The notes under the pieces were generated by a model. It saw nothing but the letters and a program-made list of their open reading frames with translations. It ran no database searches and was not told where the DNA came from. Positions 1 through 64,000 of a DNA stretch of 64,000 bases are shown piece by piece. Source of the DNA: Leuctra nigra (Eukaryota > Arthropoda > Insecta > Plecoptera > Leuctridae); the NCBI GenBank assembly GCA_934045905.1, contig OW203762.1:43053411-43117410 (forward strand). The letters run 5' to 3'. The translations under genes were made by a program, and so were the position numbers. The first letter of the stretch is position 1, and every line of letters starts with the position of its first letter.

Positions 1-121
1 TAATTAATATTCTCGTATCCCAGATCTAATAGTTTATTGAGTAGGTACATGTTTATGTTCTTTTATCACATTGGTTAAGAATGGTAATATTAATTCCATG
101 TCTTTTTTCTGGCAACTGAAG

Positions 122-3100
122 AGAGGTACTCCGAGCATATAACATACCCATGGACTACATTACGCTTGCAATATTTATGTGGAACTTTGGTGTTGTGGGA
201 ATGATATGCATTCATTGGCAAGGACCTCTTCGACTCCAGCAAGCCTACCTGATCTTCGTTGCAGCTCTCATGGCACTAGTATTCATTAAATATCTACCTG
301 AATGGACTACCTGGGTAGTCCTTGCTGTGATTTCAATTTGGGGTAATTTAATTTTGTAAATTCAAATTGTAAATTGGTTGCTAGGTACATCGTAAAAGTT
401 GCTTGACCAAATTATAATTCTACATAACTTTGGTTTTAGATCTTGTAGCCGTGCTGACACCTAATGGTCCTCTGAGAATCTTGGTGGAGACTGCCCAAGA
501 ACGCAATGAACAAATATTTCCAGCACTCATATACTCGTGTAAGTTGTACGTTGCTGCACTACCTATAGAACTAGGAAAACGCTCAGTGTAACGCGTTGAT
601 GAGCGAGCACGGGTACGTGCAAATTCTCGAACCGGAAATACGTACACAACGCACAGAAAACATATACATCCATATTGAATTGATTATGATATCAACTTAA
701 AAGTGTATGCTTTTCATCGAAACTTTAAAATAGCATCTAAGCACCTGGTTCATAAAGCAAATCAGAATCAATTTTCAATTGGCACTGGAAAACATTCATT
801 TCGATACTTCATTACTGACAGATATTAAAAATGTAAATAACTTCATACGTTCTTAACTGATTGGGATGAAATTTTGTAAAATAAGAGACAATATTGGTCT
901 TACTCTTAATGATCATGCAAAATATGAGTTTGATCAGAATTATCGAAGACCGTTTTCATTTTTCAGCCTATCAGGAGATATTTATTTAAATTTTAACCAA
1001 TGAATGGATTTCAAAAAACAATATGGTATGCAAACAGAGAAGGTTGGTTTTACATGTGTACAACATTTCAGCTCGATCAAAGAAAAACTCTGACCTGTAT
1101 AGCCAAAATATGAGTTTGATCAGATTTATCGAAGACCAGTTTCATTTTTCAACCTACCATCAGGAGATGTATTTAAATTTTAACCAATCAATTTTTTTCA
1201 AAAAAATTAGGGGTCAGCAAACAGAAAAAGTTGTCTCCACATGTGTGCAAAATTTCAGCTCGATCGAAGAAAAACTCTGACCTGTATAGCGTCAGTAAAC
1301 GGAAAAAAAAAAAAAAAAAAAGAACAAAACAGAGGTCCGTGCCAAAAGAGCCAAAAGGAGACGCTCGCTTCGCTCGCTCAATTATTCTACCACAATTTTA
1401 AATCTGATTTTCTTTTAACCTCTCTCCTGTGTTGGGACAGTTCCTTTTTAGAAGTTCAGTTCACTTCACACTAGAGGTGAGCGCAGGACACGCGCGACTC
1501 ACGACTTTTAGTTTGTGTGAGTACACATGACTGCTAAAAGTCGTGCGTGAGTTTGCAAAGTTACTGGTCACGCCTGAATCAATGAAACAGGCGAAATTAT
1601 TTTGCTTGAGATTTAAATTTTTTTATTGACCTGAAATTTTGCACACATACTGACATTTAAGCTATGCGGTCTCTCTGGGCTCATTTTTGAACGGGAACCT
1701 GTGATTGGTTCAATTTAAAAAAAATTAGCTTTTGATTGGTTGGTCTGATCAATTTGAAATTTTACAAAGTTTCAGCCAAATCCTCCCATTGGTTAAAATT
1801 TAAAACATCTTTCATGTGATTTTTTAATTCACATGACCGACCGATCAACTTAAAACTTCACATAGTCATTGGGTTGGGACCAACATTTTACATTTTTTTA
1901 CAAGTGTTAATAATATCTTTGGCTGATCAAGCGAGCGGAGCGAGCGACTCCACTTGAAACTTATGGCACAAATCTCTGCTTTTTTTGCTTTTTTTTGTGT
2001 ATTTGTGTTTTTTGCATTACATTTTAAACGAAGTAACGGATCCAGACAATTTTTTTTAAAAAATATGCATTACTATCTGTAGCAGAAGGCTATTGATTTC
2101 CAGCAAAATCGATCCATTAATTTCAGCGGAAACTTGATTTGTAGTTAGTAGTTCTTGGCTTGGCAATATGAAAGAAAAGTCAACTCTGTGTGCCAATAAA
2201 ACTGGAATCGGTTGACCGATCATCACCAAATTTTGCATTGTCATTGGCACCAGGACCCTTACCTAATATCGCCAATATTTCAGTAGCACCGTGTTACTGT
2301 AGCACGATCGGCTAGTTGCCATGGCGACAATGTTAGCTCTTATGGCTAAAACTTTTAAAACAAAAGTTGTGCTACAGTAACACGGTGCTACTGAAATATT
2401 GGCGATATTAGGTAAGGGTCCAGCATTATAAGTGTATTTTGACAAATCTTTAATGAACTTCAAGAGTAATAGACATTTTACTGACATTTGTATGCTTATT
2501 AATTTAAAATTGCCTGTAACTAATAGCTATACACCACCATTTGAAATCAGTCTTCTATAAATCTGATTAAACTCATATTTTGCATGGTCGTTAAGACCAA
2601 CATTATCTCTTATTATACACATTTTCAGCCCAATCAGTCAAGAACAATGCACTTATTGACAGTTTTAATATCTGTCATAAATGACATATATCAAATGAAT
2701 GTTTTCACTGCCAAATGGATCTGATTTGCTTTATGTACCAAAGTGTATAGATTGCTACAATTCTTAAGTTTCAATAGAAAACAGATTCTTTTATCATGTT
2801 GATTGAGTGGATCATACAATTCAATATGGATGTATATGATTCTGTGCGTTTGGTACGGAATTCCAGTTGGAGATTTTACACGTACCCGGTACCAGCGCTC
2901 ACTCATCAACGCGTTACACTGAGCGTTTTCCTAGTACTTGAAAATGCATCAAATCGGATGCAGTAGGAAGGCTCGCTCATCAACGCGTTTCACTGAGCGT
3001 TTCCCTAGTTACACCATAATTTCTAATAATTATCTTTCTTTGGGTAAATAAATAACCAAATATCAACATTAATTCTTATAATGTAACATGAAAATATGGA

Positions 3101-6100
3101 CTGTGGTGTAAGAAATACTTTGATTTGTAAAATACCCAAACGATGCTAGCGCCAACTATTGACTAGCCTGTCGTTTCTTAAAAATCAATTTACAACAAAA
3201 TTATATGTAAATTTGTGTTTAAAATCTACAAATAATATTCTCAATTAGGTACCTATATAACTACAGTTCGTTTTTCCTATGTTTGAACTCTCACCAGACA
3301 AAGACGTCATTGCAAGTTGAGCGCAATGAAGTCTTTTGCGGCCGAGCAGAAAAACTGCCTATCGGCATATTCTGTTGAGAGTTCAGACATAGGAAACACA
3401 AACTGTATAGTCGGTTATTTTCCTCCTTATGCAAGATTAGGTGGCTGTTTTATAATTCATTGATTGATTGATTTGTATTTAACAGTCTCAAGGGCAGGAG
3501 GCCAGTGTAGTGAGGTATCAGGGATTACACCCTTTAGCCTGGTTACATTAATTTTTTACATTTCATTTCTACATTCTACGTGCCTAGTCGGTAATTTTGT
3601 GAGAAAGTAGTGCAAGTACATGTTAAGTATATGTTATGTTATGTTATGTTATGTGTTATGTTAGTACATGTTATGTGTAAGTAGTTTTGTGTGCAAGTAT
3701 AGGTAGTACACACACATACATGCAAAGGAGTACAAATGGGCTCATACTGTGATCTGCAGTTGTCAGTTTATAGCAATTGAAAACGTATCAGTAAATAAGA
3801 AGACATAGACAATGTGTTCAGATGGAGGTTCACTTAAGTAGGTACACATAATAGCTCATAATTATTTAAGCATTGCGGCAGGGCTCGAAATTAGGATGGC
3901 GAGTAGATACGTCACCGGGCGAGAGATTTCTTTTGGTCACTCGCCCATAGGGCGAGTAACTAAAATTTTAAATTTCGAACCCTGCATTGCGGTTGTTTGT
4001 GGGGAGGGGGGCACACACTCTATACCGTGATCTGCAGGTGTCAGTTTAGGACAGTTTATAAATGTGAAGATCTCTCTAAATTTCGTTTCAGATGCAAGAA
4101 AATATATTCCAAAAACACTGAAAAATGCTTCTATGATCATCCTATTTTACAAAAAAATCCCAGCGAAGTGGTTGGGGAGTCTTGCCTCCCCAAACCTCCC
4201 GCGGGTAGTGTTTGTCACAAAATCTTGTCTTCCCACCCACAATTTTCGTCTTAGAACCGCACCTCTGAATGTTATACAAAAGTTCGTACCTAAAACGAAC
4301 ATTTGACGTTCACATTCCATGCATAAAAATGTGATTATTTTTAAAAGTTTGATCCCCGACACTGCCTCTCGCACATACTACATATGTACATATACACACA
4401 TTTAATTTTATTTAAGGGAATCTTACAAATAGATACACTGACCTTCAACTACCCAAGTGTCTTTTGCACACTGGACACAACAACAAGATACACATAAATG
4501 ATATTGATTGGGTATTCAAATACAGACTAAAGTTCGTTCACTGTAAGAATAATGATCCGCAATGGCGGCCGTGTACTACTGTAGTCTAGCGAAGGTATAC
4601 CTACACATGTAAATATCAATATAATAATCAAAAAATATGTATAATACGACTGTAGATAAAAATAAATCAATTTTATTGAATTTTCTAATATTTCTTCTAT
4701 TAAAAATTGTGTATTTGACATAATTTATACAATTTCAATAATACAAAAAAGAAAGTCTTGTTATTGACACGGCAGTGTTCATATGAACGATGTGAACGAC
4801 CAATGAAGGACGAAAACGACAGAAATATTCTAACAGTGAACGAACTTTACACTCATTGCTGCTGCAGTCTCAGTGGTCTTATCAATTAAAGTATTCACTT
4901 GTTGTAATGCTATTTTCACTTCACTCTTTTGTAGCTACCTTCATGTACAGCTACGTCAGTGTGGCAAGTGGAGATGAATCGGAAGCTGCTGCAAGTAGTT
5001 CTCCTCGTCCTCGGCAGCCTCAGGACAGTGGAGGTAAAACTAAATTTGTAATTTCTTTACTTTCGTGTCTTATAGAGTTAAGAGATGTACTGAGAGACTG
5101 CCATTACCATGTATGGATTCTAAAAACTCACTCGGGTCTCCCGGTAGTTCTTGAACTTGAAATATTTCTTACTCAGTAATTCATTACATCATGAGTTAAA
5201 TTAGTTGCATAATGTATACATCTTTTATGTTACAGAAGATCCAGAGAGCGGCTTCTCCAGTGATTGGGAGGCAACACGTGAGGAGCGCTCAAATCGTCGG
5301 CGCGAGGAATTAAACCGTGCTGCATTAAGTGGAGACAACCAAGCACCAGCAGCACGGCAGCACCAGACCGAGTACAGGGAGCTTGAGGAGGAGGAACGTG
5401 GTGTTAAGCTTGGACTGGGAGATTTCATCTTCTATAGCGTGCTTGTTGGGAAAGCTTCCTCGTATGGAGATTGGAACACCACTCTCGCATGCTTTGTCGC
5501 CATTCTAATTGTGAGTAAGCCTAATACTAGGAACGTTTGATTATTGGACGTGAGGAATGTTGAGAATGTCGTGATATTATTAAATTCAAATTACATCTTC
5601 TGGCGGAAATACACAAAAGAATGATTTGTTTATAAAACAAAAAATCTGTTTGTCACGTTTTGTGTGATTGGAGTGAATGTTCTGTCAATAGCTATAGAGA
5701 TTCACTACCAGAGAGATGCATCTTAATGGCAGAAAGAGGATGCTCGGCACATATTCTAGGTAGTTCTGCACTTGCTCAGCCGCCAATATATTCTCATCCC
5801 TCTGTTATCATGTCAATAACATTGCAAGGCAGGGATGTGGATGTCACTTTTGTACCAACTGAAAGTACACACTAAACTAGGAAAACGCTCGGTGTAACGC
5901 GTTGATAAGCGAGCACCAGTATGTGCAACACTTTGAATCAAAATTACCTAAAAACACTGCAATAATCCACTCAATTTGAAATTGGTACATTAGCTCATGG
6001 TTCCTACATTAATGTTACCTTATATTTTCAGGGCCTGTGCCTCACGCTTCTGCTTTTGGCCATTTTGAAGAAAGCTTTACCTGCTCTGCCGATCTCAATC

Positions 6101-6187
6101 ACATTTGGACTTATATTTTACTTCGCAACACGAGAGATTGTAAAACCTTTTGCTGATTCACTAGCCAGTGAGCAAGTGTTCATATGA
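122..6187 (+). CDS. Psn: Presenilin, C-terminal two thirds (exons at 122-342, 440-538, 4935-5033, 5236-5510, 6032-6187)
   Basis: Presenilin is the aspartyl protease subunit of gamma-secretase, which cleaves Notch and other type I membrane proteins within the membrane of ER, Golgi and endosomes. Five exons join in phase with GT-AG introns. The first begins in the loop before TM6 ([14 protein letters not shown]) and carries WNFGVVGM and [10 protein letters not shown]. The first catalytic Asp (motif SIWDLVAVL) is split over the 342/440 junction. The third exon and start of the fourth encode the variable, Ser/Glu/Arg-rich cytosolic loop. The fourth exon has the second catalytic Asp in [11 protein letters not shown]. 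The last has the PAL motif ([10 protein letters not shown]) and ends SEQVFI, stop at 6185-6187. Exons for TM1-5 lie upstream of the window. The intron from 539 to 4934 is loaded with transposons, one starting 33 bp after the splice donor. Identity is certain from family motifs; exon ends are read by eye. Confidence 0.97.
574..2931 (+). mobile_element. Tc1/mariner-like non-autonomous element, 2.36 kb, long inverted ends
   Basis: The ends are inverted repeats starting GGAAAACGCTCAGTGTAACG and flanked by TA on both sides (572-573 and 2932-2933). The repeat continues inward for some 380 bp, imperfectly, including GCACAGAA and CATCCATATTGAATTG. There is no transposase. It sits in a presenilin intron, 33 bp after the donor at 538. 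A hairpin element is nested at 2253-2421. In copy 2 only the right part remains (33201-34259). Confidence 0.8.
2253..2421. mobile_element. Near-perfect hairpin element, 169 bp
   Basis: Two 53-bp arms (2253-2305 and 2369-2421) are exact inverted repeats beginning GGACCCTTACCTAATATCGC. The loop is 63 bp. It lies inside the larger element at 574-2931. A diverged relative begins at 22501 (GGACTCTTACCTAATACCGC). A second copy is at 33581-33749. Confidence 0.85.
2970..3016 (-). repeat. Solo end of the TA-flanked family
   Basis: The sequence CGCTCATCAACGCGTTTCAC followed by TGAGCGTTTCCCTAG is one terminal repeat of the family at 574-2931, without a partner end. It abuts the MULE-related fragment at 3018. 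A second copy is at 34298-34344. Confidence 0.7.
3018..3178 (+). mobile_element. Fragment related to the right end of the MULE
   Basis: This stretch matches 51064-51220 with small gaps: both share TTTCTAATAATTATC, then AACCAAATATCAACATTAAT, GGACTGTGG, GTAAGAAAT and GCTAGCGCCAA. No other part of the MULE is seen next to it. It is an old, diverged relic or a shared repeat that the MULE also carries. A second copy is at 34346-34506. Confidence 0.72.
3262..3407. mobile_element. Palindromic miniature element, about 146 bp
   Basis: The arms TACAGTTCGTTTTTCCTATG and its near inverse (CATAGGAAACACAAACTGTA, ending at 3407) enclose a short GC-richer core. A Tc1/mariner or similar MITE is likely. A second copy is at 34590-34735. 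Confidence 0.65.
3615..3670. repeat. ATGTT microsatellite
   Basis: Several head-to-tail ATGTT/TATGTT units occur in an intron of presenilin. The same array is at about 34943-34998. Confidence 0.8.
3879..3984. mobile_element. hAT MITE, 106 bp
   Basis: The ends CAGGGCTCGAAATT and AATTTCGAACCCTG are inverted repeats, and the 8-bp target CATTGCGG is repeated exactly at 3871-3878 and 3985-3992. A second copy is at 35207-35312. Confidence 0.92.
4530..4847 (+). mobile_element. Tc1/mariner-like MITE, 318 bp
   Basis: The ends are inverted repeats AAGTTCGTTCACTGTAAGAA and TTCTAACAGTGAACGAACTT, flanked by TA. It is in the presenilin intron, 87 bp before the acceptor at 4934. A family member of the same length is at 32206-32523 in the opposite orientation. 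Confidence 0.9.
5876..5920 (+). repeat. Solo left end of the TA-flanked family
   Basis: CTAGGAAAACGCTCGGTGTA followed by ACGCGTTGATAAGCGAGCAC is one terminal repeat of the 574-2931 family, in the last presenilin intron. No right end follows. A second copy is at 37204-37248. Confidence 0.7.
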
Positions 6188-7742
6188 ATATGAAACTTGA
6201 TTTCTCTACTTGGTAAGTCAGTTCTTGATTATCATAATTATTAAATGGATGAATACGTATTAATTTTACTTTTTATAAGTTAATCTATGTACACTTGGCC
6301 AAACAAAAATTGGTCGTTCAATAAATCTGATAGGCTGATGAATGTAAGATCGCACCATCAGAAGTCAGTCTAAGCGATCTCATTGTCTCACTCTAGTATG
6401 TAGGTGACCGCACATTTCAATAATAATAACAAGCTTTGATTGGTTATGGGACATGACCAGCAGTCATTCAAATTTGTTCAACGATCAATTTATGTTTTGC
6501 CGAGTGTACCTAAATAAGGCATGTAAGCGTTGGAAAGTTTGTCATATTTAATATCATGTTTATTTTATAATATTACTATTAGATAATAATGATATTTGGT
6601 ATATATTCCTTCTTCGTATTTAATTAATCTACCTTATTGTGTGATATTTAATTAGCATTCCCTTTCTTTCTATGTATTAAGCGTAGTGGTACATACTGAT
6701 ACGCTCGTAAAAAATTGTAAGGGAACAGTTAAATAAATTTAGTGTAAATTCGTACAAAGATCCATTTCATGGTGTAAAATATGTACCTATCATTGTTTTT
6801 ATTTATTTTTTCTAAATGGTTGGTTTGTTAACAAAAATAATGTTTGCTAAGGAATAGGAAGTGTTTTGTACTGTTACAATGTAGTATACTACTTTCTACC
6901 TACTACCAATTAACAACTATCATTGAAACTAGATAGCACATACATAGTCCACAACCATATGCAGTCCCAATTAGCACATTTGGCATATTTATAGGTACTA
7001 CAAAGTACTTCATATACTTTGGCAGGAACACCTGTGACCATTTAAATTCAAATTCATTTCAACTTAAAAGAAAGTAAAATCAGAAAGGAAATGTACGTTA
7101 AAGTTTTAAAATATATCAAACAATTTGTTTTAGATGACAACAAATTTGTACCTATATAATTAATATAGGTGTTAATAATTTTGAAAACGTAAAATGTTAT
7201 TTGGTTCCCCTTTGATATGAATTGCCTTTTATACTAGCTACCTACATAATTGTATATTGATGTGCACATAACTCACTTGGAACTTTTTACTTCTAAAGAA
7301 GTCAATTCTAAGTTTAGCTCCATATTTTCTGTTTCCACATGTCATAACCACCACCTTATGCATATTTATTTTTTGTCAAACAAATTGCCCTATATACCTT
7401 ATATGAGTACTTAAATAAAATAAATACAAATATTAAATAATATGTAGGGGCTTTGCTTATTTAAGGATACTACAAAAGTAGTAGGCACTTTTGGCCAACA
7501 ATCATATGTGGAGCCAATCTTCATGTATTCTCCCTCATCACATTGTGCCAATCCGTTCTCAAGTAATCACATTGGGCTAATCGGTTAAGTTTTTACTGTG
7601 CAATCTTCCGCTCATTTTATATTAAATTTGCACTGGAACAAAATGCATTAGTTCAATATTAGTAATTCATACAAATTATATAAAAAATAAAAATCAATAT
7701 CATTTAGTTCATCATAGTTATCCGATGAATAATATTACCTAC
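6188..7742. other. Presenilin 3' flank and convergent intergenic region
   Basis: This AT-rich stretch follows the presenilin stop and has no convincing coding exon on either strand. AATAAA hexamers near 6320 and 6732, and a cluster near 7415-7440, could end the presenilin transcript. The gene at 7743-13473 runs towards it on the other strand, so its missing 3' exon probably lies here. The same sequence is at 37516-39070. Confidence 0.5.
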
Positions 7743-10700
7743 CTGAAAGTCTTCCATGAGAGTTAATATGCGAGAAGTTTCAAGTTCGTTTCCGATTGAT
7801 CGTCGTCGTCTTCCAGCTGCTGTTATTGGTGATGATTGAACAACGGTCATATATGAGTTGTTGTTGTTTGCACCCAGACTTTGTATGAGTTGCTGCGTAC
7901 AAAAGGAGAAGATTATGCCTTGAACAATTCAATTTAATAAAATCAAGGACCCGAACCGGTAAACCCATAATTTTGAAGCGGAAACGAACCTTCATAATCT
8001 ATTAATTTTTAGGTTCCTTCTTTTAATAAAAAAAATATCGTCGTTGAAGTGGCAATACCGCGTAAGTCACTTTTGACAGATTGTGCAGGAGGCACTTAAA
8101 ATGGATTTGTTTTAATTTTAATAGCACTTCTAAGATTTTAATGTTGTCAAAATTAAAGAAATTATGTTTAGAAACAGATTCTACATTAATTGTCACTTTA
8201 AAATCGCACACCAATTATAAACACGTAATATAAAATCATACGCGGTTATCACTGTTTTTTTTCTATAGTTACGCGGTATTAAGTCATTTCCACAGCATCC
8301 AAAAGCTCATATTCTGTAAATGACGAATTTAGCTGTGACATGATAATGAATATAATAATTTAATTTAATCCATTCATCTGTAACATGTCTAACAAAATAA
8401 TTATTATAGTGGCAAACTACATGCTAAAGTTACACAGAATACCACGTAAGTGACAGGTTTTAACAAGTGTCAGGCAAATAATACCGCGAATAGAAACCTC
8501 AATTTTGCGGCAATGATAATGACAGAAATATATCTTATTGCTTTAATAAAATATTGTTAAGATGAAGTTTAAATAAATAAGAATGTTTTATGAATAGTAC
8601 CTGCAACAACACGTAATATACAAGAAAAATGGGGAGCTAGCATGGCTTAGCTTGTCAAGCGGCCATCTTGGAACTAACATTACAAGTATAGGGAGATACG
8701 CGGTATTACCCGACGCAAGTCGGATACGTGGTGTGTAATTAGCCTTTTATAGCGTGCTTATTGGCACCAACAGACTAGAACCACTAGAAACAAGTGCCAA
8801 TAGTATACGTGGATACGAATCAACCAAAAACGATTTTTGCTGAAATTTCGACTTGCGCGGTATTGCCACTTCAACGACCAGAGCTGGGTAGTAACGTAAC
8901 GAAAGTAACGCGTTACTTTTTTGTAACTTTCACAGTAACGCGTTCCTGCTAAAATAGAAGTAACTTAGTAAAGTGGAAAGTTCCTTTTTGTTGTGGAACT
9001 TTCACATTTATAAAAGTTCCTTTTGCAGTTACTTTTAGAGCAGAATGTACCTTCCCTCAACATTCAAAACTACACCATTTCCGCCCTCAAATATGTACCT
9101 GATTTTCTCTGATAAGGAATTTTAGGCCACCTGCACAAAACCGCATTCCAATCACGCCGTTCATGCTTAGTGCGTCATCAGTTCGCCCTCTCACTTGCAC
9201 TTGACCAACCCTGCCGTGGCATGGGGGAGGGGGTAGAATTAGATGCAAGACTTCTTACTGGGAGGAATTTCGTTGAAAATTTTGTTTTCCACAGAGAAAA
9301 ATTACAGCCTGAATTTGTGTTTTAGCAAATTGGCTGCATTCCGGAAATAAAATGGTCAAGTAACTTTCAAAGTAACTTTTCATTGAAAAGGAACTTCCAG
9401 TTCCTCTGATTAGTTGAGGAACTTTAACTTTAACTAGTTCCTTTTTTCGGAAAGTAACGTAACTTTAACGCGTTCCTATTTTTTTGGTAACTTACCCAGC
9501 TCTGTCAACGACGATATACTACATAATTTAATTTTTAACACTTTGATGATATTATTCACAAAGTTCTAAAAAGATTTTTTTTTGGATTAACAATCTCATT
9601 AATAATTTTGGTAGACATTTTTAATTCTAAATAATGCTTCATTTTCAAAAGCTGCTTGAAGAGTTTTCAATTTTTGAATCTGACTGTCCTGCGATGAGAA
9701 CTGCTTTGCTGACAATATACCGGGTGGCGCAAAAAAATCTCCCCGATTAAGAGGTCACTATAACGAAACTATTATAGTAGATAGAATTCTGAAATTGGAT
9801 CACGTAGTAGAAAACATACCAAAATTTAATATATATTATAGTTTCAAACATATTCTTTTACCTAATAGGAAATAGTTCATTTGAAAAACAGATTAAACCA
9901 GACGAAATTAACGTGTTTTGATGAGTTGATTTGGAGTTACTTTGTAGGAATTAAGCTGGGTTCCCATACTTCGCTTTCCTTTCGCATTCGGTTCGCTTTC
10001 GCGTCGCGAAGTTTGTAGTCGTTTCCATAATTTCTGTTTCGCGTATCCATGGATACGCGAAACATAAATAGTATTCTGCCAATAGTTAAAAACAAAATGA
10101 CAAATAATAATCAGATAATAAGCATGAACCGCAAGAAAATGCAGAAAAAGTGAAAATTGAAAGTTGAAACGTCAAAACATATGTTTATTAATCGAATATC
10201 GAATATAAGCTCGAGGTCGACCGGAAATGGAGATTCGATATATCGCATCACTTCCGGATTTCGCGCGTTTCGGTTTCGTCGAAGTTGAAGTTGGTCTAAC
10301 ATTTTTGCATTTCGGAGACGAAATTAAACATGGACGATTTTCTGTGTTAAAAGGTAGCCATTTTGCGAAAGCGAACCGAATGCGAAACGAAAGCGAAGTA
10401 TGGGAACCCAGCTTTAGGGGAATTTATGTTTATTTATGAATTTCTTAATTTATGTTTCATAAATCTATTTTGAATTTGTGCGAATTTGCTTGAATTTATT
10501 AAGTGAGTAGGTATATGTGTGAATTTATGTAACTTTCGTATAATGCAGTGGTTAACTTGGGGGAGGACGAGGGCGGACGCGTCCCCTCACTCTTTTTTCA
10601 GGGTGGACGCCGTCCGCCCACTTATTTTTCATAGAAGTAATAATTGGCTTAAAATTGTGTACAAATCGCGTAGAAAGGCATGAAATTTGGTCCTGAAATT

Positions 10701-13473
10701 CAAAATTTTCCCAGGGCTATGTGCTCCGAACCCGCATTGTATTGGGGGTCTTCCCCCCAAACCCCGCATTGTTTTCCTAAGCAAATACGGTTCTCTAACA
10801 ATAGCCAAGCGTTTGCCCACTTACTATTTTACAAAGTAATACTGGTATAATGACATTAAGGGCCGGTTTCACCAAGATTCTAAACCCGGGTTAGAGGCGG
10901 TAAACCTGGTTTAGGGGCCTTTAAACCAGGTTTACCGCCTCTAACCCAGGTTTAGAATCTTGGTGAAATGCAGCCTAAGTGGAGGTAAAACATTCCAATT
11001 CATCGTTGGAAATTCAGCCACAATAACATTTCCTTCCATATCTCTTCTTGAAACCACGTCTCAATAAGATACATACACGCTTTACTAAGGCCCGGTTGTA
11101 CCAAGTCCCGATAAAGTTAGCGGTAGGATTTATCGCCTGAAACCATGGCAACAGCCAATGAAACAGCCATCTAGACTGCTAAAGTCCACTTTAGGCTAAA
11201 GTGAACTTTATCTTACTTATCGCCTATCGGGACTTGGTACAACCGGGCCTAAATGGAGTAATTTTTATGTCAAATTATGATCAACGCAAACTTAATTATG
11301 TACAAAACAGGCGACTCTTTTTAACAAGCTTCTAGTTCTATTTAAACTCAAATGCGCGCTATTTAAACACTGGTATAAACCATTTTTCAGCGTCTTAATT
11401 CAAATGCATGTAACTTTTCAAATGACTCAAATATTTCTGAAAATTGCACATATTAAGTTTTTTATATTTGTTCTATACTAACATGTGAAAGTATTAGCCA
11501 TTTATCTTATAAAGTTTTGATGTATGTAGTGATCTCTCAAACGGGGGTTTTTTTTTGCTGCACATATGATGCTCGGGCAAAATGAATATTTATGCTATTT
11601 GGGAAATGTGCACTGAAATTTTGCAAATTCTTTATTTATTTCACCATTATTTGGATTTAACCTGTAATTTATTTTTAATCACAGTTGGTAATTATCAACC
11701 TATTATTTATATTACAAAAAATAGTTTTTTGGATATTTGTATCTACAGATAGTCTTTCCGTGGCATTTCAGCATTTATTTTCCATGATGCATAATTTTAA
11801 TAAATTAAATTATTGTCAATTGTCAAAAGACGGATTTTTTTTTAAAGTGACACAGCATTGACCAATCACAGATAATCTTCAAAAAATCCTGTAAAATGCT
11901 GCAACCCATTAGTAGGTACATCTAAAATACTGAACTGCAAGGCTTTACAGCATCTGTGGCTCAGCAGATAAATACGGAAGCCAGGCACTTCAACTTCCCC
12001 TCAGGGCACCAGGGTCTGAAAAGGTTGAGATATAAATATTTCAACGGATATTGTGCCAACACTGCTTACTCAAAAGCATCTTGTGCCTTGACAAAGGTAT
12101 AACAACATATGCAAATAATCGATAATTACATGAAATCAGGGACCCGATAATTTCGGAACCAGAACCGGAACCATTATACTTTTTTCCCAAAGAACCGGAA
12201 CCCGAACCTTTATAATCAATTAGGTTCTTAAAGGTTCTTTAAGGTTCCTTCTTTTAATAAAAAATCATGTATATCACTTGGATATAATATTATTCACAAA
12301 GTTGTATAAAGTTTATTTTTTGATAAAATTTCCAAAATGTATTTTTTGTAGAAATTTTTAATTCTTGATAAGAAATAATAATTCTTCATTATGCAAACGC
12401 TGCTCGAGTTTTCAATTTTTTGAAACTGACTATTGCGATGAGAACTGTATTGCCGACAATTTGAATATGATAGCTCAGGAAAAATGAATGTTTACGTTGT
12501 CTTATGGAGAAAATTGCAGCCGCTCTACTGTCTCCTCTGATATTTACTCTGCGCACCATCCTGTGAATTTTATACAGACACTGCCTACAACGGTGCTTGC
12601 ATTCATAGGAAAATCCAAATCCAATAATTCCAGTAAATTACATAGGTAATACTGATGTTATATAATATAGTTTGATTAAATTTTTTAGAACCGGAACCGG
12701 AAAATCATAAAGGTTCGGGTCCCTGCATGAAATTAATTGAATACTTATTTACAACTGTGTCACTTCCTCATTTCAACGAGATAATCACAATTTTGAGAAT
12801 GGTGGTTGAGAATTAATTCCCATCTATCCTCAATTATTACTCTTTCGTGAAATTAACTCGCCTGTACTAGTTTGATGAGAAATACTGCAAACACGAGAAT
12901 TGAGATTGACATAAGTGCACTCTCCAATGATGGGTAGCCCATTTTGGCTGTTCTTGTTTGTCTTCGCCCAGGAATCCAAATATTCTCCATTCTTCTTTCT
13001 AAGCAGTAGGAGATTGAAGAATTAATTGAAGACACTAATTTTAAGTGAAAGCTCATAATATTTTTAAAATAACCCACTTATTTGATGTAGAATTGAATTC
13101 TGGAGTCCTTGAAGGAATTCTAGTTTGCCTCGTATTGTGGTAGGATTTTCCAATGATAATGACTTGTGAGTTTGGTGCAACATTTTCATTGGGAAATCAG
13201 ATTCACTTTGGTTATGCAATTTTATTAAACTGGGATTTTCCCACTGATATCCAATAGAAGGATCGGTAACATCTTCCGTGTCATTCTTTGTATTCAGCAG
13301 AATTGTTTTGTGGTTGGCGGCATTTAGAGTGACGTAGTGAGTAGACATTTGGTCAATGCGTTTGGCATCCATTGGCTTTGTAGTAGAAGGCGATTTGGTC
13401 TTTGGTTTGATAACCGAAACTTCTACCCAATCTGCATTTGATGTACCAACCAAAGCAATCCACATGAGAATAC
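7743..13473 (-). CDS. Unidentified single-pass membrane or secreted protein, partial gene model of three exons
   Basis: Three minus-strand exons join in phase: 13473-13078 (396 bp), 12998-12862 (137 bp) and 7892-7743 (150 bp). The first begins ILMWIALVGTSNADW, like the hydrophobic end of a signal peptide, followed by about 120 Ser/Thr/Asn-rich residues. The second has a basic stretch (IKRRMENIWIPGRRQTR) and then one membrane segment (SALMSISILVFAVFLIKLVQ). The third has a run of Asn, a furin-like GRRRRS and an acidic end (ETSRILTLMEDFQ). The intron after 12862 starts GC (CAG/GCGAGT), not GT; it joins two phase-0 ends and the reading continues smoothly as KLVQ-QLIQ. Intron 1 uses A/GTGGGT and a pyrimidine-rich acceptor. 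The true start and the last exon were not found. I do not recognise the family. The layout is like small insect membrane proteins with dibasic sites, but function is unknown. Confidence 0.62.
8038..9514 (+). mobile_element. TA-flanked DNA element, 843 bp plus a nested hAT
   Basis: The ends TCGTCGTTGAAGTGGCAATA (from 8038) and its inverse, ending at 9514, are flanked by TA. The right end is split by the hAT element at 8879-9504. The element has itself landed in a decayed hAT copy that spans about 7952-9720. A second copy is at 39366-40842. Confidence 0.8.
8879..9504. mobile_element. hAT non-autonomous element, 626 bp
   Basis: The ends CAGAGCTGGGTA and TTACCCAGCTCTG are inverted, with the exact 8-bp target repeat TCAACGAC (8871-8878 and 9505-9512). 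The interior is full of short GTAACG and AGTAACTTT repeats. A second copy is at 40207-40832. Confidence 0.93.
9954..10413. mobile_element. PIF/Harbinger-like MITE, 460 bp
   Basis: The inverted ends are 49 bp with one mismatch, starting AGCTGGGTTCCCATACTTCG. They are flanked by TTA on both sides (9951-9953 and 10414-10416), the TWA target of PIF/Harbinger. There is no transposase. A second copy is at 41282-41741. Confidence 0.85.
10860..10975. mobile_element. PIF/Harbinger-like palindromic MITE, 116 bp
   Basis: It is almost one palindrome: GGGCCGGTTTCACCAAGATT inverted at the right end, with TAA on both sides (10857-10859 and 10976-10978). A second copy is at 42188-42303. Confidence 0.88.
11089..11249. 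mobile_element. PIF/Harbinger-like MITE, 161 bp
   Basis: Inverted ends start GGCCCGGTTGTACCAAGTCC and are flanked by TAA (11086-11088 and 11250-11252). A second copy is at 42417-42577. Confidence 0.88.
11951..12115 (+). repeat. Possible tRNA-derived SINE
   Basis: TGTGGCTCAGCAGATAAA looks like a pol III box A. CACCAGGGTCTGAAAAGG, about 50 bp later, is a poor box B. There is no clear tail. It may be only chance resemblance. A second copy is at 43279-43443. Confidence 0.25.
12137..12725. mobile_element. hAT non-autonomous element, 589 bp
   Basis: The ends CAGGGACCCGATAATTTCGG and GGTTCGGGTCCCTG are inverted, with the exact 8-bp repeat CATGAAAT (12129-12136 and 12726-12733). It lies in the large intron between the second and third exons of the minus-strand gene. 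A second copy is at 43465-44053. Confidence 0.93.
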
Positions 13474-13874
13474 CTGGAAAAAAGGGATATCAATTTTGAA
13501 TTTTACTTCAGTTTCAAAGTAGGTACACAAAATTCAATAGTAAATAGGAACACATTTCTGGGTTCTGCCGATTCCAAAAATGTTTTGGACAAACTAGCTA
13601 CAAGTTACAACTTAATAAACATTATTGTGGTCATCTTGCAACCTTTGTCTTCTTACATTAAAATCAAAGGCACAGACCTTTTGTAACCTAATTCTTAGCT
13701 TGCGCGAACTTCTTTTGTTTTATATCAGCATATAGGCCTCCGAAATAGCCATAGGCGCGCCACTATCACGACCATTAGCGCTTACCTGGTGGATGAATTC
13801 GAATGAATTGTGAGGGTGAAGTATTGAAAATGATATGGCCACCGTGTTAAATTGTAGAAATATAAATAAAGAAA

Positions 13875-15429
13875 CAGGGTTCCCAGGCGGCCCATAAAAC
13901 CCCTAAAACCCATTTTTTCAGCATTTCAATTTATATGCACTATAATTCCCACTTTTCTAGGTCTGACCCATAAAATGAAGAGGAATCTATTCCACATATT
14001 GTATTTTTCAATTAATTACCAAATAAATTGCCGAAAACTGTCCAAAACGCATAGAAATGGTCCAAAAATACTTCTAAATTTTAAAAAATTTCCGGGCCTG
14101 TGCGGCCCGGACCCGCTTGACATTTGAGGCTTCATGTGTAATGTTTCAAGTGCAATTTAGCGAGTTTTCCCAAAGTATTGTCTCGTATAAACTAGAGGGT
14201 TGCCGCCCATTCCAGATATTTCGGGATTGTTGTCCTTTTCCCAGAATTAGAATAATCATTTCGGGACAGCAATAGTCGGAATTCTGAATTTTAAACTTCA
14301 AAACGCAATATTTATTATCCATTATTTTAAATCTCCCGTGTCATATCGCTTGCACAGGATTGCCAGGTGATTAATTTAAGATATTTAAATATTTGAGAAG
14401 AAATATGGAAACTAATATATTTAAACTTAATTTTCGCAATAACCTGGTAGTTTTTGGTGATAAAAATACTAAATAGCTTAAATTTTATAAAAATGGCTTT
14501 AATTCATTCTTGAAATTCAAAATTTTCCCGGGCCTGCCCAGCCCGGACCCGCGTGTTGTTGAGAGACCCTCCCCCAGGACCCAATTGATGCCATAAGCAG
14601 GGTGTACCCCGAAAATCACACCTTTTGGCATCACGAAAAGTATTGACTAGTCCTCTGTTCCGGATTGCATGCATTGAAAAGTGGCAACCCTAGTCTAAAT
14701 GTGAATTAATAAATTATAATAATTATTATGCATATTATTGAAATGCACTTTTTGGGCTCGACAATGCTAGGAAGGGGAATTGTACTTTGAAGAATAGCGC
14801 AAGTGGGAATGGGCAAAATAGGTAAAGAACCGAATAATCTGCAATTTTAAGATAAGGAAAAATTGGTTTCAGTTAGTAAAGACTAATGATTTTTAACATT
14901 TCATACCTTGGCTGTCCGTCACAATATTATGCATATTTCAAGATTTTTTTTAGTGCAGTGCGTTATATTCCCACAAATAAGTGATACGTGATGGAGCCAC
15001 TTCTGGCAAGATGGCTACTATCAGGTCCACATATTAATTTGTTTGTTTTTACATTTCGTGTTTCCATAAAGCAGTGAAAAAACAAAAAACAAATTAAATT
15101 GATATTTAGCTATAAATTTACTTTCTTGGCCATAACAAACAACTATATCAAATATTTGTATTTATATTTATGCAAATGCGCCCTTGATAGCCGCCATTTA
15201 CCTAGTACCACAAAATCCACCAGAGGTCAGTTGTGTTCCTTATTTTCTCGAATAGCTTTCAGCTGATCAAAATGTGTATTCAATAAATGCAATATAATGC
15301 ATCTAGGCATGATCTAGGTAATGCATTTTATCAGAAATGTACCCTTTAAAACCCATAAAATCCCATTGAAGGACCCATATTTTTAAGCAAAATTGCCCAT
15401 AAATTTTTGAGACCTGGCTGGGAACCCTG
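13875..15429. mobile_element. Probable hAT-like composite, about 1.55 kb
   Basis: The ends CAGGGTTCCCAG and CTGGGAACCCTG are inverted, with AAGAAA next to both, but no clean 8-bp repeat. Inside are two GC-rich repeats (CGGGCCTGTGCGGCCCGG near 14092 and a relative near 14527) and a possible nested element between AGGGTTGCC (14204) and GGCAACCCT (14692). A second copy is at 45203-46757. Confidence 0.55.
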
Positions 15430-15581
15430 AAGAAATAAGAATATTGGCTTGTGCTGAAGTAAAACTGACTGAAGTTAGTTTATTACTGATTTTGTTTTAA
15501 AATATTTATAATGCCCGATTATGCCACAGCCCACTGGATTCATCAAAGTTTACATAAACAAAACCGATATTTTCGTGTCAC

Positions 15582-16440
15582 TTCAACCATAGCCAACTGA
15601 CATATCGTGGATGAAAACACCACATCAGCCTTCTCCAAAGAACCCATTTCCAATGGTAAAGCAGGATCCCGAGGGCGCCACCTACCGTCCTTTTGTTGGG
15701 TGGGCAAAATTTAGACGTTGACAAATTATTTTGTATACGTTCATTGCCACTTTTACCAAAGTGCTTTTACTGTCTTGTCTTAACCTTACCTTATAAAACA
15801 ATCCACACTTGCTTTTGACGGGCGCAAACTCATAATTGCAGCTTAATATTGATGATACTTGCATTAATTGCATATCAACAATGTTTCATAACAGATAATT
15901 TAAACTAAACACATTATTTACACAGAGATTACTCTTCAAAAATAACTACAAAAACAAATCGCTTCTCTGATCACGGCACACTTGAAACGTGATTTTCTAG
16001 CTGTGCGTTTTGTTTCCATCATCAACTGTCAAAAAGTTCTGACAGTCAAAGTGAATAAATAAAGGATTACAAACGTTTGTAGACAAAAACATATGTTATT
16101 AAATATATTATTTTTATTTATTATATGTATACAACTGGGTATGTACAGGTGCATCTATAACTTGATTTATTTGCTTATAATGCTAGATTTTCTCTCCCAA
16201 ACAAATCATTCCACTTGCCGTCCATTGCATTGATTATTATTATTCATACATAAGATGAAACTTCAGGACCAATCAACTTTGATGATGCCATCTGTTGGTA
16301 AAAAACGGCGACGTCGGTACCTAGCGCTATTTGCGAAAAAAGCCAAACACTAATACAAAAATTGAATCCTAGAAAATACGCGATTGGAGAAGGCTGATGT
16401 GGTGTTTTCATCCACGAAATGTCAGTTGGCTATGCTTCAA
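15582..16440. repeat. 57-bp inverted repeat enclosing 745 bp
   Basis: The arms 15582-15638 and 16384-16440 match in inverse with three mismatches and share CTGATGTGGTGTTTTCATCC. No target-site repeat was identified, so transposon, foldback element or duplicated promoter are all open. The MULE inserted 9 bp left of the left arm in copy 2. A second copy is at 51261-52119. Confidence 0.8.
15790..15873 (-). CDS. Candidate first coding exon, unidentified
   Basis: An ATG at 15873 opens 28 codons (starts MQLMQVSSILSCNYEFAP) that end at a strong donor, AAG/GTAAGG, in phase 0. The peptide has a mixed hydrophobic start with two Cys. No matching acceptor exon was found downstream on the minus strand; joining to 13473 puts a stop in frame. 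It could be a chance ORF with a good donor. A second copy is at 51469-51552. Confidence 0.25.
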
Positions 16441-16687
16441 CACTTGACTTTGCATTCAAGTCGAACATTTTATTTTCTCTGTCTAAGTAACTTCATTTGG
16501 GAATAAATACGTCGAAGGATTAGCAGCATTGCGAAATGAATTCAAGCATACCACAACGCAGCAAACAATTTTACTTAGGAACAAGCTAATATTACGTATT
16601 TCTTTATTCATATTTCTGATTTTTACATGTTGCCATAGCGTTACAAGGCAATGTTCCCTATCAAAAATTTCGTCATTCCACGCACAT

Positions 16688-16803
16688 ATGGCGCGTCAGT
16701 CTACTTCGGAGGCGTATATCAGCAATGCAAAATTATTGAATTTTCCACCTGAGGACGGACATTACGTTGGCACATTGATGGGTCAGATTATAACTTTATT
16801 GAG
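16688..16803 (+). CDS. Candidate first coding exon, unidentified
   Basis: An ATG at 16688 (context CACATATGGCG) opens 38 codons beginning MARQSTSEAYISNAKLLNF and containing FPPEDGHYVGTLMGQ. It ends at a plausible donor, GAG/GTAAAT, in phase 2. The frame is also open upstream to 16529 but without an ATG there. No partner exon was identified further right on the plus strand. It points away from the candidate exon at 15790-15873, which would make the 0.8 kb between them a shared promoter. A second copy is at 52367-52482. Confidence 0.28.
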
Positions 16804-18082
16804 GTAAATCAATGTATTTTTGTAATGTGAGTGGTTCCTCTTCGTACTAAAGATATCTCCGGAGCCTATACAATTTCCCAGGTAGCCATTAACTATAAAA
16901 TATCGTCAAAAAAGCAGAGAATCACAGCTATTCTGCGTGCCATTAAGATGGCGGCAGGCAACAATGAGATGACATCACATGCAACCTATGAATAGTTGAA
17001 TCTGTACGCATTTGATCAGAATACTTTGCTGACATTTTTTATTTTAAGATTCCACGTGACCTTATATAGAAAATTGGCAAAACTGTTACACTCAAAGTTG
17101 TAAGAACATTTTTTTCTCATTAAAAAAATGATTCTACAGTTCATGTGACCATTTTCACCTCAAAAAATTTCCTTTTCAAAAATGTTTGCCAATATATTGC
17201 ATTTTTTATGGGATTTAAATAAGTCCCACAATTATCAGTCTACAGACTTGCATTTGGTCTAGACAAATATTTGTCTTCATAATGTATAAGTGAAGAAAAA
17301 ACACTGCCTATTTTTCAATAACTTTTTTTTTTATCTGGCCACAGTCCCCAATAATAAATAATGACTTCATCGATGAAAAATCCAGGAAGTAAAGATTATG
17401 TTTGTAGACCGATTGTCAGGGTTGGGTCATTACGCGTAGAATATTAATTTTCTACATACACGTAGAGTAACACGTAGAATATGTAGAATATTATTGTAGA
17501 ATATTTTTTTTAAGTGCCAGTGGTAAAATTTGGAAAGTTAGCATAAACCAAAATATATTATTTTACTTTTTTAGTTGCCCTATTTTCAACTTATCTTTAG
17601 AGCGGTTGAGTTCAAATCTTTTCTATTTATTCTACTCATATTCTATCTTGTATGGAACGGCCACATCCTTAATTTTGGCAAATTAGAGAGCAATCCTACC
17701 TCGTAATTTTAATAAGCCCATTCATAGCACACTTCCCCTATATCTACAATAGGGAACACACGATGATTTGAATATATTGCAGGAAAAGCCATTAGCAAGA
17801 TTGTAAAAAATTGAAATTAAAAAAACATTTCAAAATAATTTCTAATTGAAGAAAACCATGTAGAATTGAATGTAATTTCTACGTGTGTGCATACTGCATA
17901 TTCTTCATGTTTGGATAATTGAATCTAGATTACAGCATCCAGCATTACAGCAAGCAACTACCAAAGTCCGAATGAGATGATTGAGTATCACTTTGCGTTT
18001 TTATGTTAATATTAAATTTAGAAGTAAGAAATTGTAGTTGGTCCTCTCGTATCAACAATTTGGTAGAGTTGTTATGTACTAG

Positions 18083-18679
18083 TAGTGATGCCCAGCGGGA
18101 ATATTCCCAGATTCCCGGGAATATTCCCGAGCAAATTTGGGGAATATTCCCCAAATCGGGAATTTACTTTTTCATTATAAATTAAAATGATAAATGTTCT
18201 TATTTTGTGGTATGTCATTACTCATTACCTTTTAGTATTCTCTTTTTTGTCACTAATTTTCTTGATATCTTATGACAGGGGTCGGTAACCTTTTTTGGTG
18301 ACGGAGCCAATTTCCGAAAAATTTATAAATTAGATAATAATGCGAGCCACAGCATGCAATCAATCATAAAATAATACACCAAAAATAATCAATTGAATTA
18401 CTAGTTTATTCTGCTATTTGAACGAAGCCCCCCCCCCCCCCCCTCTTGATGTTGCCCCGCAGGGCGTTTTTAAAGAATTTCAACAATTTCTAAGACGTGA
18501 TTCTGGGACTCGAAAATGAACAACTCAATGAAACAACATTCTAATTGTTTCCCCGCAGGGCGTTGTTTTGAATTTTCATCTCATAACATAAACATGCTTT
18601 AATAATGATTTCTCTTATAAATTGTTTACTCATCCCTGTAGTATATTCCCAATAAATTCCCGGTAATATTACATCACTA
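18083..18679. mobile_element. hAT element nested in the previous one, 597 bp
   Basis: It starts TAGTGATGCCCAGCGGGAAT and ends in CATCACTA, with the exact 8-bp repeat TGTACTAG (18075-18082 and 18680-18687). A further hAT-like left end, CAGGGGTCGGTAACC, at 18279 may be a third insertion without a visible right end. A second copy is at 53771-54367. Confidence 0.9.
18428..18443 (+). repeat. Poly-C tract, 16 C
   Basis: A run of 16 C, the same length as in copy 2 (54116-54131). Confidence 0.85.
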
Positions 18680-19199
18680 TGTACTAGGTACTCATAGTAA
18701 AGTAAAATGCTGTTATATTGAAAACAAATCAATAGAATGATCATTATAATCCAAATCAATGTTTTTCTTAAAAATAATATTCTACGTGTAGAATATGTCA
18801 TCTACATCAATATTCTACATTACATATTCTACGGTAGAATATACGCGTAGAATACCCATTTTCTACGCGGAATATTCTACTGACCCAACCCTGCCGATTG
18901 TAATAAAATTAAAAATACATACAGAAGTAAAAAGATAGGCAGTGTTGTTTTCTTTGCCTTATTCATAAGGAAGACAATGAGACCACATGCTTGTTTGTAG
19001 AGTGTTAATTGCAGGACTTATTTAAATCCCATTGAAACAGCATTAGTATATCAGCAAAAAAAATTGAGGTGAAAATGGTCACGTGAGTTGTAGAATCACT
19101 TATAATGAGGAATAATCATTCTCACAATTTTAGGTGCAGTAGTTTGGCCAATTCCTATTTCATATTTATGGTCACGTGGTATCACTAGAATACCCTTAA

Positions 19200-19545
19200 A
19201 GGTGGGCTATCACGGTTGAGCCCCATTTTTTTATTATTCAAAAAACATGATGACATTATGCATGCAATCACAGCGGCGAAAACTAGAGCTCTGTAGGATA
19301 TTCCTAAACAAAGTTACAGCACAACGAAGACGGATAGGGGGTGAGAAACGCGTCATTCACACCCAACTCAGCCGCAAAAGCTGGTAAAGGTTGGGTGGGA
19401 CCTACGTCACAACAACCAGGTTTTTCAAACTTCGCGGGGCTCTGGCCCCTGAACCAAACATCGCATCGCGTTCGGGTTTTCGACATTCTACTTTTGGTTA
19501 CAATATCTACAATATTTTCGACTTGTTGACCATGACAGCCCACCT
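19200..19545. mobile_element. TTAA-flanked MITE, 346 bp (piggyBac-like)
   Basis: Inverted ends AGGTGGGCTATCA and TGACAGCCCACCT lie directly between TTAA and TTAA (19196-19199 and 19546-19549). A TTAA target points to piggyBac. There is no ORF of note. A second copy is at 54888-55233. Confidence 0.75.
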
Positions 19546-19555
19546 TTAACATGAG

Positions 19556-20168
19556 CAGGGCCAGTTGTTTATGGTTTCTACGATAAATGCGAAATGTTTA
19601 GAAACATGAATTTTCTTTCATATCTTTACGTTTCATACACTCCTGATTCCAAATATATGTATCTTTTTCTCGCGAATTTTCGCGAAATTTGTGTTTTGAC
19701 GCGATATTGACGAATTCTCACGATTTAACGCGATTTTGTCCCAAACCTACGTGTTTTGCAACATTTTCCGATTCCGAGTATATATTTTACGAAAATGTCC
19801 TCGATCTGTGTCAAAAGTACCAAGAAATAGAAAGAACCACACTGTTTTCTTCGTAAGCCAGCTGTCAATGTCAGCCAAAGAGTGTATGGGGGTGCCAGCG
19901 GGTTGGCTGCTAAGCATGGAATGACGCATCTACATGACCTTGAATCGGGTTGCGCATGCGCACGCGCCGAGTCTCGCTAGTGAGGGGGGGTTGGTAATAT
20001 TGCGACTCGCTCGCGCATCATATTTGACACTTTTTCTTACAAAAATCATTTTTTTCCCATTTCACCACCAATCGCAAAAATTAACATAATTATCACCACC
20101 AATTCACCACTTTCAGAATGTTGAAAACGAATTTTGGCTTTTTTTATCACCACAAACAACTGGCTCTG
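19556..20168. mobile_element. hAT element, 613 bp
   Basis: The ends CAGGGCCAGTTGTTTATGG and AACAACTGGCTCTG carry the exact 8-bp repeat AACATGAG (19548-19555 and 20169-20176). The interior has CGCGAATTTTCGCG and related motifs shared with the hAT at 22936-23802. It hit the right TTAA of the preceding MITE. A second copy is at 55244-55856. Confidence 0.93.
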
Positions 20169-20176
20169 AACATGAG

Positions 20177-21436
20177 GCTATAAACTAAACCGAGCCTCAT
20201 TTATACCGAGGTGTAAAATCACTCTTATACCTAGCTCACACAACCATACCTCTCTAAAATGATTTTCTTACCAATCATGATGTGATGTTCTCAGCCACAA
20301 ACATGGAACAGTGAGACGTGCTGTGTTGATAACAGTCATGTAATTATTACAGCTGTACATTGTCACACATCTATAATCTTCATGCGTTCATGAGAGCATG
20401 ATGCGGAACTGTAGGTGGAACTAAAGATAATTGCTAATTTCCTTGTCTTGACACATCTTATCACAACAATTTGTTGAAGTACCTACCTCCTTCTTGTAAA
20501 AATATTGTACTATGAACTAGAAACAATTTTAATTCTTCTTGTTATAAAGTAACATTTATTTTATAAAACATATCTAGCTAGCCTATAGATTGAGTAGGTA
20601 GGTATCTATACAGAATGTTTTTTTTTAAGTGCATAAAATAAGATGGGTATTATAACAAATAAACAGAAAACAAAAAGTTAATTGTCAATATTTTAAGGTT
20701 TTATAAAATAATGTTAAGAATTTGTTTTGCTTTCGCATTGCTGATGTCAGATGTGATATCAGGTCACACCAGTTCTCTGGGCTGAAATTGTTTTTACTAT
20801 AGACCTTCGAGCACGGCAGAGAGATATATATAGATATACACTTACACTATAGCAGAGGTATTCTCACTCCACCAATGAACGTGAAGCCTTTTCGACATGA
20901 GAAATATTGGAGTATCCCGGCATCGTTAGCGCATATATCAGCACTAGTGGAAAAAATATGAACTAACTGCTAAATTTATCCATTGAGCCGTCGTTGCATT
21001 TATATGCTATGCACGATCTTCTTTTGTTTTATATCAGATATTTACAATTAAACTATAAAATGAACTATAAAACCATTAAATACCGTCAAATAACAGCTAT
21101 TCTACGTGCTAGCAGGCACATCAAGTGTAAACTATGAATTAGCGGTTGAGCCATCGTCAGAGATTGGTCATCAAGTAGTTCACTCTTCACGCTATAGACG
21201 TCGCTTAAATCACCGGGGCCACCCAGATTTCCCCAATCACAGGGTCTAAAAAGGCTTCACTGCGGTCAATGTTATCAGTATAGGAGTGAGACAACCGTCT
21301 CTACTAGTATGAATGTAGTAATGATGTCCATGAATCTTGCTTCGAGCATGGATGATGCATGACAAAAGGAATTTAAATTTAAAGGAATTTAACTTTAAAT
21401 ATGGAATATTTTTCCATACTTCCTAAATGTAATATT
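20177..21436. other. AT-rich non-coding stretch
   Basis: No coding exon, RNA gene or complete transposon is seen. GATCTTCTTTTGTTTTATAT near 21014 resembles 13707-13726, so part of it is old repeat. The same sequence is at 55865-57124. Confidence 0.5.
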
Positions 21437-22719
21437 AAAACGCTCGGTGTAACGCGTTGATGAGCGAGCACCGGTCGGTGCAAATTCTCAACAGGAATTC
21501 CGTACCAAACGCACAGAAACATATATGTCCTTATTGAATTGAAGTATGATCCACTCAATCAACATAAAAGTATCTGTTTTCTATTGAAACTTAAGAATAG
21601 CAATCTATGCACTCTGCTGCATAGAGCAAGTCAGATTCAGTTGCAGTGGCAAAACATTCATTTTGATACGTCATTCTGACAGTTATTAAAACTGTCAATA
21701 AGTGCATACGTTCTTGACTGATTGGTCTGAAAAATGGTAAAAAAAACAAACAATGTTGGTCTTAATGACCATTCAAAATATGAGTTTGATCTGATTTATC
21801 GAAGACTATTTGATAGGTCAATTCGGTGTGAGCTACAGGCCATTTTCATTTATCAACCAAGACAATCAATCAAAAATGATCCCAGAGACCTCATGGATTA
21901 CATAAGTATGTGTGCAAAATTTCAGATCGATTGGTTGAGCTGTTTGACCTGGGCAGTGAACACACAAAAAAACACACAGAAAGTGCCATAAGAGTAACAA
22001 GGAGACGCTCGCTCAATAATACCTTTCAGACATGCGAACAAGATTTTAATGGCAAGTAATCAAAGGATTTTAGAAAAGTGAGGAATAAGTAGGGCACAAA
22101 ATGTCCGTTGCAAACATAAGACCAAAATGGATAAAAATAAACAGCCCTGATTCGACCGTTAGGCGGTAAATAAATACTAATTACAAATTGATTAACTGAG
22201 AAAGTTGCACTTTTTATGAGTACAGTCACAGCCGGGCAACTCTCAGTTCTAGATGGGGTTTGTTATACTTCTTGAAACAAACTTTTTTGAGAATCTCAAT
22301 GTAGTCTGCCAGCTTTGTGCAATTGAAAAGAAATTTTGTTTAGTCCAGGGGTTCTTAAACTTTCTACTCCACAGACCCCTTAAAATATATGTAGTCAAGT
22401 ATTTATTGTAGTTCTAAGAGTTTAGTATGGGTTGTCAAAAGATTTCTGGAAAAAGTATGTAGGTAAGCCACGACACAATGGATCTCACTGTTATTCATCC
22501 AGGACTCTTACCTAATACCGCAAAACGTTGGTGCTACGATGGTGATGAGTTCAAGGTTGGTGCTACTACAGGTTATTAAGATAGGTAGCACCGTGCTATC
22601 ATTTGGCAGTCTTGGAAAGTTGCAAAGAAAATCGTATTGTGCCGTGTCGTGTATTGTGACTGAAGATGTTGCATGTTCTTTGCTTGCTCTTCAACGCGTT
22701 ACTACACGGAGCGTTTTCC
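21437..22719 (+). mobile_element. Shorter member of the TA-flanked family, 1.28 kb
   Basis: The left end reads AAAACGCTCGGTGTAACGCG and the right end CGTTACTACACGGAGCGTTT then TCC and TA. The left subterminal 350 bp match the start of 574-2931 (GCACAGAAACATATA, AATATGAGTTTGATC). The first bases of the left end are lost. It also contains a relative of the hairpin at 2253 (from 22501) and a hAT-like end, CAGGGGTTCTTAAAC (22337). A second copy is at 57125-58407. Confidence 0.75.
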
Positions 22720-22896
22720 TAGTATAAAATAAGAGTATAATTTTAAAATCAAATAAATGTAAAGTAAATATTTTGGCAAAATTTGAAGTTCCGTGCTTCC
22801 AAAATCGAATGTGTAGATGTCACAAATCAAAACTTTTCCTCTTTTTCACTTTTTACAATCCTTACTTTCCCTGTTCTTTTTCCATAGGTAGGTATG

Positions 22897-23909
22897 GCTT
22901 TGGAATTGTGTGTCGATCATCCCTATGCTTATACCTAGAGCCAGTTTTAAATGGTGATTTTATTTCTTAAAATTCGTTTTTAAAATCATCAATTTCGTTT
23001 TTTGTGTTTTTTCTGGAAGAGGGATTTCGCGATTTTGTGGTGATATTAAATTGGTTATAAAACACATTGTAATCCCCCAGAAACCATAATTTGATGAAAA
23101 ACATGTACCTATGCCACTGGAGGAGGGATTGGAATGGATTGGTCATGCACTATTAGCACTGAAATAGGCTTGTCTAGAATGGCGTCTTTAATGCTCTGTA
23201 CTGTCTTTTCCCCAACCCACATTTTCTCTGTATAGATGGTACATAATATTTAAAACTTCATGACGCAAAATGTATATTTTGACAAGATATTTTCTTTCCC
23301 AATCCAACAATTTTCAGTGCAGTAATTGTTCCAAAATATCCTTCTGTGTAAGTAGACTATTGATGAATAGTTGCGACTGGTTGAGGGTGGAAGGGGGGTT
23401 GGGAAAACCGGTCGACCTTGAACAGATGGGGGCGCAAAACAAAGCAGCCTGGAGGCATCATCAACTGGTTAGACTGGTCTGGTTCACTTTGAGGGTGGGT
23501 AGCAAAGTGTCTGGCGAGGGGGAGGGGGTTGAGTGAGTAGCACATGGAAAGAAACTGGTTTCGTTTGTTGTTGTGTGACCTGTTAGGGGGATAAAAGCAG
23601 TAATTTTAATAGAAAACCTTTATTTCGTGGTCATTTCGCGGAAAATGTTAAATATCGCGATCAGGGTTGGATTTCGTTTTTTTTCGCGATGTAAAAATGG
23701 TAGATTTGGGATCTATACACAATGAAATGGATTTTAGTAGAAGAAAATAGTGCAATCAGAACAATTCGCGAATTCGCGCATCACCATTTAAAACTGGCTC
23801 TACTTATACCATCCCGCCATACAACGGAGATCGTACAGTGGTATACCAGCGCTCCGTTGTATGGCGGGATGGTATAAGCGTAGGGATGATCGACATACAA
23901 TTCCAAAGC
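22897..23909. mobile_element. Palindromic MITE split by a hAT
   Basis: With 22936-23802 and one 8-bp target copy removed, the sequence is a near-perfect palindrome: GCTTTGGAATTGTGTGTCGA at the left and its inverse at the right, with ACCATCCCGCCATACAACGG in both arms. A second copy is at 58585-59597. Confidence 0.85.
22936..23802. mobile_element. hAT element, 867 bp
   Basis: The ends TAGAGCCAGTTTTAAATGGT and ACCATTTAAAACTGGCTCTA are inverted, with the exact 8-bp repeat CTTATACC (22928-22935 and 23803-23810). A second copy is at 58624-59490. Confidence 0.94.
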
Positions 23910-23996
23910 TGTACACCCACCTCCAAGTGTTCGTACTGTCTTTCTCATAAGAGCACAATGTATAACACGGTAGGAACACTTTGAGGTGGGTGTACA
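23910..23996. repeat. 87-bp hairpin next to the palindromic MITE
   Basis: TGTACACCCACCTCCAAGTG is inverted at the right end (CACTTTGAGGTGGGTGTACA), with one mismatch. In copy 2 (59598-59684) G is replaced by T at 59674, adding a mismatch. Confidence 0.75.
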
Positions 23997-24698
23997 ACAT
24001 GTCCCATTCCGATTTTTTCAGACTAGTCTTCCTCTGCGTGAGGACCCTGCCCATTATTGTCCAAGGAGAGTGAGACAGGATGTTCCCTACATTTGGATTC
24101 TTGACTCCATCATTGGATTATATTATGTAGATTTGGTATGATAAAAATACGTCATTATTGTCATAACAAATTAATTATTTTTATTGATGTGCGCTCTCAG
24201 TACATAATTAATATTTACTACCTTCATTCTTCAATAATTTATAATTGCTAATTATCTAAGAGAAGCACACTATGTTACAGTATTGTCATGCTTGGAGGGA
24301 TAGGTTAAGTCAAATTGTAAATATTTTGAAATTGGCACACAAATAAAGTTATTAATACGTAATCCATCAATGGCTAAGCAAATGGTCATTACTCATATTA
24401 AACTTATGAGTTTTCTTATCACAATTATCAGTCACATCACTAGCTCTACATAGTACAATAGCAAAAGTAATTGAGGCTTTCATTTTATTAGATTGTACAT
24501 TGTAATACATGTAAGTATTACATTATATTATTTTGGTGTGATTTCAAGTTATAGCAATGCTGTTGTGGATGGTTCAAAGATCACATAAATTGGCTAAGGA
24601 GCATTTCTATAATAATGAATAATCTTCCAGTGCTGAGATCATTAGTTAAAATCCATTTAGGAAGAGTATTCTTTACAATACTGATTTTATTGCTAAAT
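23997..24698. other. Probable 3' untranslated and intergenic sequence
   Basis: This AT-rich stretch lies after the stop codon at 24699 of the minus-strand gene. It holds no coding exon that I can support. TTTATT motifs near 24180, read as AATAAA on the minus strand, could be its polyadenylation signal. The same sequence is at 59685-60386. Confidence 0.35.
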
Positions 24699-27275
24699 CT
24701 AGACAAAACTTTCATCAGTATCTTTCTTTTGCACCAGAGACTTACTAGTGGCATGTGTTCCTTCGTTTTCAATATATGTGTTGTACATAGCTAATGAGTC
24801 TTTCTCATTTTGATTAGCTCGTACTATCATGTTGTGATTGTAAATTATATCCGAGCTTACGAAATTATTGTTGGATAAATCATTAGACAGCCTTTCGTTC
24901 TCCTCTGTAGCAGGATTATTTGTAATTGCTGTCTTAGACACAGCATTCATTGGAGCTGTATGTACCACAACTTGACAAACCAAAGTATCAGCTACATCTT
25001 GAACCGATTCTGATATTGCTTCCAAGAAATCCTGTGGTTTCCTCTTACCTAATTCAGCATTTTTGCCCAAGTTTGCATTTTTTAGCGATGAACGTATTGT
25101 ACTGTTTTCTTGTCCAGTAGCTTGAATTACATGAGTTTCAGATGTAGACTGCTTTTCTTCCGTCGTTATGGAAGTATCTGTATTTTTGTTCGGTTCAAGA
25201 TCTGCATTCAAGTGTGCTTTTTTTGATGTTAACTGCAAAAAACAATTAACACAGCATATGGACATGAGTATATTAGATTGAGGATTGTAATGTATTTCTT
25301 GTGTGATCATAAAAAAAACTTTTACGTTTTGTAACGGAAATTTGATATTGAACAGGCTTTATCCAGAGGCCCAATTCTATAACTGCAAAGCGGTAAGCAT
25401 ATCCACTAGCAGTGATATTTTGCCATTTGCTTTATACAGATTGCTATTCCGCCAGCAGTAAGAAGTGAGAATCAGAATCATGCAACACTAAGTATCCCAC
25501 ATCATCATTTCTTTACTTTCTTAAGTGGCCTATTGATATTCCACACGTCATCTCTTCACTTGGCTATAGCCTACAGGGAATGTTGAAAATTTGGAATACA
25601 ACTTTTAAATGTGCCCATCATACCCATCGAATGTATATAATATATCCATTATATCACGATATTATATATCGTGGTCTTGGAGGAGAAACTAAGTCCAATA
25701 GGGAAGTCTCATGAAATTTTATTCTAGTAAATTTCTATAAATAAACACAAATAATAATGACAAATACACTTATTACCTGTGAAATCTTAAATTTTCATTC
25801 ATAAAAATCGAATTCAAATATCATATGATTTTTGGCGGGAAAAACGGCCTTTAACAAGAATCAGAACTGTGATGTCATTTCCAAGTCTTGAACATTGTGT
25901 TGACATGGGGATTCCCTTGTTGTCATGGCAATATAGCAAACTGTGATGTCATTGCCAATTTTCCTGTTTTTAAATGAGAGGAGATCTATCAAACTTTGTA
26001 AATTAATTACATGAGAACTATTTGTCCAACAACAAAAATAATACCACATCTGTGTTCAGCAACATCTCAACTTTCATAAAATAAATATTATTCTGAATTC
26101 TAATCTTCACGAGACTTCCCTATTTTCTCAAAAACGTGTTTTTATATGTAAATATACAGGAAAAAATGCTCTCTAAAGTGAGAAAGTGTTCTCAAGTCCC
26201 AGGGGCCAGATTCACAAAAAGTATTATCTCCTAATACAATACTATCCTTGGTATTATCTTTCATTCAACATGTTTTTTTTTGGTATTAAATCAAAAGATA
26301 ATACGTATTAGCAGATAATACCTTTCGTGAATCCAGCCCCAGGTCTGTTCGGAACCCACAATATCAATGTGTAGCTATGATCAAGTGCGTTATGACAGGC
26401 ACACTGAAAGGAGAAACTGTGCAAGTCCTCTAAATACCTAGTAAATACTGGTTAAGTCACAGTCACAACATCCAACAGAAATGTTGAAAGTGTACAAGTC
26501 CACATTCGGCGAATAATTTAGTATAGGAGAGAATTGGATGATAATTTATTAATTTAACTCAAATAACTAAACTTAGCTCATTATTGTTATTACGAACAAA
26601 ATGAATGATATGGCATATGAGTGGTCCCTGGTATATTTTTGAACGAGATCCTGTGATTTTTTAAAATTAACAAGGAATCGTTCAATCATAAAGGTAGAAT
26701 CGATCAACTTCAAACTTTGCATGGTTATTGGGACCAATATTTTAGGAATTGTTGGAGATTTACATACAAGTCTGTGACGAAATTCAAGAAATTATTATTG
26801 GCTTTTAAGGACATTTTCGATAGACAGAATTTCGGTTCGAGGTGTTGCGCGTATCCGTGATCGCTCATCAACGCGTTACTCAGAGCGTTTTCCTAGTAAA
26901 TATTCAACCCATTTGTGTGTACAATATTTTTCTATTTTTTATGGTATCTACTTCTAATATTATAATCCCATTAGTATCTCTGTTGCACATTTTAGACAAA
27001 GACAGTTTCTCCTACAAGACAAAAATGCATTTGAAATTTCATAGAAACCAGAGCCCCCATATAATAAATGAAATGTGCAGAACGAAGTTAGGTACTCAAC
27101 CAAAAGTTAATAGTGTGGATTGGGCTTAATATGGAAAGTAATTAACCTTTTTGCGATTTGATGTCGGTGTTTGAATTTGAATGTTGTAGAGTTCGAAGTC
27201 TGGCACACATAGGCAGCGAAGTACTAATGTAGCAATGCTTAAACTCCAGATTACTGTTAAAATCTTAAAAAATAT
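24699..27275 (-). CDS. Unidentified protein with an N-terminal hydrophobic segment, partial model (27275-27147, 25232-24699)
   Basis: The upstream exon follows a clean acceptor (TTTCAG) and encodes 43 residues: a hydrophobic segment (FFKILTVIWSLSIATLVLRC) then CLCVPDFELYNIQIQTPTS, ending at AAG/GTTAAT in phase 0. The downstream exon follows TTTTTTGCAG, opens LTSKKAHLNADLEPNKNTD in phase 0 and runs 177 residues to a stop at 24699 (ends KDTDESFV). It is polar, rich in Ser/Thr/Asn/Glu, with DFLEAISESVQDVADTLVCQ as the most ordered part. The hydrophobic part looks like a signal anchor. Alternatively the downstream ORF starts at its own ATG at 25310, without splicing. The real 5' exon was not found. 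I do not recognise a family. Confidence 0.5.
25701..26120. mobile_element. TA-flanked MITE, 420 bp
   Basis: Inverted ends GGGAAGTCTCATGAAATTTT and its near inverse ending at 26120 (GAGACTTCCC) are flanked by TA. A second copy is at 61389-61808. Confidence 0.75.
26202..26340. mobile_element. Palindromic MITE, 139 bp
   Basis: GGGGCCAGATTCAC is inverted as GTGAATCCAGCCCC, and the arms continue with TATTATCT motifs. AG follows both ends, so the target repeat is too short to class. A second copy is at 61890-62028. Confidence 0.7.
26620..26893 (+). mobile_element. Truncated right part of the TA-flanked family
   Basis: It ends CATCAACGCGTTACTCAGAG followed by CGTTTTCC and TA. Before that it matches the interior of 574-2931 (TTTTTGAACG...CCTGTGATT; ATTGGGACCAA). 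The left end is missing. A second copy is at 62308-62581. Confidence 0.7.
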
Positions 27276-27326
27276 CTGAAATGAAGTAACATATTCTTAT
27301 ATTTTGTTTTGAATTGCACAGATCAT

Positions 27327-27437
27327 AGACATGTATACTCACTTCCTTCGAGACATGCAACTTCATAGGCGAGGCGGGAGCTTTGCATACGCGCCTCGCT
27401 AATACGGAGATGCATGTCTCGAGTATACATGTCTATG
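27327..27437. mobile_element. Palindromic MITE, about 111 bp, with a 9-10 bp target repeat
   Basis: AGACATGTATACTC and GAGTATACATGTCTATG are inverted ends. CACAGATCAT is repeated at 27317-27326 and 27438-27447. The end bases are ambiguous, so the target is 8 to 10 bp, fitting MULE or hAT. A second copy is at 63015-63125. Confidence 0.8.
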
Positions 27438-27726
27438 CACAGATCATTTCTATTGTAAGAAACTTATTTTTACACATAGAAGGAATTTAGTATAGATTGA
27501 CTCTTTTCCCAACTAAAGGTAATTTAAAATACAGAGTCAAACAACACTATTCTCCCCTCACAATACCAGCTTCCTCTGTATTATTGACCATTTATTGCCC
27601 ATCCCTTGAGGGAGTGTTGAAATTTTCAGTTGTGTGAATTTGGCACATTTTGGCTGTTTTACAATCTTTCTGTATTTGGAATTGGTAGAAACATAGCTTC
27701 CACATTTTTTGTTTGACCTGGGCCCT

Positions 27727-27820
27727 GATTCTATAACTCCATTGCGACCGCTTAGCAATTATTTCAATGTTAATCCTTATGGAAGAAATTGCTAAGCGGT
27801 CGCAATGGAGTTATAGAATC
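27727..27820. mobile_element. Palindromic element, 94 bp
   Basis: GATTCTATAACTCCATTGCG and onward to CTTAGCAATT is an exact inverted repeat of the right arm. A related half-site (ATTCTATAACTGCAAAGCGG) is at 25374. A second copy is at 63415-63508. Confidence 0.85.
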
Positions 27821-28518
27821 CCACCTCTGTGGTTAATCAATTAGGAATTTATGCTTGTGTGTTTATTGTATTTTATAACTTATTCATTCTTAATATGATA
27901 AGAAAACTGCAATAAATTGTAATACTTGTGCAAAGCAATAGTGTTGTAGGTATAGGGCCTTTTGAAATATGGCTGGTTCCATGCGCACCAACACCGAAAT
28001 TCGGACTGCGAACAGTGGCGGTTTCATGTATGTTCCATGTGTATGTTCGCACCAACATCCGTGGAGAAGCTATTCACACCGAAACTGGTGGAATGACTAT
28101 TCGCACCGACAGTGCCAGATCATCTGCATTCATTCAGTCTTAAAAGCTAATCAACGGAAAAATCCAAGCTCTGTTGACAGTTGGAGAAATTAACCAGCAG
28201 ATCCAGACTTCTCGAGAGACATGATTGGTTGGTTGATGAGTGGAACTATCGGCTAACCTCTCACCGGGTGATGCATTTCATGTTTGCATGATGCTTACTC
28301 TGAAATTTCAACTCGGAGAAAAATTTTGAGGGGACAGATCCAGCTAAATAAATCTCTTTCATACATGTGGGGCTGTGCTTAATTAAAGGACATCATGCTA
28401 AAAATGGGTTATTACTTATTTTGACACCCCCTTCCCCCGCCCTAAAAGTAATTTTTAAATCGGGCAGCGAAATTTGTCAGAATTTAGCGGTTTTAGCCAG
28501 GTAAATTTCGGGTCCCGA
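27821..28518. other. Non-coding stretch across the end of the duplicated block
   Basis: No gene or complete element is seen. Short open frames at 27928-28193 lack family features and are in a repeat-like stretch (GCACCAACA and CGCACCGACA motifs). The match to copy 2 ends at 28312 only because the window ends. Confidence 0.5.
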
Positions 28519-30790
28519 CATAATAATAATCTTCTTCTGGTTCCGACAATGTTGTCAGGTCAGACAGTGGGAGCTCCCACTGGGTCTAGGGCCTCGGATC
28601 TCTTCCAAACCGGCTGGCCAGGCCTGACGTTTCATCCTCCTCCTCCTCTTCTTCATCCTCGTCACCTTCCTCCAACTTCTCCACCAGCGCCCTCCAGATC
28701 CTCCTGTCCTCCCACCACTTCTCTGCTTCCACTTTCTGCCACCTTTGCTGCCTGTCCTCCACGTCTTCTCTGATAAGACCACTCCACTTCTCTCTTGGTC
28801 TCCCCACTCTTCTTCTTCCCACCACTGTTTCTTCAAACTCCTGTCTTGGTATTCTCTTGAGATCCATTCTTTTCATGTGTCCAAACCAACGCAATCTCTC
28901 TCTACCCATCTTGTAGCTCAAACTTTCCACTCCCAGCTCCTTCCTAATACAACGGCTTCTTAACCTGTCCATCTTTGTTACTCCCTTCACACTTCTTAGG
29001 AATTTCATCTCCGCTGCCTCCAGCTGGCTGCGTTCCTTATTTCCAATCCCCCATGTAACTGCTCCGTATGTTAGTATTGGTAAGAAATACATTTTATACA
29101 TGAGCAGTTTACACTGGCGAGGGAAATCTTCGTTCCACAGCAGCTTGCGAACAGCTTGGTAGAAGGACTCGGCTTTTTGAATTCTCGCCTTCACCTCTGC
29201 ATCCACCTTCGCCTCCTTAGTTAGTATACTTCCCAAGTATTTGAATGCATCCACCTCTCTCAGCTCCTTCCCACGTAACCTAATTCTTATCCTCTTTCTC
29301 AATGTTTTCCTTCTCTCCATTTTCAATATTTCGCTCTTATCTTGGCTAATCTTCAGTCCCACTTCCTCCGTTACTTCACTCCAACGATTTATCTTCTCTT
29401 GTAGTTCTTCTCCACTTTCACCCCAAATGAGCACATCATCAGCATAGACTAAAGTTCTCGAATCTCTGCCCTCCTTTTCTTCAACCATTTTCAGCAGATC
29501 ATCCATCACTATTACAAAGAGAGATGGGGACAAAACGCTACCTTGACGTAGACCTTCCTGTACCCCAAACCACTCTGATCTCCCTATGTCTGTCTGTACA
29601 CTGCTGACACTTCTCTCATATGTACATTTAATCCTTTCAATAAGACCATTGCTCACTTCCTTCTTCCTCAAACTCTCCCACACCACCTTTCGTGGGAGCC
29701 TATCGTACGCTTTTTCTAAATCCAAAAACGCCATGTACATCACTTGCCCACTCTCCCATCTCCGTTCCATTAACTGCCTTACCGCAAATAAAGCATCCGT
29801 GGTTGCCCGTCCCCTCCTAAAGCCATATTGTTCTTCTCTTAACCCTTCCTCCACAAAACCTTTTAAACGGGTCTCGACAATCTTCTCGTATAACTTTGCA
29901 CACTGACACAACAGAGTCACTCCCCTGTAGTTACTACAAGCCTTACGGTCCCCCTTCTTGAACAGTGGCACTATTATACCTTTTCTCCAGTCGTCGGGAA
30001 TCTTCATTTCCTTCCAAACTGCTAGTATTACACGGTGCAGCCACTTTTTTCCTGTTTCTCCTGCCGCTTTTACCATTTCCATTGTCACCTCGTCTATTCC
30101 TGGAGCTCGCCCATTCTTCATCTCTCCCAGTGCTTTCCCAACTTCCATTTCGCTTACATCTGCTTCCTCTCTCTCCTCTCCTGTGCCTCCTTCTCCCTCT
30201 GCTCTTCTCTCTTGTTCTTTCCCTTGTTCTGTGGCACCTGATTGCACATTGAGAAGGGTCTCAAAGTACTCTTTCCACATTTTGATTACATCATCTGGAT
30301 TTACTACGAGTTCGCCGTTGCTATTTTTCATCGTTCGGACTTCTTCTCGAACTCCTCTTTTTCTTTTCACCTGTCCTTATATCATTTTCTTGTTTCTTTC
30401 GAAATCCTTCTCAAGCTTACTTGCAAGTTCGTCCATTGCTTTCTTCTTCTCCTCCCGAACAATCTTGGCCACATTTATTTTACACTGTCGATACTCTTCT
30501 GCATTCTCTGAGGATCTATTTAATTCGTTTCTCTGCCATACATCCCGCTTCCTCCGAACTGCCTCCCTTACTCTCTCATTCCACCACCTTGTTTCTTTCT
30601 TTCTCTTCTTCCCACTAGCTCTTCCACATACTTGTTCGGCAACATCCACAAATGCTGTCTTAAACTCGTTCCATTCCTCTTCCACCCCTTTCCTTTCCCC
30701 TGTCGGTACTCTAATCTCAATCATCTTCTTGAAGGCTAACCTTGTATCCAGTTCTTGTAATCTCCATACTTTACATATTCCCGACATATT
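28519..30790 (-). mobile_element. LINE insertion carrying the reverse transcriptase
   Basis: The 3' end, at the low coordinate, finishes with a short repeat tail (CCAGAAGAAGATTATTATTA on the minus strand, near 28520-28540), typical of LINEs with simple-repeat tails. The 5' limit near 30790 is where protein-like sequence ends. No target-site repeat was seen. It is just right of the sequence shared with copy 2, so whether copy 2 carries it cannot be seen here. Confidence 0.7.
28586..30787 (-). pseudogene. Non-LTR retrotransposon (LINE) reverse transcriptase, 5'-truncated, one stop codon
   Basis: A single frame runs from 30787 to the stop at 28586, broken only by TAA at 30377-30379 (context KKMI-stop-GQVKRKRGVRE). 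The 136 codons before it resemble the linker between endonuclease and reverse transcriptase. The part after it has the RT motifs in order: NGRAPGIDEVT, FKKGDRKACSNYRGVTLL, QYGFRRGRATTDALF, FLDLEKAYDRLPRKVVW, EGLRQGSVLSPSLF and the catalytic YADDVLIWGE. It continues through KYLGSIL and ends with RLRWFGHMKRMDLKRIP and GRRRVGRPREKW, a tail common in insect LINEs of the RTE and related clades. The endonuclease is missing, as expected of a 5'-truncated insertion. It cannot make a full protein. The clade is not certain. Confidence 0.9.
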
Positions 30791-32205
30791 AACTGAAATT
30801 TAAAATGCTTTAATAAAATGTCTACCTATACTAAAATGTGATTTCCCACTGGCTTCAGACCCCTCTCCACCCTGTCCATACCATGTCACATATTGGTTCA
30901 CCCCCCGCTGAAGCGTGATGTCCTTTATATACAGCCTCTGTGCCAAATTTGAAGTTGCTTCATAGTGCCTGATTAGAGGTATCTCTAAATTCAACGTCAC
31001 TTCTGTGAACAAATCTACAGTGTAACTTTTTGCCGTCAAAGCTCTCATTACAACTTTTAGTAATGAATAATAACTACGTAGATTTAATCTGCTCCTTAAT
31101 TTCTCCAGCTGTCAAAAATTACCTACACAACTCCTCGACTACATTATTTAAAATTTTATTGTGGTCAGATCTCTTTATTCTGTTCGTTTATATTATTTCC
31201 AATATCTGGAAAATATTATAACTTATGCAATTATTCTGTATATAAACAAAATATAATCTCAACATTCACCTATTCCCCATTCAAAAATTTCCCTGTGTGG
31301 CCATTGGGGATTTTTTTCAAATAACAAAATTAACAGATTATATTGCATTTTGTCTAAAGTTTCCCCAAGAATATTGCATCAGTCACTCATTTTAAATGTA
31401 TTTGAAAAGAATGATAAAATAACTTCAAATTCGATTCTTTTGTATCAAAAATTCAAAAAAGGCCATGCGGAGCTATGGGGGGCGAGCCCCCCAGACCCTC
31501 TTCTAGCGGCGCAAGGCCGTTTCTTAACATCCACCGATCCCCGATAATTTTGACCCCCTCCCCCTACTCAAAATGAAGTTCCCACGTGCCTGAGCTTGAA
31601 GTTTGAACCTGAACCGAACCCGAATAAATATTATTTTTTGTTTAAATCCAAACCATTGAAATTTTATTGTTGTCTAAACCTGGAACAAATCTATATTATA
31701 TTTTGTAAACCTGAACCAACCAACATTTGGTTCAAACGCTTTATATAATACAAAGATTCACATCTTTCAACATTCACAATCTGCAAATACAAATTGGCAA
31801 GTTATCAAACTAGGTAAATGAGTATTCAGAGGTAACCTATGACTATATGAATATGTACCTACCCAGTATAAATACTATGCATAGTGAATCGGTACGTATT
31901 CATATTCATTAATACCTATTCATAGTGAGGTAGATAATACAAACCAGAGAAAGACGTAGAAAAGCGAATGCTCGCTTAAAAGGAGATCTGTCATATTCAT
32001 ACAAGGCATCTTTGCAGCTGAAAAGAAGCAGATCCAGTGTTTATTCAAATAAATATTCTGAGCGGTGGTATTTTAATCACACATCATATTGGATGATAAA
32101 TGAAATGATTTTAAATGATTGCGCCACCTGGCAGCAGTGTTGAACCCCGGGACCAAATCAGTGCCCCCCCCCCCCCCCCCCTCCCCGGGGGAAAATATTC
32201 TATTA
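30791..32205. other. AT-rich non-coding stretch right of the LINE
   Basis: No supported gene. The open frame at 30800-31048 (minus) is not recognised. A GC-rich repeat-like motif (GGGGGGCGAGCCCCCCAGAC) is at 31478. An 18-C tract is at 32164-32181. Confidence 0.5.
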
Positions 32206-32523
32206 AAGTTCGTTCACGATAAGAATATCACTGACGTTTTAGTCGATCACGTCGTTCATTGGTCAGTCACTTGAACACTGCTCTGTCAATGGCAAGACTT
32301 TCTTCTTTGTATTATTGAAATTGTATAAATTATGTCAAATACACAATTTTTAATATTAGTAAATATTATAAAAATTCAATAAATTTATTTATTTTTATCT
32401 ACAGCCGTATTATACACATTTTTTGATTATTATATTGATATTTACATGTTTAGGTATACGTTCACTTGACTACGGTAGTACACGCCGCCATTACGGCTTG
32501 CAATTCTAATCGTGAATGAACTT
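32206..32523 (-). mobile_element. Tc1/mariner-like MITE, 318 bp, second family member
   Basis: It has the same ends (AAGTTCGTTCACG and GTGAATGAACTT) and TA flanks as 4530-4847, is exactly as long, but inverted and visibly diverged inside. It lies outside the duplicated block, so it is an independent insertion. Confidence 0.9.
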
Positions 32524-33000
32524 TACCACAGACACTGCTGCCCCATCATATTAAGGTAGCTGCATCGATGGAATTTTTGTCACAGATCTTTATGATTTTT
32601 TGCATACATTTATAATGAATAATGATGCCATATGCACAACCCATCCTTATATTATAGACTTGCCGTGTGTAGGTATTGAGATATTTCCAGTGGCGAAGCG
32701 TACCTCCAAAATTTGGGGAGACACAAGACAGCAAATAAGTAGAAAATAACGTATTTTGGCTTACCTAAATTTTATTAAATAATGCGAATATACCGTACAC
32801 AAACACAATAAAATGATTAACGAACTAAAAGATCAGGAGGAAATAATACGTCTGGTAAATTCAATTTCAATGCGTGAACTGACTTGTTTTCAATTCTGAC
32901 TCAGTTTTATAGATATTTTTAGTTTTTACTGTTGACATTGTGCGTTTATGCGAATATTGTGTGTGTTGCACAATGGTGTAGGCGACCGCTGCATGGGCAC
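32524..33000. other. Non-coding stretch before the gap
   Basis: Nothing recognisable, apart from the end of the 318-bp MITE at its left edge. Confidence 0.5.
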
Positions 33001-33200
33001 NNNNNNNNNNNNNNNNNNNNNNNNNNNNNNNNNNNNNNNNNNNNNNNNNNNNNNNNNNNNNNNNNNNNNNNNNNNNNNNNNNNNNNNNNNNNNNNNNNNN
33101 NNNNNNNNNNNNNNNNNNNNNNNNNNNNNNNNNNNNNNNNNNNNNNNNNNNNNNNNNNNNNNNNNNNNNNNNNNNNNNNNNNNNNNNNNNNNNNNNNNNN
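33001..33200. other. Assembly gap of exactly 200 N
   Basis: The gap is a round 200 bases, which is a conventional placeholder for a join of unknown length. Open frames that cross it have no meaning. Confidence 0.99.
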
Positions 33201-34259
33201 GTTGGGACCAACATTTTACATTTTTTTACAAGTGTTAATAATATCTTTGGCTGATCAAGCGAGCGGAGCGAGCGACTCCACTTGAAACTTATGGCACAAA
33301 TCTCTGCTTTTTTTGCTTTTTTTTGTGTATTTGTGTTTTTTGCATTACATTTTAAACGAAGTAACGGATCCAGACAATTTTTTTTAAAAAATATGCATTA
33401 CTATCTGTAGCAGAAGGCTATTGATTTCCAGCAAAATCGATCCATTAATTTCAGCGGAAACTTGATTTGTAGTTAGTAGTTCTTGGCTTGGCAATATGAA
33501 AGAAAAGTCAACTCTGTGTGCCAATAAAACTGGAATCGGTTGACCGATCATCACCAAATTTTGCATTGTCATTGGCACCAGGACCCTTACCTAATATCGC
33601 CAATATTTCAGTAGCACCGTGTTACTGTAGCACGATCGGCTAGTTGCCATGGCGACAATGTTAGCTCTTATGGCTAAAACTTTTAAAACAAAAGTTGTGC
33701 TACAGTAACACGGTGCTACTGAAATATTGGCGATATTAGGTAAGGGTCCAGCATTATAAGTGTATTTTGACAAATCTTTAATGAACTTCAAGAGTAATAG
33801 ACATTTTACTGACATTTGTATGCTTATTAATTTAAAATTGCCTGTAACTAATAGCTATACACCACCATTTGAAATCAGTCTTCTATAAATCTGATTAAAC
33901 TCATATTTTGCATGGTCGTTAAGACCAACATTATCTCTTATTATACACATTTTCAGCCCAATCAGTCAAGAACAATGCACTTATTGACAGTTTTAATATC
34001 TGTCATAAATGACATATATCAAATGAATGTTTTCACTGCCAAATGGATCTGATTTGCTTTATGTACCAAAGTGTATAGATTGCTACAATTCTTAAGTTTC
34101 AATAGAAAACAGATTCTTTTATCATGTTGATTGAGTGGATCATACAATTCAATATGGATGTATATGATTCTGTGCGTTTGGTACGGAATTCCAGTTGGAG
34201 ATTTTACACGTACCCGGTACCAGCGCTCACTCATCAACGCGTTACACTGAGCGTTTTCC
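33201..34259 (+). mobile_element. Right part of the 2.36-kb TA-flanked element, copy 2
   Basis: This is the same element as at 574-2931, cut by the N gap. The right inverted end, reading GCGTTTTCC then TA, is intact. Confidence 0.75.
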
Positions 34260-35206
34260 TAGTACTTGAAAATGCATCAAATCGGATGCAGTAGGAAGGC
34301 TCGCTCATCAACGCGTTTCACTGAGCGTTTCCCTAGTTACACCATAATTTCTAATAATTATCTTTCTTTGGGTAAATAAATAACCAAATATCAACATTAA
34401 TTCTTATAATGTAACATGAAAATATGGACTGTGGTGTAAGAAATACTTTGATTTGTAAAATACCCAAACGATGCTAGCGCCAACTATTGACTAGCCTGTC
34501 GTTTCTTAAAAATCAATTTACAACAAAATTATATGTAAATTTGTGTTTAAAATCTACAAATAATATTCTCAATTAGGTACCTATATAACTACAGTTCGTT
34601 TTTCCTATGTTTGAACTCTCACCAGACAAAGACGTCATTGCAAGTTGAGCGCAATGAAGTCTTTTGCGGCCGAGCAGAAAAACTGCCTATCGGCATATTC
34701 TGTTGAGAGTTCAGACATAGGAAACACAAACTGTATAGTCGGTTATTTTCCTCCTTATGCAAGATTAGGTGGCTGTTTTATAATTCATTGATTGATTGAT
34801 TTGTATTTAACAGTCTCAAGGGCAGGAGGCCAGTGTAGTGAGGTATCAGGGATTACACCCTTTAGCCTGGTTACATTAATTTTTTACATTTCATTTCTAC
34901 ATTCTACGTGCCTAGTCGGTAATTTTGTGAGAAAGTAGTGCAAGTACATGTTAAGTATATGTTATGTTATGTTATGTTATGTGTTATGTTAGTACATGTT
35001 ATGTGTAAGTAGTTTTGTGTGCAAGTATAGGTAGTACACACACATACATGCAAAGGAGTACAAATGGGCTCATACTGTGATCTGCAGTTGTCAGTTTATA
35101 GCAATTGAAAACGTATCAGTAAATAAGAAGACATAGACAATGTGTTCAGATGGAGGTTCACTTAAGTAGGTACACATAATAGCTCATAATTATTTAAGCA
35201 TTGCGG

Positions 35207-35312
35207 CAGGGCTCGAAATTAGGATGGCGAGTAGATACGTCACCGGGCGAGAGATTTCTTTTGGTCACTCGCCCATAGGGCGAGTAACTAAAATTTTAAA
35301 TTTCGAACCCTG
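35207..35312. mobile_element. hAT MITE, 106 bp, copy 2
   Basis: Same element and same CATTGCGG target repeats as at 3879-3984. Confidence 0.9.
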
Positions 35313-35857
35313 CATTGCGGTTGTTTGTGGGGAGGGGGGCACACACTCTATACCGTGATCTGCAGGTGTCAGTTTAGGACAGTTTATAAATGTGAAGATC
35401 TCTCTAAATTTCGTTTCAGATGCAAGAAAATATATTCCAAAAACACTGAAAAATGCTTCTATGATCATCCTATTTTACAAAAAAATCCCAGCGAAGTGGT
35501 TGGGGAGTCTTGCCTCCCCAAACCTCCCGCGGGTAGTGTTTGTCACAAAATCTTGTCTTCCCACCCACAATTTTCGTCTTAGAACCGCACCTCTGAATGT
35601 TATACAAAAGTTCGTACCTAAAACGAACATTTGACGTTCACATTCCATGCATAAAAATGTGATTATTTTTAAAAGTTTGATCCCCGACACTGCCTCTCGC
35701 ACATACTACATATGTACATATACACACATTTAATTTTATTTAAGGGAATCTTACAAATAGATACACTGACCTTCAACTACCCAAGTGTCTTTTGCACACT
35801 GGACACAACAACAAGATACACATAAATGATATTGATTGGGTATTCAAATACAGACTA

Positions 35858-36175
35858 AAGTTCGTTCACTGTAAGAATAATGATCCGCAATGGCGGCCGT
35901 GTACTACTGTAGTCTAGCGAAGGTATACCTACACATGTAAATATCAATATAATAATCAAAAAATATGTATAATACGACTGTAGATAAAAATAAATCAATT
36001 TTATTGAATTTTCTAATATTTCTTCTATTAAAAATTGTGTATTTGACATAATTTATACAATTTCAATAATACAAAAAAGAAAGTCTTGTTATTGACACGG
36101 CAGTGTTCATATGAACGATGTGAACGACCAATGAAGGACGAAAACGACAGAAATATTCTAACAGTGAACGAACTT
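35858..36175 (+). mobile_element. Tc1/mariner-like MITE, 318 bp, copy 2
   Basis: Duplicate of 4530-4847 in the second presenilin intron. Confidence 0.9.
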
Positions 36176-36262
36176 TACACTCATTGCTGCTGCAGTCTCA
36201 GTGGTCTTATCAATTAAAGTATTCACTTGTTGTAATGCTATTTTCACTTCACTCTTTTGTAG

Positions 36263-37515
36263 CTACCTTCATGTACAGCTACGTCAGTGTGGCAAGTGGA
36301 GATGAATCGGAAGCTGCTGCAAGTAGTTCTCCTCGTCCTCGGCAGCCTCAGGACAGTGGAGGTAAAACTAAATTTGTAATTTCTTTACTTTCGTGTCTTA
36401 TAGAGTTAAGAGATGTACTGAGAGACTGCCATTACCATGTATGGATTCTAAAAACTCACTCGGGTCTCCCGGTAGTTCTTGAACTTGAAATATTTCTTAC
36501 TCAGTAATTCATTACATCATGAGTTAAATTAGTTGCATAATGTATACATCTTTTATGTTACAGAAGATCCAGAGAGCGGCTTCTCCAGTGATTGGGAGGC
36601 AACACGTGAGGAGCGCTCAAATCGTCGGCGCGAGGAATTAAACCGTGCTGCATTAAGTGGAGACAACCAAGCACCAGCAGCACGGCAGCACCAGACCGAG
36701 TACAGGGAGCTTGAGGAGGAGGAACGTGGTGTTAAGCTTGGACTGGGAGATTTCATCTTCTATAGCGTGCTTGTTGGGAAAGCTTCCTCGTATGGAGATT
36801 GGAACACCACTCTCGCATGCTTTGTCGCCATTCTAATTGTGAGTAAGCCTAATACTAGGAACGTTTGATTATTGGACGTGAGGAATGTTGAGAATGTCGT
36901 GATATTATTAAATTCAAATTACATCTTCTGGCGGAAATACACAAAAGAATGATTTGTTTATAAAACAAAAAATCTGTTTGTCACGTTTTGTGTGATTGGA
37001 GTGAATGTTCTGTCAATAGCTATAGAGATTCACTACCAGAGAGATGCATCTTAATGGCAGAAAGAGGATGCTCGGCACATATTCTAGGTAGTTCTGCACT
37101 TGCTCAGCCGCCAATATATTCTCATCCCTCTGTTATCATGTCAATAACATTGCAAGGCAGGGATGTGGATGTCACTTTTGTACCAACTGAAAGTACACAC
37201 TAAACTAGGAAAACGCTCGGTGTAACGCGTTGATAAGCGAGCACCAGTATGTGCAACACTTTGAATCAAAATTACCTAAAAACACTGCAATAATCCACTC
37301 AATTTGAAATTGGTACATTAGCTCATGGTTCCTACATTAATGTTACCTTATATTTTCAGGGCCTGTGCCTCACGCTTCTGCTTTTGGCCATTTTGAAGAA
37401 AGCTTTACCTGCTCTGCCGATCTCAATCACATTTGGACTTATATTTTACTTCGCAACACGAGAGATTGTAAAACCTTTTGCTGATTCACTAGCCAGTGAG
37501 CAAGTGTTCATATGA
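36263..37515 (+). CDS. Psn: Presenilin, second copy, last three exons only (36263-36361, 36564-36838, 37360-37515)
   Basis: These exons repeat those at 4935-6187 at an offset of 31,328 bp, with the same splice sites, GLGD motif, PAL motif and stop codon. The two exons carrying TM6 and the first catalytic Asp are absent because this copy starts just after the N gap, inside the preceding intron. No start or promoter is visible, so on this assembly the copy cannot encode an active protease alone. It is most simply the other allele of the same gene, placed in tandem by the assembly, rather than a second locus. Confidence 0.93.
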
Positions 37516-39070
37516 ATATGAAACTTGATTTCTCTACTTGGTAAGTCAGTTCTTGATTATCATAATTATTAAATGGATGAATACGTATTAATTTTACTTT
37601 TTATAAGTTAATCTATGTACACTTGGCCAAACAAAAATTGGTCGTTCAATAAATCTGATAGGCTGATGAATGTAAGATCGCACCATCAGAAGTCAGTCTA
37701 AGCGATCTCATTGTCTCACTCTAGTATGTAGGTGACCGCACATTTCAATAATAATAACAAGCTTTGATTGGTTATGGGACATGACCAGCAGTCATTCAAA
37801 TTTGTTCAACGATCAATTTATGTTTTGCCGAGTGTACCTAAATAAGGCATGTAAGCGTTGGAAAGTTTGTCATATTTAATATCATGTTTATTTTATAATA
37901 TTACTATTAGATAATAATGATATTTGGTATATATTCCTTCTTCGTATTTAATTAATCTACCTTATTGTGTGATATTTAATTAGCATTCCCTTTCTTTCTA
38001 TGTATTAAGCGTAGTGGTACATACTGATACGCTCGTAAAAAATTGTAAGGGAACAGTTAAATAAATTTAGTGTAAATTCGTACAAAGATCCATTTCATGG
38101 TGTAAAATATGTACCTATCATTGTTTTTATTTATTTTTTCTAAATGGTTGGTTTGTTAACAAAAATAATGTTTGCTAAGGAATAGGAAGTGTTTTGTACT
38201 GTTACAATGTAGTATACTACTTTCTACCTACTACCAATTAACAACTATCATTGAAACTAGATAGCACATACATAGTCCACAACCATATGCAGTCCCAATT
38301 AGCACATTTGGCATATTTATAGGTACTACAAAGTACTTCATATACTTTGGCAGGAACACCTGTGACCATTTAAATTCAAATTCATTTCAACTTAAAAGAA
38401 AGTAAAATCAGAAAGGAAATGTACGTTAAAGTTTTAAAATATATCAAACAATTTGTTTTAGATGACAACAAATTTGTACCTATATAATTAATATAGGTGT
38501 TAATAATTTTGAAAACGTAAAATGTTATTTGGTTCCCCTTTGATATGAATTGCCTTTTATACTAGCTACCTACATAATTGTATATTGATGTGCACATAAC
38601 TCACTTGGAACTTTTTACTTCTAAAGAAGTCAATTCTAAGTTTAGCTCCATATTTTCTGTTTCCACATGTCATAACCACCACCTTATGCATATTTATTTT
38701 TTGTCAAACAAATTGCCCTATATACCTTATATGAGTACTTAAATAAAATAAATACAAATATTAAATAATATGTAGGGGCTTTGCTTATTTAAGGATACTA
38801 CAAAAGTAGTAGGCACTTTTGGCCAACAATCATATGTGGAGCCAATCTTCATGTATTCTCCCTCATCACATTGTGCCAATCCGTTCTCAAGTAATCACAT
38901 TGGGCTAATCGGTTAAGTTTTTACTGTGCAATCTTCCGCTCATTTTATATTAAATTTGCACTGGAACAAAATGCATTAGTTCAATATTAGTAATTCATAC
39001 AAATTATATAAAAAATAAAAATCAATATCATTTAGTTCATCATAGTTATCCGATGAATAATATTACCTAC

Positions 39071-42000
39071 CTGAAAGTCTTCCATGAGAGTTAATATGCG
39101 AGAAGTTTCAAGTTCGTTTCCGATTGATCGTCGTCGTCTTCCAGCTGCTGTTATTGGTGATGATTGAACAACGGTCATATATGAGTTGTTGTTGTTTGCA
39201 CCCAGACTTTGTATGAGTTGCTGCGTACAAAAGGAGAAGATTATGCCTTGAACAATTCAATTTAATAAAATCAAGGACCCGAACCGGTAAACCCATAATT
39301 TTGAAGCGGAAACGAACCTTCATAATCTATTAATTTTTAGGTTCCTTCTTTTAATAAAAAAAATATCGTCGTTGAAGTGGCAATACCGCGTAAGTCACTT
39401 TTGACAGATTGTGCAGGAGGCACTTAAAATGGATTTGTTTTAATTTTAATAGCACTTCTAAGATTTTAATGTTGTCAAAATTAAAGAAATTATGTTTAGA
39501 AACAGATTCTACATTAATTGTCACTTTAAAATCGCACACCAATTATAAACACGTAATATAAAATCATACGCGGTTATCACTGTTTTTTTTCTATAGTTAC
39601 GCGGTATTAAGTCATTTCCACAGCATCCAAAAGCTCATATTCTGTAAATGACGAATTTAGCTGTGACATGATAATGAATATAATAATTTAATTTAATCCA
39701 TTCATCTGTAACATGTCTAACAAAATAATTATTATAGTGGCAAACTACATGCTAAAGTTACACAGAATACCACGTAAGTGACAGGTTTTAACAAGTGTCA
39801 GGCAAATAATACCGCGAATAGAAACCTCAATTTTGCGGCAATGATAATGACAGAAATATATCTTATTGCTTTAATAAAATATTGTTAAGATGAAGTTTAA
39901 ATAAATAAGAATGTTTTATGAATAGTACCTGCAACAACACGTAATATACAAGAAAAATGGGGAGCTAGCATGGCTTAGCTTGTCAAGCGGCCATCTTGGA
40001 ACTAACATTACAAGTATAGGGAGATACGCGGTATTACCCGACGCAAGTCGGATACGTGGTGTGTAATTAGCCTTTTATAGCGTGCTTATTGGCACCAACA
40101 GACTAGAACCACTAGAAACAAGTGCCAATAGTATACGTGGATACGAATCAACCAAAAACGATTTTTGCTGAAATTTCGACTTGCGCGGTATTGCCACTTC
40201 AACGACCAGAGCTGGGTAGTAACGTAACGAAAGTAACGCGTTACTTTTTTGTAACTTTCACAGTAACGCGTTCCTGCTAAAATAGAAGTAACTTAGTAAA
40301 GTGGAAAGTTCCTTTTTGTTGTGGAACTTTCACATTTATAAAAGTTCCTTTTGCAGTTACTTTTAGAGCAGAATGTACCTTCCCTCAACATTCAAAACTA
40401 CACCATTTCCGCCCTCAAATATGTACCTGATTTTCTCTGATAAGGAATTTTAGGCCACCTGCACAAAACCGCATTCCAATCACGCCGTTCATGCTTAGTG
40501 CGTCATCAGTTCGCCCTCTCACTTGCACTTGACCAACCCTGCCGTGGCATGGGGGAGGGGGTAGAATTAGATGCAAGACTTCTTACTGGGAGGAATTTCG
40601 TTGAAAATTTTGTTTTCCACAGAGAAAAATTACAGCCTGAATTTGTGTTTTAGCAAATTGGCTGCATTCCGGAAATAAAATGGTCAAGTAACTTTCAAAG
40701 TAACTTTTCATTGAAAAGGAACTTCCAGTTCCTCTGATTAGTTGAGGAACTTTAACTTTAACTAGTTCCTTTTTTCGGAAAGTAACGTAACTTTAACGCG
40801 TTCCTATTTTTTTGGTAACTTACCCAGCTCTGTCAACGACGATATACTACATAATTTAATTTTTAACACTTTGATGATATTATTCACAAAGTTCTAAAAA
40901 GATTTTTTTTTGGATTAACAATCTCATTAATAATTTTGGTAGACATTTTTAATTCTAAATAATGCTTCATTTTCAAAAGCTGCTTGAAGAGTTTTCAATT
41001 TTTGAATCTGACTGTCCTGCGATGAGAACTGCTTTGCTGACAATATACCGGGTGGCGCAAAAAAATCTCCCCGATTAAGAGGTCACTATAACGAAACTAT
41101 TATAGTAGATAGAATTCTGAAATTGGATCACGTAGTAGAAAACATACCAAAATTTAATATATATTATAGTTTCAAACATATTCTTTTACCTAATAGGAAA
41201 TAGTTCATTTGAAAAACAGATTAAACCAGACGAAATTAACGTGTTTTGATGAGTTGATTTGGAGTTACTTTGTAGGAATTAAGCTGGGTTCCCATACTTC
41301 GCTTTCCTTTCGCATTCGGTTCGCTTTCGCGTCGCGAAGTTTGTAGTCGTTTCCATAATTTCTGTTTCGCGTATCCATGGATACGCGAAACATAAATAGT
41401 ATTCTGCCAATAGTTAAAAACAAAATGACAAATAATAATCAGATAATAAGCATGAACCGCAAGAAAATGCAGAAAAAGTGAAAATTGAAAGTTGAAACGT
41501 CAAAACATATGTTTATTAATCGAATATCGAATATAAGCTCGAGGTCGACCGGAAATGGAGATTCGATATATCGCATCACTTCCGGATTTCGCGCGTTTCG
41601 GTTTCGTCGAAGTTGAAGTTGGTCTAACATTTTTGCATTTCGGAGACGAAATTAAACATGGACGATTTTCTGTGTTAAAAGGTAGCCATTTTGCGAAAGC
41701 GAACCGAATGCGAAACGAAAGCGAAGTATGGGAACCCAGCTTTAGGGGAATTTATGTTTATTTATGAATTTCTTAATTTATGTTTCATAAATCTATTTTG
41801 AATTTGTGCGAATTTGCTTGAATTTATTAAGTGAGTAGGTATATGTGTGAATTTATGTAACTTTCGTATAATGCAGTGGTTAACTTGGGGGAGGACGAGG
41901 GCGGACGCGTCCCCTCACTCTTTTTTCAGGGTGGACGCCGTCCGCCCACTTATTTTTCATAGAAGTAATAATTGGCTTAAAATTGTGTACAAATCGCGTA

Positions 42001-44801
42001 GAAAGGCATGAAATTTGGTCCTGAAATTCAAAATTTTCCCAGGGCTATGTGCTCCGAACCCGCATTGTATTGGGGGTCTTCCCCCCAAACCCCGCATTGT
42101 TTTCCTAAGCAAATACGGTTCTCTAACAATAGCCAAGCGTTTGCCCACTTACTATTTTACAAAGTAATACTGGTATAATGACATTAAGGGCCGGTTTCAC
42201 CAAGATTCTAAACCCGGGTTAGAGGCGGTAAACCTGGTTTAGGGGCCTTTAAACCAGGTTTACCGCCTCTAACCCAGGTTTAGAATCTTGGTGAAATGCA
42301 GCCTAAGTGGAGGTAAAACATTCCAATTCATCGTTGGAAATTCAGCCACAATAACATTTCCTTCCATATCTCTTCTTGAAACCACGTCTCAATAAGATAC
42401 ATACATGCTTTACTAAGGCCCGGTTGTACCAAGTCCCGATAAAGTTAGCGGTAGGATTTATCGCCTGAAACCATGGCAACAGCCAATGAAACAGCCATCT
42501 AGACTGCTAAAGTCCACTTTAGGCTAAAGTGAACTTTATCTTACTTATCGCCTATCGGGACTTGGTACAACCGGGCCTAAATGGAGTAATTTTTATGTCA
42601 AATTATGATCAACGCAAACTTAATTATGTACAAAACAGGCGACTCTTTTTAACAAGCTTCTAGTTCTATTTAAACTCAAATGCGCGCTATTTAAACACTG
42701 GTATAAACCATTTTTCAGCGTCTTAATTCAAATGCATGTAACTTTTCAAATGACTCAAATATTTCTGAAAATTGCACATATTAAGTTTTTTATATTTGTT
42801 CTATACTAACATGTGAAAGTATTAGCCATTTATCTTATAAAGTTTTGATGTATGTAGTGATCTCTCAAACGGGGGTTTTTTTTTGCTGCACATATGATGC
42901 TCGGGCAAAATGAATATTTATGCTATTTGGGAAATGTGCACTGAAATTTTGCAAATTCTTTATTTATTTCACCATTATTTGGATTTAACCTGTAATTTAT
43001 TTTTAATCACAGTTGGTAATTATCAACCTATTATTTATATTACAAAAAATAGTTTTTTGGATATTTGTATCTACAGATAGTCTTTCCGTGGCATTTCAGC
43101 ATTTATTTTCCATGATGCATAATTTTAATAAATTAAATTATTGTCAATTGTCAAAAGACGGATTTTTTTTTAAAGTGACACAGCATTGACCAATCACAGA
43201 TAATCTTCAAAAAATCCTGTAAAATGCTGCAACCCATTAGTAGGTACATCTAAAATACTGAACTGCAAGGCTTTACAGCATCTGTGGCTCAGCAGATAAA
43301 TACGGAAGCCAGGCACTTCAACTTCCCCTCAGGGCACCAGGGTCTGAAAAGGTTGAGATATAAATATTTCAACGGATATTGTGCCAACACTGCTTACTCA
43401 AAAGCATCTTGTGCCTTGACAAAGGTATAACAACATATGCAAATAATCGATAATTACATGAAATCAGGGACCCGATAATTTCGGAACCAGAACCGGAACC
43501 ATTATACTTTTTTCCCAAAGAACCGGAACCCGAACCTTTATAATCAATTAGGTTCTTAAAGGTTCTTTAAGGTTCCTTCTTTTAATAAAAAATCATGTAT
43601 ATCACTTGGATATAATATTATTCACAAAGTTGTATAAAGTTTATTTTTTGATAAAATTTCCAAAATGTATTTTTTGTAGAAATTTTTAATTCTTGATAAG
43701 AAATAATAATTCTTCATTATGCAAACGCTGCTCGAGTTTTCAATTTTTTGAAACTGACTATTGCGATGAGAACTGTATTGCCGACAATTTGAATATGATA
43801 GCTCAGGAAAAATGAATGTTTACGTTGTCTTATGGAGAAAATTGCAGCCGCTCTACTGTCTCCTCTGATATTTACTCTGCGCACCATCCTGTGAATTTTA
43901 TACAGACACTGCCTACAACGGTGCTTGCATTCATAGGAAAATCCAAATCCAATAATTCCAGTAAATTACATAGGTAATACTGATGTTATATAATATAGTT
44001 TGATTAAATTTTTTAGAACCGGAACCGGAAAATCATAAAGGTTCGGGTCCCTGCATGAAATTAATTGAATACTTATTTACAACTGTGTCACTTCCTCATT
44101 TCAACGAGATAATCACAATTTTGAGAATGGTGGTTGAGAATTAATTCCCATCTATCCTCAATTATTACTCTTTCGTGAAATTAACTCGCCTGTACTAGTT
44201 TGATGAGAAATACTGCAAACACGAGAATTGAGATTGACATAAGTGCACTCTCCAATGATGGGTAGCCCATTTTGGCTGTTCTTGTTTGTCTTCGCCCAGG
44301 AATCCAAATATTCTCCATTCTTCTTTCTAAGCAGTAGGAGATTGAAGAATTAATTGAAGACACTAATTTTAAGTGAAAGCTCATAATATTTTTAAAATAA
44401 CCCACTTATTTGATGTAGAATTGAATTCTGGAGTCCTTGAAGGAATTCTAGTTTGCCTCGTATTGTGGTAGGATTTTCCAATGATAATGACTTGTGAGTT
44501 TGGTGCAACATTTTCATTGGGAAATCAGATTCACTTTGGTTATGCAATTTTATTAAACTGGGATTTTCCCACTGATATCCAATAGAAGGATCGGTAACAT
44601 CTTCCGTGTCATTCTTTGTATTCAGCAGAATTGTTTTGTGGTTGGCGGCATTTAGAGTGACGTAGTGAGTAGACATTTGGTCAATGCGTTTGGCATCCAT
44701 TGGCTTTGTAGTAGAAGGCGATTTGGTCTTTGGTTTGATAACCGAAACTTCTACCCAATCTGCATTTGATGTACCAACCAAAGCAATCCACATGAGAATA
44801 C
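39071..44801 (-). CDS. Unidentified single-pass membrane protein, second copy (44801-44406, 44326-44190, 39220-39071)
   Basis: This repeats the gene at 7743-13473 with the same exon ends, including the GC donor next to 44190. The protein sequence of all three exons looks identical. The membrane segment, the Asn run and the GRRRRS site are kept. As with presenilin, it is more likely an allele than a paralogue. Confidence 0.58.
39366..40842 (+). mobile_element. TA-flanked element with nested hAT (40207-40832), copy 2
   Basis: Duplicate of 8038-9514, including the nested hAT and its TCAACGAC repeats. Confidence 0.85.
41282..41741. mobile_element. PIF/Harbinger-like MITE, 460 bp, copy 2
   Basis: Duplicate of 9954-10413 with the same TTA flanks. 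Confidence 0.85.
42188..42577. mobile_element. Two PIF/Harbinger-like MITEs, copy 2 (42188-42303 and 42417-42577)
   Basis: Duplicates of 10860-10975 and 11089-11249 with the same TAA flanks. Between them lies the C-to-T difference at 42406. Confidence 0.85.
43465..44053. mobile_element. hAT non-autonomous element, 589 bp, copy 2
   Basis: Duplicate of 12137-12725 with the same CATGAAAT repeats. Confidence 0.92.
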
Positions 44802-47219
44802 CTGGAAAAAAGGGATATCAATTTTGAATTTTACTTCAGTTTCAAAGTAGGTACACAAAATTCAATAGTAAATAGGAACACATTTCTGGGTTCTGCCGAT
44901 TCCAAAAATGTTTTGGACAAACTAGCTACAAGTTACAACTTAATAAACATTATTGTGGTCATCTTGCAACCTTTGTCTTCTTACATTAAAATCAAAGGCA
45001 CAGACCTTTTGTAACCTAATTCTTAGCTTGCGCGAACTTCTTTTGTTTTATATCAGCATATAGGCCTCCGAAATAGCCATAGGCGCGCCACTATCACGAC
45101 CATTAGCGCTTACCTGGTGGATGAATTCGAATGAATTGTGAGGGTGAAGTATTGAAAATGATATGGCCACCGTGTTAAATTGTAGAAATATAAATAAAGA
45201 AACAGGGTTCCCAGGCGGCCCATAAAACCCCTAAAACCCATTTTTTCAGCATTTCAATTTATATGCACTATAATTCCCACTTTTCTAGGTCTGACCCATA
45301 AAATGAAGAGGAATCTATTCCACATATTGTATTTTTCAATTAATTACCAAATAAATTGCCGAAAACTGTCCAAAACGCATAGAAATGGTCCAAAAATACT
45401 TCTAAATTTTAAAAAATTTCCGGGCCTGTGCGGCCCGGACCCGCTTGACATTTGAGGCTTCATGTGTAATGTTTCAAGTGCAATTTAGCGAGTTTTCCCA
45501 AAGTATTGTCTCGTATAAACTAGAGGGTTGCCGCCCATTCCAGATATTTCGGGATTGTTGTCCTTTTCCCAGAATTAGAATAATCATTTCGGGACAGCAA
45601 TAGTCGGAATTCTGAATTTTAAACTTCAAAACGCAATATTTATTATCCATTATTTTAAATCTCCCGTGTCATATCGCTTGCACAGGATTGCCAGGTGATT
45701 AATTTAAGATATTTAAATATTTGAGAAGAAATATGGAAACTAATATATTTAAACTTAATTTTCGCAATAACCTGGTAGTTTTTGGTGATAAAAATACTAA
45801 ATAGCTTAAATTTTATAAAAATGGCTTTAATTCATTCTTGAAATTCAAAATTTTCCCGGGCCTGCCCAGCCCGGACCCGCGTGTTGTTGAGAGACCCTCC
45901 CCCAGGACCCAATTGATGCCATAAGCAGGGTGTACCCCGAAAATCACACCTTTTGGCATCACGAAAAGTATTGACTAGTCCTCTGTTCCGGATTGCATGC
46001 ATTGAAAAGTGGCAACCCTAGTCTAAATGTGAATTAATAAATTATAATAATTATTATGCATATTATTGAAATGCACTTTTTGGGCTCGACAATGCTAGGA
46101 AGGGGAATTGTACTTTGAAGAATAGCGCAAGTGGGAATGGGCAAAATAGGTAAAGAACCGAATAATCTGCAATTTTAAGATAAGGAAAAATTGGTTTCAG
46201 TTAGTAAAGACTAATGATTTTTAACATTTCATACCTTGGCTGTCCGTCACAATATTATGCATATTTCAAGATTTTTTTTAGTGCAGTGCGTTATATTCCC
46301 ACAAATAAGTGATACGTGATGGAGCCACTTCTGGCAAGATGGCTACTATCAGGTCCACATATTAATTTGTTTGTTTTTACATTTCGTGTTTCCATAAAGC
46401 AGTGAAAAAACAAAAAACAAATTAAATTGATATTTAGCTATAAATTTACTTTCTTGGCCATAACAAACAACTATATCAAATATTTGTATTTATATTTATG
46501 CAAATGCGCCCTTGATAGCCGCCATTTACCTAGTACCACAAAATCCACCAGAGGTCAGTTGTGTTCCTTATTTTCTCGAATAGCTTTCAGCTGATCAAAA
46601 TGTGTATTCAATAAATGCAATATAATGCATCTAGGCATGATCTAGGTAATGCATTTTATCAGAAATGTACCCTTTAAAACCCATAAAATCCCATTGAAGG
46701 ACCCATATTTTTAAGCAAAATTGCCCATAAATTTTTGAGACCTGGCTGGGAACCCTGAAGAAATAAGAATATTGGCTTGTGCTGAAGTAAAACTGACTGA
46801 AGTTAGTTTATTACTGATTTTGTTTTAAAATATTTATAATGCCCGATTATGCCACAGCCCACTGGATTCATCAAAGTTTACATAAACAAAACCGATATTT
46901 TACGAAGCAATCGAGACAGGAAGGATTCCAAATATTCCTCTCTCTGATTGGTTGGAGTAGCGCATGCTCAGAATGATTTGGCGCGATTTTTCAAATGCTT
47001 TTTAATAACAATTAGGCTCGTAATAACCAAAGTTAAATTGTGCTGGATTAAATTCAACTGTTTCACTCATTTTGAGGTATCTGATTGGCTTAGTCCAATT
47101 TAGTCCAATATTTAGTTAATCCGGCTCAGATTAACTTTGGTTATACCGGCCCTTACTACGTTAGCCTTTAAATATAAATTTTTACATGTGGGAAAAATAT
47201 GAAATTGGTAAGTTTAAGA

Positions 47220-48075
47220 CAACATTTATTAGTGGTCATATAATAGCACCTCAAAATTAAAATTAAATTCAAGATTATAACACACAATAACGGTCAATTC
47301 AACTTCACTTTGTTCACAAGAATCATGAAGTATCTTCCGACTTAAATGGCCATGTCCAAATAAAAATTTACGATTATATACCTAATTACAAGATGATATT
47401 ATAGTACATCAAAATTTAAATTAAATTCAAGAAAATTATCTCAAATGTCTTCTGATTTAAATTGCCATGTCCATAGAAAAATTACATCAGTTTAAGTTAC
47501 ATAGGTATACCTAAATAGTAAATATTACAAGATAATATTATAGCACATCAAAATTAAAATTAAATACAAGAAAATTATCTCAAATGTCTTCTGATTTAAA
47601 TTGCCATGTCCATAGAAAAATTACATCAGTTTAAGTTACATAGGTATACCTAAATAGTAAATATTACAAGATGATATTATAGCACATCAAAATTAAAATT
47701 AAATACAAGAAAATTATCTCAAATGTCTTCTGATTTAAATTGCCATGTCCATAGAAGTTACATAGGTATACCTAAATAGTAAATATTACAAGATGATATT
47801 ATAGCACATCAAAATTAAAATTAAATACAAGAAAATTATCTCAAATGTCTTCTGATTTAAATTGCCATGTCCATAGAAAAATTACATCAGTTTAAGTTAC
47901 ATAGGTATACCTAAATAGTAAATACTACAAGATGATATTATAGCACATCAAAATTAAAATTAAATACAAGAAAATTATCTCAAATGTCTTCTGATTTAAA
48001 TGGCCATGTCCATAGAAGAATTACATCAGTTAATAAGTTACGTATAGTCTACCTAATTACAAGATGATATTATAG
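47220..48075. repeat. 139-bp tandem array inside the MULE
   Basis: The phrase TCTGATTTAAATTGCCATG recurs near 47451, 47590, 47729, 47851 and 47990. Spacing is 139 bp apart from one 122-bp step, where a 17-bp piece is missing. Degenerate units flank it on both sides (near 47338 and 48060). It is non-coding and lies downstream of the transposase gene. Subterminal arrays in other MULEs may bind transposase; that role is only inferred here. Confidence 0.9.
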
Positions 48076-48201
48076 CACCTCAAAATGTAAATTAAATACA
48101 AGACCGTTTTCCAAAACTAATAATGAGATTCAATCATGGTTTTTATACAAATTTACCATCACATTATCATCATCAACTAATTTACCATCACGTAGATATT
48201 G

Positions 48202-48632
48202 TTAGTAGAGATGATCAAAACTTGAATGAATATTTAACACTTCATGATTCTTGTCATTAAGTCCTTGAATAATGTTGATGTGCTGCTTTGAAGAAGGTTT
48301 GCAAAATGTAACACTACTGTCTTTCACAGAACGCTTCCTCTTCGTAGAATAAAAGCGAGTTTGTGGCTCCACATTTTTATTTGCAGGTTCCTTATTTCCA
48401 CCATCATCTAAGTCGACATCGTCCAATGAACTTCTGCGTTTGATGTCTTTAGTAATGTCAATTAACTGGTCAAGTCTTTTAATGACTACATTCGAATCTT
48501 CTTCCGTAAACTCCAAGGAGAAGACTTGTCCCATCAGAAGATTTAACTTTTCCATCATCAATTTCTTCGTGTCTGCAGTTTGATGAAGTATCGCATTGTG
48601 CGCTTGTACAGCGGAGAGCAGATCAGCAGTGG
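48202..48632 (-). pseudogene. Probable C-terminal part of the MULE transposase, out of frame
   Basis: Reading on from the ALHK codons but shifted by one base gives TTADLLSAVQAHNAILHQTA and then a Leu-rich MMEKLNLLMGQVFSLEF. A lysine-rich, nuclear-signal-like tail (STKRKRSVKDSS) follows, ending at 48202. There is no ATG before 48555, and the segment overlaps the end of the upstream frame. I read this as the natural C-terminus separated by a frameshift or deletion. A small independent ORF is possible but less likely. Confidence 0.55.
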
Positions 48633-50491
48633 TTTATGGAGTGCCTCTAAATACATGTTTGTATTAATCCCAGAACCTATACGAAAGCAGTACGCCCACA
48701 TTTCTGATCGAGTAGAATAGTGTTTTCGGAAGTATTCACCAAACTCCTTGGTCGATTCATCATCAGTTAGTTCTTGAATTAACTGTTCTTGAGAGATTGC
48801 AAACTGATTAGGATTAGTTTCTTGCAAAAGTACACGTACGGCCTTGTAGATAAGAGCTTTCATTTCATTACTACCCGTAATTTTCTCTCTGATACTTTTT
48901 CGCCAATTTTTATCGACGTGCCAAGTGCACAAAAGCCTCTGCTTTGATGGACCCATCACAATTTCCCAGGCATTGTAGAACGAAGGGTCATCGTCTGACA
49001 TGAATACATCGGTTTCAATATTTCCTACTCTATCACGGACGGTTTTAAAAAATAAGTTCCATGAGAGCGTATCCTTCCTATTACTTAGGCAAAAAGCCCC
49101 AGGACAGCCAGATCCATACTCGTCCACGGTCAGAAGTGTCGTCAACTCAAAGTCGTACTGGTTTGTACCATGAGTACTATCTACACATATTTTCTTTTTG
49201 CCAAACTGTTCTAACATTTTTCTTTGAAATGACGTCAATATTACCAAAAAGAAATCTTTCTTCTCTAACACCCCAGAGGGGTCCTCCACTCCCTGAGGCT
49301 TGTACAGAGCAACAGGGTTCTCTTCGACGCCAAGCTTGTTCATACTCTCAACCCACAAGTGAACACTCGTTGCATCATCGGCGTGTTGTCGGCCTACGTG
49401 GAGATTAAAGTCTCTCCTGATGTTTCGCAGATGGTTCTTGGTGACAAAACTCTTCGTAGTAATCTGGTCCACAGCTTCATCGCGGATGTCATCCATAATT
49501 CTTTCCAATGTCACTCCATCGGCTATTTTTCCTGTGGATAGAAATTTTGTTTTATTGGTTGGATAACTAAATACCTACTACATTTTTTTTAATAAAATCT
49601 GACTATCAGAACACAATAGTAGTTACATTTAACGACTATATTCATATTTTGTTACTAGTGAAAGTGCAATTTACCTGCTAGTTGTGTTCGTTCCTCATAT
49701 GTGAGTGACAGGCGGCTGAAGCTTCTGGAGTGGTTGCAGTGAGTTTTCCAGTAAATCACTTCGACGTCACATTCAGACTCAGTAACAACCATAGAAGAAG
49801 GACATGTCCTTTCAATTTTATTCGAACCTTGACTTTTCATCCTTTTTTTCCCAGTTGCTTTTGTAGAAAAACTGCCTGACCGATGACAGTTGTAATAGTA
49901 TTTCTTCCGATTTCCAAGTACTTTCACTCCTGTCATCAAAACGAACTGTGTGCGTGTTTCTCTTTCGGTCGTTGCCTTCCATAATTGAAATTCTGTAACA
50001 ATCAAAACATAACCAAAATGTTACGATATTGAAGTGTGTTTGCTAACTTTAATTTTCAATCAGCATAAAATATGAATTGATGACATTTCTATTAGTGAGT
50101 CCTACAAGAGCCACTTACCTTTCAGTGAGTTAAATTTCAATTCTTCCTTTTCCGAGTTGATATCGTGAACATCGCTCAAATGGTTCCGCAAATGTTTGGT
50201 GTCGGCAAGAACAAAGCAACATTCAGAACATTTTATTTTGCTCATCACCTTCCCGGTAGAAGCAAGTTTGCGAGGAGACGTCTTCGGGCAAGTGGAATGC
50301 TTCTTGCGTAGATGTTTATTTAGGTTAAACTTTTTCTGAAAACTTGACTCGCACAAGTGGCATGAAAAGGACTTCAAAGTACCAGGAGATCCTTGTTTGA
50401 GTTGAGGCACTATGTTGTGCACATTGCGCAAATGTTTGTAGAGATTGTAAGAATTTGACAGTGACTTATCACATAAATAGCACGATTCCAT
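48558..50491 (-). CDS. MULE transposase with zinc fingers (exons 50491-50119, 49992-49675, 49531-48558)
   Basis: The product would cut and insert the surrounding transposon. Three exons join in phase to about 554 residues; introns are 126 and 143 bp with GT-AG ends. Exon 1 starts at an ATG and encodes three C2H2 fingers (CYLCDKS...HLRNVH, CHLCESS...HLRKKH, CSECCFV...HLSDVH). Exon 2 has a WRKY/GCM1 or FLYWCH-like finger: YYYNCHRSG, KSQGSNKI, CPSS, THCNH. Exon 3 has the MULE catalytic core: first Asp in ICVDSTHGTNQY, second in FMSDDDPSFYNAW, then CTWHVDKNW (the C-x2-H typical of MULEs) and the likely Glu in NTNMYLEALHK. After ALHK, near 48632, the frame runs only to a stop at 48558, while the next frame carries on as protein-like sequence. 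The copy therefore looks frameshifted or internally deleted just after the catalytic residues. Confidence 0.88.
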
Positions 50492-51260
50492 GACTAAAGA
50501 TACCTATAGTATTACTTTACTTATCACAATACCTACTACCTAGCACTATTCCATGACCACGAACGTCATAAAAACACACAAAAAGTCACAAAAGAAGTCA
50601 TAACCTCAAATCTTACACCTACTTACACCTTGCAATTTCTTCTAAGTCCCAGAATATCATAGTGCGCATGCGCTACTCCAACCAATCAGAGAGAGGAATG
50701 ATAGGGCACTAGCCAAACTATCTCCCGCTAGGGTGCTGCCATCGGTTTTGTGACAAGTGTGAAGTAAGCTGTTCGTGCCACTCAAAATTAAAACTCGCGA
50801 AACTTTATTTTGACATGCGTAGAAGATGTACTCACTGTTTAGATACATAGATTTTTTACTCTAGTATAATTAAATGTGTAAAAATAAGAAGATAGTGCAA
50901 TATCTAAAGCAAATTCTATTTCAATCAGAAGCGACATTCTCTCAATTGTTTTAATTGGAAGTTACAAAATTCCATTAGCAGTGAGTCATTTCAAGAGAGC
51001 ACTGGAAACAAAAATAATTCTGTGAGCTGTCATTATATGATCAAAATATCATTATTACACTATCATTTCTAATAATTATCCACTATTTCGTTAAATAACC
51101 AAATATCAACATTAATTATTATAATATAACATAAAAAACGGACTGTGGGGTAAGAAATGCGTTGATTTGAAAAGCACAGCCTCGACGCTAGCGCCAAAGT
51201 GGCCGATCCCGTCGTCCTAGCTTGGCATCGCCCCATCGCTTCGTGATATTTTCGTGTCAC

Positions 51261-52119
51261 TTCAACCATAGCCAACTGACATATCGTGGATGAAAACACC
51301 ACATCAGCCTTCTCCAAAGAACCCATTTCCAATGGTAAAGCAGGATCCCGAGGGCGCCACCTACCGTCCTTTTGTTGGGTGGGCAAAATTTAGACGTTGA
51401 CAAATTATTTTGTATACGTTCATTGCCACTTTTACCAAAGTGCTTTTACTGTCTTGTCTTAACCTTACCTTATAAAACAATCCACACTTGCTTTTGACGG
51501 GCGCAAACTCATAATTGCAGCTTAATATTGATGATACTTGCATTAATTGCATATCAACAATGTTTCATAACAGATAATTTAAACTAAACACATTATTTAC
51601 ACAGAGATTACTCTTCAAAAATAACTACAAAAACAAATCGCTTCTCTGATCACGGCACACTTGAAACGTGATTTTCTAGCTGTGCGTTTTGTTTCCATCA
51701 TCAACTGTCAAAAAGTTCTGACAGTCAAAGTGAATAAATAAAGGATTACAAACGTTTGTAGACAAAAACATATGTTATTAAATATATTATTTTTATTTAT
51801 TATATGTATACAACTGGGTATGTACAGGTGCATCTATAACTTGATTTATTTGCTTATAATGCTAGATTTTCTCTCCCAAACAAATCATTCCACTTGCCGT
51901 CCATTGCATTGATTATTATTATTCATACATAAGATGAAACTTCAGGACCAATCAACTTTGATGATGCCATCTGTTGGTAAAAAACGGCGACGTCGGTACC
52001 TAGCGCTATTTGCGAAAAAAGCCAAACACTAATACAAAAATTGAATCCTAGAAAATACGCGATTGGAGAAGGCTGATGTGGTGTTTTCATCCACGAAATG
52101 TCAGTTGGCTATGCTTCAA
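51261..52119. repeat. 57-bp inverted repeat enclosing 745 bp, copy 2
   Basis: Duplicate of 15582-16440; the left arm is 51261-51317 and the right arm 52063-52119. Confidence 0.8.
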
Positions 52120-52718
52120 CACTTGACTTTGCATTCAAGTCGAACATTTTATTTTCTCTGTCTAAGTAACTTCATTTGGGAATAAATACGTCGAAGGATT
52201 AGCAGCATTGCGAAATGAATTCAAGCATACCACAACGCAGCAAACAATTTTACTTAGGAACAAGCTAATATTACGTATTTCTTTATTCATATTTCTGATT
52301 TTTACATGTTGCCATAGCGTTACAAGGCAATGTTCCCTATCAAAAATTTCGTCATTCCACGCACATATGGCGCGTCAGTCTACTTCGGAGGCGTATATCA
52401 GCAATGCAAAATTATTGAATTTTCCACCTGAGGACGGACATTACGTTGGCACATTGATGGGTCAGATTATAACTTTATTGAGGTAAATCAATGTATTTTT
52501 GTAATGTGAGTGGTTCCTCTTCGTACTAAAGATATCTCCGGAGCCTATACAATTTCCCAGGTAGCCATTAACTATAAAATATCGTCAAAAAAGCAGAGAA
52601 TCACAGCTATTCTGCGTGCCATTAAGATGGCGGCAGGCAACAATGAGATGACATCACATGCAACCTATGAATAGTTGAATCTGTACGCATTTGATCAGAA
52701 TACTTTGCTGACATTTTT

Positions 52719-54878
52719 TATTTTAAGATTCCACGTGACCTTATATAGAAAATTGGCAAAACTGTTACACTCAAAGTTGTAAGAACATTTTTTTCTCATT
52801 AAAAAAATGATTCTACAGTTCATGTGACCATTTTCACCTCAAAAAATTTCCTTTTCAAAAATGTTTGCCAATATATTGCATTTTTTATGGGATTTAAATA
52901 AGTCCCACAATTATCAGTCTACAGACTTGCATTTGGTCTAGACAAATATTTGTCTTCATAATGTATAAGTGAAGAAAAAACACTGCCTATTTTTCAATAA
53001 CTTTTTTTTTTATCTGGCCACAGTCCCCAATAATAAATAATGACTTCATCGATGAAAAATCCAGGAAGTAAAGATTATGTTTGTAGACCGATTGTCAGGG
53101 TTGGGTCATTACGCGTAGAATATTAATTTTCTACATACACGTAGAGTAACACGTAGAATATGTAGAATATGTAGAATATTATTGTAGAATATTTTTTTTA
53201 AGTGCCAGTGGTAAAATTTGGAAAGTTAGCATAAACCAAAATATATTATTTTACTTTTTTAGTTGCCCTATTTTCAACTTATCTTTAGAGCGGTTGAGTT
53301 CAAATCTTTTCTATTTATTCTACTCATATTCTATCTTGTATGGAACGGCCACATCCTTAATTTTGGCAAATTAGAGAGCAATCCTACCTCGTAATTTTAA
53401 TAAGCCCATTCATAGCACACTTCCCCTATATCTACAATAGGGAACACACGATGATTTGAATATATTGCAGGAAAAGCCATTAGCAAGATTGTAAAAAATT
53501 GAAATTAAAAAAACATTTCAAAATAATTTCTAATTGAAGAAAACCATGTAGAATTGAATGTAATTTCTACGTGTGTGCATACTGCATATTCTTCATGTTT
53601 GGATAATTGAATCTAGATTACAGCATCCAGCATTACAGCAAGCAACTACCAAAGTCCGAATGAGATGATTGAGTATCACTTTGCGTTTTTATGTTAATAT
53701 TAAATTTAGAAGTAAGAAATTGTAGTTGGTCCTCTCGTATCAACAATTTGGTAGAGTTGTTATGTACTAGTAGTGATGCCCAGCGGGAATATTCCCAGAT
53801 TCCCGGGAATATTCCCGAGCAAATTTGGGGAATATTCCCCAAATCGGGAATTTACTTTTTCATTATAAATTAAAATGATAAATGTTCTTATTTTGTGGTA
53901 TGTCATTACTCATTACCTTTTAGTATTCTCTTTTTTGTCACTAATTTTCTTGATATCTTATGACAGGGGTCGGTAACCTTTTTTGGTGACGGAGCCAATT
54001 TCCGAAAAATTTATAAATTAGATAATAATGCGAGCCACAGCATGCAATCAATCATAAAATAATACACCAAAAATAATCAATTGAATTACTAGTTTATTCT
54101 GCTATTTGAACGAAGCCCCCCCCCCCCCCCCTCTTGATGTTGCCCCGCAGGGCGTTTTTAAAGAATTTCAACAATTTCTAAGACGTGATTCTGGGACTCG
54201 AAAATGAACAACTCAATGAAACAACATTCTAATTGTTTCCCCGCAGGGCGTTGTTTTGAATTTTCATCTCATAACATAAACATGCTTTAATAATGATTTC
54301 TCTTATAAATTGTTTACTCATCCCTGTAGTATATTCCCAATAAATTCCCGGTAATATTACATCACTATGTACTAGGTACTCATAGTAAAGTAAAATGCTG
54401 TTATATTGAAAACAAATCAATAGAATGATCATTATAATCCAAATCAATGTTTTTCTTAAAAATAATATTCTACGTGTAGAATATGTCATCTACATCAATA
54501 TTCTACATTACATATTCTACGGTAGAATATACGCGTAGAATACCCATTTTCTACGCGGAATATTCTACTGACCCAACCCTGCCGATTGTAATAAAATTAA
54601 AAATACATACAGAAGTAAAAAGATAGGCAGTGTTGTTTTCTTTGCCTTATTCATAAGGAAGACAATGAGACCACATGCTTGTTTGTAGAGTGTTAATTGC
54701 AGGACTTATTTAAATCCCATTGAAACAGCATTAGTATATCAGCAAAAAAAATTGAGGTGAAAATGGTCACGTGAGTTGTAGAATCACTTATAATGAGGAA
54801 TAATCATTCTCACAATTTTAGGTGCAGTAGTTTGGCCAATTCCTATTTCATATTTATGGTCACGTGGTATCACTAGAA
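52719..54878. mobile_element. Nested transposon stack, copy 2 (hATs at 53096-54581 and 53771-54367)
   Basis: Duplicate of 17040-19190 with the same CCGATTGT and TGTACTAG repeats, plus one extra TAGAATATG unit near 53160. Confidence 0.88.
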
Positions 54879-54887
54879 TACCCTTAA

Positions 54888-55856
54888 AGGTGGGCTATCA
54901 CGGTTGAGCCCCATTTTTTTATTATTCAAAAAACATGATGACATTATGCATGCAATCACAGCGGCGAAAACTAGAGCTCTGTAGGATATTCCTAAACAAA
55001 GTTACAGCACAACGAAGACGGATAGGGGGTGAGAAACGCGTCATTCACACCCAACTCAGCCGCAAAAGCTGGTAAAGGTTGGGTGGGACCTACGTCACAA
55101 CAACCAGGTTTTTCAAACTTCGCGGGGCTCTGGCCCCTGAACCAAACATCGCATCGCGTTCGGGTTTTCGACATTCTACTTTTGGTTACAATATCTACAA
55201 TATTTTCGACTTGTTGACCATGACAGCCCACCTTTAACATGAGCAGGGCCAGTTGTTTATGGTTTCTACGATAAATGCGAAATGTTTAGAAACATGAATT
55301 TTCTTTCATATCTTTACGTTTCATACACTCCTGATTCCAAATATATGTATCTTTTTCTCGCGAATTTTCGCGAAATTTGTGTTTTGACGCGATATTGACG
55401 AATTCTCACGATTTAACGCGATTTTGTCCCAAACCTACGTGTTTTGCAACATTTTCCGATTCCGAGTATATATTTTACGAAAATGTCCTCGATCTGTGTC
55501 AAAAGTACCAAGAAATAGAAAGAACCACACTGTTTTCTTCGTAAGCCAGCTGTCAATGTCAGCCAAAGAGTGTATGGGGGTGCCAGCGGGTTGGCTGCTA
55601 AGCATGGAATGACGCATCTACATGACCTTGAATCGGGTTGCGCATGCGCACGCGCCGAGTCTCGCTAGTGAGGGGGGGTTGGTAATATTGCGACTCGCTC
55701 GCGCATCATATTTGACACTTTTTCTTACAAAAATCATTTTTTTCCCATTTCACCACCAATCGCAAAAATTAACATAATTATCACCACCAATTCACCACTT
55801 TCAGAATGTTGAAAACGAATTTTGGCTTTTTTTATCACCACAAACAACTGGCTCTG
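54888..55856. mobile_element. TTAA MITE (54888-55233) and adjacent hAT (55244-55856), copy 2
   Basis: Duplicates of 19200-19545 and 19556-20168 with the same target repeats. Confidence 0.88.
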
Positions 55857-57124
55857 AACATGAGGCTATAAACTAAACCGAGCCTCATTTATACCGAGGT
55901 GTAAAATCACTCTTATACCTAGCTCACACAACCATACCTCTCTAAAATGATTTTCTTACCAATCATGATGTGATGTTCTCAGCCACAAACATGGAACAGT
56001 GAGACGTGCTGTGTTGATAACAGTCATGTAATTATTACAGCTGTACATTGTCACACATCTATAATCTTCATGCGTTCATGAGAGCATGATGCGGAACTGT
56101 AGGTGGAACTAAAGATAATTGCTAATTTCCTTGTCTTGACACATCTTATCACAACAATTTGTTGAAGTACCTACCTCCTTCTTGTAAAAATATTGTACTA
56201 TGAACTAGAAACAATTTTAATTCTTCTTGTTATAAAGTAACATTTATTTTATAAAACATATCTAGCTAGCCTATAGATTGAGTAGGTAGGTATCTATACA
56301 GAATGTTTTTTTTTAAGTGCATAAAATAAGATGGGTATTATAACAAATAAACAGAAAACAAAAAGTTAATTGTCAATATTTTAAGGTTTTATAAAATAAT
56401 GTTAAGAATTTGTTTTGCTTTCGCATTGCTGATGTCAGATGTGATATCAGGTCACACCAGTTCTCTGGGCTGAAATTGTTTTTACTATAGACCTTCGAGC
56501 ACGGCAGAGAGATATATATAGATATACACTTACACTATAGCAGAGGTATTCTCACTCCACCAATGAACGTGAAGCCTTTTCGACATGAGAAATATTGGAG
56601 TATCCCGGCATCGTTAGCGCATATATCAGCACTAGTGGAAAAAATATGAACTAACTGCTAAATTTATCCATTGAGCCGTCGTTGCATTTATATGCTATGC
56701 ACGATCTTCTTTTGTTTTATATCAGATATTTACAATTAAACTATAAAATGAACTATAAAACCATTAAATACCGTCAAATAACAGCTATTCTACGTGCTAG
56801 CAGGCACATCAAGTGTAAACTATGAATTAGCGGTTGAGCCATCGTCAGAGATTGGTCATCAAGTAGTTCACTCTTCACGCTATAGACGTCGCTTAAATCA
56901 CCGGGGCCACCCAGATTTCCCCAATCACAGGGTCTAAAAAGGCTTCACTGCGGTCAATGTTATCAGTATAGGAGTGAGACAACCGTCTCTACTAGTATGA
57001 ATGTAGTAATGATGTCCATGAATCTTGCTTCGAGCATGGATGATGCATGACAAAAGGAATTTAAATTTAAAGGAATTTAACTTTAAATATGGAATATTTT
57101 TCCATACTTCCTAAATGTAATATT

Positions 57125-58407
57125 AAAACGCTCGGTGTAACGCGTTGATGAGCGAGCACCGGTCGGTGCAAATTCTCAACAGGAATTCCGTACCAAACGC
57201 ACAGAAACATATATGTCCTTATTGAATTGAAGTATGATCCACTCAATCAACATAAAAGTATCTGTTTTCTATTGAAACTTAAGAATAGCAATCTATGCAC
57301 TCTGCTGCATAGAGCAAGTCAGATTCAGTTGCAGTGGCAAAACATTCATTTTGATACGTCATTCTGACAGTTATTAAAACTGTCAATAAGTGCATACGTT
57401 CTTGACTGATTGGTCTGAAAAATGGTAAAAAAAACAAACAATGTTGGTCTTAATGACCATTCAAAATATGAGTTTGATCTGATTTATCGAAGACTATTTG
57501 ATAGGTCAATTCGGTGTGAGCTACAGGCCATTTTCATTTATCAACCAAGACAATCAATCAAAAATGATCCCAGAGACCTCATGGATTACATAAGTATGTG
57601 TGCAAAATTTCAGATCGATTGGTTGAGCTGTTTGACCTGGGCAGTGAACACACAAAAAAACACACAGAAAGTGCCATAAGAGTAACAAGGAGACGCTCGC
57701 TCAATAATACCTTTCAGACATGCGAACAAGATTTTAATGGCAAGTAATCAAAGGATTTTAGAAAAGTGAGGAATAAGTAGGGCACAAAATGTCCGTTGCA
57801 AACATAAGACCAAAATGGATAAAAATAAACAGCCCTGATTCGACCGTTAGGCGGTAAATAAATACTAATTACAAATTGATTAACTGAGAAAGTTGCACTT
57901 TTTATGAGTACAGTCACAGCCGGGCAACTCTCAGTTCTAGATGGGGTTTGTTATACTTCTTGAAACAAACTTTTTTGAGAATCTCAATGTAGTCTGCCAG
58001 CTTTGTGCAATTGAAAAGAAATTTTGTTTAGTCCAGGGGTTCTTAAACTTTCTACTCCACAGACCCCTTAAAATATATGTAGTCAAGTATTTATTGTAGT
58101 TCTAAGAGTTTAGTATGGGTTGTCAAAAGATTTCTGGAAAAAGTATGTAGGTAAGCCACGACACAATGGATCTCACTGTTATTCATCCAGGACTCTTACC
58201 TAATACCGCAAAACGTTGGTGCTACGATGGTGATGAGTTCAAGGTTGGTGCTACTACAGGTTATTAAGATAGGTAGCACCGTGCTATCATTTGGCAGTCT
58301 TGGAAAGTTGCAAAGAAAATCGTATTGTGCCGTGTCGTGTATTGTGACTGAAGATGTTGCATGTTCTTTGCTTGCTCTTCAACGCGTTACTACACGGAGC
58401 GTTTTCC
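57125..58407 (+). mobile_element. Shorter member of the TA-flanked family, copy 2
   Basis: Duplicate of 21437-22719. Confidence 0.75.
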
Positions 58408-58584
58408 TAGTATAAAATAAGAGTATAATTTTAAAATCAAATAAATGTAAAGTAAATATTTTGGCAAAATTTGAAGTTCCGTGCTTCCAAAATCGAATGT
58501 GTAGATGTCACAAATCAAAACTTTTCCTCTTTTTCACTTTTTACAATCCTTACTTTCCCTGTTCTTTTTCCATAGGTAGGTATG

Positions 58585-59597
58585 GCTTTGGAATTGTGTG
58601 TCGATCATCCCTATGCTTATACCTAGAGCCAGTTTTAAATGGTGATTTTATTTCTTAAAATTCGTTTTTAAAATCATCAATTTCGTTTTTTGTGTTTTTT
58701 CTGGAAGAGGGATTTCGCGATTTTGTGGTGATATTAAATTGGTTATAAAACACATTGTAATCCCCCAGAAACCATAATTTGATGAAAAACATGTACCTAT
58801 GCCACTGGAGGAGGGATTGGAATGGATTGGTCATGCACTATTAGCACTGAAATAGGCTTGTCTAGAATGGCGTCTTTAATGCTCTGTACTGTCTTTTCCC
58901 CAACCCACATTTTCTCTGTATAGATGGTACATAATATTTAAAACTTCATGACGCAAAATGTATATTTTGACAAGATATTTTCTTTCCCAATCCAACAATT
59001 TTCAGTGCAGTAATTGTTCCAAAATATCCTTCTGTGTAAGTAGACTATTGATGAATAGTTGCGACTGGTTGAGGGTGGAAGGGGGGTTGGGAAAACCGGT
59101 CGACCTTGAACAGATGGGGGCGCAAAACAAAGCAGCCTGGAGGCATCATCAACTGGTTAGACTGGTCTGGTTCACTTTGAGGGTGGGTAGCAAAGTGTCT
59201 GGCGAGGGGGAGGGGGTTGAGTGAGTAGCACATGGAAAGAAACTGGTTTCGTTTGTTGTTGTGTGACCTGTTAGGGGGATAAAAGCAGTAATTTTAATAG
59301 AAAACCTTTATTTCGTGGTCATTTCGCGGAAAATGTTAAATATCGCGATCAGGGTTGGATTTCGTTTTTTTTCGCGATGTAAAAATGGTAGATTTGGGAT
59401 CTATACACAATGAAATGGATTTTAGTAGAAGAAAATAGTGCAATCAGAACAATTCGCGAATTCGCGCATCACCATTTAAAACTGGCTCTACTTATACCAT
59501 CCCGCCATACAACGGAGATCGTACAGTGGTATACCAGCGCTCCGTTGTATGGCGGGATGGTATAAGCGTAGGGATGATCGACATACAATTCCAAAGC
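58585..59597. mobile_element. Palindromic MITE with hAT (58624-59490), copy 2
   Basis: Duplicate of 22897-23909 with the same CTTATACC repeats. Confidence 0.88.
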
Positions 59598-60386
59598 TGT
59601 ACACCCACCTCCAAGTGTTCGTACTGTCTTTCTCATAAGAGCACAATGTATAACACGGTAGGAACACTTTGAGTTGGGTGTACAACATGTCCCATTCCGA
59701 TTTTTTCAGACTAGTCTTCCTCTGCGTGAGGACCCTGCCCATTATTGTCCAAGGAGAGTGAGACAGGATGTTCCCTACATTTGGATTCTTGACTCCATCA
59801 TTGGATTATATTATGTAGATTTGGTATGATAAAAATACGTCATTATTGTCATAACAAATTAATTATTTTTATTGATGTGCGCTCTCAGTACATAATTAAT
59901 ATTTACTACCTTCATTCTTCAATAATTTATAATTGCTAATTATCTAAGAGAAGCACACTATGTTACAGTATTGTCATGCTTGGAGGGATAGGTTAAGTCA
60001 AATTGTAAATATTTTGAAATTGGCACACAAATAAAGTTATTAATACGTAATCCATCAATGGCTAAGCAAATGGTCATTACTCATATTAAACTTATGAGTT
60101 TTCTTATCACAATTATCAGTCACATCACTAGCTCTACATAGTACAATAGCAAAAGTAATTGAGGCTTTCATTTTATTAGATTGTACATTGTAATACATGT
60201 AAGTATTACATTATATTATTTTGGTGTGATTTCAAGTTATAGCAATGCTGTTGTGGATGGTTCAAAGATCACATAAATTGGCTAAGGAGCATTTCTATAA
60301 TAATGAATAATCTTCCAGTGCTGAGATCATTAGTTAAAATCCATTTAGGAAGAGTATTCTTTACAATACTGATTTTATTGCTAAAT

Positions 60387-62963
60387 CTAGACAAAACTTT
60401 CATCAGTATCTTTCTTTTGCACCAGAGACTTACTAGTGGCATGTGTTCCTTCGTTTTCAATATATGTGTTGTACATAGCTAATGAGTCTTTCTCATTTTG
60501 ATTAGCTCGTACTATCATGTTGTGATTGTAAATTATATCCGAGCTTACGAAATTATTGTTGGATAAATCATTAGACAGCCTTTCGTTCTCCTCTGTAGCA
60601 GGATTATTTGTAATTGCTGTCTTAGACACAGCATTCATTGGAGCTGTATGTACCACAACTTGACAAACCAAAGTATCAGCTACATCTTGAACCGATTCTG
60701 ATATTGCTTCCAAGAAATCCTGTGGTTTCCTCTTACCTAATTCAGCATTTTTGCCCAAGTTTGCATTTTTTAGCGATGAACGTATTGTACTGTTTTCTTG
60801 TCCAGTAGCTTGAATTACATGAGTTTCAGATGTAGACTGCTTTTCTTCCGTCGTTATGGAAGTATCTGTATTTTTGTTCGGTTCAAGATCTGCATTCAAG
60901 TGTGCTTTTTTTGATGTTAACTGCAAAAAACAATTAACACAGCATATGGACATGAGTATATTAGATTGAGGATTGTAATGTATTTCTTGTGTGATCATAA
61001 AAAAAACTTTTACGTTTTGTAACGGAAATTTGATATTGAACAGGCTTTATCCAGAGGCCCAATTCTATAACTGCAAAGCGGTAAGCATATCCACTAGCAG
61101 TGATATTTTGCCATTTGCTTTATACAGATTGCTATTCCGCCAGCAGTAAGAAGTGAGAATCAGAATCATGCAACACTAAGTATCCCACATCATCATTTCT
61201 TTACTTTCTTAAGTGGCCTATTGATATTCCACACGTCATCTCTTCACTTGGCTATAGCCTACAGGGAATGTTGAAAATTTGGAATACAACTTTTAAATGT
61301 GCCCATCATACCCATCGAATGTATATAATATATCCATTATATCACGATATTATATATCGTGGTCTTGGAGGAGAAACTAAGTCCAATAGGGAAGTCTCAT
61401 GAAATTTTATTCTAGTAAATTTCTATAAATAAACACAAATAATAATGACAAATACACTTATTACCTGTGAAATCTTAAATTTTCATTCATAAAAATCGAA
61501 TTCAAATATCATATGATTTTTGGCGGGAAAAACGGCCTTTAACAAGAATCAGAACTGTGATGTCATTTCCAAGTCTTGAACATTGTGTTGACATGGGGAT
61601 TCCCTTGTTGTCATGGCAATATAGCAAACTGTGATGTCATTGCCAATTTTCCTGTTTTTAAATGAGAGGAGATCTATCAAACTTTGTAAATTAATTACAT
61701 GAGAACTATTTGTCCAACAACAAAAATAATACCACATCTGTGTTCAGCAACATCTCAACTTTCATAAAATAAATATTATTCTGAATTCTAATCTTCACGA
61801 GACTTCCCTATTTTCTCAAAAACGTGTTTTTATATGTAAATATACAGGAAAAAATGCTCTCTAAAGTGAGAAAGTGTTCTCAAGTCCCAGGGGCCAGATT
61901 CACAAAAAGTATTATCTCCTAATACAATACTATCCTTGGTATTATCTTTCATTCAACATGTTTTTTTTTGGTATTAAATCAAAAGATAATACGTATTAGC
62001 AGATAATACCTTTCGTGAATCCAGCCCCAGGTCTGTTCGGAACCCACAATATCAATGTGTAGCTATGATCAAGTGCGTTATGACAGGCACACTGAAAGGA
62101 GAAACTGTGCAAGTCCTCTAAATACCTAGTAAATACTGGTTAAGTCACAGTCACAACATCCAACAGAAATGTTGAAAGTGTACAAGTCCACATTCGGCGA
62201 ATAATTTAGTATAGGAGAGAATTGGATGATAATTTATTAATTTAACTCAAATAACTAAACTTAGCTCATTATTGTTATTACGAACAAAATGAATGATATG
62301 GCATATGAGTGGTCCCTGGTATATTTTTGAACGAGATCCTGTGATTTTTTAAAATTAACAAGGAATCGTTCAATCATAAAGGTAGAATCGATCAACTTCA
62401 AACTTTGCATGGTTATTGGGACCAATATTTTAGGAATTGTTGGAGATTTACATACAAGTCTGTGACGAAATTCAAGAAATTATTATTGGCTTTTAAGGAC
62501 ATTTTCGATAGACAGAATTTCGGTTCGAGGTGTTGCGCGTATCCGTGATCGCTCATCAACGCGTTACTCAGAGCGTTTTCCTAGTAAATATTCAACCCAT
62601 TTGTGTGTACAATATTTTTCTATTTTTTATGGTATCTACTTCTAATATTATAATCCCATTAGTATCTCTGTTGCACATTTTAGACAAAGACAGTTTCTCC
62701 TACAAGACAAAAATGCATTTGAAATTTCATAGAAACCAGAGCCCCCATATAATAAATGAAATGTGCAGAACGAAGTTAGGTACTCAACCAAAAGTTAATA
62801 GTGTGGATTGGGCTTAATATGGAAAGTAATTAACCTTTTTGCGATTTGATGTCGGTGTTTGAATTTGAATGTTGTAGAGTTCGAAGTCTGGCACACATAG
62901 GCAGCGAAGTACTAATGTAGCAATGCTTAAACTCCAGATTACTGTTAAAATCTTAAAAAATAT
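60387..62963 (-). CDS. Unidentified protein with hydrophobic N-terminus, second copy (62963-62835, 60920-60387)
   Basis: This repeats the model at 24699-27275 at an offset of 35,688 bp, with identical predicted splice sites and no visible change in the 203-codon open frame. The same doubts about the start apply. Confidence 0.47.
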
Positions 62964-64000
62964 CTGAAATGAAGTAACATATTCTTATATTTTGTTTTGA
63001 ATTGCACAGATCATAGACATGTATACTCACTTCCTTCGAGACATGCAACTTCATAGGCGAGGCGGGAGCTTTGCATACGCGCCTCGCTAATACGGAGATG
63101 CATGTCTCGAGTATACATGTCTATGCACAGATCATTTCTATTGTAAGAAACTTATTTTTACACATAGAAGGAATTTAGTATAGATTGACTCTTTTCCCAA
63201 CTAAAGGTAATTTAAAATACAGAGTCAAACAACACTATTCTCCCCTCACAATACCAGCTTCCTCTGTATTATTGACCATTTATTGCCCATCCCTTGAGGG
63301 AGTGTTGAAATTTTCAGTTGTGTGAATTTGGCACATTTTGGCTGTTTTACAATCTTTCTGTATTTGGAATTGGTAGAAACATAGCTTCCACATTTTTTGT
63401 TTGACCTGGGCCCTGATTCTATAACTCCATTGCGACCGCTTAGCAATTATTTCAATGTTAATCCTTATGGAAGAAATTGCTAAGCGGTCGCAATGGAGTT
63501 ATAGAATCCCACCTCTGTGGTTAATCAATTAGGAATTTATGCTTGTGTGTTTATTGTATTTTATAACTTATTCATTCTTAATATGATAAGAAAACTGCAA
63601 TAAATTGTAATACTTGTGCAAAGCAATAGTGTTGTAGGTATAGGGCCTTTTGAAATATGGCTGGTTCCATGCGCACCAACACCGAAATTCGGACTGCGAA
63701 CAGTGGCGGTTTCATGTATGTTCCATGTGTATGTTCGCACCAACATCCGTGGAGAAGCTATTCACACCGAAACTGGTGGAATGACTATTCGCACCGACAG
63801 TGCCAGATCATCTGCATTCATTCAGTCTTAAAAGCTAATCAACGGAAAAATCCAAGCTCTGTTGACAGTTGGAGAAATTAACCAGCAGATCCAGACTTCT
63901 CGAGAGACATGATTGGTTGGTTGATGAGTGGAACTATCGGCTAACCTCTCACCGGGTGATGCATTTCATGTTTGCATGATGCTTACTCTGAAATTTCAAC

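Follow-up and report, generated by a model that had tools for sequence, protein, structure and literature searches.

Heterozygous insertions of Mutator-like elements (MULEs) and arthropod MULEs that bear C2H2 zinc fingers are already known. MULEs as a group generate target site duplications of 8-11 bp (PMC6446971), and their terminal inverted repeats, often long, are in some members short or absent (PMC6446971; PMC13359780). Among the closest described systems are the arthropod Spectre clade, for which PMC6446971 describes only one complete element; Muta1 of Aedes aegypti, which has been grouped with Phantom (PMC6446971); and a MULE in the VGSC gene of Myzus persicae, close copies of which occur elsewhere in that genome (PMC8201860). 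Here we describe a 4,343-bp MULE in a 64,000-nt stretch of Leuctra nigra DNA (the window), in which the locus appears twice, once with the element and once without it (Table 1).

Table 1. Positions of the features discussed, numbered from the first base of the window
Feature	Position	Strand	Basis or remark
Copy 1, empty site	1873..28312	+	comparison of copies
Single GATATTTT, empty target site in copy 1	15566..15573		
200-N gap	33001..33200		copy 2 starts at next base
Copy 2, filled site	33201..64000	+	comparison of copies; cut by window end
Left target site duplication GATATTTT	46894..46901		
Mutator-like element, 4,343 bp	46902..51244	-	filled versus empty site; Pfam MULE domain; transposase gene on - strand
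Left terminal inverted repeat ACGAAGCAAT	46902..46911	+	9/10 match to right end
Left arm of 44-bp internal inverted repeat	46934..46977	+	93% complementary; includes GATTGG and GCGCATGC
Minisatellite, 139/122-bp period, 5.3 copies	47385..48103		beyond transposase 3' end
C-terminal tail relic (other reading frame)	48205..48624	-	about 155 codons (SWIM-type region) deleted before it
Transposase exon 3, catalytic core	48558..49531	-	frame shared with relatives to 48633
Transposase exon 2	49675..49992	-	GT/AG junctions; homologue match
Transposase exon 1, C2H2 zinc fingers	50119..50491	-	
Right arm of 44-bp inverted repeat	50656..50699	-	165 bp upstream of transposase ATG
Right-arm segment	51055..51197	+	80% identical to 3009-3155 (between presenilin exons)
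Right terminal inverted repeat	51235..51244	-	ATCGCTTCGT as written on + strand
Right target site duplication GATATTTT	51245..51252		

Filled and empty sites

The coordinates reported by an earlier, sequence-only reading of this DNA, with GATATTTT once in copy 1 and on both sides of the element in copy 2, hold, and its element length is confirmed by the copy-to-copy offset, which passes from 31,328 to 35,679, i.e. a shift of 4,351 or 4,343 + 8. Base-exact ends and an exact target-site length, also claimed there, follow from the neighbouring bases: the empty site is preceded by C and followed by C, whereas the end bases of the element are A and T, so that the duplicated target measures 8 bp exactly, within the range given above for MULEs. 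Whilst GATATTTT occurs eight times in total in the window, the probability of finding 8 matching bases at two specified positions is approximately 3e-5 (from base composition) and, because a matching empty site is present, chance is a poor explanation for the duplication. The element lies outside all exons recognised in the window. A scaffold gap and contig ends nearby might suggest an assembly misjoin that brought in an element foreign to the site; however, such an error would not be expected to leave an element bounded on each side by exactly the same 8 bp and paired with a corresponding empty site, and we consider it exceedingly improbable.

Relationship between the two copies

Besides the element, the copies differ over 26.4 kb only by two SNPs (C/T at 11078/42406 and G/T at 23986/59674) and, near 17474/53153, by a single 9-bp tandem unit. 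An upstream presenilin exon (120-356) precedes the start of copy 1, whilst copy 2 opens mid-presenilin, directly at the 200-N gap, and its two tested C-terminal presenilin exons (36533-36865 and 37294-37512) are identical to those of copy 1. Neither the gap nor the start of copy 2 at 33201 features in the earlier description. The best named presenilin match among the at least 120 listed is Timema bartmani (65%), and the same matches include Papilio (65%), Daphnia (59%) and Limulus (57%) as well as fishes, mammals and molluscs; read alongside the transposase relatives, these matches by themselves indicate no more than a likely arthropod host. Scans of the window with Rfam (gathering threshold) and with ARAGORN gave no matches.

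Gaps between copies on one scaffold are a primary feature of false duplications (Ko et al., PMC9516828), and such a gap is present here. Given this gap and a copy 2 that starts at its edge in mid-presenilin, the apparent duplication most likely represents overlapping haplotype contig ends, and the filled and empty sites would therefore be alleles. It is thus likely, in our view, that the copies are two haplotypes of one locus, and that the element was inserted on one of them, having moved in trans. Two haplotypes present in the sequenced animal (or pooled sample) would have stayed unmerged as overlapping contig ends, to be joined via a scaffold gap. A defective Mutator-like element with C2H2 fingers would have been cut and pasted into GATATTTT on one of the two, duplicating those 8 bp, and with its own transposase truncated after the catalytic core the movement was probably supplied by the transposase of an intact relative. 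A heterozygous polymorphism, as proposed from sequence alone, remains the best reading. The empty site reported in the same window is indeed there, at 15566-15573, but most likely by virtue of overlapping contig ends and not of a duplicated locus. A genuine tandem segmental duplication (at least 26 kb), one paralogue of which received the element, would likewise place the copies in direct orientation on one scaffold, as is observed; against this, copy 2 begins exactly at the gap and within presenilin, and we regard such a duplication as very unlikely.

Beyond the leftmost SNP the overlap extends a further 9,205 bp leftwards, and beyond the rightmost it would cover 9,014 bp, provided that it continues as far as position 33000, where the contig ends; it was traced in the window as far as 28312 of copy 1. 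These lengths may correspond to the bubble arms of long reads. Heterotype false duplications have been tied to relatively divergent haplotypes (Ko et al., PMC9516828), unlike the present pair, which apart from the insertion shows no more than two SNPs across 26 kb; this speaks against allelism. This low divergence leaves room for a single haplotype with somatic or pooled-sample mosaicism, the insertion being carried by some cells or individuals only, as a separation of 26.4 kb by two SNPs and one 9-bp unit would allow. These are, however, differences beyond those of a one-generation event, albeit ones that sequencing error could explain, and one of the SNPs is a C/T change at a CpG, a change typical of real mutation; mosaicism appears very unlikely.

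Assuming allelism, the direction of the event has also to be considered. Near-identical flanks do not separate insertion from precise excision, i.e. removal by transposase of a resident element with one copy of the duplication to leave the empty allele, and fit either equally well. Approximately 90% of Muta1 excisions in yeast were precise where 8- or 9-bp target duplications were present (PMC5225508). Nevertheless, insertion offers the simpler first step where one site alone is filled, and we found no report of precise germline excision of MULEs in animals in the literature examined, making excision an unlikely origin for the empty site. The proposal that the insertion is very young goes further than near-identical flanks warrant; the two SNPs in 26.4 kb give no more than an upper limit, set by the age of the shared haplotype, with which precise excision is also compatible. 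On the preferred reading of insertion on one haplotype, the filled and empty sites on near-identical haplotypes define the ends of an arthropod-type MULE to the base, give the length of its target and provide a presence/absence marker, and they point to MULE movement since the haplotypes parted. The locus also illustrates clearly how a probable false duplication in an assembly could pass for a segmental duplication, or for a second copy of the presenilin tail.

Transposase gene and element ends

Identification of the element as a MULE, already made in the sequence-only reading, is supported by the Pfam MULE domain (PF10551; 51.3 bits, where the cut-off is 27.6; E=1.7e-13), by the best fold match and by the 8-bp target duplication. 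The transposase domain is accompanied by a DDE catalytic triad, of which D180 and E296 are invariant and D118 nearly invariant across 26 aligned rows (exon-3 row numbering). For the predicted catalytic core, the best Foldseek match is ISCth4 of the IS256 family (PDB 6xgx, 6xgw and 6xg8; E=3e-7), at low TM-scores (0.37-0.45) and 8-12% identity. A structure search by sequence, with alignment A1 against solved structures, gave no matches, and of 21 pattern matches obtained when relatives were sought in viral contigs none was confirmed. The spacing of 62 positions between the first and second D would speak against Ghost, for which 84 residues and gaps are reported compared with 60-76 in other clades (PMC13359780), but these published spacings count alignment columns with gaps.

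Beyond 48633, exon 3 reads 24 out-of-frame codons and then a stop. Past the third catalytic residue about 155 residues, including a SWIM-type motif, have been deleted out of frame, and the homologue P0001 is matched only over its residues 2-302 and 458-591. A downstream CxC..CxH is kept by 65 of 79 homologues (120 in total, less 41 without the third-residue motif). An intron in place of the deletion was considered and rejected, as tblastn with P0001 residues 303-470 matched only 12 tail residues in the window. With its transposase frameshifted and deprived of the C-terminal SWIM-type region, where an autonomous MULE would have both intact, the element is probably non-autonomous and, being defective, was probably moved by the transposase of another copy; a helper copy elsewhere is thus indicated.

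The two ends of the element agree at 9 of their first 10 bases, 11 of the first 14 and 13 of the first 20, and among 198,723 pairs drawn at random from the window 24 attained 9/10. When the ends were freely aligned locally, the observed score was attained by 20, 39 and 338 of 1000 shuffles for the first 20, 40 and 110 bp, respectively; because shuffles reach the same scores, no terminal repeat past the first bases is supported. The internal 44-bp inverted repeat is placed asymmetrically, with 545 bp outside its right arm, and this arm is a possible promoter. No further ACGAAGC...GCTTCGT pairs 40-12,000 bp apart occur in the window outside this element. A more speculative reading, which we think unlikely, is that the element is a mobile deletion derivative with a rebuilt right end, its old inner ends being marked by the 44-bp inverted repeat; the 545 bp outside the right arm, partly common to a presenilin intron, would belong to the rebuilt end, and the 10-bp terminus would be the sole remaining terminal repeat. 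In a bolder form of this proposal the SWIM-less protein would still be functional, or the event would be somatic. If the element was recently mobile with 10-bp ends, MULE transposase would need very little symmetric terminal sequence.

Comparison with described elements

ISCth4, which matches the predicted catalytic core in fold, is bacterial and is not known to carry the eukaryotic zinc fingers. As here, elements of the arthropod Spectre clade combine a C2H2 finger with a MULE transposase and an 8-bp target duplication (PMC6446971). In the complete Spectre the transposase is intact and the terminal repeats, 74 bp long, are perfect (PMC6446971), in contrast to the 10-bp repeats and broken transposase found here; terminal repeats of approximately 74-76 bp characterise Spectre, and because those of the present element extend to only 10 bp we do not assign it to this clade. 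Muta1, also an insect MULE, shares the DDE triad and has comparable target duplications of 8-9 bp, but carries a FLYWCH finger where the present element has C2H2 fingers; terminal repeats exceed 100 bp in 12 of 14 Muta families, unlike the 10-bp ends here, and the Muta set includes non-autonomous derivatives, as the present element probably is (PMC5225508). The Myzus persicae MULE disrupts coding sequence and was tested in clones, whereas the element described here lies outside recognised exons and is known from sequence; nevertheless, as a heterozygous insertion polymorphism in an insect, the Myzus case (PMC8201860) resembles the state that is most likely here.

The two copies and the insertion site

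Compared base by base, copy 1 (1873-28312, empty site) and copy 2 (33201-64000, filled site, ended by the window edge) differ by two SNPs, one 9-bp tandem unit and a 4,343-bp element (46902-51244). A sequence-only reading had proposed the recent insertion of a Mutator-like element (MULE) with its empty site preserved, and its description of the site holds: GATATTTT stands once in copy 1 and on both flanks of the element in copy 2, and the offset between the copies rises by 4,351, i.e. the element plus 8 bp. The finding is real, well resolved and of an already known kind.

Features of the copies and of the element (window positions)
Feature	In or before copy 1	In copy 2	Strand	Detail
Presenilin exon	120-356		+	upstream of duplicated stretch; Pfam profile 112-184
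Presenilin exon	5205-5537	36533-36865	+	Pfam profile 282-367
Presenilin exon	5966-6184	37294-37512	+	Pfam profile 367-407
SNP	11078	42406		C/T
GATATTTT	15566-15573	46894-46901, 51245-51252		single; flanking element
9-bp tandem unit	near 17474	near 53153		one-unit difference
SNP	23986	59674		G/T
Minisatellite		47385-48103		139/122-bp period; beyond transposase gene
Transposase exon 3		49531 onward	-	MULE transposase domain
Transposase exon 2		49992-49675	-	GT/AG junctions
Transposase exon 1		50491-50119	-	C2H2 fingers

The overlapping stretches are separated by exactly 200 N (33001-33200), copy 2 opening directly behind them. As one presenilin exon lies outside the duplicated stretch and the two later exons, which reappear unchanged, lie inside it, copy 2 starts in the middle of this gene, as would a contig end. 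The leftmost SNP has 9,205 bp of overlap to its left, and the rightmost has 9,014 bp to its right provided that the overlap extends to the contig end at 33000, a layout that suggests the two arms of a long-read haplotype bubble. For Ko et al., a gap separating the members of a duplicated pair on a single scaffold is a primary feature of false duplications, others being half depth, discordant linked reads and one-copy k-mers (PMC9516828); they tie heterotype false duplications to relatively divergent haplotypes, whereas the copies here, insertion aside, are not divergent. We read copies 1 and 2 as alleles. The two presenilin 3' exons are seen twice because of the gap between overlapping stretches, and an annotation could mistake them for an additional gene.

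Elsewhere in the window, a non-LTR retrotransposon-like reverse transcriptase ORF (28586-30376, minus strand, 596 aa, RVT_1) has a best relative at 67% identity (source jgi), and a dispersed short repeat, roughly 30-40 bp long, recurs at 569-608, 2897-2935, 5876-5914, 21438-21469 and 26861-26898. Two minus-strand ORFs (13064-13489 and 12853-13077) resemble, by eye, exons from a gene encoding a small secreted or membrane protein; neither has a Pfam match, and the empty site is some 2 kb away on their 5' side.

Age and direction of the event

If mutations are assumed to arise at 3e-9 per site and generation, 2 SNPs in 26.4 kb place the haplotype split about 12,600 generations ago (Poisson range about 1,500 to 45,500); assuming 1e-9 or 5e-9 instead moves it to about 37,800 or 7,600. 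This split is an upper bound on the insertion or excision event rather than its date, and is younger still if the SNPs are errors. Precise excision would leave an identical empty site, and about 90% of revertants of Muta1 in yeast, with 8- or 9-bp target duplications, were precisely excised (PMC5225508), so that recent insertion is not the sole reading. The proposed recent insertion is nevertheless the best reading, others remaining beside it, with its age bounded by the SNPs from above only.

Transposase gene and element ends

The transposase gene, on the minus strand of the element, has three exons with GT/AG junctions that join into an open frame of 554 residues. Membership of the MULEs is borne out by the exon 3 domain (E=1.7e-13) and by conserved D, D and E, numbered 118, 180 and 296 along the exon-3 row; when exon 3 is aligned with 25 of the 120 listed homologues (26 rows), the second D and the E show no variation and the first D hardly any. 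Protein homologues at E<=0.001 numbered 122, the best 120 being listed; organism-labelled rows among these are insect or arachnid, bar one "uncultured Candidatus Thioglobus", and the closest listed relative, P0001 (source jgi), shows 69% identity across 57% of the query. The predicted fold (mean pLDDT 81.4, pTM 0.75) best matches ISCth4 of the IS256 family, to which all 5 chains with E<=0.001 belong, although the TM-scores, normalised to the model, are low (0.37-0.45); the catalytic domains of MULEs and of IS256 are stated to be kin (PMC5225508).

The frame tracks its relatives past the third catalytic residue to 48633, after which 24 out-of-frame codons lead to a stop, and the protein tail resumes at 48624 in a different reading frame. 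P0001 accordingly aligns over residues 2-302 and 458-591, with none in between, and the tail piece is matched by 39 of the 120 listed homologues (E<=1e-3, search among those 120). The missing part contains in relatives a CxC..CxH motif, which we take to be SWIM-type; two listed homologues, P0009 and P0053, bear SWIM-type names, and relatives retaining this region exist. Among the 79 of 120 homologues with a recognisable third-residue motif, 65 retain the downstream CxC..CxH and 14 lack it, 9 of the latter ending within 100 residues. Judged from its sequence, the element's transposase is broken, and the element therefore probably needs transposase supplied from elsewhere.

The terminal repeats comprise only ACGAAGC(A/G)AT, a 9/10 match; among 198,723 pairs drawn at random from the window, 24 did equally well; the local score of the first 20 bp of the ends was reached in 20 of 1000 shuffles. 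An inverted repeat with 44-bp arms that are 93% complementary sits 32 bp in from the left end and 545 bp in from the right, the flanks immediately outside its arms being, by eye, without match. The arms contain a CCAAT-type box and GCGCATGC; on the strength of these motifs the right arm, which ends 165 bp short of the transposase ATG on its upstream side, is a putative promoter. The outer right arm (51055-51197) shares 80% identity over 147 columns with 3009-3155, between presenilin exons; either a relic of the right end typical of this element family survives in the presenilin intron, or other DNA was incorporated into the right arm.

Comparison with known MULEs

A survey covering 4,268 arthropod genomes puts most MULEs at 2.5-5.0 kb and the range of terminal repeats at 13 to 1193 bp (PMC13359780), so that this element is of ordinary length and its terminal repeats fall below the surveyed range. 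The first two D residues are 62 positions apart, as against 84 in Ghost and 60-76 in other clades, figures that include gaps; the 116 positions from the second D to the E are slightly fewer than the 120-135 of 8 of 12 clades, although gaps are counted there too and the measures differ (PMC13359780). A minisatellite after the transposase ORF, as here, is mentioned for aphid Phantom elements (PMC6446971). With Spectre, an arthropod MULE clade, the element shares a C2H2 finger and an 8-bp target duplication, but the one complete Spectre element described has perfect 74-bp terminal repeats (PMC6446971) in contrast to the 10-bp ends found here. We call the element Spectre-like, leaving its clade unassigned; a heterozygous MULE insertion has already been reported in Myzus persicae (PMC8201860).
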